64,000 nt of DNA from Desulfofustis limnaeus (GTDB lineage Bacteria; Desulfobacterota; Desulfobulbia; Desulfobulbales; Desulfocapsaceae). Shown here one piece after another: positions 1 through 64,000 of the stretch (position 1 is its first letter; the number at the start of each line of letters is the position of its first letter). The stretch lies in the NCBI RefSeq assembly GCF_023169885.1, contig NZ_AP025516.1, positions 2,428,501 through 2,492,500 of the forward strand, read 5' to 3'. Made by a program: the position numbers and the translations under genes. The notes beneath the pieces were generated by a model. That model was not told the origin of the DNA, made no database searches, and saw only the letters and a program-made list of their open reading frames with translations.

Positions 1-3000
1 GCTGAGTAACGGCAGGTGCAGCAGCTCACCCAAACCTTGCTCGAGAACCAACAGGGAACCGAGTAAATTGCCGCTGTCGACGGTGGAGACGTAGCGTGGT
101 TCAAGCGGGGCCAGCGTACGGATATCATACCAGTTGAGCAGATGGCCTCGGTATCGGTCGAGGCGGGAAATGCTGTCCATGGTGGCAGTCAGCTTGCCCA
201 CCACCTGGTTGACGGTCAGATAGCCACTATCACCGGCACCCAGAGCGCTGGTCAGCCAAAGACCGATATTGGTCGGGCTGGTGCGCAAGGCCAAGCGACT
301 CTGGTGGGACACCTGGTAGTTGTCCGGCGGCAGCCAGTGGGACTCGACGTTGACAAAAGACGAGAAGTATCGCCAGGTTCTCCGGGCGATTTGCCTGAGT
401 AGCAGGCGGTCTTTTTCCGGCAACGGTTTCACCTGCCGTTCGGTACCCGGCGGCAGATTCAACAGCCAACCGATCAGCGGCGCAACCAGCCAGAGAAAAA
501 GCCAGGGTACGGCCTGCGGCAGGCTCGCCAGGATAACCTGCCAGATTGCCAGACCGACCATACCGCTCAAGAGCGCTACCAGGGTCAGGCCGGCCACGAA
601 CAGGGGCCCTCGGCGAGAAGAGTTCCTGTTGCAGGCTTGGGTCTTCCACTGGAGCAGATCGCGCCGGGAGATCAGGCACCGGTAACAGGCGCGGAATATG
701 GCATCCAGGGCTACTGCGGCCTGGTGCGGCAGCAGTGCGGCATTGGCCGTTGCCCGCAGCAGATCGTGCCGGATTTTGAACGGGTCGAAACACTTCAAGC
801 CGCCGCGACTGGTGGCCATGGTCAACGGCTGGGCCAGGGGGTGAAAAAAGAGCTGCAGTCCGACCACCAGGCCAGCTATCATCCCTGCTCTCGGGGAGAT
901 GAACCAAGTGAGGAGCAGCAGACTCAAGCTGGCGGCCGGCAGCAGACTGCGGCGCAGATTGTCGAGGATCTTCCAGCGATTGATCAGCGACAGCTGATTT
1001 CTTCCTCGGCCACCGGCCGGCTGCGGAACCAAGGGCAGCAGCCAGGCTGCGATCTGCCAGTCGCCGCGGATCCAACGGTGAGCCCGGCTGGAGTAGCCCA
1101 AGTAATCCTGTGGAAAATCATCAAAGAGTTCAATATCGCTGGCCAGCCCGACCCGCACATGGGCGCCCTCGAGCAGATCATGGCTCAGTACCCGCTCGTC
1201 CGGGAGTCGCTCCGACAGCAGCCGGCTGAAGGCGTGGACGTCATAGATTCCTTTCCCCTGATAGGAACCTTCGCCGCTCAGATCCTGATAGACATCGGAT
1301 ACTGCCTCGGTATAGGGATCGACGCCTATGGCATCGGCAAACAAGCGACTGAAGACCGATCGGTTGGTGCTTTCCAGGTTTGGACTCACCCGCGGCTGGA
1401 TGATGGTGTAGGAGCCGGCGATGATGCGGCCTGACGCATCCAAGCGTGGCTGATTAAGTGGGTGGGCCAAGGTTTCGACCAGTCGGCGGGCTGTCCCATG
1501 CGGCAGTTGGGTGTCGCTATCAAGGGTGATGACAAAGCGGACGTCGACCAACCGCTGCGGGTCGCCGACCAAGACCAGCGAGGCGGCCGACTCGGGCCGT
1601 GTCCCATCAATCAGGCGGTTGAGTTCCTCCAATTTCCCCCTTTTACGCTCCCAGCCGATGAATTGTTGCTCGGATTGACACCACACGCGGGACCGGTGAA
1701 ACAGAAAAAACCGCTCGCCGCCGTGACGACGGTTAAGCTCTGTGATCAGAGTAGAAGCCGTTTGCAGCAGGTGGCCATCATCTTCGCGGGTGGGTGTTGG
1801 CGAGTCGGTGTAGTCCGCAAACAGGCTGAAAAAGAGATTTGCTTCCTTATTAGCGAGAAAGCGAATCTCCAGCTTCTCCACTTCCGAACGAATCGTGACA
1901 TCATCAACCAGCATCATCGGCACGACCACCAGGGTGCGGAATGCATCGGGAATCCCCTGCTCCCGGAAATCCATTTTCGGCAGGGTTCGGGGCGGCAGCA
2001 AGCGCGAGATCAGGTAATTGACCAGCTCAATCGCCAGTTGACTGACAGGGATCAGCAGAAGCAGCACCAGACCGGCATGCAGAATTGGCGATCCAGCGGC
2101 AGGGCCGCCTGGATTCAAGGCGGCGATCGCAATTGGCACTGCCAGCATCAGGAAAACCGTACCGACCGCTGACAGGTAGAAGGTGGTGTGGTGACGATAG
2201 ATCCATGTCAGCAGTCGGTAGCGGCGCGCCTCGCGGCAAGCCAACAGCTGGGTCAGTTCAGCCCTGCCCTCTCCGACCAGCCACGTGCCGACATGGCTCC
2301 GGCGCTCATCGTTGGCTGTCCGACCGTCCACCCGACTCGCCTGCTCGATCGCCTCTTCGGCGACTTGTTCTTCAGCACAGACTGCAGCCAGAGCGATCTC
2401 CTCGATCGCCCGCCGGCAGCGATCTCTGGTGGCGAAATCCGTTCCGGCATAGATCCCGGACGGATCACGGCGCAAGATCTGATCCACCCGACTGATCTCC
2501 TCGAACACTTCCCGCCAGTCCAGCAGGGCAAGTTGGCGCAGGCTGGTAAAAGCGTTGCCGCAGGAAAGCTGTTCCCGGGCCTGCCGGTTCTGTTCCTGTT
2601 GGCTGAGATCGTAGAGCGGTTCCTTGAAAGTTCGTTTGAGCCAGCTCCTGACCAGTGCCAGGGCGGCATCCTCGTCATCAAGCAAGCCGACCAGTTGGGT
2701 GGCGAAATAGGGGCTGGGATGCGGCACGGCCGTGGCCAGTTCAGCTAGGATCATAAAGAGCTGGTTGGCTCCGTGATGATTGGCGGCAAGCACCCGGTTG
2801 GCCCAGAGGTCTGCCAGCTGGCGTTCGCGCAGATCCTCAAGGGCGGTGATGGCGAAACTCTGGATGTTTTCGATCAGGGCGATACGCAGCATCTGGGGAA
2901 CCGCCCACAACTCACCAATACTCAGGGTACGTACGGACTGGTATGCCTCGATAAAAGTCAGGACATTCTCCCGGTCAAGGCGCAGGTCGGTATGCGAGAC

Positions 3001-3867
3001 GAGGTCCTTGGCCAGACCGTAGATGCACGGTAGCCCACGGTGGTTGGCCGAGGCCAGAACCGGCAGACGCAGGTAAAAGATCCGAGGCAGGTTAACCAGG
3101 ACATCGCGGGTGTTGTCCTCGAGGATGTATTCGTTATCGAGTATCCAGTCGGTCGCCGGTGTCGTTTTCTGCTCCAGGTGAATAGCGATTGAGAGATCGG
3201 CGCAGACCTTCCGTATCCATGTCCTCGATTTCCCTAGCCGTTTCAACAACTCAGCGGAACGATTCGGCCGTGAGTCCACCACCTGCTCTCCAGCATGACG
3301 CAGGGCATGCTCCTGGATCTGGGTCGGGGACAGTTTCGCCGCTCGCACGCGCTCCCTCACCCGCCGCTCGCGTCTGGGGTGGATGACGAACAGGGCGGGG
3401 TGAGCCTCGCCGCTTTCGCGCAACAGTGCCATCGGACATTGCAGGGAATCGACGGATGTCTGGAGGATGATGGCAGACTCCCCGGGCATCAACCGACGAC
3501 TGTGCTCGTCGATCACTCCAAGCTCGATGCCATGCCGGGAGCGTCGCAGCCAGACCAGTGCCACCGCAGTCCCGATGACGGCGCAGCCGAGGACCAGGAC
3601 CAGCGACACGGCAAGGTTCCACATCGGCAGGAACGACCATCCAGTACCGGCCGAAAGCAACAGAACCGCCCCTCCCGCAGACAGGCCAGCAACAACACTG
3701 ACCATAAAGGCGCGCCTGCGAAGAAAAGGGTCCGTGACCTGGATATCGCCAGTCTGGTCTTTATGCACCAAAGCGATACGACCATAACCCTGCCGTATCA
3801 GGCTCCGGAGAACATCATGGCCTTCTTGTTGCTTGGTGAAATACCCGATAAGAACGGCTGAGCCCAC
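1..3867 (-). CDS. ndvB: Cyclic beta-1,2-glucan synthase (NdvB/Cgs-type), 5' part, cut by window start
   Basis: The minus strand is open from about 3891 to position 1, so roughly the first 1,290 residues are present and the 3' end lies outside the window. The start is taken as GTG at 3867, preceded by AAAGGAT; GTG at 3891, just after an in-frame TAG, is the alternative. Hydrophobic segments lie near residues 65-110. A glycosyltransferase core has RFVITLDSDTQLP near residue 780 and SHDLLEGAHVRVGLASDIEL near residue 900, followed by YSSRAHRWIRGDWQ and more membrane segments. The last visible part has PRYVSTVDSGNLLGSLL, typical of the linker before the phosphorylase-like half of NdvB. Family members make periplasmic cyclic glucans from UDP-glucose at the inner membrane and are about 2,800 residues long. 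Confidence 0.9.
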   Translation of the reverse strand, partial: MGSAVLIGYFTKQQEGHDVLRSLIRQGYGRIALVHKDQTGDIQVTDPFLRRRAFMVSVVAGLSAGGAVLLLSAGTGWSFLPMWNLAVSLVLVLGCAVIGTAVALVWLRRSRHGIELGVIDEHSRRLMPGESAIILQTSVDSLQCPMALLRESGEAHPALFVIHPRRERRVRERVRAAKLSPTQIQEHALRHAGEQVVDSRPNRSAELLKRLGKSRTWIRKVCADLSIAIHLEQKTTPATDWILDNEYILEDNTRDVLVNLPRIFYLRLPVLASANHRGLPCIYGLAKDLVSHTDLRLDRENVLTFIEAYQSVRTLSIGELWAVPQMLRIALIENIQSFAITALEDLRERQLADLWANRVLAANHHGANQLFMILAELATAVPHPSPYFATQLVGLLDDEDAALALVRSWLKRTFKEPLYDLSQQEQNRQAREQLSCGNAFTSLRQLALLDWREVFEEISRVDQILRRDPSGIYAGTDFATRDRCRRAIEEIALAAVCAEEQVAEEAIEQASRVDGRTANDERRSHVGTWLVGEGRAELTQLLACREARRYRLLTWIYRHHTTFYLSAVGTVFLMLAVPIAIAALNPGGPAAGSPILHAGLVLLLLIPVSQLAIELVNYLISRLLPPRTLPKMDFREQGIPDAFRTLVVVPMMLVDDVTIRSEVEKLEIRFLANKEANLFFSLFADYTDSPTPTREDDGHLLQTASTLITELNRRHGGERFFLFHRSRVWCQSEQQFIGWERKRGKLEELNRLIDGTRPESAASLVLVGDPQRLVDVRFVITLDSDTQLPHGTARRLVETLAHPLNQPRLDASGRIIAGSYTIIQPRVSPNLESTNRSVFSRLFADAIGVDPYTEAVSDVYQDLSGEGSYQGKGIYDVHAFSRLLSERLPDERVLSHDLLEGAHVRVGLASDIELFDDFPQDYLGYSSRAHRWIRGDWQIAAWLLPLVPQPAGGRGRNQLSLINRWKILDNLRRSLLPAASLSLLLLTWFISPRAGMIAGLVVGLQLFFHPLAQPLTMATSRGGLKCFDPFKIRHDLLRATANAALLPHQAAVALDAIFRACYRCLISRRDLLQWKTQACNRNSSRRGPLFVAGLTLVALLSGMVGLAIWQVILASLPQAVPWLFLWLVAPLIGWLLNLPPGTERQVKPLPEKDRLLLRQIARRTWRYFSSFVNVESHWLPPDNYQVSHQSRLALRTSPTNIGLWLTSALGAGDSGYLTVNQVVGKLTATMDSISRLDRYRGHLLNWYDIRTLAPLEPRYVSTVDSGNLLGSLLVLEQGLGELLHLPLLS

Positions 3868-3993
3868 ATCTATCCTTTGTTGTTTGTTCACCTACGTTAT
3901 CCGGTTCTCCAACCGTCATCGGAACATGCACTTGCGGGCAGGAGCCGGGCATATCGGTCCCGGTGAGGAAACCACGGGAGGATTGGCGAAAAC

Positions 3994-4022
3994 GGTGAGG
4001 CGGTACGATGAACCGCCTCACC
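3994..4022. other. Perfect inverted repeat / hairpin
   Basis: Eleven-base arms (GGTGAGGCGGT and its complement) flank a seven-base loop. There is no T-run on either side, so it is not a classical intrinsic terminator. It lies in the divergent spacer upstream of the ndvB-like gene and could be a binding site or an RNA structure. Confidence 0.5.
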
Positions 4023-4153
4023 CATGGCATGCATCTGCAATTTTCATGCAAGGACACATAACGACCCGAGGTCGGATGTACGGCACCCTCGCCCTCCGGT
4101 CGACCCCGCCGGCCGGAGCCAGACCGCCCGCCGGCTGGGGCGTGAAGTAAAGG

Positions 4154-4184
4154 GGTCAGATATAACCAGTGGCAAAATATGACC
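4154..4184 (+). repeat. Dispersed 31-bp bipartite repeat, copy 1
   Basis: The copy reads GGTCAGATATAACC, an eight-base spacer AGTGGCAA, then AATATGACC. The same 14+8+9 layout recurs at 14350, 14446, 25824, 28885 and 34731, always outside clear genes and in the same orientation. Confidence 0.7.
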
Positions 4185-4452
4185 GTGTTGAGCTAGTGGC
4201 CGATGGCCGTTAGCGTCCTATCTCCCCGCCTGGTTACCACTGAAAATCGGAACGATGGCAGGCGCTCCCGAATGCCTGGAGTATTGGCACAGCGCTTGCT
4301 CTATACAGCAGTGAAAGGAACCCGTGACAGGCGTTTCTCCTCTCCAGACAACTTTGGACCAGAGCCAAGGTCATGGGGAGAGGATGGCGCAGACTCACCG
4401 TGAAAGCCGCAAAGAGATCGGTTAACAACCACAGCAAAGGAGAGAGCACACC

Positions 4453-4749
4453 ATGGTAAGCAAGAAGGACAATGCCAAGGCAATGAGCCAGGAAATGCAG
4501 CATATCATCGAGCATGCCCACGCCCTGGTGGAAGCCACTTCCGGAGAGCTTGACGATCGGATTAAAACGGCCCGAGCGGCGCTGCAGGAACGCCTTGTGG
4601 CGACCAGGAGCGGGGTGGATGAGTTGGAAGATCAACTGCTTGAGACAGTGGAGAGCGCTGACAAATTCATCCATGCCAAACCGTATTACGCCATTGGCAG
4701 CACCTTCATTGCCGGGCTCTTTCTCGGTTGGTTCATGTCCAGGAAATAG
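4453..4749 (+). CDS. DUF883 / ElaB-YqjD family membrane-anchored protein
   Basis: The 98-residue protein has a charged, probably coiled-coil body and a C-terminal hydrophobic segment (GSTFIAGLFLGWFMSRK) that ends in basic residues. This is the architecture of the DUF883 family (ElaB, YqjD, YgaM), inner-membrane proteins linked to stationary phase and ribosome binding in E. coli. AAAGGAGAGAG lies just before the ATG. It is followed after two bases by a YqjE-like gene and then a YqjK-like gene, the same order as the enterobacterial yqjD-yqjE-yqjK operon. The exact function here is unknown. Confidence 0.85.
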   Translation: MVSKKDNAKAMSQEMQHIIEHAHALVEATSGELDDRIKTARAALQERLVATRSGVDELEDQLLETVESADKFIHAKPYYAIGSTFIAGLFLGWFMSRK

Positions 4750-4751
4750 CT

Positions 4752-5141
4752 ATGGACGGGCTGCCGATGTTCATTTCCCGAATCACCGGAGCAGCGGGCC
4801 GCCTTGGCGGTACAGCCACCGAGATCTTTCAGGACCGCCTGGAGCTTCTGGCCCTGGAACTGCGGGAGGCCAAGATCCGCTTCATCCAGGCGGTGCTGCT
4901 GGTCTGCATGGCTGTGGTCTTTTCCCTGCTCGGGCTGCTGCTTCTGGTCCTGGCCGGGATGTATGTGCTGCCGCCCGAATCGCGCCTGTATGGGGTGATA
5001 GCTGCAGCGGCAATCAGCATGTTGGCGGGAAGCGCGGCCTACTTCACCCTGCTCAGGCATTTACAGCGAAAACCGCTCGCCTTTGACCAGAGTCTGGCCG
5101 AGCTGAAAAAGGACGCGACATGTTTCTCGACCAAGAACTGA
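4752..5141 (+). CDS. Holin superfamily III / YqjE-like membrane protein
   Basis: Starting at the ATG at 4752 behind AGGAAATAGCT, the product has 129 residues. Two long hydrophobic segments, near residues 45-75 and 80-105, are separated by a short polar turn (PPESRLYG). An amphipathic N-terminus carries EIFQDRLELLALELREAKIR, the usual motif of the YqjE / putative Actinobacterial holin-X family. It is co-transcribed with the DUF883 gene and overlaps the next ORF by 22 bases. The holin name reflects topology only; lysis activity is not implied. Confidence 0.8.
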   Translation: MDGLPMFISRITGAAGRLGGTATEIFQDRLELLALELREAKIRFIQAVLLVCMAVVFSLLGLLLLVLAGMYVLPPESRLYGVIAAAAISMLAGSAAYFTLLRHLQRKPLAFDQSLAELKKDATCFSTKN

Positions 5142-5326
5142 AAAACATCCGGGAAGCCAAAAACCGCGTGTCGATCTGTTGCGACCTGCATCGTCGTCTG
5201 GTCGATATCGAAATCCGGGAAATGTACCGGGGGACGCGCCGGACCATCTCCACCCTGACCTTGGGATTGGCCGTCGCCGAACAGATACTCAGGTTTCTCC
5301 GCGAAGAAAAATTTCGCCGCCGCTGA
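5120..5326 (+). CDS. Small basic YqjK-like protein
   Basis: This 68-residue, Arg-rich protein starts inside the end of the yqjE-like gene, so translational coupling is likely. The sequence (MFLDQELKNIREAKNRVSIC...) has a charged helical N-terminus and a short hydrophobic stretch near TLTLGLAVAEQILRFL. Position after DUF883 and YqjE genes matches yqjK, though the sequence match is judged mainly by context. Function is unknown. Confidence 0.6.
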   Translation: MFLDQELKNIREAKNRVSICCDLHRRLVDIEIREMYRGTRRTISTLTLGLAVAEQILRFLREEKFRRR

Positions 5327-5402
5327 CGTCTTGGGCTGAGTCCCAACGCTGTTGGCAGACTGGCTCATCGATCACCACTGCGAGAGGACTCAAGAAGAGC
5401 AC

Positions 5403-5762
5403 ATGAAAATCATCATCAGGACTATCATGAATGTGCTGCCGCACAAGCAAAAAGAAATGCTGCAGACACTGCTGTCGTTTCCCCGGCCGCCGGATAGCGA
5501 GGGCTGCTTGAGCTATACTATCCTTGGCGATATTGAGAACGCACATGTTATCAACCTGATTTCGGTGTGGCAGACCCACCGGCACCTCGACCGCCACCTT
5601 CTCTCTGACAGATTCAGCGTGCTGCTCGGGACCAGGAGCCTCTTACACGAACCTTTGGACATTCAAATTATGACAATTTCAAGTGTGGAAGGCATGGAAT
5701 CAGTCAATGCACTCCGGAAAAGAGAAACGACTCCGTACAAACTCACACGGCAAGGAGGGTGA
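5403..5762 (+). CDS. Antibiotic-biosynthesis-monooxygenase (ABM) fold protein
   Basis: Starting at the ATG at 5403 behind an AAGAAG sequence, the 119-residue product begins MKIIIRTIMNVLPHKQKEML. It goes on with SYTILGDIENAHVINLISVW and a histidine-rich helix, which looks like the ferredoxin-like ABM dimer fold used by small quinol monooxygenases and stress proteins. The long C-terminal tail (residues 90-119) is not typical. It ends four bases before the radical SAM gene, so the two are probably one transcript. Assignment is by fold pattern only. Confidence 0.55.
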   Translation: MKIIIRTIMNVLPHKQKEMLQTLLSFPRPPDSEGCLSYTILGDIENAHVINLISVWQTHRHLDRHLLSDRFSVLLGTRSLLHEPLDIQIMTISSVEGMESVNALRKRETTPYKLTRQGG

Positions 5763-5766
5763 CGGC

Positions 5767-7254
5767 ATGAAAGTTCTCCTGATCTATCCTCAATTTCCTG
5801 ACACGTTCTGGTCTTTTACCTATGCTCTGAGTTTTATCGGCAAAAAATCGGCCTTTCCGCCACTTGGTCTATTGACTGTTGCCTCCCTCTTGCCGGAGGG
5901 ATGGCCCCGACGTCTGGTCGACGTCAACGTTGAGCGTTTGACCGATGACGATCTGCACTGGGCGGATCTGGTCTTTGTCGGTGGAATGGCGGTGCAGCGA
6001 AAATCGGCCGAACAGATTATTGCCCGCTGTCGGGCTAAAAACGTGCGGATCGTCGCCGGCGGGCCTTTGTTTACCGCCGAATCGGAACAATTCAGCGAGG
6101 TGGATCACCTGGTGCTCGACGAGGCGGAATTGACTCTGCCAATCTTTCTGGATGACCTGGAACACGGCCGGCCGCAGAGAGTCTATCGGGCTGCCGGTTT
6201 CTGCAGCCTGCAAGACACCCCGGTGCCGGCGTGGGACCTGATCAAAACGAACCACTATGCCTCGCTGAACATCCAGTTCTCCCGGGGCTGCCCTTTTAGT
6301 TGCGAATTCTGCAACGTAACCACGTTATTCGGCCACCGGTCGCGGATAAAGACGCCACAGCAGGTAATCACCGAACTGAACCGCATCTATGCCACGGGCT
6401 GGCGCGGCAGCATCTTCTTCGTCGATGACAATTTCATCGGCAACAAAGAATACCTGAAGACCGACCTGTTGCCCGCCCTGATTGCCTGGCGCCGGGATAA
6501 AACAGGGTGCGTTTTTTTCACCGAAGCCTCGATCAATCTGGCCGACGACCCCCAACTGCTGAACTTGATGGTGCTGGCAGGATTCGATTCAGTTTTCATT
6601 GGCATCGAGTCGCCCGACGAGATCAGTCTGACAGAATGCCATAAAGTCCAGAACAAGAACCGCGACCTCCTGGCATGCGTCAAACGCATCCATCGTTCAG
6701 GTCTGCAGGTGATGGGCGGATTTATCGTCGGCTTCGACAACGATCCGCCTTCCATTTTTCAGCGGCAGATCGACTTCATCCAGAAAAGCGGCATCGTCAT
6801 CGCCATGGTCGGCATGCTCCAGGCTCCGCCGGGAACGCGACTCTTTGAACGATTGCAACGGGAAAGCCGGATCAGCACCAGCTTTTCCGGCGACAATGTC
6901 GATGGCACCACCAATATCGTGCCCCGCATGGGACTGGACCTGCTGGTAGACGGCTACCGGTCGATCATGCAACAAATCTACACGCCGAAAAACTACTACC
7001 GGCGAGTCCGAACCCTGCTCAGGGACCTGAAGGCGCCGAAAATCAACCAACCGCTCAACCTGCAGCGCTTTTTGTCATTTTTCCGCTCGGCGTTCCGACT
7101 CGGCTTTATCGGCAAGGAGCGGGTCTACTACTGGCAACTTTTGCTGTGGACCCTGAGTCGAAGACCCAGGCTGGTGCCGACGGCCATAACGCTGACCATC
7201 TACGGCTACCATTACCGCAAGATATGCGAGCTCTATATTGATGAGGCCAGGTGA
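5767..7254 (+). CDS. B12-binding-domain radical SAM protein (DUF4070-type C-terminus)
   Basis: The 495-residue protein has an N-terminal cobalamin-binding-like Rossmann domain (residues 1-130, beginning MKVLLIYPQFPDTFWSF). A radical SAM core carries the cluster-binding CxxxCxxC as SRGCPFSCEFCN near residues 173-180. Downstream GGFIVGFDND and the basic C-terminal region match the DUF4070 group, which includes hopanoid-modifying and other uncharacterised radical SAM enzymes. The start follows GGAGGGTGACGGC. Substrate cannot be told from sequence. The ABM-fold gene immediately upstream may encode a partner. Confidence 0.85.
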   Translation: MKVLLIYPQFPDTFWSFTYALSFIGKKSAFPPLGLLTVASLLPEGWPRRLVDVNVERLTDDDLHWADLVFVGGMAVQRKSAEQIIARCRAKNVRIVAGGPLFTAESEQFSEVDHLVLDEAELTLPIFLDDLEHGRPQRVYRAAGFCSLQDTPVPAWDLIKTNHYASLNIQFSRGCPFSCEFCNVTTLFGHRSRIKTPQQVITELNRIYATGWRGSIFFVDDNFIGNKEYLKTDLLPALIAWRRDKTGCVFFTEASINLADDPQLLNLMVLAGFDSVFIGIESPDEISLTECHKVQNKNRDLLACVKRIHRSGLQVMGGFIVGFDNDPPSIFQRQIDFIQKSGIVIAMVGMLQAPPGTRLFERLQRESRISTSFSGDNVDGTTNIVPRMGLDLLVDGYRSIMQQIYTPKNYYRRVRTLLRDLKAPKINQPLNLQRFLSFFRSAFRLGFIGKERVYYWQLLLWTLSRRPRLVPTAITLTIYGYHYRKICELYIDEAR

Positions 7255-7375
7255 TCATCACACGACTGCTATCGGTTATTTTTTCAAAGACATATCGGAA
7301 AAATGGGCGGTGCCGTTTCCTCCTCTGGTATGATTCAGAAAATGCAGGAGTCGATAATCGGCAATGGAGGCCATC

Positions 7376-10300
7376 ATGACAGCACGCAAAAAAAACCAGG
7401 CCCCGGCAACGAAAACCACACCGGTTGGCCAAAAAGCCAACCCCCGAAAGGGTGCCGGGAAAAAAGCAGAGACGAAGGAACAGGCTCAGGTGCGGGCCGA
7501 CTTTCCGATCGTCGGCATCGGCGCTTCAGCCGGAGGGCTAGCGGCCTTTGAAGCCTTTTTTTCCGGCATGCCGGCCGACAGCCCTCCCGGCATGGCCTTT
7601 GTCCTGGTGCAGCATCTGGCCCCGGATCACAAGAGCATCCTCACCGAACTCATCAAGCGCTACACCAGTATGCAGGTCTTCGAGGTTGAGGACGGGATGG
7701 TGGTGCAGCCCAACTGTGCCTATATTATCCCGCCCAACCGTGATATGGCCTTTCTCAATGGCAGCCTCCAATTGCTCGAACCCTCCGCTCCCCGCGGCCG
7801 GCGGATGCCGATCGATTTCTTTTTTCGTTCGCTGGCTCAGGATCAGCACGAGCGGGCCATCTGTATCGTGCTCTCCGGCACCGGCAGTGACGGAACCCAG
7901 GGATTGAGAGACATCAAGGGCGAGGGGGGCATGGCCATGGCCCAGAGTCCGAATTCGACCGAATTCGACGGCATGCCGCGCAGCGCCATCGCCACGGGCC
8001 TGGTGGACTACGAACTGCTGCCGTCTGAAATGCCGGAGCAACTCATCGCCTATGCCAGCCGCGCCTATGGCAAGGTCGCCCAGGCCGGCCCCCGCCCGGA
8101 CACAAAAAACGACAACAGGCTGAAAAAGATATTTGTCCTGCTGCGCACCCAGACCGGCCACGATTTTTCCCAGTACAAGCCCAGCACCATCAATCGCCGT
8201 ATCGAAAGACGCCTGGCCATTCACCAGATTGAGTCGCTTGACAAATATGTGCAGTTTCTGCAGCAGAAACCCGCCGAGGTAGACGCGTTGTTTCGCGACC
8301 TGCTGATCGGCGTGACCAGTTTCTTCCGTGACCCGGATGCCTTCCGGCAACTCGAGCAGCATGTTATCCCCACCCTTTTCGCCAACAAACCGGCGGGCAG
8401 CCTGATCCGCGTCTGGTCAGCCGGCTGCGCCACCGGCGAGGAGGCCTTTTCTCTCGCCATCCTGCTGCAGGAACAGCTGGGAAAACAGCATCGGAGCCAT
8501 ACCGTGCAGATCTTCGCCACCGATATCGACAGTCAGGCGATCGCAACAGCCCGAACCGGTCTTTTCCCGGCGAGCATCGCCACCGATATCAGCGCGGAGC
8601 GGCTGACCGCTTTTTTTACCGCCGAAGGTGGCGGCAGCGCTTACCGAATCAACAAAAACATTCGCGATATGCTGGTCTTCTCCGAACAGGACGTGATCAA
8701 GGATCCACCTTTCTCGCGAATCGATCTGCTCAGTTGCCGTAATCTTCTCATTTACATGGGGGCCGATCTCCAGAAAAAACTCATCCCGCTTTTTCATTAT
8801 GCGTTGAATCCGGGTGGATTTCTCTTCCTCGGCACCTCGGAAACCGTCGGCGAATTCGGAGATCTGTTTTCACCCCTCGACCGCAAACTGAAATTGTACC
8901 GACGCCAGGAGGATATCCACGGAATGCAGCGCGTTGCTTTCGGTCGATTTTTGCCAGCAAGCACGGAAGTCGATGCGGTCCAGCCGAAAAACCTCGGAAC
9001 CGGCGCCACACTCGGAAAGATGTCGTTGCGCGAACTGACCGAGCAGGCACTGCTGCGGCAGGTCTCTCCTGCAGGCGCGCTGGTCAATGGCCATGGCGAC
9101 ATCCTCTATCTTCACGGGCGGACCGGTATGTATCTGGAGCCGGCCCCGGGAGAGGCCGGTGTCAACAACATTTTGAAGATGGCCCGGGAAGGATTGCGCG
9201 GCGAACTGACCACCGCTCTGAATCGGGCCGTGGGCTCCAGGGAGCAGGTGCGTCGCACCGGCCTGTTGGTCAAGACCAACGGCGACTTCACCCCAACCAA
9301 CCTGACCATCTGCCCCTTGGCCGCCCGTCCCGAGCCATCCCAGCGTGGAAATGAGGTGATGGATTCGGCGGTTATCCTGTCAACATCACTTTATCTGATT
9401 ATGCTTGAAGAAGGCGCATCCTTCGATCCGGAACAGGCACGATTGGCCGCTGCCAGAGACGCCGAGGAAGGGGCGGTTGCTGATCCCGACAGCTCATCGG
9501 AAAGCCGGGCCAATGCCCGCATAGCCGCTCTCAGACAAGAGCTCTGGGCCAAGGAGGAATATCTCCAAACCGCCAATGAGGAACTCAAATCCACCAATGA
9601 AGAAATGCAGTCGATCAACGAAGAACTGCAATCAACCAACGAGGAGTTGGAAACCTCCAAGGAAGAGCTGCAATCGATCAACGAGGAACTCGCCACGATC
9701 AACACTGAATTGCAGAACAAGGTGAACGACCTGTCGCGGGCCAACAACGATATGAACAATCTGCTGGCCGGCACCGGCATAGCCACCGTCTTTGTCGACC
9801 ACAGCCTGCGCATCCTGCGCTTCACCCCGGCCGTCACCGGGATCATTAACCTGATCACCAGCGATATCGGCCGGCCAGTGAGCCATATCGTATACAATCT
9901 CGTGGGTTACGACCGGCTGGTGCGCGATGTCCAGTCCGTGCTGGACACCTTGGTCACCAGGGAAGTGGAGGTGGGGACCACCGATGGCCGGTGGTACATC
10001 CTGCGCATCCAACCCTACCGTACGCTTGACAATGTGATCGAGGGAGCGGTGATCACCTTTGTCGACATCACCGAGACTAAGAGGATTAAAGACGCGCTGC
10101 ACCAAGCCAACGAGCAACTGCGACTGGCAATGGTGGCGAGGGATGCCCATGACGCCATTACCGTCCAGGATCTGGATGGCCGGATCATCGCCTGGAACCC
10201 TGCGGCAGAGAGGATGTACGGATGGAGCGAGACCGAGGCACTGGCGATGAACGTCCGCGACCTGATCCCGGAAAAGCTGCGTGAGGAAACCCTGGCTCAG

Positions 10301-10492
10301 ATCCATCAACTGAGCCAGGCAGAGATGCTCAAACCTTATCGCACCCAAAGGATCAACAAGAACGGGACAGTTATGGAAGTCTTGATAACATCGACCGCCC
10401 TGATCAACGAGACAGGCCAGGTGTACGCAATTGCGACAACGGAGAGGGCCAACGGAGCACAGATCCGCAGGCCCCAGGAGGGTGTACAATGA
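7376..10492 (+). CDS. CheB-CheR-PAS fusion (methylesterase/methyltransferase sensory protein)
   Basis: The ATG at 7376 follows GGAGG at good spacing and gives 1,038 residues. A CheB methylesterase domain comes first, with catalytic Ser in GASAGG near residue 51, His in VQHLAPDH and Asp in GTGSDGTQG. A CheR methyltransferase domain follows, with its SAM-binding WSAGCATGEEAFSL near residue 345. Next is a coiled coil built from repeated EELQSTNEE-type units (about 715-785), then two PAS domains. There is no receiver domain in front of CheB and no kinase. The gene overlaps the next one (histidine kinase) by ATGA, so the two products very likely work together. Related CheBR-PAS proteins modulate non-canonical sensory pathways; the target here is unknown. 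Confidence 0.92.
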   Translation: MTARKKNQAPATKTTPVGQKANPRKGAGKKAETKEQAQVRADFPIVGIGASAGGLAAFEAFFSGMPADSPPGMAFVLVQHLAPDHKSILTELIKRYTSMQVFEVEDGMVVQPNCAYIIPPNRDMAFLNGSLQLLEPSAPRGRRMPIDFFFRSLAQDQHERAICIVLSGTGSDGTQGLRDIKGEGGMAMAQSPNSTEFDGMPRSAIATGLVDYELLPSEMPEQLIAYASRAYGKVAQAGPRPDTKNDNRLKKIFVLLRTQTGHDFSQYKPSTINRRIERRLAIHQIESLDKYVQFLQQKPAEVDALFRDLLIGVTSFFRDPDAFRQLEQHVIPTLFANKPAGSLIRVWSAGCATGEEAFSLAILLQEQLGKQHRSHTVQIFATDIDSQAIATARTGLFPASIATDISAERLTAFFTAEGGGSAYRINKNIRDMLVFSEQDVIKDPPFSRIDLLSCRNLLIYMGADLQKKLIPLFHYALNPGGFLFLGTSETVGEFGDLFSPLDRKLKLYRRQEDIHGMQRVAFGRFLPASTEVDAVQPKNLGTGATLGKMSLRELTEQALLRQVSPAGALVNGHGDILYLHGRTGMYLEPAPGEAGVNNILKMAREGLRGELTTALNRAVGSREQVRRTGLLVKTNGDFTPTNLTICPLAARPEPSQRGNEVMDSAVILSTSLYLIMLEEGASFDPEQARLAAARDAEEGAVADPDSSSESRANARIAALRQELWAKEEYLQTANEELKSTNEEMQSINEELQSTNEELETSKEELQSINEELATINTELQNKVNDLSRANNDMNNLLAGTGIATVFVDHSLRILRFTPAVTGIINLITSDIGRPVSHIVYNLVGYDRLVRDVQSVLDTLVTREVEVGTTDGRWYILRIQPYRTLDNVIEGAVITFVDITETKRIKDALHQANEQLRLAMVARDAHDAITVQDLDGRIIAWNPAAERMYGWSETEALAMNVRDLIPEKLREETLAQIHQLSQAEMLKPYRTQRINKNGTVMEVLITSTALINETGQVYAIATTERANGAQIRRPQEGVQ

Positions 10493-11469
10493 TCGGCAGG
10501 AAAAATCGCCCAGCGAAAAAACCGTCTGGAGACACAAGCATACCTACTGTGCGCCAACAGGCCGAGAATGGTTTGAGGAGAAAAAAGGTGCTGCAGCCGG
10601 TAACTCTCGAGGCCCTGTCCCTGAAAGAAATCCGGGAGGTGTTTCACGAGCTACAGATACACCAGGTCGAGGTCGAAGCGCGAACCCGGCAAATCGAAAA
10701 GGCCGAGAGCCTCCATAGAATGGCGGGCGCAATTGCCCATCTCTTCAACAACCAACTAGGTGTCATAGTGGGTAACCTGGAGATGATGCTCACCCACACG
10801 AAGGGGGATGCGCTGCCTCATCAATACCTCGTCAATGCCATGCAGGCAGCTCGCCGTTCAGCAGAGGTCAGCAGCCTGCTTCTGACCTACCTCGATCATA
10901 ACAACTCCAGACCGGAGCTTTTGGATCTCTCGCTGCTCTGTCTCGTCAATATCCCTCTCATCCAGGCAGAAATGCCCGCAAACATCACTCTTGCAACACA
11001 TTTTCTCTCTCCAGGCCCGATCATTCATGCCAATGCCAACCAGATACAGCAGATTCTGACCAATCTGGTCACCAACGGCTGGGAGGCCATCGGCAGTGAG
11101 GTCGGCCGGATCTCGGTTGCGACCAACACCATCGCGAGGGCCGACATCCCGAAATTTCACGTCGCCCCTAGCGATTGGCATACTTCCGCTGAAACATTCG
11201 CCTGTCTCGAGGTGACGGACTCTGGACGCGGCATGACCGAGGAGGAGATGCGGAGAATCTTCGATCCGTTTTTTTCAACCAAGTTCACGGGCAGAGGCCT
11301 GGGTCTGACGGTGGTCGCCGGACTGGTTAAGGTGTGGAACGGCATGATCGGGGTCACGAGTAAACTTGGCAAAGGAAGTACCCTGCAGGTTTTTTTGCCA
11401 CTGGGCACCGACCCGGTTTCTCGGCAACCGGAATTACCGGCAAGACCGTATGGTCTAGCCACCGGTTGA
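10489..11469 (+). CDS. Sensor histidine kinase lacking PAS and receiver domains
   Basis: Translation is coupled to the upstream CheB-CheR-PAS gene by an ATGA overlap. The 326-residue protein has a basic N-terminus, a helix with FHELQIHQVEVEARTRQI, an unusual H-box (HRMAGAIAHLFNNQL) and a full HATPase domain (DSGRGMTEEEM, FDPFFSTKFTGRGLGLTVV). The gene at 30536-32419 is a close paralogue that has a PAS domain between the same helix and the H-box and a receiver after the ATPase. Here both are missing, and the stop at 11467 is followed in frame by a receiver-like remnant. PAS input may come from the upstream protein. Confidence 0.88.
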   Translation: MIGRKNRPAKKPSGDTSIPTVRQQAENGLRRKKVLQPVTLEALSLKEIREVFHELQIHQVEVEARTRQIEKAESLHRMAGAIAHLFNNQLGVIVGNLEMMLTHTKGDALPHQYLVNAMQAARRSAEVSSLLLTYLDHNNSRPELLDLSLLCLVNIPLIQAEMPANITLATHFLSPGPIIHANANQIQQILTNLVTNGWEAIGSEVGRISVATNTIARADIPKFHVAPSDWHTSAETFACLEVTDSGRGMTEEEMRRIFDPFFSTKFTGRGLGLTVVAGLVKVWNGMIGVTSKLGKGSTLQVFLPLGTDPVSRQPELPARPYGLATG

Positions 11470-11550
11470 ACCATGCTGCTGGTGGACGACGATGCCAGAG
11501 CTTGGGACAACCCGGACCACGCTCCATGGTTTTCCGACACTACCCGATAG
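11470..11550 (+). pseudogene. Remnant of a receiver domain downstream of the histidine kinase
   Basis: Reading straight through the kinase stop in the same frame gives TMLLVDDDARAWDN... and then a TAG at 11548. TxLLVDDD is the first strand and acidic pocket of a response-regulator receiver, and the paralogue at 30.5 kb has KTVLVVDDDYIV at the same place. Only about eight residues are recognisable, so the domain appears to have been lost by a nonsense change plus deletion. Confidence 0.55.
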
Positions 11551-11652
11551 TATCTTCAAACGCATGAAAATACCTGGTAATCATCTCTTACCAATTACTG
11601 GACAATGTGATATAATAGTACATCCTCGTTTTCCCGGCATCTGATCAGACCG

Positions 11653-13230
11653 ATGCGGATCATGCCATGCTGTCTCTGCCGCACAACAATCCGCCATGTG
11701 GCAAAAAAAATGACCCACATCAGCAAGAGAAATGAAGGCGGCTCAGCGCGTTTGCAAACTGTTTTCAAGGTGTTCGGAAACATTCTCGATTCCATTCGTG
11801 AACCTCTGATCTTCCTTGATCATCAGCTGCATGTAATCAAAGCCAATCGTTCCTTTTACCTGACTTTTGACGCCAAACCGGACGAGGCCGAAGGAATGTT
11901 GATCTTCGATCTTGGCAACCGGCAATGGAACATCCCCAAGCTGAAAAGAGCACTGAAAGAGCACCTTCAACAGAACTCGATCCTCAGCGATCTCAGAATT
12001 GAACACACTTTCAAGACGGTCGGCCGCAAGATTCTGTTCCTGAACGCCCGTCTGATTTACCAGAAAACAGGTCAGCCCGAATTGATCCTCTTGTCAATCG
12101 AAGATGTTACCGAACGGGAAGATCAGAGAGGAACTCTTGAAAAGTTGTTAACGACACGGACCGCCGAACTTGTCTCAGCCAAAGAAGAAGCCGAAAAACG
12201 AAAAGTCACCGCGGAAAAAGCCCTTGCCGAAATTAAGGCGCTGAAAGCCCAGCTTGAAGCTGAAACGGCATATTTACAGGAAGAGATCAAACTGGAATAT
12301 GACCACGAGAAAATCATCGGTCACAGCAACAGCCTCAAATACGTCTTCCATAAAATTGAGCAGATCGCCAGCAGCGATACTACCGTCTTGGTACTGGGCG
12401 AAACCGGTACCGGAAAAGAATTGATCGCCAGGGCCATCTACGGTTTGAGCCTGCGTAAAAACAGGCCTCTGATCAAGGTCAACTGTGCCACGCTTCCCGC
12501 CAACCTGATTGAGAGCGAATTGTTCGGACATGTGAAAGGTGCCTTCACCGGAGCCCAGGCCAGACACTCCGGGCGCTTCGAAATCGCCAACGGCGCCACG
12601 CTTTTTCTTGATGAAATCGGAGAATTGCCGGTCGACCTCCAAGCAAAGTTACTGAGGGTGATCCAGGATGGCGAATTTGAACGGTTGGGCGACTCCCGTA
12701 CGGTCAAAGTCGATGTCCGGGTAATTGCAGCCACCAATCGCGACCTGGAGGAGATGGTCCGGAAGGGTGTCTTTCGCGAAGATCTCTGGTACCGGCTGAA
12801 TGTCTTTCCCATCACCATGCCGCCACTCCGGGAACGTCTGGATGACATCCCCCTGCTGGTGGATTTTTACGTCAAAAAGATCGCCAAGCGGATGGGCAAG
12901 ACCATCACCCATATTCCCGCCGGTGTCATGGAGGAGTTGAAGAGCTATCGGTGGCCGGGCAATATCCGGGAGTTGGAGAACGTCCTGGAACGGGCGGTGA
13001 TCAACTCCTCGGGGCCCAAACTGCAGCTGGCCGATCAACTGAGAAAACCAACCAGATTTCTTTCCAGGGGAACCGAAACCCTGGAAGCAGTCGAGCGAAA
13101 CTATATCCTCCGGGTACTCGATCAGACCAACTGGAAAGTGAGCGGTAAAAACAGCGCTGCCGAAATCCTCGGGCTTGATCGAAGCACCTTGCGTGCCCGT
13201 ATGATTAAGCTCAATATCCGTAAATCCTGA
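11653..13230 (+). CDS. Sigma-54-dependent transcriptional activator (PAS-AAA+-Fis)
   Basis: The 525-residue protein has an N-terminal PAS-like sensor (residues 35-155, [20 protein letters not shown]), a coiled-coil linker (165-215) and an AAA+ domain. The AAA+ domain carries Walker A GETGTGKE near 249, the sigma-54 contact loop GAFTGA near 298, and Walker [11 protein letters not shown] Fis-type helix-turn-helix ([20 protein letters not shown]) ends the protein. There is no receiver domain, so it probably senses a ligand or partner directly, like FhlA-type activators. The start is uncertain: the ATG at 11653 has no clear ribosome site, and ATG 11710 is an alternative. Its target is unknown; the kinase just upstream is an obvious candidate partner. 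Confidence 0.9.
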
Positions 13231-13739
13231 TTTCCTCAGCGAGTAACTGGTACATTCACGCTCATCCCTGCGAAAAGGGTAGCCGCTCCACCGGGCTGGT
13301 GGAAAAAACTTTCTCGCCAACACCTTCCCCCCTGTTGCCGGCCGCCAGCGTCTCGGTCGCAACAAAGCTGTTCCGCCATCGGTGATCCGTCGATCTCTTA
13401 TTCCCCTCGCCAGCAACCCGACGCCTTCAGCCAGCGAGAGCGTTCACATCAGTGGGAGCCACGGCCGTTTGTGCGTGGTCCATGCCTCAGACATCCAGAC
13501 TGCCGAGGTCAACAATACGTTCCCTGGAGACGGGGGCGGCGGCCTAGCAAGCCAAGACCCCACTATCCAAGGCTGTGAGGCTCAGGCCATAGGTATGTTT
13601 GCTTTCTTGGAAACCTCCCTTTTGTTTTCGACCCAGTCGCGTCCCGATGTGTGATGCTGATTGGTTATCGTTTCGTGTCCTACCGGGCAGTGAGCACCTG
13701 CAACGGACCGGCGGTCGGCCTGATCATCAGGGCCTTTTC

Positions 13740-13764
13740 TGAGGCTGATGATCGATCAGCCTCA
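13740..13764. other. Perfect hairpin (10-bp arms, 5-base loop)
   Basis: TGAGGCTGAT is followed by GATCG and the exact complement ATCAGCCTCA. It lies 510 bases downstream of the sigma-54 activator and has no T-run, so a terminator role is only possible, not shown. Confidence 0.45.
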
Positions 13765-14349
13765 ATCACCTGGATGACGTGCCGATTTTTCTCGTCAGGA
13801 TATTCCAAATGAGCTTCCTGATATTCTTCACTGTGTATCTCCATTTTTCCCCCTTGCAGACTCGATCTGCGCTTTGCTCTATCCCCAAGCTGGCGGGAAA
13901 AATCCCGCCAGCAACCGCTTCAGCAGGGCAACCACGAGCAACCCGACGCCAACGCTCACAACTACTCCCACAACCTGCCCTGCGGCCGTGCACGAACCAT
14001 CCCTACACACGCCAAGACGTAGGCGTTCGACATAATGATGAAGACCGACGTGCACCGTGCCTCCTGGTCATGTTTGTGCCATGCTGCCGAACGTAACACA
14101 CACGGCAACAACAGGAGACGGAAGGTCGGAAAACCATCACATAGTACCGCGTCATCTCGGCTGGTGGCGGTCCATGTTGTGATTACCATCTCAAAGCCAC
14201 GGGCATCCCAAGTGAACAATAGTGCAGGCTCCATGCCGACAGCGGAAGTATCGGAGAGAATGACCCCATCATAGTGATAACGACGGGAAATTGTCGAAGA
14301 GTATGCCGGTCGATTTTCGTCAATCGATGCAACAACACGGTCGGCGAGC

Positions 14350-14380
14350 GGTCATGCGTGACCAGTGGCGACATATGACC
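14350..14380 (+). repeat. Dispersed 31-bp bipartite repeat, copy 2
   Basis: The first unit is GGTCATGCGTGACC, then AGTGGCGA, then CATATGACC. Layout and spacer are the same as in copy 1. Confidence 0.7.
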
Positions 14381-14445
14381 TCTGGCGACGGCATAGTGTG
14401 ATTTCCTCTCGAAGAGCAATCAGCCAGGATGCCAGTCATCCGCTT

Positions 14446-14476
14446 GGTCACAGGTAACCTCTGGTCATGTGTAACC
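14446..14476 (+). repeat. Dispersed 31-bp bipartite repeat, copy 3 (diverged)
   Basis: The copy reads GGTCACAGGTAACC, TCTGGTCA, TGTGTAACC. It is the most diverged copy but keeps the 14+8+9 layout and starts 96 bases after the start of copy 2. CGCTTGGT to its left and ACCAAGCG to its right also make it an inverted repeat. Confidence 0.55.
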
Positions 14477-14810
14477 AAGCGGACGTTGCTTTCGTCGTTG
14501 CCTGCTACTCTTCACGGAGATAATTATTGTTTAATTACAGCAAGATGATTGGGCATGCGCAAGGCGGCGTAAAACGGCCTGCGAATTGCATATAAAGAGG
14601 CAGGAGGAAAGCCGGCAGGCGTGATTCGGCAGGGCGTCAATTTTCCGAGACGGCTCAAGGAAAACCGGCAAAATCTTCGCCCATCCCGAGCGGGAAGTCG
14701 ACGATAGAAATCGAGAAAGCCAGGGCAGAAGTACAGAAGCTAGACCGGCCGCGCGCGTTCATGAGGCATACGGTGGAATCGGCCCAATCATTAACCCGGA
14801 GAATAGTGTT

Positions 14811-15122
14811 ATGAAACGAAAAAATCTGCTGTTAACCCTAATTCTGACCAGCATGTTAGCCGTCATTGCCGGCTGTGCTTCGTCTCCCAACAAGGAAGGA
14901 ACCGGCGAATATATCGATGACACGGTAATCACCACCAAAGTCAAAGTTGCCATCATGGAGGACCCCGCATTGAAATCAAGCGAAATCAATGTGGAAACCT
15001 TTAAGGGCGTTGTTCAATTGAGCGGCTTCGTCGTTTCTCAAGATGCCATCAACAAGGCGGTGGAAACCGCTCGCGGTATCAAAGGGGTAACGTCGGTCAT
15101 CAACGACATGCAACTGAAGTGA
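14811..15122 (+). CDS. BON-domain lipoprotein
   Basis: The 103-residue precursor has a signal peptide ending in a lipobox (VIAGC, Cys22), so the mature protein is membrane-anchored. A single BON domain follows: DDTVITTKVKVAIMEDPALK, the conserved VQLSGFV turn, and RGIKGVTSVINDM at the end. BON domains bind phospholipid or keep envelope integrity under osmotic stress (OsmY, DolP families). It stands alone ahead of a YeaQ-like gene in a cluster of small stress-type genes. Confidence 0.88.
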   Translation: MKRKNLLLTLILTSMLAVIAGCASSPNKEGTGEYIDDTVITTKVKVAIMEDPALKSSEINVETFKGVVQLSGFVVSQDAINKAVETARGIKGVTSVINDMQLK

Positions 15123-15253
15123 TCTGAGGGAGAGCTGCTTATGGGGTGTAGAGGAAGGCGCTATCTGGCAAGGTGGCTGGTACGGTGCTGTTCTGGTGGA
15201 ATGTTTAACTCAGGTGAGCAAAGTACGGCACTGACGCAGGATGAGGAAAGTCC

Positions 15254-15511
15254 ATGGATTTAACGAGTCTGCTTATTTTCCTGGCACTCGGCGCTGCTAC
15301 CGGGTGGCTTGCCGGAGCCGTATTACACGAAGGAGGCTTCGGTCTTCTCGGCAACATCTTGATCGGTGTTATCGGCGGTGTTGTCGGCGGCTATTTGTTC
15401 AGGGTGCTGGCAATTGCAGCCGGCGGCTTGATTGGTTCCATGGTCACTGCCATTACTGGCGCTGTAGCACTGCTGTTTCTATTGAAACTATTCAAAAAAA
15501 CGAAAGCATGA
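15254..15511 (+). CDS. GlsB/YeaQ/YmgE family (transglycosylase-associated) membrane protein
   Basis: The 85-residue, very hydrophobic protein has three predicted membrane helices and Gly-rich turns (GAATGWLAGAVLHEGGFGLLGN, shown here only as the family-typical start; then IGVIGGVVGGYLFR). This is the pattern of the YeaQ/YmgE family, induced by general stress in many bacteria, molecular role unknown. The stop overlaps the start of a possible small ORF by ATGA. Confidence 0.85.
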   Translation: MDLTSLLIFLALGAATGWLAGAVLHEGGFGLLGNILIGVIGGVVGGYLFRVLAIAAGGLIGSMVTAITGAVALLFLLKLFKKTKA

Positions 15512-15672
15512 AACGCCTAATCAAAAGGAGCCTATCGTTGAACACAAGAGCGGTCGATAAGCAGAAATTGGAGAGTGAGCTCACTCTGACCAACTCCTCA
15601 TGGGCTGAGTTGAAAGTCCTCGTTGACTGTTCTGCCACCGACGCGCGCCCCACATACGACAAACAACCTTAA
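15508..15672 (+). CDS. Possible small protein coupled to the YeaQ-like gene
   Basis: A 54-codon ORF begins in an ATGA overlap with the YeaQ-like gene. An internal AAAGGAG placed before TTG at about 15538 could give a shorter 44-residue form. The sequence is polar (VDKQKLESELTLTNSSW). I recognise no family; coupling and the internal ribosome site are the only support. Confidence 0.3.
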   Translation: MKRLIKRSLSLNTRAVDKQKLESELTLTNSSWAELKVLVDCSATDARPTYDKQP

Positions 15673-15872
15673 AAGGCTTGCTGTCTCAATCCAGGCTGAT
15701 AAGCATCACGGCAAAACGATACGCCAACCTGACACGGGGAATAGGTTTTAGTAGGTAGCCACCGGATTTTTTCCACACGGCCGCACCTGAAGGACACTGA
15801 TAGGTAGAGAATTCCCCCGGGTCAATAGCAGTGTAGGCATACCGCCCCATACCCAAAGCAGAGGAGTCCACC
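15673..15872. other. Spacer without a gene
   Basis: These 200 bases between two doubtful small ORFs show no repeat or hairpin of note. The YeaQ-to-BON interval as a whole (15512-16147) contains no confidently supported gene. Confidence 0.5.
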
Positions 15873-16109
15873 ATGTCTATCACACATCACTTTACCAGGG
15901 AGCAAGCCCGCCAATTTTGCGAAACATTCGGCATCGACTGGCACTGGAGTCGTTCCATCGATGAGCGGCCCCTGGCGGCTCTGGAGAGGGAAAAGCGCAA
16001 CCGGTCTTCCACCCCGACAAAAACGAGAGGCTTCGAACCACCCTCGTCAGCCGCATCCCGTTCTGTCTTCTGTTTCAAGAGGAAGCATCGGTCGGGGAAA
16101 TCGTCCTGA
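15873..16109 (+). CDS. Possible small protein, unrecognised
   Basis: The 78-residue ORF has GGAG eight bases before its ATG. Its first half (FTREQARQFCETFGIDW) resembles the N-terminal helix-turn of small DUF5661-like stress proteins, but the second half is low-complexity, basic and unlike that family. It could be a frameshifted or truncated remnant of such a gene. It sits directly upstream of a BON gene. Confidence 0.35.
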   Translation: MSITHHFTREQARQFCETFGIDWHWSRSIDERPLAALEREKRNRSSTPTKTRGFEPPSSAASRSVFCFKRKHRSGKSS

Positions 16110-16147
16110 AACAAGTATCAATCATTTAGCCAAAGGAGTACCACACC

Positions 16148-16933
16148 ATGAAGATAACACCATATTTTCTGATCCTGCTCGCCGCTGCAGCCTCCGCAGT
16201 AACTCTCACTTCCCCGCTTTTCGCTTCCGAGACGGACGACCGTATCGAGTTGTCCGCCAAGGAGTCGTTTGTGTTCAAGACCTATCTAAAAGACGATGAC
16301 ATCAGCCTGCAGTCGAAGGATGGCTTAGTCACCCTGACCGGCACCGTCTCCGCTCCGTCCCATCGATCATTGGCCGGGGATACAGTCGCCGGTCTGCCAG
16401 GAGTCACGGCAGTGGACAACCAGTTGATAGAGAGCGGGCAGACACCTGCGGAGAAGTCGGATGCCTGGCTCATCACCAAAGTGAAAGCAACACTATTGCT
16501 GCATAGCAACGTCAATGGCTCCGCAACCGAGGTCAACACCGATAAAGGCATTGTTACCCTGCGCGGACAGGCTGCAAGCAACGCCCAGAAGGACTTGACG
16601 GCAGAGTATGCCAGGGACGTGGTAGGCGTTAAGGAGGTGGTCAATGAAATGACCGTGACGGCTGATACGGAACAGGCAGGCAAAACCACAATGACCGAAA
16701 AAATGATCACCCTCGGCGAAAAGATCGATGATGCATCCATCACTGCTCTGGTCAAGACGACGTTGTTTTACCATCGATCAACGAGTGGCCTCAACACCAG
16801 CGTCACAACGAAAGACGGCGTGGTGACGCTGGGGGGAAAAGCAAGGACCGGCGCCGAAAAGGACCTCGCCGGCAAATTTGCGAGCGACGTCCATGGCGTC
16901 AAAACGGTCAACAATACTATTTCCGTCGAGTAA
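16148..16933 (+). CDS. Periplasmic protein with three BON domains (OsmY-like)
   Basis: The 261-residue precursor has a signal peptide (residues 1-26, cleavage near LFASE) and three BON domains in series at about 30-100, 105-175 and 190-261. Each ends with a GV.xVxN.. strand (LPGVTAVDNQ, VVGVKEVVNE, VHGVKTVNNT) and has a VTLxG core. OsmY has two BON domains, so this is a three-domain version. AAAGGAG lies before the ATG. It probably protects the envelope under osmotic or redox stress. A DUF3309 gene follows 71 bases later. Confidence 0.88.
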   Translation: MKITPYFLILLAAAASAVTLTSPLFASETDDRIELSAKESFVFKTYLKDDDISLQSKDGLVTLTGTVSAPSHRSLAGDTVAGLPGVTAVDNQLIESGQTPAEKSDAWLITKVKATLLLHSNVNGSATEVNTDKGIVTLRGQAASNAQKDLTAEYARDVVGVKEVVNEMTVTADTEQAGKTTMTEKMITLGEKIDDASITALVKTTLFYHRSTSGLNTSVTTKDGVVTLGGKARTGAEKDLAGKFASDVHGVKTVNNTISVE

Positions 16934-17004
16934 AAAAGCACCGGGGGAAGGGGAAAAACGTCGTCTCGTCGTTTTCAAACCCGGCAAAAAAGAGAAGGTT
17001 CGTC

Positions 17005-17163
17005 ATGTCACTTGGCACAATTTTACTGATCATATTGATCCTGGTACTGGTGGGAATCATCCCTGTCTGGCCTCATAGCCGATCCTGGGGCTATGCACCG
17101 AGCGGAGGAATCGGCCTGATCCTGTTGATCCTGGTCATCCTGGTTGTGCTCGGCAAGATTTAG
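17005..17163 (+). CDS. DUF3309 small membrane protein
   Basis: The 52-residue protein starts at the ATG at 17005 (AGAGAAGG upstream). It has two hydrophobic helices, MSLGTILLIILILVLVG and GLILLILVILVVLG, separated by the conserved loop PVWPHSRSWGYAPSGG. This is the DUF3309 signature in both sequence and length. Function is unknown; such proteins are common in stress-gene clusters. Confidence 0.88.
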   Translation: MSLGTILLIILILVLVGIIPVWPHSRSWGYAPSGGIGLILLILVILVVLGKI

Positions 17164-17344
17164 GCAACTAACCTTTTCTCCGTCATCCCGCGCAAGCATG
17201 AACCACGTTTCATCGGAATCCTGGTCGCCATTCTTGGCGGGCTTGACGGATTTTTCAAGACTCCATTGTGTCGACCCATTTCCCGTGTGAAATTACAGAG
17301 CGGCGAGGAGCAGTGGCCAAATGAGCAACGACGGGAGGATAGCC

Positions 17345-18558
17345 ATGCCTATTAATTCCATGGCGACTCAAACACCACGCTCGACAGCCTTTCATGTAGT
17401 CCTGGCAGCAGCGCTACTGGTCCTGATCCTGTCATTCTCGCTGCTTGCTCCCATTTTGTTGTCTTTTTTGCTGGTGCTGCTGATTTCTCTCGCCCTCAAT
17501 CCACTCATCTCCCGAATGCGCTCCTGGACCGGCGGCAGAAAAATACCGACGGGGCTGGTCGCAGCCGGGTTGATCACCGGTGTTGCTCTGTTGGGCTGGG
17601 CACTGTTCGGCCCGATGAAGGCATCGATCCTGAATATCTCGGTTGCCGTACCCGTCTACTGGGAACGGCTGCAGAAGCCCCTGATCAAGATGGAGCAGAA
17701 AGCGGTGCTGTTCGAGGAAAAGCTGCAAGCGGAGGTCAGAACGGAGATTGCTCGGGACGATCAAGCCATGGGTACACCGGAATCTCATCCCCGCCCTCCA
17801 CAGGCGGCTTCTGCCCAATCCGGTGAAGAGCCGCAATCCCTCCGCTCCAGTCTGATGAATATGGTGCAGGGTGCTCTTGGCGGTTTCACCGCCGTGGCGT
17901 TCAACGGGGCTCAGATACTGATGGTTCTGGTGACGGTTTTTTTGGTGTCGTCTTCATGCTGATGAATCCCCGCCCGATCATCGGCACGATGTATGCCATG
18001 GTGCCCGAACGACACCACGGTCAGGTCCTGGCCATCATGCAACGCATCGGTAGATTCATCCCCGCCTGGGCCGGAGCGACGCTGGTGGGAATGGTGACGA
18101 CCGGCCTCCTGGTTTTTCTATTCATGTGGCCAATTTTCGGATTCATGGATGCGCTGGTTCTGGGACTTATTGCGGCGACGCTGGAAATCATTCCCTTTCT
18201 TGGCCCGATCTTCAGCACCGTGCCGGCTCTCCTGCTCGCTCTCGGCAAGGGGGGGATGACCCCTCTGTGGGTCCTGATCGCCTATCTCGCCGTGCAGGCG
18301 CTGGAAAACAATGTGATCATCCCTTTCGTCATGGCCCGGGGGCTGAAGTTGCACCCCCTGGCAGTGATCTTTTCCATGCTCCTATGCGTGGCCGCTTTTG
18401 GGGTGCTCGGAGTTCTGGTCGCTGCGCCGCTGGTGGCCATCATCGATATTATCCACAAGGAATTGTTCCGAAAACAGTATCTTCCGACGGTGACGGACGC
18501 AGACCTGGATCGTCTGGCACGAATCACCCTGCACGAAAAACTGTCCGACGACAAGTGA
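17345..18558 (+). pseudogene. AI-2E family transporter, split by a -1 frame change
   Basis: The first frame starts at ATG 17345 (GGAGG upstream; ATG 17321 also possible) and ends TVFLVSSSC with a TGA at 17960. The family sequence continues in the -1 frame (VVFMLMNPRPIIGTMYAMVP) to 18558. Together they form a normal AI-2E/PerM-type permease with about eight membrane helices and the conserved PFLGPIFSTVPALLLAL and FVMARGLKLHPLAVI regions. The break falls on a run of seven T (17937-17943) that reads T TTT TTG in frame, a canonical -1 slippery heptamer. It may be a real mutation, a sequencing slip or programmed frameshifting. Family members export small molecules or ions. Confidence 0.8.
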
Positions 18559-18567
18559 CCCGGGCCG

Positions 18568-19130
18568 GCGGCGTACCATCGGTTGATCCGACGGATATCC
18601 TCGAACGCCATACTGTCGTGGTGGAATCGGTCACCGAAAACCCGCTGACAACTGGTAATTGCGTCGTCCTGCTGACAGACGGTCCGGAAACCTACGCGGC
18701 ACTGTTCACAGCCATACGGCAAGCCGGAAAACACATCAGCCTTTAAATAGTTCTCCTCGAGGATGACGATATCGGCCGGCAATTCGTCGGGCTGCTGCTG
18801 GAGTAACAGGCCGAAGGGGACCTGATCCACCCGGACCATCGCAAGATCCTGTTTGTTGGCGGCAGGATCGCCATTATCGGCGGCATCACCTTCATTTCAG
18901 TCTGTTCAATCGGCGCCTGTCCGGCCGGGCTTAAAAACAAAGGCAAGCAGCTGCTCTGGCGCGACACCGATATACCGGTAGAAGGCCCGGCAGTGACCGA
19001 GGCCCAAAAGCTCTTTCTCCAAACTTGGCTGAAGCAGAAAGAAGCGGGCCTGAGAAGTGGTTCAACGCCGACACCATCGATACACAAGAAAACCCCGTCT
19101 ATGTCAATTGTGCAAGGGGATCCCTGGAAC
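18568..19130 (+). pseudogene. Decayed cardiolipin synthase / phospholipase D-family gene
   Basis: In one frame one can read ESVTENPLTTGNCVVLLTDG, PETYAALFTAIRQAGKHISL, a stop (18744), LEDDDIGRQFVGLLLE, a second stop, then HPDHRKILFVGGRIAIIGGI, and further on LWRDTDIPVEGPAVTEAQKL. These are consecutive blocks of a ClsC-type cardiolipin synthase, including the first HKD-like site written as HPDHRKI. About 40 residues are missing between the second stop and HPDHRKI, and the second catalytic half is not recognisable. The gene is clearly dead. Confidence 0.75.
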
Positions 19131-19614
19131 GGACTGTGGTCCAGTCGATCTTTGCCATCCAGACGTTCATGGATGACTCCACCCCACGATAGCCGGAAGC
19201 GTTGCTCGCAATTTCATCGAGCCATGAAAGCAATTCTGCCGTCCGCTCTTCTGGTGCGGAAGCCCTGACATCGTCTCCGCATCCCTCTAGCAAACCGATC
19301 TGGCAAGCGATAAACATGGTCGTAGGCAACCACTGGTTGGATAGGACCCTGCTGCATTCCGTCATCGACTCGGCCCGAAATGTCTTTTTGTCATTCTCTT
19401 CATTTAATGCCAGATGGATAGGAGAAACAGTTCCGTGCACAGCGCACCTGGTACACGGATTGCTTTGGACAAGGTAGGATCTCTATTCCTACGATCGATA
19501 GACAAATTTACCGATCCGCCCTTGGCTCTGACAACGACAGTAACAGTGCAGGACCAGTAACAAGACCGCACGACACAGAACCTTTTTTGCAACTATTTTC
19601 CTGGAGAAAAATCA
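19131..19614. other. Spacer between the decayed synthase and sodB
   Basis: A 113-codon GTG-started ORF on the minus strand (19099-19440) overlaps this stretch, but it has no family match or ribosome site and overlaps the pseudogene. No terminator or promoter was identified with confidence. Confidence 0.4.
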
Positions 19615-20235
19615 ATGCACCCTGAACAGAACACCATTGTCTCCCCACTCACTCTGTCTTCCCTGCCTTTCCCTGAACATGCTCTGGCTCCGGTCATCTC
19701 TGCCGATACGGTTGGTTTCCACTACGGCAAACATCACCGCGGATATGTGGACAATCTGAACAAGCTGGTGGCTGGCACGGGCCTAGCCGACCTGCCATTG
19801 CTCAAGATCATCAAAGAGACCGCCGGCAAAGCCAACAGTACGACGATTTTCAATAATGCAGCACAGATCTGGAACCACACGTTTTATTGGAACAGCTTGC
19901 ACGCCGATGGCGGTGGCGATCCGCCCACTCAACTGAAGGAAAAAATCGAGTCTTCCTTCGGAACCCTGGAGAGCTGCAAGAAGGAATTGGCCGCTGCCGC
20001 CATGGCCCAGTTCGGCAGCGGCTGGGCGTGGCTGGTCCTAGACGGCGGCACGATCAAGGTGGTCAAGACCGCCAATGCAGAAACGCCGATAATCAACAGA
20101 CTAAAACCGCTCCTGACCATTGACGTGTGGGAGCACGCCTACTACCTGGATTACCAGAATCGCCGCCTGGACTATGTCACTGCAGTGTTGGATAAGCTGA
20201 TCAACTGGACATTCGCGGCGGAGAATCTTGGTTGA
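19615..20235 (+). CDS. sodB: Superoxide dismutase [Fe]
   Basis: The 206-residue cytoplasmic enzyme dismutates superoxide. Metal ligands are visible: His36 in HYGKHH, His in [13 protein letters not shown], and Asp/His in IDVWEHAYY. The Gln two positions before WNH marks the iron type, since the manganese type places its Gln in the C-terminal domain. CTGGAG lies before the ATG. Length is about 10 residues more than E. coli SodB because of an N-terminal extension. Its location among stress genes fits an anaerobe that meets oxygen. Confidence 0.96.
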
Positions 20236-20265
20236 TACTATTCTCACCTGACACGGGGGAACACG

Positions 20266-22449
20266 ATGAAAACATGGCTTACAGGTACGATTATTCTGCT
20301 TCTCGCAGCGCTGGCTTTGGTTTCGCAGGCTTCAGCTGCAAATCTGCAAGCCATGACGATAGGCCGGGTCTATTTTGTTGAAGGGGATCTGCTCCGTTAT
20401 ATTCCTGCGGACAATGATTGGGTACCCATGGTCAACGATACACCCTTCGCTGTCGAGGATTCCTTTTTTTCAAGCTATCAGGGGCGAGCGGAGATGTTTG
20501 TCCCCAACGGAACTTGGATCAGGGTCGGCTACAACACCCAAATCCAGTTCATTGCCCTGGACTCGGACCTGTCCGAGGTCGACGTGTCATCGGGGGTTGC
20601 CCGATTTAATAACAAAGGTTCCGAGACGGTGATCAAGGCCACCAGCCCTTTCGGTTACGTCATTGCCTATCCGGGAACGGCGTTTGATTTTTATATCGGT
20701 GAAAACTCGGTCGAGGTGGTGGCGGTGAAGGGAACGGTCAGTTTCATCCATGCGAAAACGGATACTCGATACGACGTAGCGGCGGATTCCCCGTCGATCC
20801 TTGCGGACGACGGTCAGGTCACGTCCGGCGACGGAGCAGTGGAAGACGACTGGCACCGGTGGAACATCGGTCGGGAAAACTTCTGGGACGAAAAATCAAG
20901 GTTGACGGGGCGCTCGGTTGAATTTCTTCCCGCCAGTCTCCGGGGCGATTCTTATGCCCTGGAAGAGAATGGCAGATGGGAAAGCATCCACTATGAAGGG
21001 GCATCGCGCTGGTTCTGGCGGCCCACCACCATTCGCAGAGGATGGTCCCCTTTCACCGCCGGCCGCTGGACTGACTGGTATGGAGATCAGGTATGGATTC
21101 CCTCGGAGCCGTTCGGTTACGTGACACATCATTACGGCAACTGGATTTATATCCAAAACTCCTGGTATTGGGCTCCGCCGGTGGCGAGCCTTCGCGTCGG
21201 TCATTCTCTGCTGGACATCGGTTTTTTCTGGTCTCCGGGCAGGGTGTCGTGGGTTCACCACGACAATTATGTTGGCTGGGTGGTGCTGGGGCCGCGTGAG
21301 ACGTACTACAGTCACCGCCGCTGGGGAGGCGCCCACGATACGCTATATACCGGCAACTTCACCCGGATCAGTATCAATATCGACAGTTATGCTTACGCCA
21401 GGCAGGCGATTATCGTACCGCGCGATCATTTTTATCGGGTGGATGATTATAGGACAGTCCGGGTGGACTCGATCAACACAGCGACGATCATCAACAACTA
21501 CAATGCGGCGCCGGTGATCAACAACTACCAGACGGACACCCGGAGACACACCCTTACCAGCAGAGTGGTAATGGAGAAGCCCCATGTGTCGGTGCTCAGT
21601 CGGATCGAAACAAACCAAGCCGTTATTCGGCGTGGGCAGAAAGAAAACTCGGCCACGGTCCTGAAGCAGGTCAGAAATGTGCGAGAAGGACGCCGCAGCC
21701 GAGACGGCGCCATCGAAGCACCCATCAGCACGAACTATATCGTGCCGGCAAGTGAGGTAAATAGGCCGATATCGGAACTCAAGCTACAGCAGAAGAAAAT
21801 CAAAGCCGGGTCGAAGTCCCGGGGAACGGCAGAGCAGGGACAAGTGCCCACTGGACAAGGGGCGCACCAGGGCGAACCTGACGGCCAAACCAGGCAGGTG
21901 GCACCGGCAAGACCCACGCAACCGGATGCATCGCAGCAACCCGCGAATGAAGAACCGTTGGTTCGGCAACAAAAAAAGGCTCCGGTAGCGCCGACCCAAA
22001 AAGCAAAACCTGAAAAAGACGTTGTCGAACGCCCCCGGCAAGGCAAACAGCCGCAGCAGGCAGTAGAACAGTCGAAGGAACAGCCGCAACAGAAGGCGAC
22101 GGGCAAGAAAGCCGAAAAAGCAGAACCCGCCAGAGACCCTGTGGAACGCCTCCGGCAGGGCAAACAGCCGCAGCAGGCAGTAGAACAGTCGAAGAAACAG
22201 CCGCAACAGAAGGCGACGAGCAACAAACCAGGAAAAGCACAGCCAACCGGAGACGTCGTCGAACGATCCCGGCAGAACCAACAGCCGGGCACAAGCATAG
22301 CACAGCCAGAAGGACAGGAACCAGATGAAGTCCCCGTTAACAACGAGCAGGAGACAGAACTGACCGAGGAGGAACAGGAACTACTCAGATCCCAGAACGA
22401 GCAAAAGTGGAAACAGGGAAACACCAAGAGAAAACCCGACAAGAACTGA
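20266..22449 (+). CDS. Secreted FecR-domain / DUF6600-like protein with C-terminal Gln-rich repeats
   Basis: The 727-residue protein has a signal peptide (1-24), a FecR-like beta domain (30-180; GRVYFVEGDLLRYIP, SPFGYVIAYPGTAFDFY) and a Trp/Tyr-rich region (245-370). That region contains segments such as WSPFTAGRWTDWYGDQVWIP, characteristic of DUF6600. Then comes a long Lys/Gln/Pro-rich tail with 39-residue near-identical repeats. There is no membrane anchor after the signal, so a periplasmic or surface location is likely. FecR domains in this context are probably carbohydrate- or peptidoglycan-associated rather than anti-sigma. It follows sodB by 30 bases. Confidence 0.82.
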   Translation: MKTWLTGTIILLLAALALVSQASAANLQAMTIGRVYFVEGDLLRYIPADNDWVPMVNDTPFAVEDSFFSSYQGRAEMFVPNGTWIRVGYNTQIQFIALDSDLSEVDVSSGVARFNNKGSETVIKATSPFGYVIAYPGTAFDFYIGENSVEVVAVKGTVSFIHAKTDTRYDVAADSPSILADDGQVTSGDGAVEDDWHRWNIGRENFWDEKSRLTGRSVEFLPASLRGDSYALEENGRWESIHYEGASRWFWRPTTIRRGWSPFTAGRWTDWYGDQVWIPSEPFGYVTHHYGNWIYIQNSWYWAPPVASLRVGHSLLDIGFFWSPGRVSWVHHDNYVGWVVLGPRETYYSHRRWGGAHDTLYTGNFTRISINIDSYAYARQAIIVPRDHFYRVDDYRTVRVDSINTATIINNYNAAPVINNYQTDTRRHTLTSRVVMEKPHVSVLSRIETNQAVIRRGQKENSATVLKQVRNVREGRRSRDGAIEAPISTNYIVPASEVNRPISELKLQQKKIKAGSKSRGTAEQGQVPTGQGAHQGEPDGQTRQVAPARPTQPDASQQPANEEPLVRQQKKAPVAPTQKAKPEKDVVERPRQGKQPQQAVEQSKEQPQQKATGKKAEKAEPARDPVERLRQGKQPQQAVEQSKKQPQQKATSNKPGKAQPTGDVVERSRQNQQPGTSIAQPEGQEPDEVPVNNEQETELTEEEQELLRSQNEQKWKQGNTKRKPDKN
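22018..22290 (+). repeat. 117-bp in-frame tandem repeat inside the FecR-like gene
   Basis: Two full 117-bp units (22018-22134, 22135-22251) and a partial third encode 39-residue blocks beginning DVVER or DPVER and containing RQGKQPQQAVEQSK. The first two units are nearly identical, so the repeat number may vary between strains. Confidence 0.85.
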
Positions 22450-22640
22450 TCGTTCAAAGAGCGGCATCCACGACAATCTCATAACGGCGGTGGGTCAAGA
22501 ACTGCCGGCAAGCAACGTCAACGCAAGTGGCGGTGCTGCTGTCTGTGCGGCCGGTATCTCATAGAGCCGGCCAGTCTGCACGCTGAGATCACAAAGGGAC
22601 AGGCGGGGGGAAGGCCCTGGTTAAGACTAAGGAGTCAAGT

Positions 22641-25100
22641 ATGAAACATGACGAGACCGGGCATCGGTACGTCGAAACAATGGCTGATCTGCGTATCGAG
22701 CTCATCGAATACGCCGCCTGGCATACGCTCGACCAGTTGATGACCCGGGCGCTTGATGAAATCGGAGAACTGGTTGACAGCGCCATCGGATTCTTCCACT
22801 TTGTCGAAGCTGACCAGAAAACCCTCTCGCTCCAGCAATGGTCTACCCGCACGCGATTGGAATTCTGCCGGGCCGAAGGCAAAAAACAACATTACCCCAT
22901 TGAACAAGCCGGCGTCTGGGCTGACGGTGCGCGGCTGAAAAAGCCGGTGATCCACAACGACTATTACGCATTAGATCACAAACAGGGGATGCCCGATGGC
23001 CACGCCGAGGTTGTCCGAGAATTGGTGGTCCCCATCATGCGAGCAGGCCAGGTGGTCGCCATTTTGGGCGTCGGAAACAAGCCGGTAGACTACACCGAAA
23101 AGGATGTGGAGAAGGTATCCTACCTAGCGGATGTGACCTGGGAGATTATCCAGCGCAAAAGAGCAGAAGAGGCCTTGATAGATTCCGAGAAACGCTACCG
23201 GAGACTTTTTGAATCAGCCAAAGACGGCATCCTGATTCTTGATGCCGATACGGGCAGGATAGTCGATGTCAACCCGTTCCTGTTGCAGTTGCTTGGCTAT
23301 CAGCACGACCATTTACTGGGAAATTATCTCTGGGACATCGGTCCATTCAACACTATCGCCGCCTCGGAGGATGCCTTCAACACACTGAAACAAAAAAAAT
23401 ATATCCGTTATGATCATCTGCCCCTGGAAACCGTTGACGGGCGGATCGTCGAGGTGGAATTCATCAGCAATGTTTATCTGGTGGATCACACCAAGGTCAT
23501 CCAGTGCAATATCCGCGACAACACCGAGCGCAGACAGGCGGACGCCGAACGCGAACGGTTGCTCTTGGCTATTGAGCAGGCCGAAGAAATGATTGTGATT
23601 ACCAATCCCAACGGGGACATCCAGTACGTCAATCCGGCTTTCGAAAGAGTGACCGGCTACACTCGAAACGAGGTGATCGGGCAAAACTCGCGCATACTCA
23701 AAAGCGGCAAGCAGAACCCGGATTTTTATAGAAACCTGTGGAAGACCATTTCTGGTGGGGCTACCTTTAAAGGTCGCATAGTCAACAAGCGGAAGAACGG
23801 CACTTTTTTCACCGAGGAGGTGACTATTTCCCCGGTACGTGATCCCTCGGGGCAAATCGTCAACTATGTTGCAGTCAAACACGATATCACAGAGCATTTG
23901 CGACTTGCAGACCAGCTCCAGCAGTCGCAGAAAATGGAATCCGTAGGCCGATTGGCTGGCGGAGTGGCCCATGATTACAACAACATGCTCGGTGTCATTA
24001 TCGGTTACACGGAACTGGCCCTGGAGAAGGTAGACCGGTCTGATCCACTGCACACCGATCTTCATGAAATTCTCAAAGCCGCCAAGCGATCCGCGGAAAT
24101 CACCCGGCAACTGCTGGCCTTTGCCCGCAAACAGACCATAAACCCCTTAGTCATCGACGCGAATGAGACGGTACAAGGCATGCTCAATATGCTTCGGCGC
24201 CTCATCGGCGAGGACATCGATCTGGTCTGGCTACCCAAAGATGGCTTGTGGCCGATCAAAATAGACCCTGCTCAGATCGATCAGATACTGGCCAACTTAT
24301 GTGTCAACGCCCGGGACGCTATTGCCGGAGTAGGCAGAGTCACCATCTGTACTCACACGGCTACTTTCGACACGTTGTATTGCGCTGATCATGTTGGTTT
24401 CGTCCCCGGCGATTTTGTCCTGCTGAGCGTCAGCGATGACGGTAGTGGCATGGATAAAGAAACCCTCGATATGATCTTCGAACCGTTTTTCACGACAAAA
24501 GACGAAGGCTTGGGCACTGGTCTCGGCTTGGCGACGGTTTTCGGCATCGTCAAACAAAACAACGGATTCATTAACGTCTATAGTGAACCGGGAAGGGGCA
24601 CGATCTTCAGGATTTATTTTCCGCGCTACGTGGGCAAAGCAGAGAATACCACAAGTGAATTAAATGCCGAGATGGTCACAAGCCAGGGCGAAACCGTGCT
24701 CCTGGTGGAAGACGAGCCCGCTATTCTCCGGATGTGTCGATTGATGCTGGAACGTTTAGGTTACCAGGTATTGACTTCGGGAAAGCCGAGTGCGGCTTTA
24801 CGGTTGGCGGAAGATCACGCCGGTACGATTCATCTACTCATCACCGACGTGGTTATGCCTGAAATGAACGGTAGAGAGTTGGCGGATCAGCTGTGCAGCC
24901 TGTTCCCGGATATGAAGACGCTCTTTATGTCTGGCTATACCGCCAATGTAATTGCTCGCCAAGGAGTGCTGGAAGAAGGGGTGAATTTTATCCAGAAGCC
25001 TTTTTCCATCCAGGAGTTGAGCGTAAAGGTGAGATCGGCGCTGGGGCAGAAAGAACAGAAACATATGGCGGCCGACCTTTTACCAAGACGCATTGCCTGA
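22641..25100 (+). CDS. Hybrid sensor histidine kinase (GAF-PAS-PAS-HisKA-HATPase-REC)
   Basis: The 819-residue soluble kinase has a GAF domain (about 15-170), two PAS domains (185-300 and 310-425), an H-box (ESVGRLAGGVAHDYNNML, His near 444), a HATPase domain (SDDGSGMDKETLDMIFEPFF) and a C-terminal receiver with Asp in LLITDVVMPEMNG near residue 735. GGAG lies before the ATG. There is no membrane segment, so it senses a cytoplasmic signal. No output regulator is adjacent, so phosphotransfer probably goes to an unlinked partner. Confidence 0.93.
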   Translation: MKHDETGHRYVETMADLRIELIEYAAWHTLDQLMTRALDEIGELVDSAIGFFHFVEADQKTLSLQQWSTRTRLEFCRAEGKKQHYPIEQAGVWADGARLKKPVIHNDYYALDHKQGMPDGHAEVVRELVVPIMRAGQVVAILGVGNKPVDYTEKDVEKVSYLADVTWEIIQRKRAEEALIDSEKRYRRLFESAKDGILILDADTGRIVDVNPFLLQLLGYQHDHLLGNYLWDIGPFNTIAASEDAFNTLKQKKYIRYDHLPLETVDGRIVEVEFISNVYLVDHTKVIQCNIRDNTERRQADAERERLLLAIEQAEEMIVITNPNGDIQYVNPAFERVTGYTRNEVIGQNSRILKSGKQNPDFYRNLWKTISGGATFKGRIVNKRKNGTFFTEEVTISPVRDPSGQIVNYVAVKHDITEHLRLADQLQQSQKMESVGRLAGGVAHDYNNMLGVIIGYTELALEKVDRSDPLHTDLHEILKAAKRSAEITRQLLAFARKQTINPLVIDANETVQGMLNMLRRLIGEDIDLVWLPKDGLWPIKIDPAQIDQILANLCVNARDAIAGVGRVTICTHTATFDTLYCADHVGFVPGDFVLLSVSDDGSGMDKETLDMIFEPFFTTKDEGLGTGLGLATVFGIVKQNNGFINVYSEPGRGTIFRIYFPRYVGKAENTTSELNAEMVTSQGETVLLVEDEPAILRMCRLMLERLGYQVLTSGKPSAALRLAEDHAGTIHLLITDVVMPEMNGRELADQLCSLFPDMKTLFMSGYTANVIARQGVLEEGVNFIQKPFSIQELSVKVRSALGQKEQKHMAADLLPRRIA

Positions 25101-26091
25101 AACCCGAACAGGAGGAACAAATGGCTTAACCCGGCAGCGAGCCAACTCTTGGTGTTAGCGAGGAAGCGAGGCTCGTTACCGGGTGCAGGCCGGTGCAGAT
25201 CACAGCAACTTGACTGTCAGGAAACTGGGCTTTCATGGCAGTGAGCCCCCCCTGCTTCTCTTTCGGGACTTGTCTGCCTTTAGGGAACTTTGAAAAATTG
25301 CCATTTCGCCCAATCTCATCGTTGCGCAATCACATTTTATCCTCGGAATATCATGTATATGACTGCGGTAAAATGATCTTGCGCGCCTCGATCTTAAACG
25401 AAATTTCGATTTTTTCAAGCTCCCCTTTATTAGATCAAGAACGGGATCTGCCTTCTCGGTATCCCAACGAGCAATCGACCAGCAAGTGCGCCAACGTTCG
25501 AATGGGCTTTTCCCGGTCCCACTGGCGTGTCTTTCCAGCAGTAATAAATTTTGTATTTATCGTCTACCTCGACGACGATCCTGTCTTGTCCAATATTGAC
25601 TTACGCCAAGATCCCCTGGGCGACCCTTCGGCGGCGATTGCCTTGAGATGACCGAAAGTGCCTCGCACAAAATTGATCGCAACATTTTCCCCTGGATTGT
25701 GTTTTAGCTCCTTCCATGAAAAGGCCGATGGCCTTGATGCCGTTTCCGAAAATCTCAGAGACGCCCGTTTGCGTAGACGCAATTTTTTGTTATCCACCGT
25801 CAAATGCCGCGGACTTCGACAATGGCCCCATATGATCATTTGGGCACATATGACCATCATTGTGGGGAAACGTGGGCCCGATCTTTTCGGCCATTCCCCG
25901 ATATAGGTGACTGGCAGGCGCCGCGAGAAGCGCCCTTAAAAGACTGGCGTAATAATTGCAGTATAGAAAGCAAGCTGCAATACGCAGCTACCGTTGTCTG
26001 AACGGGCAGACCGCTTCTTTGAATAAAAACAGAATGAGAGCGAGGTTGCGGTCACCAACGCATCCCGAATCATGAATCAAGGAGAAACAAC
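25101..26091. other. Intergenic region (about 1 kb) with one repeat copy
   Basis: Several medium ORFs exist on both strands but none shows a family pattern, signal or ribosome site. One copy of the dispersed 31-bp repeat is at 25824-25855. The minus-strand reading near 25600-25700 has a protein-like composition and might be a remnant, but I could not identify it. Confidence 0.55.
25824..25855 (+). repeat. Dispersed bipartite repeat, copy 4 (32 bp)
   Basis: The copy reads GGCCCCATATGATC, ATTTGGGC, ACATATGACC. It is one base longer than the others in the second half. Confidence 0.65.
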
Positions 26092-26643
26092 ATGAAAAAA
26101 GCAACAATCAGTATCATCACCTTCGCAGCCTTAGCCGTCGCCATGCCACTCTATGCCGCTGATAAGCCAGATATGAAATCAGGCCCCGAAGGACAGGCAG
26201 GTGCTACTCAGCGGCAGAGCGATAAAATGCACTCCGGCCAAATGATGACTGCCGAGGAGATGGAAGGAATGGAAGTGGTTTCCAAAGAAGGAGAAGAGTT
26301 TGGTGAAATAAAAAATGTCATGCTCGACCAGCAATCAGGAGAAGTACAATTCGTCACTTTTACCAAAGGAGGCATTTTGGGCATGGGCGGTAAGGAAATT
26401 GCGGCACCGCTGAGCGCCTTTGAATTTGTCAATGGCCAAGCCAGATTGATTGTTGACCAGTCCAAGCTTGAAAGTGTTCCTCAGAAGACGGCGAAGGCCA
26501 CAGACAGCGACTACCTGCGCGATCTGGAAGCTCACTATGGCGTGGCTCCGGCATGGGATAAAGGAAACATGAGCGACCCCACCCAAACCCAACAAATGGA
26601 TCTCAGCCCAACTGAACAGCAGAAGACGAGCGGCCAGAACTGA
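26092..26643 (+). CDS. Secreted PRC-barrel domain protein
   Basis: The 183-residue precursor has a cleavable signal (1-22, MPLYAADKP), a Met/Gly-rich linker and a PRC-barrel (55-130; MEGMEVVSKEGEEFGEIKNV, LGMGGKEIAAPLSAFEF). A polar Gln-rich tail follows. PRC-barrels bind small ligands or proteins; secreted versions are common in stress-related gene sets. AAGGAG lies before the ATG. A perfect hairpin follows the stop. Confidence 0.85.
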   Translation: MKKATISIITFAALAVAMPLYAADKPDMKSGPEGQAGATQRQSDKMHSGQMMTAEEMEGMEVVSKEGEEFGEIKNVMLDQQSGEVQFVTFTKGGILGMGGKEIAAPLSAFEFVNGQARLIVDQSKLESVPQKTAKATDSDYLRDLEAHYGVAPAWDKGNMSDPTQTQQMDLSPTEQQKTSGQN

Positions 26644-26658
26644 TAATGTTCTTGTTGA

Positions 26659-26685
26659 CGGCAACGCAGCATCATTGCGTTGCCG
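26659..26685. terminator. Hairpin between convergent genes
   Basis: CGGCAACGCA, a seven-base loop, then TGCGTTGCCG. It lies 16 bases after the PRC-barrel stop and just past the stop of the minus-strand gene ending at 26689. T-runs are short on both sides, so it is probably a bidirectional terminator of moderate strength. Confidence 0.6.
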
Positions 26686-26688
26686 AAG

Positions 26689-27756
26689 CTATTCATTGTT
26701 GTCAACAAACAAGGGCTGCCTCGGCGCCCTTGTTTGCTTGATGAAGGCTGATGACGGTCGGTGGTGATCCAAGAGGATACGATCAATTTTGGTAAGTCGC
26801 AGGAGCTTGTGGTCATCCGCCAGAGTGCGGGGGATAATGATGGTGACGCCATATCCTTTTTGCAGGAGGTTGAGGTTGGCAACAAGGCGATCTGATTTAA
26901 TACCTCCCGGTGACTCAATGGAGATCCCCTCATTTTCTATATGGCGGAAAATATCTTTTATGTGATTGAGGCCGATGGTAAAGAGAGCGGAGCAGTTGCC
27001 AACTGCACCGCGGAGGTATTCATATTCAACCACCTCGGGTATGTTCTGCAGGAGTTGGGCGGTCCTGATCTGTTGCAGGTAGATCAATTCAGCTCTTGTG
27101 CCGCTCATTTCATCTGGACCGTTACCGATGGTGTTCAGTTTATCGAGACTGTTACGTACCGCATCGTAGATTTTTCTGCCCTCCACTTGACGGACGGGTA
27201 GATTATGATGCTGCATAAGGAGCTTTTCCGCATTTACACCTGGTGAATCGGCAGCAAGGCTCTTCTGGAGATACGCGTCGTCCAACACGGGATGTACCTG
27301 ATTGGAAGCATGAGCAGCCGAGGGTGTGGGAGAGGAGAGGGTGTGTCCAGCGGTGAAATATCCCTCCGGGAGCAACAGATCCAGACGTTTGTTTTCTTTC
27401 AGCCATTCTCCTATACGGAATATCTCGATCTGGGTTTGGACAGTGGTGCTTTTGTCGGCACCGTTGTTCGGATCCCGATGGCTGATACCTACGATATAAA
27501 TCTGTTTGGAACTATACGGATTTATACGGAAGATGGTGTCACCATATTCCGGAGGTATGTCTAAATATCCGGCCAGATCAGGTGTTTGCTCAGGTGATGC
27601 GGCACTGCTTCCCGAAATGGACAGAATCAGTAATGTGCAGATGACGATAAAAATACCGGGGAGGGACTTTTGCGTGACAGCGTTCAGTGTGCTAATGCAT
27701 GCAGATGCCGCACAGTGGTAGACGTGGTGAAGTGTATGATGTGGGAAAAGTGGCAC
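26689..27756 (-). CDS. Exported protein, possibly TraB/ChaN-fold, function unknown
   Basis: The ORF gives 355 residues from GTG 27756, but the true start may lie further in, because the signal-like segment (GIFIVICTLLILSISGSSAA) is at residues 34-53. The mature part begins with YLDIPPEYGD and contains IYIVGISHRDPNN, LLLPEGYF and FTIGLNHIKDIF. A histidine near the first strand, an acidic PEG motif and a late NHI resemble the TraB/ChaN/erythromycin-esterase-like fold. I am not certain of the family. No neighbour suggests a role. Confidence 0.6.
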   Translation of the reverse strand: MPLFPHHTLHHVYHCAASACISTLNAVTQKSLPGIFIVICTLLILSISGSSAASPEQTPDLAGYLDIPPEYGDTIFRINPYSSKQIYIVGISHRDPNNGADKSTTVQTQIEIFRIGEWLKENKRLDLLLPEGYFTAGHTLSSPTPSAAHASNQVHPVLDDAYLQKSLAADSPGVNAEKLLMQHHNLPVRQVEGRKIYDAVRNSLDKLNTIGNGPDEMSGTRAELIYLQQIRTAQLLQNIPEVVEYEYLRGAVGNCSALFTIGLNHIKDIFRHIENEGISIESPGGIKSDRLVANLNLLQKGYGVTIIIPRTLADDHKLLRLTKIDRILLDHHRPSSAFIKQTRAPRQPLFVDNNE

Positions 27757-27983
27757 TTCCTGTTGGTCCCCCTATTGCGGACTGAGCGCGTTCGGGAAAG
27801 CATACAGGAAATTCACTCTCGTCTGTATCTGGCAATCCCGCTGTCTTAGGGGTGGCACTCCCTTTAGACCGGTGACTTTGCGCGTTCATCTTTCGATGAA
27901 GTTGCCTTTTGCAGATGGTTCTTTTACTCAGTGACTATCATACCTCCTCGTGCCTGTCAATGGATGGATGAATCCTTCAGGGT

Positions 27984-28050
27984 GCGAAGAGCAGCGTTTG
28001 GAAGCGATACCTTTCGTGGAGTTCTTTGCCGGTAACTCCAAAAGTACGCT
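27984..28050 (+). repeat. Inverted repeat, left copy
   Basis: It begins CGAAGAGCAGCGTTTGGAAG and ends near AAAGTACGCTC. It pairs with the minus-strand copy at 28411-28479 at roughly 88 percent identity by eye. The encoded peptide is EEQRLEAIPFVEFFAGNSK. Confidence 0.7.
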
Positions 28051-28410
28051 CATCGCGGATGAGCCACAATTATTATCAAGCATCGGAACGTGAGCGTTCC
28101 GGCATGCTTGCGGCTAGACGTCGGGGAACAGATGGCGCTCATCAACCGCTCTCATTAACTCAGAACACCCTTTAAGTCTGGTACAAGAACCGGCATGTCA
28201 GCCCTAGGACAGCAAAACTCTTGACGGCATTAGTCCCATCAGGAAGGCCGCATCGTCATCTTCCAAACCGATGAATTCCAGTCCGACTAGGTATTTACAT
28301 CAAGATTGGTAACGTTTCTCACCTTAGCCCTGGCCAGGATCTTCCTTCTTCCAAGGAAGAAGCCCGCCCGTACTTGCAGTTACTCCGATGTTTTCAGGTT
28401 CATCCAGATT

Positions 28411-28479
28411 GAGCGTACTTTTTTGAGTTACCGGCAAAGAACCAGGCGAAGGGCATCGCTTCCAAACGCTGCTCTTCGG
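28411..28479 (-). repeat. Inverted repeat, right copy
   Basis: This is the reverse-complement counterpart of 27984-28050. It encodes EEQRLEAMPFAWFFAGNSKK on the minus strand within a 112-codon ORF that shows no family pattern. Confidence 0.7.
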
Positions 28480-28884
28480 CTCCTTCGCCGTCACGCCACG
28501 GCTGACAGACAGGCCATCCATGGCCTGCTGTCAGTTGCGGACGTCCTGTCCGCATCCCTGCGGGCCTGCTGCGGCGCGCCGACGGGCCTCCGCGAGGCGT
28601 TTTCCAGCGATACCCTCCGCCTCCCCGGTTGTAGAGACGTACACTTGAGTCGGATGAACCTGTTTTCACTTCCATACCATCTGCTAAATTATGCGGCCAA
28701 GCTCTGTAAGAGCTCCTTGAATAGTACCACAATGGCACTGTTTTTATCAGGACGAATTGCCACAGCGTGGTGGACGATCGACTGCGAGACGCTGTGTCTG
28801 TATGGAATCAAGGGCACTATATCTCAACGAGAGATAGCCTGCCTCGCCTTCCGTAAACGAGTTTCGCACGGGGAAACCCGGAGT

Positions 28885-28915
28885 GGCCAAATATAACCAT
28901 TGGGGAGATATGACC
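28885..28915 (+). repeat. Dispersed 31-bp bipartite repeat, copy 5
   Basis: The copy reads GGCCAAATATAACC, ATTGGGGA, GATATGACC. It is very close to copy 1. Confidence 0.7.
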
Positions 28916-29356
28916 CGATGACCGACATGCCTCTGGCCGTGTCTCCTTCCAAGAATTTCTAACTATTGCTATCAATAGCAATGGACTATCAACCAAATCG
29001 AAGGGAACTGCCGGACGGCACAGGGCTTGCTGTAACCATGGTAAGGAGATCGCCATGTTCTCGACAATGCGGTTTGCGACGACATCGACAATCTCGGTAG
29101 ACCCTAAGCCAGCGATCGACATCGACCCGAGGGCGAGAGCTGAATAAGAGGAGGAATACACTAAGGGGCAGAAATGCCGCCCTGTTCCTCCGGGACGATC
29201 GTTTCCTGGGTGAACGGGGTACCATCATATCCAGGAAGCATGTCATGAAGGGAATTAACCATGAGACGCTCCTGCATTTCGGTAGGATCGGCGTCAGCAC
29301 AACCGTCTTGACCGTTGCCGGACAATAGTCCTGCAGCAGGCAAAAGGAGAAAGAAA

Positions 29357-29503
29357 ATGCTTATAACATTGGCAGTAGTTCTGGTTATCCTCTGGCTTTT
29401 GGGGTTTGTCTCCTCTTACACCATGGGCGGTCTCATCCATATTCTCTTGATTGTTGCGCTCGTAGCGATCGTGCTCCAGGTGGTTCAGGGGAGACGAGCA
29501 TAG
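29357..29503 (+). CDS. lmo0937-family small membrane protein
   Basis: The 48-residue protein starts at ATG 29357 (AAAGGAGAAAGAAA upstream). It has two hydrophobic helices around a FVSSYTMGGLIHILL core and ends VVQGRRA. This is the lmo0937 family pattern in length and sequence. Function is unknown; it is often found with CsbD, YeaQ and DUF3309 genes, as here. Confidence 0.85.
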   Translation: MLITLAVVLVILWLLGFVSSYTMGGLIHILLIVALVAIVLQVVQGRRA

Positions 29504-29739
29504 CAAAGTTAAACCGATAAGACTAACAGCTCAGGAAGCAATGAGGCAACATGTCATCGGGGATTGGGAGATAGGTCTGCCGCCTAGCGGATGCTCCTGC
29601 AGACGCCTGTTGGCAATAACAGGCAGAGGGTTTGATCGGCTCGAAGGCGAGGAACCTCCTTGTGGACGGACCATGCTTCAGCCGATGGTCGAAATAATAA
29701 AAGGAGACCGTCACGCCGGACTTTCAACGCGGGAGAACT

Positions 29740-30303
29740 ATGATGAAGACACATAATACCTTGCTGTTGTTGCTTTTAACAATGGCTCTGATCTCGAGCT
29801 GCGCCTCGATGCACACTTGGCCGGATGACGAGAGAAACGCCGAAAGCAAGATGGTAACCATCGAACAACGGTTGGGCGATGGTTTGCAGACCGGTAGACT
29901 CACTCCCGACCAGACCCAGATGTTTCTGACGTCCCTGAAGGGTATCCGGACGGATTATTCCGAATTGCGCAACAAACCCGTTTATCAGGAGGAATGGAGT
30001 AATCTCCAGCGGCGGCTCGACCTGCTGGATGACGAAATAAACCGAGCGCTCATGAGGGGTAACGGAGACTGGGCGCTTGTTTATCAGGATCAGGTCGTCT
30101 CCCTGCAGCGGGACCTTGATGCTGCGCGGATCGGAAATCGACTGTCTTCGAACGAAGAACGGGACTTCCAGGCCAGACTCGACTCCATTCGCAGAGACGC
30201 CGTGCGGCTGAGCGAGCGCGGAAATTCGACCCGATTCCAGGAACGAGCGGATCTTTCCCGTCGGCTAGATGCCTTAGCGCGAGATCTGGCACGCTTTCGG
30301 TAG
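29740..30303 (+). CDS. Lipoprotein with coiled-coil body, function unknown
   Basis: The 187-residue precursor (start ATG 29740, or ATG 29743 one codon later) has a signal peptide and a lipobox (LISSC). The rest is highly charged and helical with heptad-like spacing (LQRRLDLLDDEINRALMRG, DSIRRDAVRLSERGNS) and two similar helical halves. I know no function; an outer-membrane-anchored, elongated spacer-like protein is likely. Confidence 0.75.
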   Translation: MMKTHNTLLLLLLTMALISSCASMHTWPDDERNAESKMVTIEQRLGDGLQTGRLTPDQTQMFLTSLKGIRTDYSELRNKPVYQEEWSNLQRRLDLLDDEINRALMRGNGDWALVYQDQVVSLQRDLDAARIGNRLSSNEERDFQARLDSIRRDAVRLSERGNSTRFQERADLSRRLDALARDLARFR

Positions 30304-30535
30304 AAGATCCAACCGGCAGCCGATCCAGTCGGGCAATATTGCCAACCGAACTCACTCGATACCCCGGCGGTTTTGCCCCTTCGAAGGTGATAATGGCGAC
30401 GAAGGTACGACCTATTCGTCAGGCGGACATGGGCCACTTTGTCTCCGAAGAAGCGGTGGTAATGAGGAAGTCGACCTTCACTATCTTTCTACTCGAAGCC
30501 GAAGAGCAATGACCGAGACCTGCCAAGAGGACCCT

Positions 30536-32419
30536 ATGAACATAACGGGGAGAAGACCTGATAAATTGAATTCTTGTAAGGGACCAGTTGATCTGCAAAA
30601 AAAAGCGCGGACCGGCGAAGAAGAGCGAACGCTGCGACGACGAGCTGAAACAATCCTCAGAAAAAAAATGGCCCAGCGACATCTGGACCTGAACGACATA
30701 AACCCCGATGACCTTCGGGACGTGGTTCAAGAGTAGCAGGTGCATCAGATTGAACTGGAACTGCAGAACGAGGAACTGCAACGAACGCAGGTGGCACTTG
30801 TTAAGGCACGGGTACGCTATTTTGATCTCTATGACGTGGCACCGATCGGTTATTGCACCCTCAATGCCAAAGGGTTGATCACGGAAGCCAATAAAACCAT
30901 TGCCTCCCTGTTGGGCGTGGCGCAGGCCGAATTGATTGAACGGCCGCTATCCCACTTCATTCTCAAGCAAGACCAGGACATCTATTATCTGTTCAGCAAG
31001 CCGTTTTTCAAATCTGTTGCCGCCGTTCAGCGAGGCCAAGGGCGGACACGCGGGGATCCGTATTCTGAGTCGTCAACCTGCGAACTGAGAATGGTAAAAA
31101 AGGACCAAGCGGCTTTCTGGGTGAGCCTGAAGATGAGCGCTGTTCACTGGGCCGAGCAGCAGTTCGAATTCCGAGTGACCCTCAGTGACATCTCCGATCG
31201 CAAACGGGCGGAAGAAAGACAAGTTGATCTCGATGTTCAGCAGAAACAGATCCAGAAAGCAGAAAGCCTGCAGCGCATGGCCGGGGCAATCGCCCATCTG
31301 TTCAACAATCAGCTTTATGTCGTGATGGGCAATCTGGAGATGGCTCTTGATGATCTGGTGGGCAGCCCCACGGTGCGATCAAAACTCGTCAATGCCATTC
31401 GTGCCGCGCGCCGCTCGTCAGAGGTAAGCGGTTTGATGCTGACCTATCTCGGCCACAATGCTGGTGAAGCGGAAAGCATCGATCTCTCGGCCATGTGCCT
31501 CGATAGCCTCTCCCGGATTCAACGTTACATACCCGATCATGTTGCCATTGAGACCGATCTGAGCTTTCCCGGCCCCGTTGTCAAAGCCAATACAAGCCAG
31601 CTCCAGCAGGTACTGATTCAATTAATTACCAACGGTTGGGAAGCCATCGGCGATCGTATCGGCCGGATCAGGATAACCACCAAGACCATCAATGCTTCCG
31701 AAATCCCGAAGTCTCATATCGCGCCTGCCGAGTGGCGTTGTGTCGCCGAGATTTTCGCCTGCCTGGAGATATCCGATACGGGTTGTGGAATCAGTGGGGA
31801 GGAGATGGATAAGATCTTCGATCCTTTTTTTTCAACCAAGTTTACCGGAAGAGGCCTGGGATTGGCCGTCGCGACAGGGCTGGCCAAGGCATGGAACGGC
31901 ATGATCGGTGTGGAAAGCACGGTTGGCAAGGGGAGCGTCTTCCGGTTCTGCCTCCCGCTGGTTAACGACGGTGAACCCCTGCTGGCAGAGCAATTGCCGG
32001 AACCCTGGGACTTCAAGAAGACCGCCAAGACCGTTTTGGTTGTTGATGACGATTACATCGTGCGCACGTTGACCGTGGCCGTCCTGGAGCGTCTCGGTCT
32101 TTCAGTTCACGCGGCGGCTGGAGGCAAAGAGGCCATCGCTCTTTTTCAACGACATCAAGGTAAGATCGATTGCCTGATCACGGATCTGTGTATGCCTGAT
32201 ATGGATGGTTGGGAAACCCTCTCAGCTGTGCGGAAAATTCAAGCCGATCTGCCGGTAATCCTGTCCAGCGGCTACGACGAAGCCAAAGCGATGAGTGGAT
32301 ATCATTCCGAACACATTCAAGCTTTTTTGCACAAACCATATTCACTCGACGATGTACGGGAGGTCCTCGGTCGAATACTGGGACTGCAAAACAGCGTCTC
32401 GCCTGTACCGGTAACGTGA
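30536..32419 (+). pseudogene. Hybrid histidine kinase (PAS-HK-REC) interrupted by an in-frame amber codon
   Basis: From ATG 30536 the frame runs to DLRDVVQE, meets TAG at 30734-30736, and continues in the same frame as QVHQIELELQNEELQRTQ. In related kinases a Leu sits at the stop (H/QELQVHQIELE), so a TTG-to-TAG change is the simplest explanation. The downstream part (559 residues from GTG 30740) has a PAS domain, an H-box (QRMAGAIAHLFNNQL), an ATPase domain (SDTGCGISGEEMDKIFDPFF) and a receiver (CLITDLCMPDMDG). If translation restarts, all catalytic domains are still made. It is a paralogue of the kinase at 10489. Confidence 0.8.
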
Positions 32420-32566
32420 TTAGTATGAGGAACTACCCATGTTCCTTGGCCTTTCCCGCTCAGCCAGGTTTGTTTTGCACGATCAGACACAGATCAACGC
32501 TATCGCCTTGAGGCCGCGTTGGCGTAGACTGAAGGAGACAATGGATATCTGGGATCAGATCAGATC

Positions 32567-32617
32567 GCCTGGCGGAGGCCATCGGGCCATGGATGGACCT
32601 CATGCCAGGCGTTTTAT
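32567..32617 (+). terminator. Probable intrinsic terminator after the hybrid kinase
   Basis: GCCTGGC and GCCAGGC arms (32567-32573, 32604-32610), with extra pairing of GAGGCCAT to ATGGACCTC inside, are followed by GTTTTAT. The element lies 150 bases past the kinase stop and next to the stop of the convergent gene. Confidence 0.55.
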
Positions 32618-32619
32618 AT

Positions 32620-33816
32620 CTAGAACCTGAAACGCACACCTGCCCCCAAACGACTCGCATCGCTGGAGACCAGATCATCGGCGAAGCAGCGTCCCTCGAC
32701 AAAAAGAGACGTCTTCATGCCGCCGGCGGTCTCATGGACCTGATATCCCATGTTGACAATCAGATCGACCTCGCCATCGTTTCCAGACCAGAATCCAACC
32801 CCACCCCCCATGTACAGTTTGTCGCTGAAATAGTAATTGAGCAGGGCATCGGCAACGAAGGTTGCGTCGTCGCCATCATCACCCTCAAAACGGGCAAACC
32901 CGCCGACCATACCCAGTACGGTGTTTTTTTCTGTCAGGGGGTGCTCATAGCCGACACGGCCAAAGACATAGTTGGCCGGATCGAACTGATGGGCGTAACC
33001 GAGATCAAGGACCATTCCTCCCACGCTCTCCGCGACCTTGATAGTCTGCAGACAATCGGACGACTGTGATTCAGCGCCGGCATTGTCGATCACTACGACG
33101 CTGACCGTGTAGTACTGGGAAGACTCACAGGGAATCGTGAGATCCTGGACGTAGGGAGCGGCCGTATCGATTGCTTCGATGACGATCCGATCATTGGCAC
33201 CCAGTAGTCGGAACACAGCTCTGGTAATGGTGCCATCGGCATCGATGGAGCCGTCAGCGTCAACGGTGATTGTCCGGCCACAGGTTAATTCGGTGGTGGA
33301 CAGAGTCATGGTGCAGACCGGGATCTGGTTGACCTGCTGCTGAAGCGCTTGCGGCGGAATCGCTTCGATACTGCTCAGGCTGAGGTTGCCGCAGACGGCA
33401 GGAACGACGAACTGGTACCGTTGGCCATCCTGGTCGATGGAGAACCTGAAGGCATCAAAAGCTGCTTCGCCCTCCCAGGTGACATCCTTGACTGCCGTTA
33501 CCGGACCAGTACCATTATTCCGGAAGAGCATCCAGTTGAACCGCTCTCCGGGCTCAACTCTTACTGCATCTATCTCTGCCGTTGGAAATTGGCGCTCGAA
33601 TTCAGAATACAACTCCGGATTACCGGCTTTGGCAAACCCGGCTTCCAGGTCGGCGCGGTTCTGTTCGATCATGGTCCGAAGGTCCGCCTCAGCGGTCATC
33701 GTTTGCCGATAAAACGGGTGCTCTCCCAGTTTCTTCAGCGATACGGCAGCATGAACAGTCGACGCGCACACCATGACCAGAAGAATTCCCACCACCATCA
33801 AAGCGTGTTTTTTCAT
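32620..33816 (-). CDS. Outer-membrane beta-barrel protein with PKD-like middle domain
   Basis: Starting at ATG 33816 behind AGAGAAGAGAG, the 398-residue precursor has a signal peptide (1-24, cleavage near VHAAV), an N-terminal helical/beta region and a middle Ig/PKD-like segment (CGRTITVDADGSIDADGTIT). The C-terminal 130 residues alternate polar and aromatic residues and end in Phe (RLGAGVRFRF), typical of a small outer-membrane barrel (GYAHQFDPANYVFGRVGYEH). Function is unknown. It faces the hybrid kinase convergently. Confidence 0.7.
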   Translation of the reverse strand: MKKHALMVVGILLVMVCASTVHAAVSLKKLGEHPFYRQTMTAEADLRTMIEQNRADLEAGFAKAGNPELYSEFERQFPTAEIDAVRVEPGERFNWMLFRNNGTGPVTAVKDVTWEGEAAFDAFRFSIDQDGQRYQFVVPAVCGNLSLSSIEAIPPQALQQQVNQIPVCTMTLSTTELTCGRTITVDADGSIDADGTITRAVFRLLGANDRIVIEAIDTAAPYVQDLTIPCESSQYYTVSVVVIDNAGAESQSSDCLQTIKVAESVGGMVLDLGYAHQFDPANYVFGRVGYEHPLTEKNTVLGMVGGFARFEGDDGDDATFVADALLNYYFSDKLYMGGGVGFWSGNDGEVDLIVNMGYQVHETAGGMKTSLFVEGRCFADDLVSSDASRLGAGVRFRF

Positions 33817-34024
33817 CTCTCTTCTCTCCCTGTATGGATGGATATATCTTAACTTCTCACCATGTTCGGCATTGGTCACAACTGATTACCTGAAAGGATC
33901 AGTCCGGTGCCGTCAGGCCTGAATAATCAACTGGCCTATGAATTATCTCCTTTCTATCGGGGATAGATAGGATGCAGACGAGAGCTGCGAATTGCGGGCC
34001 AATCCTTCACTGTTTAACGCGCCG

Positions 34025-34144
34025 TTACGGCACCAGTCTGGATTTTAACTGTTTGGCGATCTTGTCCCGTTCTTTTTGTTTTTGCTTTTTGTCGCTTTGC
34101 TTCTGGTTTTTGTCCTTGTCTTTCCTTCCACCCTTGTCGCCCAT
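34025..34144 (-). CDS. Lys-rich 39-residue small protein
   Basis: Starting at ATG 34144, preceded by AAGGAAC, this codes for MGDKGGRKDKDKNQKQSDKK and then a further 19 residues ending KQLKSRLVP. The composition is about one third Lys. Short proteins opening MGDKGG.KDKDK are often seen in proteobacterial genomes, usually unannotated. Role is unknown; nucleic-acid binding or desiccation protection are guesses. It lies close to a CsbD gene on the same strand. Confidence 0.65.
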   Translation of the reverse strand: MGDKGGRKDKDKNQKQSDKKQKQKERDKIAKQLKSRLVP

Positions 34145-34329
34145 GGTGATGTTCCTTCTCTATCAGTAATTTTCCACTCACTAGAGCCGATAGCGGTACT
34201 GCATACAGAGGCTCTGAATCCGTTTTTCAGGATACCGCACGCCGGATGGGCAAAAACAAGATACTGGCCCGGGTGCAGGAGATATCAGGAAACGTGCAGG
34301 CAGGACCGAATGGTCACGCAGTGACGATG

Positions 34330-34509
34330 CTACTTCTCCACTATCGTTTTTATCTGACCGACCTTCTTCTGGATTTTTCCGTCCAGATTTTCGATCTTTC
34401 CTTCGATTTCCATTTCACGGCTGTCGGTCGCTTTGCCGGCAGCCTCTTTGATTGCGCCTTTCACCTGATGCATCGTACCTTCCACTTTGTCTCGTGTGCC
34501 GGATTTCAT
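34330..34509 (-). CDS. CsbD-family stress protein
   Basis: The ATG at 34509, directly behind GGAGGGG, gives 59 residues: TRDKVEGTMHQVKGAIKEAA followed by GKATDSREMEIEGKIENLDGK-type repeats (key residues quoted in part). This is the CsbD family, small hydrophilic proteins induced by general stress. The longer ATG at 34578 is less likely because of the strong ribosome site inside. The Lys-rich small gene lies 185 bases downstream. Confidence 0.88.
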   Translation of the reverse strand: MKSGTRDKVEGTMHQVKGAIKEAAGKATDSREMEIEGKIENLDGKIQKKVGQIKTIVEK

Positions 34510-34961
34510 CTGCTCCCCTCCGTTCGCGTGTTGTTCGGTGTACATATTTCCACAGCAGCCGGTCCGAACGAATTTCACTTACGTACCGGTTGTCGCTGTG
34601 AATCCCCACCTCTTAATCCAATTCCCGTGCCAGATGTGACGGGATAGCAAATACTCTCGTATCATCCTGTTATTCGGAAACTATGCACCTGCTGTTGAAC
34701 GGCATGATCTTCCCACGAGCTGAACAGCACGGTCATATATGACCACAGGTGAAATGTGGCCCATCTGCTACTGCCTCAATGTTCCACCCTGTCGTTTCAG
34801 TGTTTGTCCACTGTAGAAATAATTCAGCATCATGCTGCCGCACTGCCACTTTGAGCACCACTCCATTTTTCTCCCTTGCCATTTTGACAGAGCACCGTAT
34901 TATCACTATGATTTATCAGATGTTACAGAATCGTTTCAATCGGTATCACGGGAGGAGAACC
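34510..34961. other. Divergent spacer between csbD-like and DraG-like genes
   Basis: It contains copy 6 of the 31-bp repeat (34731-34761), whose first half is a perfect 14-base palindrome. Nothing else with coding potential is convincing; the ORF upstream extension of the DraG-like gene lacks family similarity. Confidence 0.55.
34731..34761 (+). repeat. Dispersed 31-bp bipartite repeat, copy 6
   Basis: The copy reads GGTCATATATGACC (perfect palindrome), ACAGGTGA, AATGTGGCC. The perfect palindrome shows what the first half of the other copies has degenerated from. Confidence 0.7.
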
Positions 34962-35879
34962 ATGCACAACAAAGCACTCGTTCTGGCATCGCTCGTCGCT
35001 GATTCGCTGGCTCTCGGAGCCCACTGGATCTACGATACCGACAAAATCGAACAGGCCTTCGGCACCATCCGATCGTTACAGAGCCCGCTGCCCGACTCCT
35101 ATCATCGCACCCGCAAGAAGGGCCATTTCACCCACTACGGCGACCAGACCCTGCTGTTGCTTCGCTCCATCGTCAACCATGACGGCTTTTCGCTCGAAAA
35201 CTTCGCCTCGGATTGGCGGGAATACATGCAGGGCTACAACGGCTACCTGGACAAAGCCAGCAAGGAAACACTGGCCAACCTGGAGCAAGGGATGTCACCC
35301 CAGCAGTGTGGTTCGACCTCGGCCGACCTGGGCGGCGCGGCCCGGATCGCCCCCCTGGTCTACCGTTATCAGCACCATCCCGACCAGCTGCTGGTCACGG
35401 TGCGCGAACAGACCGCCTTCACCCACAACAACCCGGCGGTGCTGGCCGGGGCCGAGGCCCTGGCCAAAATTGCCGTCAAAGTCCTGCAAGGCCTGCGGCC
35501 GATGGAGGCTGTCGAAGAGACGCTGGAGGAAGGGGTCAACGATCTGGATCTGGACCTGAAAATCCGGGCCGGCCTCGACTCGGCCGGCGAGGACACGAAA
35601 AAGACCATCAAGCGCTTCGGTCAGACCTGCGTCATCTCCTCGGCGCTACCCGGGGTCATCCACCTGATCGCCACCTACGAGAAGGACCTGGAGACCGCCC
35701 TGACGGAAAACGTCATGGCCGGCGGCGATTCGGCAGCACGCGGGCTGGCGGCGGGAATGATCCTCGGCGCCCACGTCGGCATCAAGGCCATCCCGCTCGA
35801 GTGGCTCGGCGACATGCGGGCCTACGACACCATCATGGAGATGCTGGAAGAGGAACGGCCGGTGGACGACGAGGGGTGA
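34962..35879 (+). CDS. ADP-ribosylglycohydrolase (DraG) family protein
   Basis: ATG 34962 behind GGGAGGAG gives 305 residues. The sequence begins MHNKALVLASLVADSLALGA and contains DS and GD..AR pairs (ADSLALGAHWIYD, MAGGDSAARG), where acidic residues would bind the Mg ions of the DraG/ARH fold. The usual family start G.aiGDalG is modified, so the substrate could differ from ADP-ribosylated protein. It stands alone; no DraT partner is visible. Confidence 0.85.
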   Translation: MHNKALVLASLVADSLALGAHWIYDTDKIEQAFGTIRSLQSPLPDSYHRTRKKGHFTHYGDQTLLLLRSIVNHDGFSLENFASDWREYMQGYNGYLDKASKETLANLEQGMSPQQCGSTSADLGGAARIAPLVYRYQHHPDQLLVTVREQTAFTHNNPAVLAGAEALAKIAVKVLQGLRPMEAVEETLEEGVNDLDLDLKIRAGLDSAGEDTKKTIKRFGQTCVISSALPGVIHLIATYEKDLETALTENVMAGGDSAARGLAAGMILGAHVGIKAIPLEWLGDMRAYDTIMEMLEEERPVDDEG

Positions 35880-35900
35880 GCCGCCACCGGCTCGCTGCCG

Positions 35901-36578
35901 CTATTTCAGGCTCCGGTAGTAGCTGTCCAGGTTGTAGACGGCAGCCAACGGGTTGTGGCCGAGCACTCGGTCCTTGACCGCCAGGACCGTGCACGGCGCC
36001 TTGCTGTACATAAAGAACATCGAGTCATGGCCGACGCAGAGACCGAGCAGGATGTTGAAATCGGTCTGCTGGTCGTTGAGCACCATGGCCTGCAGGATCG
36101 GATTGCACATCGCCTCACAGACCTGCGAATCGATCTGTTGCTGTTTTTCGACACCGATCAGTTGCTTGTCGGTGCGCCCCACCTTGCAGATTGCCGAGAC
36201 CATCTCGAAGCCCCGGGAGACGATCAGCTGTTCGACCGCTTTCGCCTCGTTGCGCAGGCCGATACAAAAAGCCAAGCCGAGACGGCGATAGTTCATCCGG
36301 GCGGCGAACTCCATCACCTCTTCGATGCGGGTCTTGCCGGGACGGACCCGGTCGTAGCCGAGTTCCCGATGCAGATAGCCATCCCCTTCCTGGATGGAGG
36401 CCTGACGGGCGAATTCCTTGACCTCCGGTCTGCTCTCATATTCATCAAGACTGCGGCGGCACAGTTCCGGCAGGTTGCGGGTCGGGCAGAAATCGGGGGC
36501 CTTGCCGTTCTCGTTGCGGCAGAGACGGTCGGCCGGCTTGTAGGGACAACGGGCACATTGCGGGTATACTTCACTCAC
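35901..36578 (-). CDS. DUF1847 metal-binding protein
   Basis: The start is set at GTG 36578, six bases after AAGGAGG; the ATG at 36602 lies upstream of this site. The 225-residue product opens with a Cys cluster (CARCPYKPADRLCRNENG, FCPT) and later has CIGLRNEAK, ICKVGRTDK, MCNPILQA and LGLCVGHDSMF. This is the DUF1847 pattern, frequent in anaerobes. It probably binds a metal or Fe-S centre; role unknown. It is the last gene of a minus-strand group that includes an ACT protein and an anion transporter. Confidence 0.88.
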   Translation of the reverse strand: MSEVYPQCARCPYKPADRLCRNENGKAPDFCPTRNLPELCRRSLDEYESRPEVKEFARQASIQEGDGYLHRELGYDRVRPGKTRIEEVMEFAARMNYRRLGLAFCIGLRNEAKAVEQLIVSRGFEMVSAICKVGRTDKQLIGVEKQQQIDSQVCEAMCNPILQAMVLNDQQTDFNILLGLCVGHDSMFFMYSKAPCTVLAVKDRVLGHNPLAAVYNLDSYYRSLK

Positions 36579-36762
36579 GAGTTCCTCCTTGGAGCCAGTC
36601 ATATCGACTCAATCATGAGATCTTCGGCGGTCGGCAACAGCCACAGGACCGCACGGGAAAAATCAGCCGCTCGCAGCCGGCCGGTTTCCGCTAGGCGGCT
36701 AAGCCCAGGTTGCCGGGATAACGAACGGCGAACACCTCTTGCCGGTTCATTTCAGGTTCATC

Positions 36763-37179
36763 TCACCTGCTCGTCGGAGAAGACAGGGACAACAGCACTT
36801 CCCGGGCCTGTTCGGCCTGATCGGCGGGAACGAACAGATGATCGTGGTAAAAGGCAGCCACCACGTTGACGCTGATCCCCCGTTCCGCCAGGGCCCCGGA
36901 CACCGCCGCCGTCAGCCCGACACCGATGAGACTGGAGTGAACCGTCAGGGTGATGCAACGAAAACACGTATTATACCCGATTCCGGCGGCTGTGGCTCGC
37001 GCTTCGGGGATAATCAGCGTCCACCCCTCCGTTTCCCGAATAACGGCAAACGGTTCAAGCTCGCTCCAGGCGTCGGGAAGGGTCGGTAGACTGCAGAATG
37101 TGTAAGTTTCCGGACGCAGCGCCGGCTGCAGTTCGGCCAGCAGCCGGCGCAGATCGGTTTCTCCCCGGTTCTTGTTCAT
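36763..37179 (-). CDS. ACT-domain protein
   Basis: The 138-residue protein has two tandem small-molecule-binding-like halves: a first half with TLPDAWSELEPFAVIRETEG and a C-terminal ACT-like half with SLIGVGLTAAVSGALAERGI and a strand HDHLFVPADQAEQA. This matches the ACT family related to the regulatory domain of aspartate kinase. It probably senses an amino acid. It starts nine bases after the transporter gene, so they are likely co-expressed. Confidence 0.82.
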   Translation of the reverse strand: MNKNRGETDLRRLLAELQPALRPETYTFCSLPTLPDAWSELEPFAVIRETEGWTLIIPEARATAAGIGYNTCFRCITLTVHSSLIGVGLTAAVSGALAERGISVNVVAAFYHDHLFVPADQAEQAREVLLSLSSPTSR

Positions 37180-37188
37180 CTTTTTCCT

Positions 37189-38421
37189 CTACGGTCTCAT
37201 CCCGTGCAGCAGCGCCAGCCAGCCGAGCAACACCGCCAGTGAGGCAATCGTCACCGGTATCCCGACCAGGGCATGTTGCAGCACAGAGATGCGAATGTGG
37301 TAACGGGCCGCCTGCTCCACCACAATCAGGTTGGCGATACTGCCCAACAGAAAGAGGTTGCCGGCAAAGGTGCTGGATACGGCCAGGACATACCATTGTT
37401 CCGGCTGCGCCGGGTCGAGAAAGCCGAGCAGCAGCATCACCGCCGGCACGTTGCTGAACAGGTTGCTGAGCAGCACCGAGACCCCGGTCAAAATCGACGG
37501 GCTGGCCAGATCAATTCCGACGGCCCGCAGGTGATCGATGATCTCGACCAGCAGGCCGCCCCGGGAGATCCCATGGATAATGACAAAGAGGGCACAAAAC
37601 AGGGTGATCAGATGCCAGTCGACCAGGCCGGTGATGTCCCGGGTCTTCATCTTGCGGCTGCACAGCAACAGACCGGCAACGCCGATGGCGGAGATCTCAC
37701 GGGGCAGCGGCGTGAAGAACAACCCGATCAGTACCACCACTGCCACCAGCCCTTTTGTGCTCTGCCAGCGGTCAAACGGTCGTCCCGGCTCATCGGCAGT
37801 GTTCAATGGTGTTGCTGCAGCCAAGCGCAAACTGCGTCGAAACAACAAGAGAATGATCAGATAGGAGACGACCATGCTGGCCAAAGCCGGCGGGGCACAC
37901 CAGGAGAAGAACGCGAGGAAGTCGAGCTGACCGGTCTGGCCGATCAGCATGTTCTGCGGGTTGCCGATAATGGTGGCGGCGGAGCCGATATTGCTCGCCA
38001 CCGCCAAGGCCAGCAGGTACGGCATCGGGTTGAGACGCGCCTCGATCAGCGCCAGGGCAAGGATCGGGGTAAGCGCAAAACAGACGATGTCGTTGGCCAG
38101 CACCGCCGAGAGGACGCCACCGACCAGCATGATCACCAGCAGAAAGCGCCTGGGGTGGGCGGAGCCGACGACGATCCGCTGGGCCACCCAGGTGTAGAAG
38201 CCGCCCAGGCGGAGCTGCGCGGAAACAATCATCAACGAGTAGAGCAGCAGGATCGTCGGCAGATCGATGGCGGCAAACGCCTCCTCGATGGAGACCACCT
38301 GCCAGACCACCATGGCGATGGCGCCGAGCAGCGCCACTCCGACCCGGTCGATCATCAGACCGGGCACCTTGCCGAGAGCGATCCCGGCATAGGCGACAAC
38401 GAAGATGATCAAGGCGGTCAC
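37189..38421 (-). CDS. Anion transporter of the SLC13/ArsB (CitMHS-like) superfamily
   Basis: The 410-residue protein has about eleven membrane helices. Two similar halves carry the superfamily signature regions LANDIVCFALTPILALAL and SNLFSNVPAVMLLLGFLDP, plus SNIGSAATIIGNPQNMLIG. Such proteins move arsenite, citrate, sulfate or dicarboxylates; the substrate is not predictable here. The start GTG 38421 overlaps the stop of the sulfotransferase gene (GTGA), and an ACT gene follows. Confidence 0.88.
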   Translation of the reverse strand: MTALIIFVVAYAGIALGKVPGLMIDRVGVALLGAIAMVVWQVVSIEEAFAAIDLPTILLLYSLMIVSAQLRLGGFYTWVAQRIVVGSAHPRRFLLVIMLVGGVLSAVLANDIVCFALTPILALALIEARLNPMPYLLALAVASNIGSAATIIGNPQNMLIGQTGQLDFLAFFSWCAPPALASMVVSYLIILLLFRRSLRLAAATPLNTADEPGRPFDRWQSTKGLVAVVVLIGLFFTPLPREISAIGVAGLLLCSRKMKTRDITGLVDWHLITLFCALFVIIHGISRGGLLVEIIDHLRAVGIDLASPSILTGVSVLLSNLFSNVPAVMLLLGFLDPAQPEQWYVLAVSSTFAGNLFLLGSIANLIVVEQAARYHIRISVLQHALVGIPVTIASLAVLLGWLALLHGMRP

Positions 38422-39578
38422 GATACAGCCGACTCCCCGCTTCGCTGGGTTGTGGCACTGGTCGTCACCGTCTTGTTCTTCGTGCCGGCCGGTGCCTCCG
38501 CATCATCAGCCGCCAGGTGGCTGGCCGCATACTCGTAGAGCTGCAGATCGAAACGGATGAGCGGGTCGAGGATCTCCCAGGTGACGGTTCGCGCCGGATC
38601 GAACAGACGGTAGTGCTGAGCCCGGTTCGCCTGCACCGACTGCGGCTGCGGCGGCAACCCGAGATCACGGCAGAACCGGTCACGGAATCGATCGTAGGAC
38701 TCGGTGAGACCAATCTGGTGGAATCGCTGCATGGTGGCCACCGCCTGCTCCAGATCCGACTGGGTGACCCGTTCCGGCCGATAATCGAGAAAGTAGCGCG
38801 TCTGCATATTATCGAAGAAATCACGCTGATAGCCGGAAAGCCCGGTGACGAAATCACGCAATTGGTCGTCGTCGGTCAAATCGATGGCGCCGAGCCATCG
38901 GGACAGCTCCTTGATGGTGCGGTTATGGTGGAAATCGTAATGCACCTCGAGCCGTTCGTCGGCAGCCACCCGGCGCACATAGTTGAGATGGGAGTGCAGG
39001 TGGGCCCTCGGCTCCCGGAGCAACGCCAGATACTGCCATCGTTGTGGCGGCAGCATCCCGAGAGCCTGCCGCCAGGGCAGATGTCCGGAGAGAAACTGAG
39101 CAGAACCCGCCAACCGCCCTCGCTCCTCCGGCGGGAGCCGTTCCACATGGAAAGCCAGACAAGAGGCCGAAAAACAGCGGCGAGCAAACGCATTGAACGA
39201 GGAGCCGGCAGTCTTCGGGAGATGCATGAAGAAGATCGGCCGAGTCAACGACGGGCGCAGCAGCTCCAGGTCGCGGCACGCAAAACTGAGCAACGGGCGG
39301 GAATGTCCATCCACCTGGATGGACAGCCGGCGGTACTGCAGCGGATCAAAGCCGTCGGGAAACGAGCAGTCAAAGCCGCAACAGCCGGTAGGGTGCAGGC
39401 CGCTACGCTGCAGATCGGGCCGGTAATCGCGACAAAGGACCGAGCCGATTTCCGTGTCGTCTGCAACCAGTCGCAGCAGCACCGGTCGGCGTTTGGCGAG
39501 CCGGTAAAAGCACCAGCCGCGGACAAAACGCCCGTTGATGCGATCGATGGCGAACCGGTACAGCTTGTCGATCAGCAT
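38418..39578 (-). CDS. Sulfotransferase-family protein
   Basis: Starting at ATG 39578 behind GGAG, the product has 386 residues. An N-terminal domain of about 115 residues (IDRINGRFVRGWCFYRLAKR) precedes the sulfotransferase core. The PAPS-binding 5'-phosphosulfate loop is FFMHLPKTAGSSFN near residue 125 and the 3'-phosphate region is LALLREPRAHLHSHLNYVRR near 185. The acceptor is probably a carbohydrate, as for Sulfotransfer_2-type enzymes. It is coupled to an anion transporter. In a sulfate reducer, making PAPS for this enzyme would need separate enzymes. Confidence 0.82.
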   Translation of the reverse strand: MLIDKLYRFAIDRINGRFVRGWCFYRLAKRRPVLLRLVADDTEIGSVLCRDYRPDLQRSGLHPTGCCGFDCSFPDGFDPLQYRRLSIQVDGHSRPLLSFACRDLELLRPSLTRPIFFMHLPKTAGSSFNAFARRCFSASCLAFHVERLPPEERGRLAGSAQFLSGHLPWRQALGMLPPQRWQYLALLREPRAHLHSHLNYVRRVAADERLEVHYDFHHNRTIKELSRWLGAIDLTDDDQLRDFVTGLSGYQRDFFDNMQTRYFLDYRPERVTQSDLEQAVATMQRFHQIGLTESYDRFRDRFCRDLGLPPQPQSVQANRAQHYRLFDPARTVTWEILDPLIRFDLQLYEYAASHLAADDAEAPAGTKNKTVTTSATTQRSGESAVS

Positions 39579-39640
39579 GATTTCTCCAGCACGGTCCACC
39601 GGCCCCTGCGCGCAGGAGCCTCGTTAAATACAGCACCGGT

Positions 39641-41233
39641 TCAGCGCAACGGATACCGCTTCTTCAAGGTCTGATAGACCACGGTTGACACCTTGCGGAT
39701 GACATTGCCGCGAGTCAGCATCCAATTACCGTAGTCCTTGGCCCGGGTGGCTCGCTCGATGACGCCGACCAGGGCATACGGGTAACTCTTACCGTTGGTC
39801 CCGCGCAACACCAGGATCCCCATATCGCCGCAGAGGTGGGCCGTGGAGCCGGTCTTGCCATAGACCAGGGTGCCCCGGGGGATCGGTGTGCCATGATAGA
39901 GCCGGTCCCGTTTCGGCAGCGACATCAGACGACGAATCTCTTTGCTATGCGGCAGGTTGTCGCGCCACAACTGCTGCAGAAAACGGACATAATCGGACGG
40001 CGAAGCGCTGTTCAGATAGGTCCTGCCGCCCGGCGGGATATATTCAACGATGGAGGTATGGCGAAAGATGCTGCCGTATTCGCTTTTCAGGATCCGATTG
40101 ACCTTCTCCGGGCCGCCGGCCGCCTTCATGACCCAGTTGGTGGCCGCGTTGTTGCTGCGCTGGATCATCAGCTCCATATTCTGTTTGGTCTTCGGCCCAT
40201 AGGGCACTTCGCCTCGGGCTGCCTGGTGGAAAAAGGCCAGCGCGATGAACGGCTTGATCATGCTCGCCGCCTGAAAGACCTGATCGGCGTTGATGGCCAC
40301 CAAGTTTTTATCGTTTTCCAAGTCGTAGACCATCCAGCCGGTCCGCTCCTCCCCGGAAAGTCTTCCTTGCCGGCGAATGTCACCGATAAGCTGTTCGATG
40401 GAGCGGGAGAGTTCCTGGTCGACCGCATCGCCTGGTCGCACCACCTCGCCGGCCACCGGTGCCTTGTACACCGTCTCAATCACCGGTTTCTTTTCTCCAG
40501 CCACAACCGGTGGCGAGGCTGGTACCTGCTTCGTTTCAGCAGGTACGCTTGGCTCCGGCGTGGCCGGCGGCTGCTCGGCCGTTGCCGACGCCGTTTGGGC
40601 CGATTGCCGACCGGTGCTTTGGTCGTCGAGCATGCTCGCCTCACCGAAGACCACCGGATTGTTGTTCTCGGCAATGATGGTGGTCGACACCTTGTACCGC
40701 TTCAACATCTTGGCATGCTTCTTGGCCACCGAGTGGGTTGAAGAACGATCGCCACGACGCCGATAAATGAGCGTGTAATTGCCGGCATCGGTCTGCTCGA
40801 TGAAGAGGCTGCTGCCGACTTCGGCCCCCAGTATCCGATAGACGGTATCGTACCTCTTTTTCAAGGCGTCCAGGTTTGGCCCCAGCCCGTAGCTGACGTT
40901 GAACAGCTCGTCATAGCCACGATCCTCGATCGCCAGACACTCGGAGAACTCGGCATTCCGCAGGATCTCACTGTGCTGGACCATCACCTGGGCAGCCGTT
41001 AGCGCCGTGCCGTTGTGATCGTAGATGACCCCGAACCGCCCATCCTCGTGACGGACGACCCGCAGCTTGCGGGCCACTTCGTCACCGAGCAACTCCGCCA
41101 GTTGGTTCTGGTAATCGAGGGCATTGTCCAGGCTGTCGTCCCAGACGTAGATCACATCGTACGCCGGAGCCGCCAGAGACAAACGCCAGGGAAAAAACAC
41201 ACAGATGAATAAAGGAAGAAGAATACGAAACAT
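39641..41233 (-). CDS. Exported serine hydrolase, class A beta-lactamase fold, with duplicated N-terminal domain
   Basis: The 530-residue precursor has a signal peptide (1-21). Two similar ~65-residue segments follow (about 40-105 and 120-190; both with a GxYxxIYxxxG strand and a histidine-lysine helix). Then come a Pro-rich linker (200-265) and a beta-lactamase/transpeptidase-like domain. Catalytic motifs are AASMIKPF (SxxK), QRSNNAATN (SxN) and VYGKTGST (KTG). No class A Glu166 loop was recognised with certainty, so beta-lactam hydrolysis is not shown. It could be a peptidoglycan-acting enzyme. The next gene, divergent, is a VanY-type peptidase, which fits cell-wall work. Confidence 0.82.
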   Translation of the reverse strand: MFRILLPLFICVFFPWRLSLAAPAYDVIYVWDDSLDNALDYQNQLAELLGDEVARKLRVVRHEDGRFGVIYDHNGTALTAAQVMVQHSEILRNAEFSECLAIEDRGYDELFNVSYGLGPNLDALKKRYDTVYRILGAEVGSSLFIEQTDAGNYTLIYRRRGDRSSTHSVAKKHAKMLKRYKVSTTIIAENNNPVVFGEASMLDDQSTGRQSAQTASATAEQPPATPEPSVPAETKQVPASPPVVAGEKKPVIETVYKAPVAGEVVRPGDAVDQELSRSIEQLIGDIRRQGRLSGEERTGWMVYDLENDKNLVAINADQVFQAASMIKPFIALAFFHQAARGEVPYGPKTKQNMELMIQRSNNAATNWVMKAAGGPEKVNRILKSEYGSIFRHTSIVEYIPPGGRTYLNSASPSDYVRFLQQLWRDNLPHSKEIRRLMSLPKRDRLYHGTPIPRGTLVYGKTGSTAHLCGDMGILVLRGTNGKSYPYALVGVIERATRAKDYGNWMLTRGNVIRKVSTVVYQTLKKRYPLR

Positions 41234-41470
41234 CAGTAACTCAGAAACTCAGTTCAGGACGTTCACAGACGAGTCGGGTCAACCGCTGCCGGCCACAGAC
41301 AACCAGGCACTATAACAGAAGGTCCGGTGAATCTCCGTAAAAAACAAGGATAAAAATAACTATCGGTCCTTTCTGTCCAGCAAAGCGCCGCTGAGCAATA
41401 ATAAAGAGGCGTCCAGGCGACCACCAGGAGGCAGCTTGCTGCGGCCGTCATCTTCTGGTAAAGCTGGTCC

Positions 41471-42259
41471 ATGAAGTTTTTCTCCACCACAGATACCGCG
41501 CCCTCCTCTTGCTCGAAGGTGGCCAGATGGTCATGTTCAGCCGTTTATGTCTTTGTCATCGCCACCCTGCTCTCGCTGCTTTCGTCGGCAACACAATCTC
41601 GAGCAGCCGAGATCGGCGCCCGGGAACCGGCAGCAATCGACCGAACCGGGATCGAGACCCTGATCATCGATGGCAAACACTATCTCATCCCGCCGCCGTG
41701 GGCCGGTCACCGAATGGCTGTCCCCTCCCTGCCCGCCGGTTCCTTTCGGCTGATTCCTCGGGAACATGCGTACAACGGCACCACGGTGCATATTCATGTC
41801 TCAGCGTTTGCCCCGCTGTTGGCGATGCTGCGCCAGGCACGCATCGATGGTATCGATCTGCAGGTGGAATCCGGTTATCGCAGCGAACGCTATCAGCGCT
41901 TGATCTTTTCCCGGATGTTGGCGGCAGGCCGGGACTTTGACGATATCATCCGCTTTGTGGCGCCCCCCGGTTATTCGCAACACCACCTCGGAACCGCTGT
42001 CGACTTTTATCCAAGCGACTGGCGCTTCGCCGCCACTGCCGATTACGCCTGGTTACAGGACAATGCCGCCCGTTTCTGCTTTGAGCAGACCTACCCCCAG
42101 GACAATGCAGAGGGAATGCCCTGGGAAGCTTGGCACTGGAATTATGCGGGTACTGGCGACCCGGCAAAAGACGCTATGACGCGCGGCCAACCCCAGGGAA
42201 GGTGCGCGGAGATGACTGCCATCGAAGAGACGGCGAGAGAAAATGACGGCCAACCCTAG
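41471..42259 (+). CDS. Exported D-alanyl-D-alanine carboxypeptidase (VanY family)
   Basis: The 262-residue protein has an N-terminal signal/anchor helix (20-45) and a zinc peptidase domain: VESGYRSERYQRLIF, SQHHLGTAVDFYP (zinc His and Asp) and EAWHWNYAG (catalytic Glu and third zinc ligand). The fold removes the terminal D-Ala of peptidoglycan peptides in the periplasm. It is divergent from the serine hydrolase and convergent with the FadR-type regulator. Confidence 0.9.
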   Translation: MKFFSTTDTAPSSCSKVARWSCSAVYVFVIATLLSLLSSATQSRAAEIGAREPAAIDRTGIETLIIDGKHYLIPPPWAGHRMAVPSLPAGSFRLIPREHAYNGTTVHIHVSAFAPLLAMLRQARIDGIDLQVESGYRSERYQRLIFSRMLAAGRDFDDIIRFVAPPGYSQHHLGTAVDFYPSDWRFAATADYAWLQDNAARFCFEQTYPQDNAEGMPWEAWHWNYAGTGDPAKDAMTRGQPQGRCAEMTAIEETARENDGQP

Positions 42260-42314
42260 CGGCCCGGGGAGATGGTCGCTCTTCCCGAGCCAGGCGGACC
42301 GCCGGGCCGGGCAG

Positions 42315-43037
42315 CTATTGTTTGACCGAGGATTCTTTGGCAATGAGCCGGTTGAGCAACGATTCCACGTAAGAAAGGTGCTCTTCCATTCTGGTCAGGG
42401 CCTGTTGCTCGTCCCGAGCCTTGATCGCCTCGACGATGGATTGATGCTGATCGAGGATCGCCATCTTTTCATCGTTCATGTAGCACAGTCCGACCTTTTC
42501 CTTGAGCAGATCGTAGATGGAAAACATCAAATGGGTCTGGATCTTGTTGTGAGCCGCCTCGGCGATGGCGATATGAAACTCGGCATCATCCTCGGTAACG
42601 CTGTCATGAGCTTCCAGTTTTGCACGCATGGATACCAGGCAGCGCTCCAGTTTGGCGATGTCGGCATCGGTGGCGCGGCGCGCCGCCAGCCGGGCATTGC
42701 CGCGCTCGATAATGGTGCGCGATTCGATCAGTTCCAACGACGTGCTCATGTCCTCCTTCAACAGCCGATGCAACGGCTCGGTGATATTGGACGGCACCAG
42801 GGACCGCACTCTGGTCCGCTGGCGTTGGGCCATTTTGACAAACCCCATGGTCGACAGGGCATTCAGCGCCTCGCGCAGGGTCGGTCGGCTGACGTTGAAG
42901 ACCTTCATCAACTCCCGTTCCGGCGGTAATGCATCGCCCGGCTTAAGCTTGCCGCTGGCAATCAGGGTCTTCACCTGATCGATGATCTGCGCCGAAACCT
43001 TTTTTTGTTCTATAGCTCGAAAAACGTTATCTTCCAT
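42315..43037 (-). CDS. FadR/GntR-family regulator (GlcC/PdhR/LldR-like)
   Basis: Starting at ATG 43037 (AGGAACC upstream), the product has 240 residues. A winged helix (10-70) carries LPPERELMKVFNVSRPTLRE, and an all-helical FCD ligand-binding domain (85-230) has the Asp/His metal set (DDAEFHIAIAEAAHN and later HQSIVEAI). This subfamily usually represses 2-hydroxyacid or 2-oxoacid genes and binds TGGTNNNACCA-like palindromes. Such palindromes overlap the predicted start sites of the acyl-CoA ligase operon and the TRAP operon nearby. The regulator is last in the minus-strand glycolate cluster, so it is the prime candidate to control it. Confidence 0.9.
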   Translation of the reverse strand: MEDNVFRAIEQKKVSAQIIDQVKTLIASGKLKPGDALPPERELMKVFNVSRPTLREALNALSTMGFVKMAQRQRTRVRSLVPSNITEPLHRLLKEDMSTSLELIESRTIIERGNARLAARRATDADIAKLERCLVSMRAKLEAHDSVTEDDAEFHIAIAEAAHNKIQTHLMFSIYDLLKEKVGLCYMNDEKMAILDQHQSIVEAIKARDEQQALTRMEEHLSYVESLLNRLIAKESSVKQ

Positions 43038-43073
43038 GGTTCCTGTCTCAACGGTAAAACGCGAGAAACAAAG

Positions 43074-43105
43074 GAACCGGACCGGTTTTCGTTCCGGCCC
43101 GGTTC
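43074..43105. other. Hairpin in the leader of the regulator gene
   Basis: GAACCGG-A-CCGG pairs with CCGG-C-CCGGTTC around an eight-base loop, with one mismatch. It lies 37 bases before the regulator start, with no T-run on the minus strand. Confidence 0.45.
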
Positions 43106-43166
43106 TGTCTATCCGGTTAGGTGATCTCGGCGATCTTGGTTCATTTAGCTGACTGATCGGCCCGAG

Positions 43167-43200
43167 CGGCGAAAGAGAAGGCGCTGCTCCCCTTTCGCCG
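43167..43200 (-). terminator. Possible terminator after pyruvate:ferredoxin oxidoreductase
   Basis: CGGCGAAAG and CTTTCGCCG arms are separated by 16 bases, beginning 13 bases after the oxidoreductase stop. The stem is GC-rich but there is no T-run, so it may only reduce read-through into the regulator gene. Confidence 0.45.
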
Positions 43201-43212
43201 TTGGTTCGATCC

Positions 43213-46767
<3,555 letters not shown>

Positions 46768-46918
46768 TCAGTCGCAATTCTTCGCACGGGCGGCAAAAAG
46801 AAAAGCGAACGCCTGGCGCGGCACCGCGCCGCGGCTCTTAGAGACCGACATCCGGTGTCCGTCGCCATAGGAACGATTCTGGTGTTTGTCCGGTACTTCA
46901 GCAGGATGCGCCGACTAC

Positions 46919-46968
46919 TGGACTGACCACGGCTCAAGAAATGTATATGACTTTGGCCGCTTTGGCAA
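46919..46968 (-). promoter_or_regulatory. Predicted sigma-70 promoter with FadR-type operator ahead of nifJ
   Basis: On the minus strand TTGCCA (46968-46963), 17 bases, then TACATT (46945-46940). TGGTCAGTCCA follows at 46929-46919, across the expected start of transcription. It differs at one base from the perfect TGGTNNNACCA seen twice elsewhere in the cluster. The leader to the start codon would be about 200 bases. Confidence 0.5.
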
Positions 46969-47060
46969 GCGCATACTCCTACGGAGTCGCGCTAAATTTT
47001 TGATCTTTGTCATCAGGACAGTGAATACCATCAGACGGTAGCGGCACCACATGGCCTCGC

Positions 47061-47089
47061 GCCAGCGGCACCCGATGGGTGCCGCTGGC
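47061..47089 (-). terminator. Strong hairpin after glcF
   Basis: A perfect 13-base stem (GCCAGCGGCACCC and complement) with a three-base loop starts 40 bases past the glcF stop. No T-run follows, so it may act with Rho or protect the 3' end. It separates the glc genes from the nifJ promoter. Confidence 0.6.
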
Positions 47090-47129
47090 GAGGAGAAAAG
47101 GCCGGGTTCGTCCGTCTGCACCGCTCTGG

Positions 47130-48461
47130 TCAGTGCAACGTGTCCTTGTACGCCAGCATTTCCGAGATATGAAAGACCTTGGTCTTCAACCCGTGCCGTT
47201 TGATCCCGTAGGCGAGCTGAATCATGCAGGCCGGACAGCTGGTCACCAAGATATCGGCCTCGGTTTTTTTCAGGTTGTTCATCTTCCGATCCAGGACCTT
47301 CTGCGACAGATCGTAATGGGTCAGCGCGTAGGAACCGGCACCGCCGCAGCACCAATCGGCCTCGGCCATCTCCCGGAAGGTGACGCCGGGAATCTTTTTC
47401 AGGACCTCCCGGGGTTCGTTCTTGATGTTCTGGCCGCGCACCGCATGGCAGGGATCGTGGTAAGTGACGATCACCGCCGCGGCGCCGGCTCCTTTCTTCT
47501 CGCCACCCTTCGGAGCGGCGGCATGGGCGTCGTGATAGCTGGAGACCGTTTCGTCACCGCTCCGCTGCCCCTGATCGTCGGCATAGAGGAACTCGACCAC
47601 GTCCTTGATCATCGGCAGTTCCTTGTTGGCGCGCTCGTAGTCGCGTCCGTCGTCCTTGAAGATCTTCGGATACTTCTTCAAGAACGAGGCACAACTCGAG
47701 CAATCGGTGACGATCACATCCACATCGAGCTTCTCGAAGGCGTCGAGATTCTTGCGGGCCAGCATCTTGGTGTTGTCCATGTCGCCGTAGGTATACGGCG
47801 GCAGACCGCAGCAGCAGTTGTCGATGACGGTCACCGATTTGCCTTTCTTTTTCAGAGCCTCGAAGGTCGCCTTGCCGGCCTGAATCTGGATCACGTCGAT
47901 ACCGCAGCCGACGAAATAGCCGATCTTCAGCTTGTCGCCCTGCCCCGGGTAGACACCGGGCTTGATGGTGCCCCGGAAGGAGCTCATGGGCAGCTTGTCG
48001 ACGATCCCTTCTGCCTTCGGCAGATCCCGACCGAAGATGCGCAGCAGACCGAGCGCATTGGCCACCTTGGAAGCGCCGGAGTTTTTCCCCAGGGCCACGG
48101 CCCGGGCGGCCACGTGCAACCGCTTCGGATAGGGCAGCAGATGCTCGAAGAGCAGCCGATGCGCCGGCTTTTTCCCGACCTTGTCGAGATATTCGGCGCG
48201 GGCGTTGAGCACCAGATCGGCGGTGGGCACCTTGCCGAAGCAATTGGTAGTGCAAGCGCCGCAGCCGAGGCAGGTGAACAACGGATCCTCCAACTCTTCA
48301 TCCCATTCCACTCGCTTTTCGATAATGCCGCGCAGCATTGCCAGTCGGCCGCGGGCGACGCCGCTCTCATGGCCGGTCGCCCGAAAAATCGGGCAGGCAA
48401 CGTGACAGAAACCGCATTTGTTGCATTTGGCAATGGCATCGTAACTCGTTAATACAGTCAT
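47130..48461 (-). CDS. glcF: Glycolate oxidase iron-sulfur subunit (GlcF-like)
   Basis: ATG 48461 behind TTAGGAATT gives 443 residues. Two ferredoxin-type [4Fe-4S] sites come first (CNKCGFCHVACP and CLGCGACTTNC). Two CCG (heterodisulfide-reductase-D-like) domains follow: one with NCCCGLPPYTYGD and DCSSC, the other with DPCHAVRGQ, WCCGGAG and SCPACM. The subunit takes electrons from the FAD subunits and passes them to a membrane or soluble carrier. It lies 67 bases downstream of the fused GlcDE gene. Other 2-hydroxyacid dehydrogenases (lactate) have the same subunit, so the substrate rests on context. Confidence 0.9.
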   Translation of the reverse strand: MTVLTSYDAIAKCNKCGFCHVACPIFRATGHESGVARGRLAMLRGIIEKRVEWDEELEDPLFTCLGCGACTTNCFGKVPTADLVLNARAEYLDKVGKKPAHRLLFEHLLPYPKRLHVAARAVALGKNSGASKVANALGLLRIFGRDLPKAEGIVDKLPMSSFRGTIKPGVYPGQGDKLKIGYFVGCGIDVIQIQAGKATFEALKKKGKSVTVIDNCCCGLPPYTYGDMDNTKMLARKNLDAFEKLDVDVIVTDCSSCASFLKKYPKIFKDDGRDYERANKELPMIKDVVEFLYADDQGQRSGDETVSSYHDAHAAAPKGGEKKGAGAAAVIVTYHDPCHAVRGQNIKNEPREVLKKIPGVTFREMAEADWCCGGAGSYALTHYDLSQKVLDRKMNNLKKTEADILVTSCPACMIQLAYGIKRHGLKTKVFHISEMLAYKDTLH

Positions 48462-48528
48462 AATTCCTAACCTCACCTTGTTGATAGTACGTCAATACAC
48501 AGCGTCACTCGTCTGCGATGCCGTTGCC

Positions 48529-51111
48529 TCACACCCGTCCGGGCAAAACCCCGGGGGCGAAGATCTTGTCGGGATCCAAAGCCTTCTTGATGGAATGGCT
48601 GAGTTTCCACTCTTTCCTGCCGGACCCGAAGACATCAGCGGTCTGCTTGAAAGACTCCGGCGCCTTGAGCAGCATGCCATGGCCCTGACAGCGGGTGACG
48701 AGCCGGTCGATCTTGACCCACTGGTCGGCGCTGAGGCTGGCAAAGCCGGCATGGATGCGCGCACCGGCGACGTCGATAACGATCTGCTCGGGCCGGGCGA
48801 TTTTCGCCACCTCCTCATACCATTCCTGGACCCGGGCAATGACCGTATCCGCCTGCATGACGAACGGTGCCTGCCAGACCGCGGCAAAACGATCAGCCAG
48901 CGCGCCCTCGAGCAGCGGGTAGTCGCTGGTACCCGCCGGCGTCAGGCCGCCCTGCTTCATCAGCTCGACACATCGCTGCACCTGGCTGGGCACCACGATC
49001 TGCAGCCCCTCGAAGCCGGTCATCACCTTCCAGGCGCCGCCCTCCGGCACCACCACGACAAACACCGGCAGCAGGTTGGAATTGACGATCTTGGCGGCAG
49101 TAGCGCAACACTGCGCCAGACTGCCGGTGGCGGTAGTCATCTGGCAGGCCTCGGGCCGGGTGGACACCTTCCAGGTGGTCTCGGTAATCAGGCCGAGGGT
49201 ACCCAGCGATCCGTTCATCAACCGGGTCATGTCATAGCCGGCCACGTTTTTCATGACTTTGCCGCCGGCACTGACCATGGCTCCGGCACTATCGATATAC
49301 TGCAGGCCGAGCAGCAGGTCGCGCGGTGCACCGTAGGCAAGCCGTTCCGGTCCGACGGCGGCCATGGCCACCACGCTGCCGATGGTCGACCCGGTCTGGA
49401 AATAGGGGGGACGCAGGGGCAGCCACTGGTTTTTTTCTCCCAACTTTTCCTGGAGAGCCGACAGGGCCAGACCGGCGCCGACGGTGATGAACTGGTTGTC
49501 GGAATCATACTCGATGATCTCGGTCATCTTCAGGCTGTCGATCTCCTGCACCGGCGCGGTGGTGAGATTGCCGACACCGTTGAAGGTGCCGACACCGGTA
49601 AAACGAACCGCCTTTTTCGCGGCCCGGGCCTGTTTTATCTGCTCCATGGCCTCGGCCACACCGGCCGCCGTGGCGCCACCGGGACGTTTGAGGATGGTCG
49701 GCTCGGACGGCGGCAGTCGTTTCTGGCCCTGCTTCGGCACCGGGATGATCTTGCCGGGGTTGAGCAGGTTGGCGGGGTCGAGCGCCAGTTTGACCTCCTG
49801 CTGAGTGTTGAGGTCGTTGCCGGAGAAGATCATATGCATGGCCTCCTGCTTCTCGTGGCCGACGCCATGTTCACCGGAAATCGTTCCACCCAGTTCCGCG
49901 CAGACCTCCATGATGTCCCACCCGGCCTTGTGCACCAGCTCCAGCTCCTCGGGTTTGCGCGAATCGAACATCAAAAGGGGATGAAGGTTGCCGTCGCCGG
50001 CATGGAAGACGTTGCCGACCGGACAGCCGTATTTCTCGGAAATCTGCTGAACCCGCTCCAGCGCCTCGGGCAACCGGGAGCGCAGAACGCAGCCGTCGTT
50101 GACCAGGTAGTTGGGCGACAGGTTACAGATGGCCCCGAAGGCCCCGCGCCGGCCTTTCCACAACAGGTCTCGTTCGGCCTGGTTCTTGGCCACCCGAACT
50201 TCACGGCACTGGGTGGCCATGCAGATCTCCTCGATCTTGGCGGCCTGCTCTTTGAGACCGGTGCTCATCCCTTCCACTTCGATGATCAGCACCGCCGCGG
50301 CATCCACCGGATAACCGCAGGAACCGCCCATCTCCACCGCCTTGATGATGGTGTTGTCCATCATTTCCAGGGTCAACGGCACGATGCCGGCGCGAATGAT
50401 CTCCGATACCGACCGGGCGGCATGCGGGATGGCGTCATAGATGGCAAGCATAGTGATAACCGATTCGGTCTTCGGCGTGATCCGCACCGTGATCTCGGTG
50501 GCCACACCGAGGCAGCCCTCACTGCCGACCACCAGGCCGCGCAGATCGTAACCAGGCGGGTCGAGAGCCGGGCCGGCCACATCGACGACATCGCCGTCGG
50601 TCATGACCATCTTCATGCCGAGGATATGGTTGGAGGTGACGCCGTATTTCAGGCAGCGCGGCCCACCGGAGTTCTCCCCGACGTTGCCGCCGATCGTCGA
50701 TACCTTCTGGCTGGCCGGATCAGGGGCGTAGAACATGCCGAGCGGCGCCACCGCCTCCTGCAACTCCAGGTTGGTGACGCCGGTCTGAACCACCGCATAA
50801 CGGCTCTCCGGGTGGATTTCCAGAATCTTGTCGAAGCGGGCCAGGGCCACCACCAGACCGGAATGGCTGATCGTCCCTCCGGAGAGGTTGGTGGCGAAAC
50901 CACGCGAAACGGAAGGCACGCCGGCCCGGTGCGCTTCCCGCAACACGCTCGACACCTCTTCCGTGGTGGCGGGAAAAACGACCAACCCCGGCATATCGGC
51001 AGGGACGACCGAGGCGTCGTAGGAATACAGCTCTCTATCGGCATGGGAATGTTTCACATACTCCTTGCCGACAATTTCTTCCATGGTGCGAATAAAACTT
51101 TCAGTAATCAT
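48529..51111 (-). CDS. Fused GlcD-GlcE FAD-linked 2-hydroxyacid (glycolate) oxidase
   Basis: The 860-residue protein (GGAGGAG before ATG) holds two flavoprotein modules. Residues 1-465 are a complete GlcD: an FAD-binding PCMH domain (MPGLVVFPATTEEVSSVLRE; STIGGNVGENSGGPRCLKYG) and an FAD-oxidase C-terminal domain with NVFHAGDGNLHPLL and ISGEHGVGHEKQEAM. Residues 480-860 resemble GlcE: a second PCMH domain (FTGVGTFNG; TIGSVVAMAA; GGKVMKNVAGYDMTRL) and a short C-terminal domain. In E. coli these are separate chains. With GlcF it would oxidise glycolate to glyoxylate on the cytoplasmic side of the membrane. Confidence 0.9.
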   Translation of the reverse strand: MITESFIRTMEEIVGKEYVKHSHADRELYSYDASVVPADMPGLVVFPATTEEVSSVLREAHRAGVPSVSRGFATNLSGGTISHSGLVVALARFDKILEIHPESRYAVVQTGVTNLELQEAVAPLGMFYAPDPASQKVSTIGGNVGENSGGPRCLKYGVTSNHILGMKMVMTDGDVVDVAGPALDPPGYDLRGLVVGSEGCLGVATEITVRITPKTESVITMLAIYDAIPHAARSVSEIIRAGIVPLTLEMMDNTIIKAVEMGGSCGYPVDAAAVLIIEVEGMSTGLKEQAAKIEEICMATQCREVRVAKNQAERDLLWKGRRGAFGAICNLSPNYLVNDGCVLRSRLPEALERVQQISEKYGCPVGNVFHAGDGNLHPLLMFDSRKPEELELVHKAGWDIMEVCAELGGTISGEHGVGHEKQEAMHMIFSGNDLNTQQEVKLALDPANLLNPGKIIPVPKQGQKRLPPSEPTILKRPGGATAAGVAEAMEQIKQARAAKKAVRFTGVGTFNGVGNLTTAPVQEIDSLKMTEIIEYDSDNQFITVGAGLALSALQEKLGEKNQWLPLRPPYFQTGSTIGSVVAMAAVGPERLAYGAPRDLLLGLQYIDSAGAMVSAGGKVMKNVAGYDMTRLMNGSLGTLGLITETTWKVSTRPEACQMTTATGSLAQCCATAAKIVNSNLLPVFVVVVPEGGAWKVMTGFEGLQIVVPSQVQRCVELMKQGGLTPAGTSDYPLLEGALADRFAAVWQAPFVMQADTVIARVQEWYEEVAKIARPEQIVIDVAGARIHAGFASLSADQWVKIDRLVTRCQGHGMLLKAPESFKQTADVFGSGRKEWKLSHSIKKALDPDKIFAPGVLPGRV

Positions 51112-51183
51112 GTGTCTCCTCCGACAGCCTCTCTGTAAAGCTTGTTCCGGTCTCCGCCGCCAAGGGCCGATTCCCGAAAAAAA

Positions 51184-51882
51184 TCAGGGCCTCTGCCAGC
51201 TCATGGCCAGCATCGCCCCGGTATCTCTCTGTTCTTCCCGTCCCTGTCGCTCCAGCTCTCGAGCACGGTGCGGATTTTCGTCTTTGGCAAAATGAACAGC
51301 CGTCCTGATCCGGACGGGACCGGGTACCAGACGGCTCATCTCTTCCGGCGAGCGAAAGGTCATGGCGGCAAACAACGAGTGTCCGGCCGCCGCCTTTTCT
51401 TTTCTGCGGTGCGCCCAGGGGCTGAGACTGTTCAACGTGGTGACCACGATGACGCCGCCGCGACGCGTCACCCGGGTCAACTCGTCGATCGCCTGCTGGG
51501 CGTCGGCGACGAATTCGAGAGCCGTCATCGAATAAACCCGATCGAAGGTCTCATCGCCAAAAGGGACCTGCAGCATGTCAGCGACGACGCCGCTGAAACG
51601 AAAATCGTGGGTCTTATGGGCGACCCGCTGCAACATGGGCAACGACAGATCCATGCCGACGATGGAAAGCGCTGCCGCTGCCTGAAAAATTTCTTTGGTA
51701 AAGATGCCGGTACCACACCCCACGTCCAGCAGAAGCTCGCCGTCACGCGGGGCGAGCAGGTCCACGAGCAGGTCGGTTTCACAGGCCTTGATGACCTTTC
51801 CGATGGGGGTAGCGAACCACTGGTCGTAGCGCTCCGGCCACTCATCGAACAACGCTTTGTCCTCTGATGCCCTGCCTGTCAT
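51184..51882 (-). CDS. Class I SAM-dependent methyltransferase
   Basis: The 232-residue protein has the motif I glycine loop LLDVGCGTGIFTKEI near residue 55, the acidic strand end IVGMDLS, and motif IV-like FDRVYSMTALEFV. It is of the Methyltransf_11/UbiE-like type. There is no obvious link to glycolate oxidation, but it lies on the same strand with short gaps (53 and 72 bases) inside the cluster. The substrate is unknown. Confidence 0.85.
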   Translation of the reverse strand: MTGRASEDKALFDEWPERYDQWFATPIGKVIKACETDLLVDLLAPRDGELLLDVGCGTGIFTKEIFQAAAALSIVGMDLSLPMLQRVAHKTHDFRFSGVVADMLQVPFGDETFDRVYSMTALEFVADAQQAIDELTRVTRRGGVIVVTTLNSLSPWAHRRKEKAAAGHSLFAAMTFRSPEEMSRLVPGPVRIRTAVHFAKDENPHRARELERQGREEQRDTGAMLAMSWQRP

Positions 51883-51935
51883 GGGCCGCTATCGCCTTGC
51901 ACGCCTCATAGGTATCTCACCCACACGTCCGGTTC

Positions 51936-52229
51936 TCACCTGTCGGTGACCGAAGCGACCTTACCGGCCAACGTGGCGTCCTTGTCGCGCCGGTCGTCGA
52001 CCTTCATCTCGATGATCAAACGGCGTGCCCCTTCTTCCAACTGCGCCTGGTGAATTTTCTCCACCAGGTCGAAGAGTTCCCTGAGGGTCGGCACCTCGAC
52101 GGAAGTGGACATGCCGCCGACTTGGTAGGTATACCCCGACTCCTCGATAATCTTGACGCCCTTTTTCACAAAACGCCCCATGCTGAGGCCTTCGCTGACC
52201 GGATATACCGACAATTGGGCCAGAATCAT
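51936..52229 (-). CDS. MTH1187-family (thiamine-binding, YqgV-like) protein
   Basis: Start ATG 52229, five bases behind GGGAGGG; 97 residues. The sequence MILAQLSVYPVSEGLSMGRF and YQVGGMSTSVEVPTLRELFD matches the MTH1187/YkoF-like small ferredoxin-fold family, some members of which bind thiamine. It lies 90 bases after the lyase gene. A role in supplying or sensing the TPP cofactor of the clustered oxidoreductase is possible but inferred. Confidence 0.82.
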   Translation of the reverse strand: MILAQLSVYPVSEGLSMGRFVKKGVKIIEESGYTYQVGGMSTSVEVPTLRELFDLVEKIHQAQLEEGARRLIIEMKVDDRRDKDATLAGKVASVTDR

Positions 52230-52319
52230 CACCACCCTCCCCTCTCGTACAACGGACTCCGGGATTGGCGGCCGAACGCAGCCGCCAATCCCGTTCTTTC
52301 TGGTTTCGGCAGGGCCGAA

Positions 52320-53219
52320 CTACTTCTTGGCACGCTCCTCAACGGCACGAATCTCAGCCATGGTGCGCAAGATCTGCATGGCGTTCTCGTATACCGGGGT
52401 GTCGACCATCTTGCCGAGGTAGGTGACGGCGGCGGACCCTTTGGCGATGCCCTCTTCCTCGAAGACCTTCTTGACGCCCTCGGCCCACTCGACACTGGCG
52501 GCAGACGGGGTGTAGATCTCGTGTGAGGCTTCGATCTGGCTCGGGTGGATCAGCATGCGGCCTTCGTAACCCATCTGGTGGCCTTCCATGGTGCTCTTCT
52601 TGAACGCTTCCTCGTCCTTGAAGGCGACGAACGGGCAGTCGATGGCGACGCAACCGGCGGCCCGGGCGGCAACCGCGGTATGGTAGCGGGCGTACAGCTG
52701 TTCAACGCCCTCGGAGGTCAACTCCACGCGCATATCCTTGCAATAGTCGACGGCGCCGAAGATCAGCGAGTTGACGCGCTTGCTGGCGGTGGCCGAGGCA
52801 TAGGCGTTCATGACGCCCTTGGCGGTCTCGATAAGCAGTTGGATGGCCACGGTGCCGACTTTCATGCCGCGACGCTGCTCCAGTTCCTCGAGTTTCCAGT
52901 CGAGGCGCTTGACGTTCTCCGGGCCGCCGCACTTGGCCAGGCAAACGCCGTCGAGGCCGGGATGAACGATGGCTTCGAGGTCATCGTTGGTCATCTCGGT
53001 CTCCCAGTTGTTGATCCGGACATAGAGATAGGGAGCGGCCTGATTGGCCCGTTCGGTCTGCAGGTATTTCTGGATCATCTCGCGGCCCTTGGCTTTTTCG
53101 GCCGGGGGTACCGAGTCTTCCAGGTCAAGGGTGACGATGTCGGAACCGATGGTCGGGGCCTTGCCCACCATCTTCTCGTTGTTGCTCGGTACGTAGAATA
53201 CTGATCTCATTACAGCCAT
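52320..53219 (-). CDS. HpcH/HpaI-CitE family lyase, probably malyl-CoA lyase / malate synthase-type
   Basis: AGGAGGAACAACC precedes the ATG; 299 residues. TIM-barrel motifs of the CitE/malyl-CoA lyase family are visible: DIVTLDLEDSVPPAEKAKGR (Mg-site and substrate Asp/Glu), YVRINNWET, VQLL-like IQLLIETAKGVMNA with the catalytic-site Glu, FGAVDYCKDM (Mg-binding Asp) and IHPSQIEASHEIYTPS. The reaction is glyoxylate + acetyl-CoA to or from L-malyl-CoA. Citramalyl-CoA or citryl substrates cannot be excluded. The ligase genes 18 bases upstream and the glycolate oxidase downstream favour malyl-CoA. Confidence 0.85.
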   Translation of the reverse strand: MAVMRSVFYVPSNNEKMVGKAPTIGSDIVTLDLEDSVPPAEKAKGREMIQKYLQTERANQAAPYLYVRINNWETEMTNDDLEAIVHPGLDGVCLAKCGGPENVKRLDWKLEELEQRRGMKVGTVAIQLLIETAKGVMNAYASATASKRVNSLIFGAVDYCKDMRVELTSEGVEQLYARYHTAVAARAAGCVAIDCPFVAFKDEEAFKKSTMEGHQMGYEGRMLIHPSQIEASHEIYTPSAASVEWAEGVKKVFEEEGIAKGSAAVTYLGKMVDTPVYENAMQILRTMAEIRAVEERAKK

Positions 53220-53237
53220 GGTTGTTCCTCCTGTTTC

Positions 53238-54134
53238 TTATAATCCGGTAAGTTCTTTGATCTTCGGTGCGATATCCTCAGGGCTGTCGACCACGTAGGC
53301 GCCGGCCTCGGTCAGCGCCTTCATCTTGCCCTGGGCGGTTCCGCGCCCTTTTTCCACGATGCTGCTGGCGTGCGAGAAACGCATGCCTTCCGGCGCCCAG
53401 GCGCCGGCGATAAAGACGACAAGCGGCTTGGTGAACTGCTTGTTGGCGACCACCTCGGCGGCCTCTTCTTCCATGGTGCCGCCGATTTCGCCGAAGATGG
53501 CGACGGCCTTGGTCTGTTCGTCCTTCTCAAACTTCTTCAGCACATCAGCCATGGTCAGGCCGAGTACCGGTTCGGTGCCGATATGCATGGCGGTGCTGAT
53601 GCCGAGCCCGGCGACCTTCAGGGCCCAGGGTACAGTGCCGGACTGGCCGCCGCTGCGGGAGATGACCCCGATGGGTCCGGGCTGGAACAAAGTGCCGGCC
53701 CAGTCGACCGAACCGCCGAGCCAACCGATGACTGCCTTGCCGGGACTGATCAGGCCGAGGCTGCCGGGTCCGAGCAGCTCGACGCCGTTTTTCCGGGCAT
53801 AGCTGACCATGTCGATGACATCGTGGATCGGAATCCGCTCCACCGGTGCGCTGACAAACTTGATGCCGGCGTCGATGGCCTCGTAGACCGCTCCCTTCAG
53901 GACCGGACCGGGAATGAAGGTACAGGAGGCATCGATCGGGCCATGGTTGCGGATGGCCTCCCTGACGGTGTCGTAGACCGGGATGCCGTGCACCTCGGTG
54001 CCGCCCTTGCCGGGAGTTACGCCGGCCACCACCTTGGTGCCGTAATCCTTCATGTACTTGGTCCGCAGGGAGCCCTCGCGCCCCGTGATACCTTGAATAA
54101 CTACCGTGGTGTTTTCATCCATTATAATAGACAT
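53238..54134 (-). CDS. Acyl-CoA ligase alpha subunit (succinate/malate-CoA ligase type, SucD-like)
   Basis: The 298-residue CoA-binding subunit has VIQGITGREGSLRTKYMKDY, GVISRSGGQSGTVPWALKVA and AIFGEIGGTMEEEAAEV. The active-site phosphohistidine region is RFSHASSIVEKGRGTAQ. Length and motifs match SucD and the alpha chain of malate-CoA ligase (MtkB). It is paired with the beta subunit upstream, but a 94-residue ferredoxin-like gene lies between them. In this context the likely reaction is malyl-CoA + ADP + Pi to malate + CoA + ATP; succinyl-CoA is the alternative. Confidence 0.88.
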   Translation of the reverse strand: MSIIMDENTTVVIQGITGREGSLRTKYMKDYGTKVVAGVTPGKGGTEVHGIPVYDTVREAIRNHGPIDASCTFIPGPVLKGAVYEAIDAGIKFVSAPVERIPIHDVIDMVSYARKNGVELLGPGSLGLISPGKAVIGWLGGSVDWAGTLFQPGPIGVISRSGGQSGTVPWALKVAGLGISTAMHIGTEPVLGLTMADVLKKFEKDEQTKAVAIFGEIGGTMEEEAAEVVANKQFTKPLVVFIAGAWAPEGMRFSHASSIVEKGRGTAQGKMKALTEAGAYVVDSPEDIAPKIKELTGL

Positions 54135-54148
54135 AGATCATCCCCTGC

Positions 54149-54433
54149 TCATGCGGTTCCGTGCTTTGCTCTGTATTCGTCCAACCCCTCGATCGGTACC
54201 TCGATGGTGATGGCCGAATTCCCCCTAAACCAGCATTCATACTCACAGGCCAGGCACTCGGTGCCTTTGCGGGCCAGGTCTTCGGGACTGTCCACGACAG
54301 CCGGTTTACCGTCCTTGAGAACCAGGATACCGCGGCTGTATTTCTTGCAGGCCTCGACACAGGCGTGCGTCGTGCAACCCTCGCACTTTGCCTCATCGAT
54401 GATGATTTTGATCGTTCGTTCCGAAAATTCCAT
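54149..54433 (-). CDS. Small ferredoxin-like Cys-rich protein between ligase subunits
   Basis: The 94-residue protein has seven Cys in two groups: KCEGCTTHACVEACKK near residues 16-30 and ECLACEYECWF near 59-67. The spacing suggests one [4Fe-4S] cluster, though it is not the standard 2x[4Fe-4S] ferredoxin pattern. It begins 11 bases after the beta subunit and ends 14 bases before the alpha subunit, so all three must be co-translated. SucCD-type ligases do not need Fe-S proteins, so its role (redox switch, assembly factor or electron carrier for the oxidases) is unknown. Confidence 0.8.
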   Translation of the reverse strand: MEFSERTIKIIIDEAKCEGCTTHACVEACKKYSRGILVLKDGKPAVVDSPEDLARKGTECLACEYECWFRGNSAITIEVPIEGLDEYRAKHGTA

Positions 54434-54444
54434 CTATCTCTCCC

Positions 54445-55698
54445 TCAGGCTGCCGCCTTTTCTTTGCGATATTCTTCTACCAGAGCCTTGACCCGACCAC
54501 CGATGAACTTGGCATCGTAAACGTGTTCGCGATCGTAGATCTCCACCCGTTCGAAACCGGCCAATCCCTCCTTGAGGATCTGCTGCGACTCTTTCTCCTT
54601 GTTGCCGCAGAGCAGCAACACCACCGGAAAACCGGGTCGCTTCGGCAGCTCCTCACGCAGGGCCTTGACGATGCCGTGGGCGTGGTGCCACTGTTCCTGG
54701 TTGGCCATCATGAAACCGGACAGGAAGTACCCCTCGATCCCCGGCTGCGACATGATCAGCTTGACCGCTCGATAGACCTTGGAAGCGGTCGGGTTGCCGC
54801 TGGTATCGGCATAGTCGGCAACCTTCAGGCCGACCTTGTTCAGCGCATCCATGCCGAGCATGGCGGCGCCGCCGCCGATACCGTGGTAACCGACATAACC
54901 GCCTTTTCTCAGCTCTTCCGGCGAGGCCATCTCGGCCAGGTAGCTGGTACCGCGGAAATCGTTGGCCTCGAACGACCAGCCCATCAGCTCGAAATCGGTC
55001 GGCTCCTTGAGGAATTCGCGGCCGATCTTGATGCCGAATTCGGGGTGGCGGAACAGCGCCTGATCATCGGCTTCCATGCGGCAGTCGGCAGCCAGCACCT
55101 TGCCTTCCTTGGTGAGCACCAACGGGTTGATCTCCAGGGTGCGGCAATCGTTCTTGCGAAAGGCGTTGTATAGTTTGAGGATGATATCGGCCAACGGCTT
55201 CAAGGCAGCGCCTTTGATACCCATGGACACCACCATGTCGAGGGTGTCATGGATCATCAAGCCCTTGATGACGTCGACGTTGAGGGTGGCGATGCGGTCT
55301 TGCGGGACCGACTCGATATCCATACCCCCTTCCGGGCTGAACATCAGCACCGGGCCGCGCACGTCCTGCGCGGAGTTGATGATCAATCCGGCATAGAACT
55401 CCTGAGCGATGTCGAGCTGCTCTTCAACCAAGACCTGTTTGACCAAAAGGCCTTTGATGGTCATGCCGAGAATCTCACCGGCGACCTTCTGTACCTCCTC
55501 CGGGGTCGATGCCAGTTTGACGCCGCCGGCCTTGCCCCGACCGCCGGCCAGGACCTGCGCTTTGACCACCACCGGTTTGCCGATCTCCCGCGCTGCCTCG
55601 GCAGCCTCTTCCGGGGTCTTGGCGACTTTCCCTACAGGGGTCGGGATACCCGCCTTTTTAAAATAATCTTTGCCCTGATATTCGAGAAACTTTGCCAT
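54445..55698 (-). CDS. Acyl-CoA ligase beta subunit, ATP-grasp (SucC/MtkA-like)
   Basis: The 417-residue protein (GGAGGAAAG before ATG) has an ATP-grasp domain: EIGKPVVVKAQVLAGGRGKA, YAGLIINSAQDVRGPVLMFS and LEINPLVLTKEGKVLAADCR. The Gly-rich GGYVGYHGIGGGAAMLGMDA and DTSGNPTASKVYR are near the subunit interface. It is about 30 residues longer than E. coli SucC. It is first gene of the minus-strand operon, behind a predicted promoter with a FadR-type operator. The substrate is most likely malate, judged by the lyase gene in the operon. Confidence 0.88.
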   Translation of the reverse strand: MAKFLEYQGKDYFKKAGIPTPVGKVAKTPEEAAEAAREIGKPVVVKAQVLAGGRGKAGGVKLASTPEEVQKVAGEILGMTIKGLLVKQVLVEEQLDIAQEFYAGLIINSAQDVRGPVLMFSPEGGMDIESVPQDRIATLNVDVIKGLMIHDTLDMVVSMGIKGAALKPLADIILKLYNAFRKNDCRTLEINPLVLTKEGKVLAADCRMEADDQALFRHPEFGIKIGREFLKEPTDFELMGWSFEANDFRGTSYLAEMASPEELRKGGYVGYHGIGGGAAMLGMDALNKVGLKVADYADTSGNPTASKVYRAVKLIMSQPGIEGYFLSGFMMANQEQWHHAHGIVKALREELPKRPGFPVVLLLCGNKEKESQQILKEGLAGFERVEIYDREHVYDAKFIGGRVKALVEEYRKEKAAA

Positions 55699-55797
55699 CT
55701 TTCCTCCGTCTCCATGGTAGATTTACCTCTTCCCGGTCTGCCGACCATCGTGCCGCCCGCAGGGCCGGGTCCGTCAGTCGAAAAATTGCCATTTTCA

Positions 55798-55843
55798 CTG
55801 GTAAGACCAGATAAATTTTGTCATTTCGCCGCGCGATTGTCAA
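55798..55843 (-). promoter_or_regulatory. Predicted promoter and FadR-type operator of the acyl-CoA ligase operon
   Basis: On the minus strand: TTGACA (55843-55838), 17 bases, CAAAAT (55820-55815), then CTGGTCTTACCAG at 55810-55798. The palindrome is perfect (6-base arms around one central base) and sits over the expected transcription start, a position suited to repression. It is 100 bases before the ligase start codon. Confidence 0.65.
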
Positions 55844-56341
55844 GAACTTTTCCCGATTGCGGCAAAGTTTTCCAAGCCCACCGCACGACCCAACAAAAAC
55901 GCCCTCTCACGAGGTGTCATTTGTTCTTTTTTGACCATCTTGCACATGCCGCACAGATTCGATAACACGCGCAACATCACTCTCCATGCCCAGGGTTAGC
56001 GCGGCACATCACGGTGTGTTCCCGGTTTTTTGCCGTGAGGCGCAGTGTCAAGAGACGCTCTGCTAAGCCTTGGAGATGGACATTATATCTTTTATTTCCT
56101 ATTAGTTAGGTCAAACAAAAGAAATCTGACCGAGGCGCCGGAAGATATTATTTTTTATCGATAATAGATAATAACCGCGAACCCATGACCGTCGATACTT
56201 TTTTTCGCTCGTCATTTTTGATCGGACAGAGATCGGAAGGATTCCGGTTTTCTCTGCAGAATCAAGCTGAACCAGACACACGAAGGATACGTGCCGGCCA
56301 CCGGCAGACACCCCTCGATCAGGCTGATTCCGGAAAAGTAT

Positions 56342-56394
56342 TTGACTAATAATTCGAAACATTATATAAAAAAGTATTCTGGTTTGACCAGAAT
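56342..56394 (+). promoter_or_regulatory. Predicted promoter and FadR-type operator of the TRAP transporter operon
   Basis: TTGACT (56342-56347), 17 bases, TATAAA (56365-56370), then the palindrome ATTCTGGT-TTG-ACCAGAAT at 56376-56394. The 8-base arms are perfect. The expected start site falls at its left edge, as in the ligase promoter. The core TGGTTTGACCA fits the TGGTNNNACCA pattern known for FadR- and PdhR-type regulators. Confidence 0.68.
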
Positions 56395-56706
56395 ATGCGT
56401 TTCGGCAGCGAAACGAACAGCAATCTTATTGAAACGAATCGAAATTTCGTTTCATCGGCGGGTCCGGCTCACGGGAACACGCACCTGGAACCACCCACGG
56501 AACAGAGTGATACTGTTTTATTGATATACCGAATCGGAATTTTTTATGCTGGGTTTTCGACCGAGGCGTGCCATACTAAAGGCACTTTTCGGACGACGAC
56601 AGCTGCCGTCAGATGTCATGTCCGTAGTTTCATCAACCATTCCGCCTGAGAGACCAGCGCCCTGGTGGAATGTGTCACACCAACCCTGATCAACAAGGAG
56701 TGAACC

Positions 56707-57852
56707 ATGCAGGAACAAGGACAGAAGAAAGACGAAAAAGTAACCACCGCCCCTGACACCGGTCGTCGGAAGTTCCTCAAGACCGCTGCCGCCGCCGGTG
56801 CCGCCGTCGCCGCCAGCAGCGCTGTCGGCCCGTTCATCAGGACCTCCAGCGCCGCCACCACGTGGAAAATGCAGACCGTATGGGACGCCGGTACAAGCGG
56901 CTTCACCCTCTTTGAGAATTGGTGCAACAGCATGGCCGAAAAAACCGGCGGCGAACTGGTGCTCAAGGCCTTCCCGGCCAAATCCATTGCCGCTGACAAC
57001 AACGCCCTGTTCGAGGCGGTGCAGAGCGGCGTGCTCCAAGGCATGCAACCCTTCACCATTTACTGGGCCGGCAAAATCGTCGCCTCGGTCTTCCTCTCCT
57101 CCTACCCGATGGGTCCGGATCAGCCCGGCCAGTGGGACATCATGTTCGACGCCCTGGGCATGAAGGAACTGGCCCGAGAGATTTATGCCAAGCATGGCCT
57201 GTTCTACGTCAGTCATGTCCACCATGACGCCAACATCATCCACTCCAAAAAACCGGTTACCAAGCTGGAAGACTTCCAGGGTCTGAAAATCAGAGCACCG
57301 GGCGGACTGATCGCCGAGGCCTTCCAGGCCATTGGCGCCAGCACCGTTTCCCTGCCCGGCTCCGACATCTTCCCGGCACTGGAGAAAGGGACCATTGACG
57401 CTGCCGACTACGTGGGACCGGCCGTCAACTGGGACCTCGGATTTGCTCAAGTGGCAAAATACATCCTTTTCGGACCTCCAGGCGTCATGTCACTGTACCA
57501 GCCGGTCGACCTGATGGATATCACCGTCAACCTGGGTGCCTGGAAACGCCTCTCGCCCAAACTGCAGGAAACCTTCGAGCAGGAAGTACGCAATTACTCC
57601 TACGAGCACTTCATCGGTATTCAGAAGGCCAACGTCGAGGCGCTGAAAAAGTTCAAGGAAGCAGGCTGCGAAGTCAGCCGCTTGCCGCAGGAAGACGCCA
57701 TGAAGTGGCGGAAGGTGGTTGTACCGTTGTGGTTCAGCTGGGCCAAGAAAGACCCCGACGCAGCCAGGGTCTTCAAGCTGCAGCTCGACTACATGATGAA
57801 CGACATGATGGGCTACGTGACGCCGGAAGACGTCCAGGGTCAAACGCTGTAA
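56707..57852 (+). CDS. dctP: TRAP transporter solute-binding protein (DctP, mannitol/chloroaromatic-type subfamily)
   Basis: The 381-residue precursor has a twin-arginine-like signal (TGRRKFLKTAAAAG, to about residue 49), so it is probably folded before export. The mature part has the TRAP SBP motifs: VSLPGSDIFPALEKGTIDAA with a conserved Arg shortly before it (GLKIRAPGG), and WDLGFAQVAKYILFGPPG. This subfamily includes binders of 2-oxo acids such as TakP. AAGGAG lies before the ATG. With the clustered oxidase it probably binds glycolate or a related hydroxy/oxo acid. Confidence 0.92.
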   Translation: MQEQGQKKDEKVTTAPDTGRRKFLKTAAAAGAAVAASSAVGPFIRTSSAATTWKMQTVWDAGTSGFTLFENWCNSMAEKTGGELVLKAFPAKSIAADNNALFEAVQSGVLQGMQPFTIYWAGKIVASVFLSSYPMGPDQPGQWDIMFDALGMKELAREIYAKHGLFYVSHVHHDANIIHSKKPVTKLEDFQGLKIRAPGGLIAEAFQAIGASTVSLPGSDIFPALEKGTIDAADYVGPAVNWDLGFAQVAKYILFGPPGVMSLYQPVDLMDITVNLGAWKRLSPKLQETFEQEVRNYSYEHFIGIQKANVEALKKFKEAGCEVSRLPQEDAMKWRKVVVPLWFSWAKKDPDAARVFKLQLDYMMNDMMGYVTPEDVQGQTL

Positions 57853-57879
57853 ATATAACGCGTAATCACCACTAGAAAA

Positions 57880-57912
57880 GACAAAACGGGGGCCGCAGGC
57901 CTCCGTTTTGTC
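57880..57912 (+). terminator. Attenuating hairpin between dctP and dctQ
   Basis: GACAAAACGG and CCGTTTTGTC arms with inner GGCC pairing lie 28 bases after the dctP stop. There is no T-run. Hairpins at this place commonly keep binding-protein mRNA in excess over the permease mRNA. Confidence 0.6.
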
Positions 57913-57940
57913 GTTGACCTCCGCATGGGAGTCAGTACGT

Positions 57941-58600
57941 ATGGATCAACAGCAAATTTACGATTTCGGCTTTGTCTTGCCGCACTGGTTTTACTGGTCC
58001 TGGTTGGCGCTGTCGCCGATCGTGTTCATAATCTGGAGCTATGCTCTGGAAAAAAAGAAAAACATCAAACCGCCGATGCGTCCCGCCGATGAGCCGAACA
58101 ACATCATAACCCGCACCATTGACTGGATCTGCGAGCATACCGGCCAGATGGTCGGATTCTGGACGGTCAATGCCGTTTGTTTCTACGCTTTCGAGGTCAT
58201 CTCGCGCTACATTTTCAACAAACCGACCATCTGGGTACACGAGGCATCCTATCTCCTGTTCGGCATGCAATACCTGATTGCCGGAGCGTACGCCTACCTC
58301 TATGGGTCTCACGTCGCCGTCGACATCGTCTTCAACAAACTGCCCCCTCGCGGTCGCCACGGCATGGATATCTTCACCTCGGTCTTTTCCTTTATCTTCT
58401 TCATCGCGTTGCTGGGGACCTCCTACAACTTCTTCATAAATTCGTTCGGCATGCGCGAACGTACCGTGGAGACCTGGCAGATACAGTACTACCCGGTCAA
58501 GTTTATCATGATCGTCGGTGCCGTGCTTATCATCCTGGCTACGATCTCCAAGCTGTATAAGGATATCAAACAATTCAACCGGCTCGGCCGAGAAGCGTAA
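57941..58600 (+). CDS. dctQ: TRAP transporter small membrane subunit
   Basis: ATG 57941 gives 219 residues with about five hydrophobic segments. Four are the usual DctQ helices (GFWTVNAVCFYAFEVISRYI onwards, with VHEASYLLFGMQYLIAGAYA). One extra N-terminal helix (FYWSWLALSPIVFIIWSY) precedes them. It overlaps nothing and is followed by dctM after 12 bases. It forms the membrane complex with DctM for Na+-driven import. Confidence 0.9.
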   Translation: MDQQQIYDFGFVLPHWFYWSWLALSPIVFIIWSYALEKKKNIKPPMRPADEPNNIITRTIDWICEHTGQMVGFWTVNAVCFYAFEVISRYIFNKPTIWVHEASYLLFGMQYLIAGAYAYLYGSHVAVDIVFNKLPPRGRHGMDIFTSVFSFIFFIALLGTSYNFFINSFGMRERTVETWQIQYYPVKFIMIVGAVLIILATISKLYKDIKQFNRLGREA

Positions 58601-58612
58601 CAGGAGGCAGGC

Positions 58613-60148
58613 ATGAGTACCACTACCAAAACCGCATCGACCGGCCGATCATCCAGTCTTTTCTGGAACTTCCTTGTCTATGGCCTGACGCTGGCCCTGG
58701 CCGGCGCCGTGCTCGTCGAGGTGATCAATGTTTTCTTCTACGATCCCTACGGAGATGAGTATTTTCTCTTCCGCACCGCCGGCATGTTCTCCGGCGTCGA
58801 CATCTCGACCCTGACCTGGTGGATGTTCGGCTCACTGGCCGTATTGCTGATGGCCGGTCTGCCGCTGGCCTTCGTCACCGGCGGGCTCGGCATTGTATTC
58901 GTCTACACCATCGGCGACCAGGCCATGCTGAATCTCCTGCCCAGCCGGATCTTCCCGATGATGACCAACTCCGACCTGTCAGCCATCCCGCTGTTCATCT
59001 TCATGGCGGCCATGCTCGAGAAGGCCGGCATCATCGAGGAGATGTTCGCCGTGGCCTACAAGTGGATGGGCGGTCTGCGCGGCGGTCTGGCGGCCGCCAC
59101 CATTGCCGCCTCGACAATCCTGGCCGCCATGGTCGGCGTCATTGGCGCCGCCGTCGTCACCATGGGTATTCTCGCACTCCCGGCGATGTTGTCGCGTAAC
59201 TACGACGAGAAGATCGCCATCGGCTCGGTCATGGCCGGCGGTACGCTCGGCATCCTCATCCCGCCGTCGATCCTGGCCATCCTCTATGCCGTCGTCGCCC
59301 AGCAGTCGGTCGGCGAGTTGTACATGGGCGCCATCCTGCCGGGTCTGCTCCTGTCCGGCATGTACATCGCCTACGTCCTGATCCGCTCCTACATGAACAA
59401 GGATCTCTGCCCGGCCATGCCGAAAGAGGAACTGATCGGCTGGATCGAAAAGATCAAGTTGCTGAAGGGATTGATCGCCCCGATCTTCCTGGTCTTCCTC
59501 GTTCTCGGCCTGCTCTTCGGCGGTATCGCCACGCCGGTCGAGGCCGCCGGTCTCGGTTCCTTTGGCGCCATCATCGTCGCCATCATTCAACGCAAATTTT
59601 CTCTGATAGTCCTCAAAGAAGCCTCGATGACGACCCTGCGCGCCGCCACCATGGTCCTCTGGATCATGTTCGGCGCCTCCTTGTTCGTCGGCTTCTACAT
59701 CCTGCAGGGTGGCCAGGCCTTCATCACCGAGACCATGCTCGGCCTCGGTCTCGGGCCCTACGGCATCCTCTTCTTGATGATGTTTCTGCTGATCGTCCTC
59801 GGCATGTTCCTGGACTGGGTCGGCATCCTGCTGCTGGCTGTGCCGATTTTCGTGCCGATCATCAAGAGTCTGACCTTCCCCGGGCTGTTCGGTCTGCCCG
59901 GCCCGGCTCCGGAAGATGTGGCCCTGTGGTTCGGTATCCTCTATATCGTCAACATGCAGATGTCGTTTCTCAGCCCGCCGTTCGGCTACGCCCTGTTCTA
60001 CATCAAGGGTGTCTGCCCACCGCATATCAAGATGTCAACCATCTTCAAGGCCTCTTTCGTCTTTCTGGCCATGCAGGCCATCGGGCTGTTGCTTTGTGTC
60101 GTTTTCCCCGCACTCACCACCTACTTCCCCAACCTGATCTACGGGTAG
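58613..60148 (+). CDS. dctM: TRAP transporter large membrane subunit
   Basis: The 511-residue protein (AGGAGGCAGGC before ATG) is very hydrophobic, with around 13 helices. It shows DctM signature regions such as TIAASTILAAMVGVIGAAVV, GGTLGILIPPSILAILYAVV and LGMFLDWVGILLLAVPIFVP. It forms the transport channel with DctQ. A strong hairpin 66 bases downstream probably ends the TRAP transcript. Confidence 0.94.
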   Translation: MSTTTKTASTGRSSSLFWNFLVYGLTLALAGAVLVEVINVFFYDPYGDEYFLFRTAGMFSGVDISTLTWWMFGSLAVLLMAGLPLAFVTGGLGIVFVYTIGDQAMLNLLPSRIFPMMTNSDLSAIPLFIFMAAMLEKAGIIEEMFAVAYKWMGGLRGGLAAATIAASTILAAMVGVIGAAVVTMGILALPAMLSRNYDEKIAIGSVMAGGTLGILIPPSILAILYAVVAQQSVGELYMGAILPGLLLSGMYIAYVLIRSYMNKDLCPAMPKEELIGWIEKIKLLKGLIAPIFLVFLVLGLLFGGIATPVEAAGLGSFGAIIVAIIQRKFSLIVLKEASMTTLRAATMVLWIMFGASLFVGFYILQGGQAFITETMLGLGLGPYGILFLMMFLLIVLGMFLDWVGILLLAVPIFVPIIKSLTFPGLFGLPGPAPEDVALWFGILYIVNMQMSFLSPPFGYALFYIKGVCPPHIKMSTIFKASFVFLAMQAIGLLLCVVFPALTTYFPNLIYG

Positions 60149-60213
60149 GAAGGGGGTGTGAACAGCGCCCTGCCATCTGACGGTAGACGGCGCCCTGCGG
60201 CTTGCAGTTCCAA

Positions 60214-60240
60214 GGCCCCGGCTGATAACGAGCCGGGGCC
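60214..60240 (+). terminator. Terminator after dctM
   Basis: GGCCCCGGCT, loop GATAACG, AGCCGGGGCC, then TTCTCGGTTT. The stem is perfect and GC-rich with a T-rich tail. It also lies just before the formyltransferase-like gene, which would then need its own promoter or read-through. Confidence 0.75.
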
Positions 60241-60282
60241 TTCTCGGTTTGAGAAAGGTTAAATGCCAGAATGGAGGAAACC

Positions 60283-61233
60283 ATGCGCATCGTCTTCATC
60301 GGCCAGGCACCGTTTGGCGCCGAGGCGCTCAATGCCCTGGGTCGGCATGGGGAACAGATTGCCGGCGTCATTACCGTCCCCGACAGCCCGCAGCAAAGAC
60401 AGGCCAACCCGGTCCGACTGGCCGCCGAAGAACAGGGGCTGCCCCTGTTGCAGACGGGACGATTGAAAAGTCCGGAAGCGATCTCCTGGGTCGAGAATCT
60501 GGCCCCGGATCTGCTCGTGCTGGCCTTCGTCACCTCGTTCGTACCACCGGAGATGATCACGGCTGCCCGGCTCGGCGGCATCAATTATCACCCCTCCCTG
60601 CTGCCCAAATACCGGGGCGGCTCGGCGATCAACTGGGCGGTCATCAACGGCGAGCAGGAGACCGGCGTTACCATCCATTTTATCGATGAAGGGGTCGACA
60701 CCGGACCGATCCTGCTGCAGCGCACGGTCACCATCGCCCCGGACGACACGGTAAAGAGCCTCTATTTCGGCAAACTCTACCCGCTCGGCATCACCATGAT
60801 CGGCGAGGCGGTGCGGCTGCTGCGCAGCGGTGAAGCGACAGCCACCCCGCAGAACGAATCGCTGGCCTCTTTTCAGCCGGTGATCCGCCCCGCTGACACC
60901 ATCATCTCCTGGGAGCGATCGACGGCAGCGATATACAACCTGATCCGCGGCGCCGACCCATCGCCCGGGGCCACCACCTGCCTCAACGGGACGTTGCTGC
61001 TGCTCTTCGACGCAGCCCCGGCCACCGGTCAGGGGCTGCCGGGAACGGTACTGACCGCCGATGACTCCTCCTTTACCGTCGCCACCGGTGACGGCGCCCT
61101 GGCCATCCGCACGGTCCGGCCGGCCGGTGCGAAAAAAATGGCCGCCGGTGACTATCTGGCCGCCGGCAGCCTCAGTATCGGGGCCCGCTTCACCACACCG
61201 ATCATCGATCCGGCAGGGAAACCGACATGCTGA
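60283..61233 (+). CDS. Formyltransferase-family protein (Fmt / 10-formyl-THF hydrolase-like)
   Basis: Start ATG 60283, six bases after GGAGG; 316 residues. The N-terminal domain has the formyltransferase active site: INYHPSLLPKYRGGSAINW (Asn and His) and FIDEGVDTGPILLQ (Asp). A C-terminal Fmt-like OB domain follows (STAAIYNLIRGADPSPGATT). It resembles methionyl-tRNA formyltransferase but lies outside the usual def-fmt context, next to transport and oxidase genes. It overlaps the TauE gene by 7 bases. A dedicated role in one-carbon or acyl transfer is possible; the substrate is not predictable. Confidence 0.82.
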   Translation: MRIVFIGQAPFGAEALNALGRHGEQIAGVITVPDSPQQRQANPVRLAAEEQGLPLLQTGRLKSPEAISWVENLAPDLLVLAFVTSFVPPEMITAARLGGINYHPSLLPKYRGGSAINWAVINGEQETGVTIHFIDEGVDTGPILLQRTVTIAPDDTVKSLYFGKLYPLGITMIGEAVRLLRSGEATATPQNESLASFQPVIRPADTIISWERSTAAIYNLIRGADPSPGATTCLNGTLLLLFDAAPATGQGLPGTVLTADDSSFTVATGDGALAIRTVRPAGAKKMAAGDYLAAGSLSIGARFTTPIIDPAGKPTC

Positions 61234-62024
61234 CCACGATCCTGCTCTATTGCGTCCTCGGCTCCTTTGTCGGGGTTCTGGCCGGCCTGCTCGGCGTCGG
61301 CGGCGGTCTGGTGATCGTGCCGATCCTGGTCTTTGCCTTCGGCTACCAGCAGATCCCGTTCGACATCATCATGCATCTCGCCCTGGGGACCTCATTGGCC
61401 AGCATCGTCTTCACCTCGATCTCCAGTTTCATGGCGCACCATCGGCGCGGCGCGGTGGATTGGACCACCGTGCAGCGGATCGTCCTCGGGGTCATGGCCG
61501 GCACCTTTTTCGGGTCCTACATCGCTTCCTATTTGCCCACCGCCATCCTCAAGGGGATCTTTGTCGTCTTTCTCTACTTCGTCGCCTACCAGTTCCTCAC
61601 CAACCGGAAACCGAAACCGTCGCGCAACCTGCCCGGTCGCATCGGCATGTTCTTCGCCGGCACGGTGATCGGCATCGTCTCCAGCCTGGTCGGGATCGGC
61701 GGCGGCGCCCTGTCGGTGCCTTTCATGATCTGGTGCAATGTGGCCGTGCATCGAGCCATCGGCACCTCCGCGGCAATCGGCCTGCCGATCGCCATCGCCG
61801 GCACCGTCGGCTTCGTCATCAACGGCTGGCACCATCCACAGCTGCCCGACTACTCCATCGGCTTCATTTACCTGCCGGCCCTGTTCGGCATCGCCGCGGT
61901 CAGCGTCCTCACCGCTCCGCTCGGCGTCAAACTGGCTCACACCCTGCCGGTGGACAAGCTGAAAAAAATCTTCGCCCTGCTGTTGATCGTGGTCGGTACC
62001 CGGATGCTGGTCAGCATCATCTGA
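61227..62024 (+). CDS. TauE/SafE family sulfite/anion permease
   Basis: The 265-residue protein has eight predicted helices and the two-fold family pattern: GVLAGLLGVGGGLVIVPIL in the first half and VIGIVSSLVGIGGGALSVPF in the second. TauE/SafE proteins export sulfite, sulfoacetate or other small organic anions. It is translationally coupled to the formyltransferase-like gene. Export of a by-product from the locus is a reasonable guess. Confidence 0.9.
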   Translation: MLTTILLYCVLGSFVGVLAGLLGVGGGLVIVPILVFAFGYQQIPFDIIMHLALGTSLASIVFTSISSFMAHHRRGAVDWTTVQRIVLGVMAGTFFGSYIASYLPTAILKGIFVVFLYFVAYQFLTNRKPKPSRNLPGRIGMFFAGTVIGIVSSLVGIGGGALSVPFMIWCNVAVHRAIGTSAAIGLPIAIAGTVGFVINGWHHPQLPDYSIGFIYLPALFGIAAVSVLTAPLGVKLAHTLPVDKLKKIFALLLIVVGTRMLVSII

Positions 62025-62048
62025 GCGATCACCGTCCTTTTTCCGTAC

Positions 62049-62089
62049 AAAAAAAAGCGATCGCGGCCTGACGACAGCCGCGATCGCTT
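62049..62089 (-). terminator. Intrinsic terminator of the right-hand oxidase gene
   Basis: On the minus strand, 25 bases past the stop, a perfect 13-base stem (AAGCGATCGCGGC and complement, 9-base loop) is followed by a run of eight T. On the plus strand the same stem follows the TauE gene but without a T-run. Confidence 0.85.
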
Positions 62090-62113
62090 GATGAACAGCA
62101 CAGAGTTCGTTGC

Positions 62114-64000
62114 TTATCCCGCCGAGGCCGCAACCCGCTCCGGCACCGCCGCATAGGCCATGGCCAGCAGCTTGATCGGCGGCAGGGAGTGACGGCTGGT
62201 GCCCTGGTAGATCTGCATCCCGCAGGCCCCGCACCCGGTCACCACCTGGTCGACACGGGAGGTGTTGATCTCGTCGAAGAGGCGCTGGCCGATCTTCATG
62301 GACAGCTCGTAATTCTTGCTCTTCAAGCCATACGTACCGCCCATGCCGCAACATTTGTCGGAATAGGTCTCCACCTCCACACCGGGAATCAACTCCATGA
62401 GCTGCACCGGCTCCTTGACCACCCCGAGGGTGCGCAGATGGCAGGGGGCATGGTAGCCGACCTTCATGGTGAGCCGACCGAACTCGGTATTCAGTTCCCC
62501 CCGACGGTGGAGATCCATGAGGAATTTGTGGATGTCCACGCAAGTGGCTGCCACCCGCCGGGCCTCGTCGGTCTCGACAATGCGCGGATACTCGTCCTTG
62601 ACCGCCAGCGCACAGCTCGGCTCGCTGAAGATGATCGGCAGACCGCGTTCGGCATAGGGCAGCAACGCTTTGATGTTGGCATGGATGTCGTCGAGGATGT
62701 GATCCTGCCCGCCGGCACTGATACGGGCGATGCCGCAACACTTCAGCTCCGGCAGCAGCACCCGGAAACCGTTCCGCTCGAGCACCTCGATAACCGCCAT
62801 CCCCTCGTTCTCCGGGTCGTTGTAATTGCCGAAACAACCGAGGAAGAACACCACCTCCTTGCTGCTCTGCAGCTGGGCGTGCTTTTTCATCATCTTGCGC
62901 AGGGTCTCGTGCTGGAAGGGCGGCAGCTGCCGCTTGGCCTCCATGCCGAGCACCTTTTCCAGACCCCAGCGCACCGGCGCCAGCGAGGTGGCGAAGTTGG
63001 CCACCGGGGCCAGCAGGCTTCCCTGCTTACAGAGCAGGCTGGTGTCGGTCAAGACCCGGTTGGTCAACCCCTCGCCGCGGTGACGCACATACTCGGTGCG
63101 GGCGGCCATGGCCAGCCACGGCACGTCAACCCCGGATGGGCATTCGGTGAGGCACCGCTTGCAATTGATGCAGGAATCCATGACTTCCTTGAACTCCGGC
63201 TCATCGAGAATGGCCGGGTCGAGATTACCGGAAGTCAGTTCCCGCAGCAATGTGATCTTGCCCCGCCCCTTGGTCCATTCCTGCAGACTCGATGAGGCAA
63301 TGGGACAATAGGATCGGCATTTGGCGCAACCGGAACAATTCTCGATCTGCTCTTGATAGACCAGCTTGTCGAACGAGGTGCCGGTGCTGACCAGGGCGAA
63401 ATCAGGACCGAATTTCAGGTCGTGGCCAAGCGCGTTCTCCTCGCCGGAGATGATGACCCCCGGATTCATCAACCCGGCCGGATCGAAGGCGGCCTTGATC
63501 TCCTTCATCGCCTCGTAGAGGTGCGGATACTGGCGCTTGACATAGTAACTGCGCAGCCGGCCGTCGGCATGTTCACCGCTGACTGTCCCCTTGAGGCTGA
63601 GCACCAGGTCGCAGACCGCATCGGAGAGTGCCAGCATGGTCCGCACATCTTCTGGCTGGCGCGTATCCAGGATGGCCATGGTATGCAGATTGCCGTCACC
63701 GGCATGGCCGTAGATGGCGGCCTTCACCTGGAACTGATCGAACAGCCGGCGCAGACCGGCGATATATTCGGGCAACCGCGAGACGTGTACGGCGGCGTCC
63801 TCGATAAAGGCGATCGGCCGTTTCGGCCCTTTCATCCGGTTGAGGATCGGCCCGGAGATGCCGCGGACCTTGGTGAAGGTCTTCATATCCTCGGCGTTGC
63901 GGGCCTGCAGGATGCGTACCGCCAGTTGTTTGTCCTCCATCAGCCGTTTTTTGACGCCGGCGAATTTTTCCTGCAGCGCCTCATCGCTATCCTCTTGGAA
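62114..64000 (-). CDS. FAD-linked oxidase with C-terminal Fe-S/CCG domains (D-lactate/2-hydroxyacid dehydrogenase type), 5' end outside window
   Basis: The frame stays open to position 64000, so the start lies further right; 628 residues are visible. First comes the end of a GlcD-like flavin domain (AIYGHAGDGNLHTMAIL, VSGEHADGRLRSYYV). Then two [4Fe-4S] sites (CSGCAKCRSYCP, CINCKRCLTECP) and two CCG domains (KCCGIARISAGGQ, KCCGMGGTYGL, GCGACGMQIYQG). This D-GlcF-type fusion in one chain is typical of respiratory D-lactate dehydrogenase and relatives. It could oxidise D-lactate or be a second glycolate oxidase. It is convergent with the TauE gene. Confidence 0.9.
   Translation of the reverse strand, partial: FQEDSDEALQEKFAGVKKRLMEDKQLAVRILQARNAEDMKTFTKVRGISGPILNRMKGPKRPIAFIEDAAVHVSRLPEYIAGLRRLFDQFQVKAAIYGHAGDGNLHTMAILDTRQPEDVRTMLALSDAVCDLVLSLKGTVSGEHADGRLRSYYVKRQYPHLYEAMKEIKAAFDPAGLMNPGVIISGEENALGHDLKFGPDFALVSTGTSFDKLVYQEQIENCSGCAKCRSYCPIASSSLQEWTKGRGKITLLRELTSGNLDPAILDEPEFKEVMDSCINCKRCLTECPSGVDVPWLAMAARTEYVRHRGEGLTNRVLTDTSLLCKQGSLLAPVANFATSLAPVRWGLEKVLGMEAKRQLPPFQHETLRKMMKKHAQLQSSKEVVFFLGCFGNYNDPENEGMAVIEVLERNGFRVLLPELKCCGIARISAGGQDHILDDIHANIKALLPYAERGLPIIFSEPSCALAVKDEYPRIVETDEARRVAATCVDIHKFLMDLHRRGELNTEFGRLTMKVGYHAPCHLRTLGVVKEPVQLMELIPGVEVETYSDKCCGMGGTYGLKSKNYELSMKIGQRLFDEINTSRVDQVVTGCGACGMQIYQGTSRHSLPPIKLLAMAYAAVPERVAASAG

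Follow-up and report, generated by a model that had tools for sequence, protein, structure and literature searches.

Matched palindromes at the divergent promoters of a candidate glycolate locus in Desulfofustis limnaeus and their proposed FadR-type regulator

Two gene runs of Desulfofustis limnaeus point away from each other across a gap of 1008 bp, and each is preceded by a promoter-like pair with a matching palindrome just downstream of it. Which protein reads these palindromes, what would it do there, and how far does its reach extend? We address these questions starting from a window of 64,000 nucleotides (contig NZ_AP025516.1, positions 2,428,501 to 2,492,500), and we use the relatives of this bacterium to decide which parts of the gap are kept.

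Matched palindromes in the gap between two operons

The features that we discuss are collected in Table 1. The minus strand run includes, in order, the SucC/SucD-like, CitE-like, methyltransferase, GlcDE fusion, GlcF-like, NifJ and GntR/FCD regulator genes. It may be co-transcribed, with gaps of 0.2-0.4 kb. From their context, we take the SucCD-like pair as a candidate malate-CoA ligase and the CitE-like protein as a candidate malyl-CoA lyase. The SucC-like protein (MtkA) is 91% identical in Desulfofustis glycolicus DSM 9705. Some smaller features of the region are a small minus strand ORF (54149-54433) in the sucC-sucD gap, a gap of about 0.31 kb in many relatives, and a 12-bp hairpin (43074-43105, minus strand) between nifJ and the regulator gene, where one relative (L179) has by eye a different hairpin at the same position. 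No promoter-like pair was found between nifJ and the regulator at 43000-43240. On the other side of the window, a GlcD-GlcF fusion (62114-64000) runs past the window end, and beyond it (L285) there are genes that by eye look like an aminotransferase and a tripartite tricarboxylate transporter.

Table 1. Features of the divergent locus, with positions counted from the first letter of the window.
Feature	Positions	Strand	Basis or remark
GntR/FCD regulator, proposed binder	42315-43037	-	PF00392 70.5 bits, PF07729 89.1 bits
nifJ, pyruvate:ferredoxin oxidoreductase	43213-46737	-	TIGR02176 1906 bits, cut-off 911
Putative weak operator before nifJ, TGGTCAGTCCA (as read on - strand)	46919-46929	-	conservation
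Promoter-like pair before nifJ, TTGCCA-17-TACATT, 9 of 12	46940-46968	-	promoter scan
GlcF-like iron-sulfur subunit	47130-48476	-	below every family cut-off
GlcD-GlcE fusion, glycolate oxidase	48529-51111	-	TIGR00387 569.2 bits, cut-off 567.9
SAM-dependent methyltransferase-like, same gene run	51184-51882	-	PF08241 79.3 bits; retained in syntenic loci
CitE-like lyase, candidate malyl-CoA lyase	52320-53219	-	below NCBIfam cut-offs; role inferred from context
SucD-like acid-CoA ligase alpha, candidate malate-CoA ligase	53238-54134	-	below NCBIfam cut-offs; role inferred
SucC-like acid-CoA ligase beta (MtkA), candidate malate-CoA ligase	54445-55698	-	below NCBIfam cut-offs
Proposed operator A, CTGGTAAGACCAG (- strand: CTGGTCTTACCAG)	55798-55810	-	covers predicted start point of mtk/glc genes
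Promoter A, TTGACA-17-CAAAAT, extended -10 TG	55815-55843	-	promoter scan
Promoter B, TTGACT-17-TATAAA	56342-56370	+	read directly from sequence
Proposed operator B, core TCTGGTTTGACCAGA (56378-56392) within perfect 21-bp palindrome	56375-56395	+	other-strand form TCTGGTCAAACCAG
TRAP transporter DctP with Tat signal	56707-57852	+	profile matches
TRAP transporter DctQ and DctM	57908-60148	+	profile matches

Sites A and B overlap the start points that spacing predicts for two divergent sigma-70-type promoters. The initial annotation had described matching palindromes just downstream of two divergent -35/-10 pairs with 17-base spacing, and its sequences and coordinates are borne out, so that the presence of matched palindromes on both promoters is confirmed; the overlap with the predicted start points is also what the repressor geometry it proposed would need. 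In the gap, the promoter scan finds four promoter-like pairs compared with 0.9 in shuffled sequences. The scan requires a T at position 6 of the -10 element, so promoter B is missing from its list; one further pair in the gap covers site B on the opposite strand. The operator pattern of the FadR subfamily, GTM-N0-1-KAC, is fitted by A (GTCTTAC), while B (GTCAAAC) matches it on one half only. Between A and B lies another palindrome, TTATCGATAA (56155-56164), found once in the window against 0.03 expected, present also in three relatives (L041, L043 and L044) and almost so in L045. A related CGATAAATATTTATCG-like repeat precedes nifJ in several relatives, and these repeats possibly point to a second regulator.

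Counting the bare motif across the genome does not discriminate, and proves nothing either way. In the 4,232,141 bases of the genome (one contig), there are 69 exact occurrences of TGGTNNNACCA compared with 145 of a reversed control, and 11 of CTGGTNNNACCAG compared with 18. The initial annotation had named a random genome-wide frequency of the motif as evidence against it and, taken literally, the absence of enrichment in the own genome is such a result. In the window, there are four exact occurrences of TGGTNNNACCA, and 18 with up to one mismatch where 19.05 are expected. The 13-mer counts across 17 genomes are not clearly higher with the regulator (5-14 in eight genomes) than without it (2-11 in nine); the sites read individually for this comparison were a selection drawn from genomes with the regulator, with few from G044 or G002. 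Two 13-mers in one 1008-bp gap have a Poisson probability of about 3e-6 at the genome's own rate, a post hoc figure for a gap chosen because of them. A crude gene calling places 38 of the 69 own-genome sites outside called genes, and nothing rests on this count since the caller missed the glyoxylate carboligase gene. The case for operators thus depends on conservation and not on motif counts.

Conservation of the sites and their proposed dispersed targets

We aligned seven upstream regions, those of the window and of six relatives with MtkA 84-91% identical (L041-L046). Sites A, as CTGGTCTTACCAG, and B, as TCTGGTCAAACCAG, are present in 7/7 regions that are otherwise diverged, and each keeps its own fixed spacer triplet in all of them. 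Without any alignment, the 8-mers common to the seven regions (26, both strands counted) all come from A or B, while 100 base shuffles of the regions leave no shared 8-mers. At promoter A, TTGACA and ATGACA are invariant in the seven regions, and the distance from TTGACA to the TGGT of the site is always 27-28 bases.

At larger distances, the site scan of mtk loci covered 53 of 68 loci. Among 14 further loci with MtkA 75-81% identical, nine have an exact TGGTNNNACCA at most 300 bp from the start codon, and five have no exact site within 300 bp. In four distant relatives (L048, L050, L053 and L056), the gene for a regulator 50-57% identical points away from sucC and TGGTCTTACCA lies in the gap. 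A site is also found 0.3-0.6 kb before dctP in L050, L053 and L058. In five loci of Desulfosporosinus type (L067, L068, L078, L080 and L107), exact sites about 1.1-1.4 kb upstream of the mtk-like gene are inside a stretch that matches GlcDE, and we did not count them. Two actinobacterial records have a TTTGGTAGGACCATA site 178 bp before a sucC-like gene (L065:9823 and L082:9823) and a regulator 36-37% identical about 4 kb away. This pairing suggests an association across phyla that may be either old or convergent.

The family search included 60 genomes, own included, and found a regulator orthologue in 11 of them. Besides the own genome, these are seven with nearly full-length proteins 66-89% identical (G005, G050, G025, G011, G044, G036 and G017), one at 66% (G056), and two with high-identity fragments (G002 and G008). 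MtkA has a match in eight genomes, own included, all of which have the regulator orthologue (as fragments in G002 and G008). The three genomes with the regulator and no MtkA match (G036, G050 and G056) have contigs that end nearby.

The initial annotation had taken the regulon to be local. The same site is also found elsewhere on the chromosome, before malic enzyme and malate dehydrogenase and, in some genomes, before glyoxylate carboligase and a second TRAP system. The own genome has two sites before malic enzyme and two before malate dehydrogenase. A site precedes malic enzyme in 9/9 genomes with the regulator (own included) and in 0/7 without it, and malate dehydrogenase in 8/9 with the regulator and in 0/21 readable genomes without it, the exception being G056 with its 66% identical regulator. 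The genes for malic enzyme and malate dehydrogenase occur in both of the groups of genomes compared. For malate dehydrogenase, matched in 37 of the 60 genomes, 30 upstream regions were read (9 with and 21 without the regulator); G002 and G020 offered too little upstream sequence to read (47 and 52 bp), and G010, G013, G015, G028 and G046 were left out. The corresponding p-values (9e-5 and 1.5e-6) overstate the case because of shared ancestry and because some negatives are incomplete (down to 63%). When all 256 four-base half-sites are tried on the nine malic enzyme and seven malate dehydrogenase positives, TGGT alone reaches nine and seven with zero in the negatives, and amongst spacers of 0 to 8 bases only 3 bases works with it. 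Most malate dehydrogenase sites fit the FadR-subfamily pattern (GTAATAC), and some malic enzyme sites match it on one half only.

Glyoxylate carboligase (NF008431 827 bits, cut-off 791) has matches in five of the 60 genomes, all of them with the regulator, and the site precedes it in three (G000, G005 and G056) and not in G044 or G002. For the second TRAP system, the site is present in G000, G005, G002 and G044 and absent in G025, G011 and the regulator-negative G051; its upstream region is unreadable in G036 and G050, and an exact site is missing from four copies that are more distant (58-61% identical; L299, L300, L301 and L303). Among other occurrences, the own genome has a 13-mer site ahead of the gene for a B12-dependent ribonucleotide reductase (L031); G000 and G005 have a site between dihydroorotate-dehydrogenase-like and transporter-like genes (L138:1501 and L254:1502); and in G000 and G011 a site precedes the gene for a cobalto/magnesium-chelatase-like ATPase (L114:1501 and L248:1502).

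The nifJ gene has a putative weak operator, with moderate support that comes from conservation of the same deviation. The variant TGGTC[AT]GTCCAG is kept in six of nine family genomes, with one half retained in G025; it is absent in G002, in G017 and in 3/3 distant loci. A second copy of the variant is found in the window at 29663. From the window alone, where the one-mismatch count is at chance level, the site was given no weight. For this third, weaker site, the initial annotation had the sequence and coordinates right, but its placement is not quite that of the other two, as it lies 10 bases past its promoter-like pair, slightly further than at A and B.

The regulator, its proposed action and the competing readings

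The protein encoded at 42315-43037 has an N-terminal GntR winged helix-turn-helix (PF00392, cut-off 27 bits) and a C-terminal FCD domain (PF07729, cut-off 24.3 bits), which agrees with the FadR-type family that the initial annotation assigned to the linked regulator. The metal-dependent FCD sensors of small acids have Asp and His ligands in this domain; residues D150, H154, H197 and H219 (numbered without Met1) are invariant in 12/12 aligned sequences, and would be compatible with a metal-assisted small-acid pocket. The AlphaFold model (mean pLDDT 84.5, pTM 0.71) has the winged helix-turn-helix and seven C-terminal helices; an all-helical C-terminal domain of seven or six helices is described for the FadR subfamily in the excerpt of PMC4494728. 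The PDB fold matches to the model are GntR-family proteins, and include DhdR (Z 20.5), a PdhR domain (19.3), Cgl2915 (18.1), FadR (17.4) and a Streptococcus agalactiae GntR protein. The protein misses the NCBIfam cut-offs of GlcC (115.4/301 bits), PdhR (143.4/330), LldR (146.9/311), NanR (159.6/260) and FadR (52.5/189). In the window, there is no site before the regulator gene itself.

We propose, with a probability of about 0.8, that A and B are operators of this protein, acting as a repressor that would occlude both promoters, control a dispersed glycolate regulon and be relieved by a C2 acid. The sites, their conservation, their co-occurrence with the regulator and the linkage are observed; from them we infer binding, its sign and the effector. 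The 42315-43037 protein is favoured as the binder because of its linkage and its co-occurrence with the sites, and the idea of a FadR-type regulator at the palindromes, already in the initial annotation, is supported. A regulator dimer would bind the palindrome, with core CTGGTnWnACCAG, over the transcription start, and would block RNA polymerase separately at each divergent promoter. Acting also at distant promoters, the same regulator would cover uptake by the TRAP transporter and the whole cycle. In this cycle, glycolate would be oxidized to glyoxylate (Glc), converted to malyl-CoA (CitE-like) and then to malate with a gain of ATP (Mtk-like), and malate would go to pyruvate or oxaloacetate (malic enzyme, malate dehydrogenase) and on to acetyl-CoA (NifJ), with glyoxylate carboligase as a side branch. 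The effector would be a C2 acid, with glycolate or glyoxylate the likeliest, and its binding to the FCD domain would release the DNA. The simplest mechanism would be promoter occlusion that a C2 acid relieves.

The alternative that survives best keeps the same regulator and makes it an activator or a dual regulator instead of a simple repressor, and we consider it unlikely though a serious contender. GlcC of Escherichia coli, a glycolate regulator of the same subfamily, is an activator, and the malate dehydrogenase sites lie at -150 and -304, counted from the first codon matched, where there is no mapped promoter by which to judge their position. Against it, both A and B cover a predicted start point, a position in which a dimer would block, and the stretch from TTGACA to TGGT at A hardly varies in length.

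A second alternative assigns the sites to one of the FadR-type paralogues encoded elsewhere in this genome (L001, L004 or L008). The genome has ten FCD proteins, of which four, the window regulator included, share by eye an LP-x-E-x-E-L type of winged helix-turn-helix; the DNA-binding domains of the three paralogues contain a similar stretch, and about 2 kb separate L004 from malic enzyme. However, L004, the paralogue profiled across the genomes, has close orthologues (at least 60% identical) in only three of the nine genomes with malic enzyme sites, and it is the orthologue of the window regulator that adjoins a site in the four distant relatives described above. L008 (L012:1501) and a gene that by eye is proline-dehydrogenase-like (L011:1501) have sites with a different flank, AATGGTnAAACCATT, which suggests a separate regulon. 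We regard a paralogue as an improbable binder. That the palindromes are terminators, RNA elements or chance occurrences is very improbable: a terminator-like scan lists both A and B (two found, 1.2 in shuffles), but what is conserved is the TGGT-N3-ACCA core with its near flank and not a longer stem or T run, no Rfam family matches at gathering threshold within 46700-56800, and chance does not yield 7/7 identity in otherwise diverged regions.

Returning to the repressor at A and B, a more specific version, which we put forward tentatively and would not expect to hold in all its parts, has one C2-acid-sensing FadR-type repressor serve a dispersed regulon through graded operators. There would be near-perfect palindromes at the dedicated genes (transporter and Mtk-like), double sites at the malic enzyme and malate dehydrogenase shared with central metabolism, and an imperfect conserved operator at nifJ, whose transcript may carry the regulator and so close a feedback loop.

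Relation to known systems and significance

Divergons of the FadR subfamily with one independent site per operon have already been described in the excerpt of Suvorova et al. 2015 (PMC4494728). As with A and B, two palindromic sites with a GT/AC core share a single intergenic region in these divergons, one close to each operon. In contrast to the divergons of that excerpt, the regulator gene of the window lies outside the divergon, and yet beside the mtk-like operon in four distant relatives, and proposed targets are also far away in the genome. The same excerpt names GlcC of E. coli as a glycolate regulator of the GntR/FadR subfamily. The window regulator is like GlcC in its subfamily and in the glycolate oxidase genes nearby, and unlike it in its low NCBIfam GlcC score and in the pathway proposed here, via malyl-CoA, malic enzyme and NifJ. 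PdhR, LldR (Cgl2915) and DhdR are among the solved folds closest to the predicted model, and the top NCBIfam matches include PdhR and LldR despite the missed cut-offs, but the target genes differ from those of all three. LurR of Desulfovibrio, in the excerpt of PMC6456213, likewise controls an operon for central acid oxidation in sulfate reducers; it differs in being a two-component response regulator, an activator for lactate use and not a GntR protein.

According to the excerpt of PMC6313629, the malyl-CoA pathway is the one that D. glycolicus, among others, uses, and anaerobic glycolate conversion has been described for only a few isolates. Among the matches listed in the open-licence literature, we found no regulator of the malyl-CoA glycolate pathway; the divergon layout is known, and its coverage of this pathway is not described among those matches. 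The operators tie scattered malic enzyme, malate dehydrogenase and glyoxylate carboligase genes to the glycolate pathway. They provide a concrete and cheap test set, and sulfate reducers that use glycolate might be recognised from their genomes by these sites.
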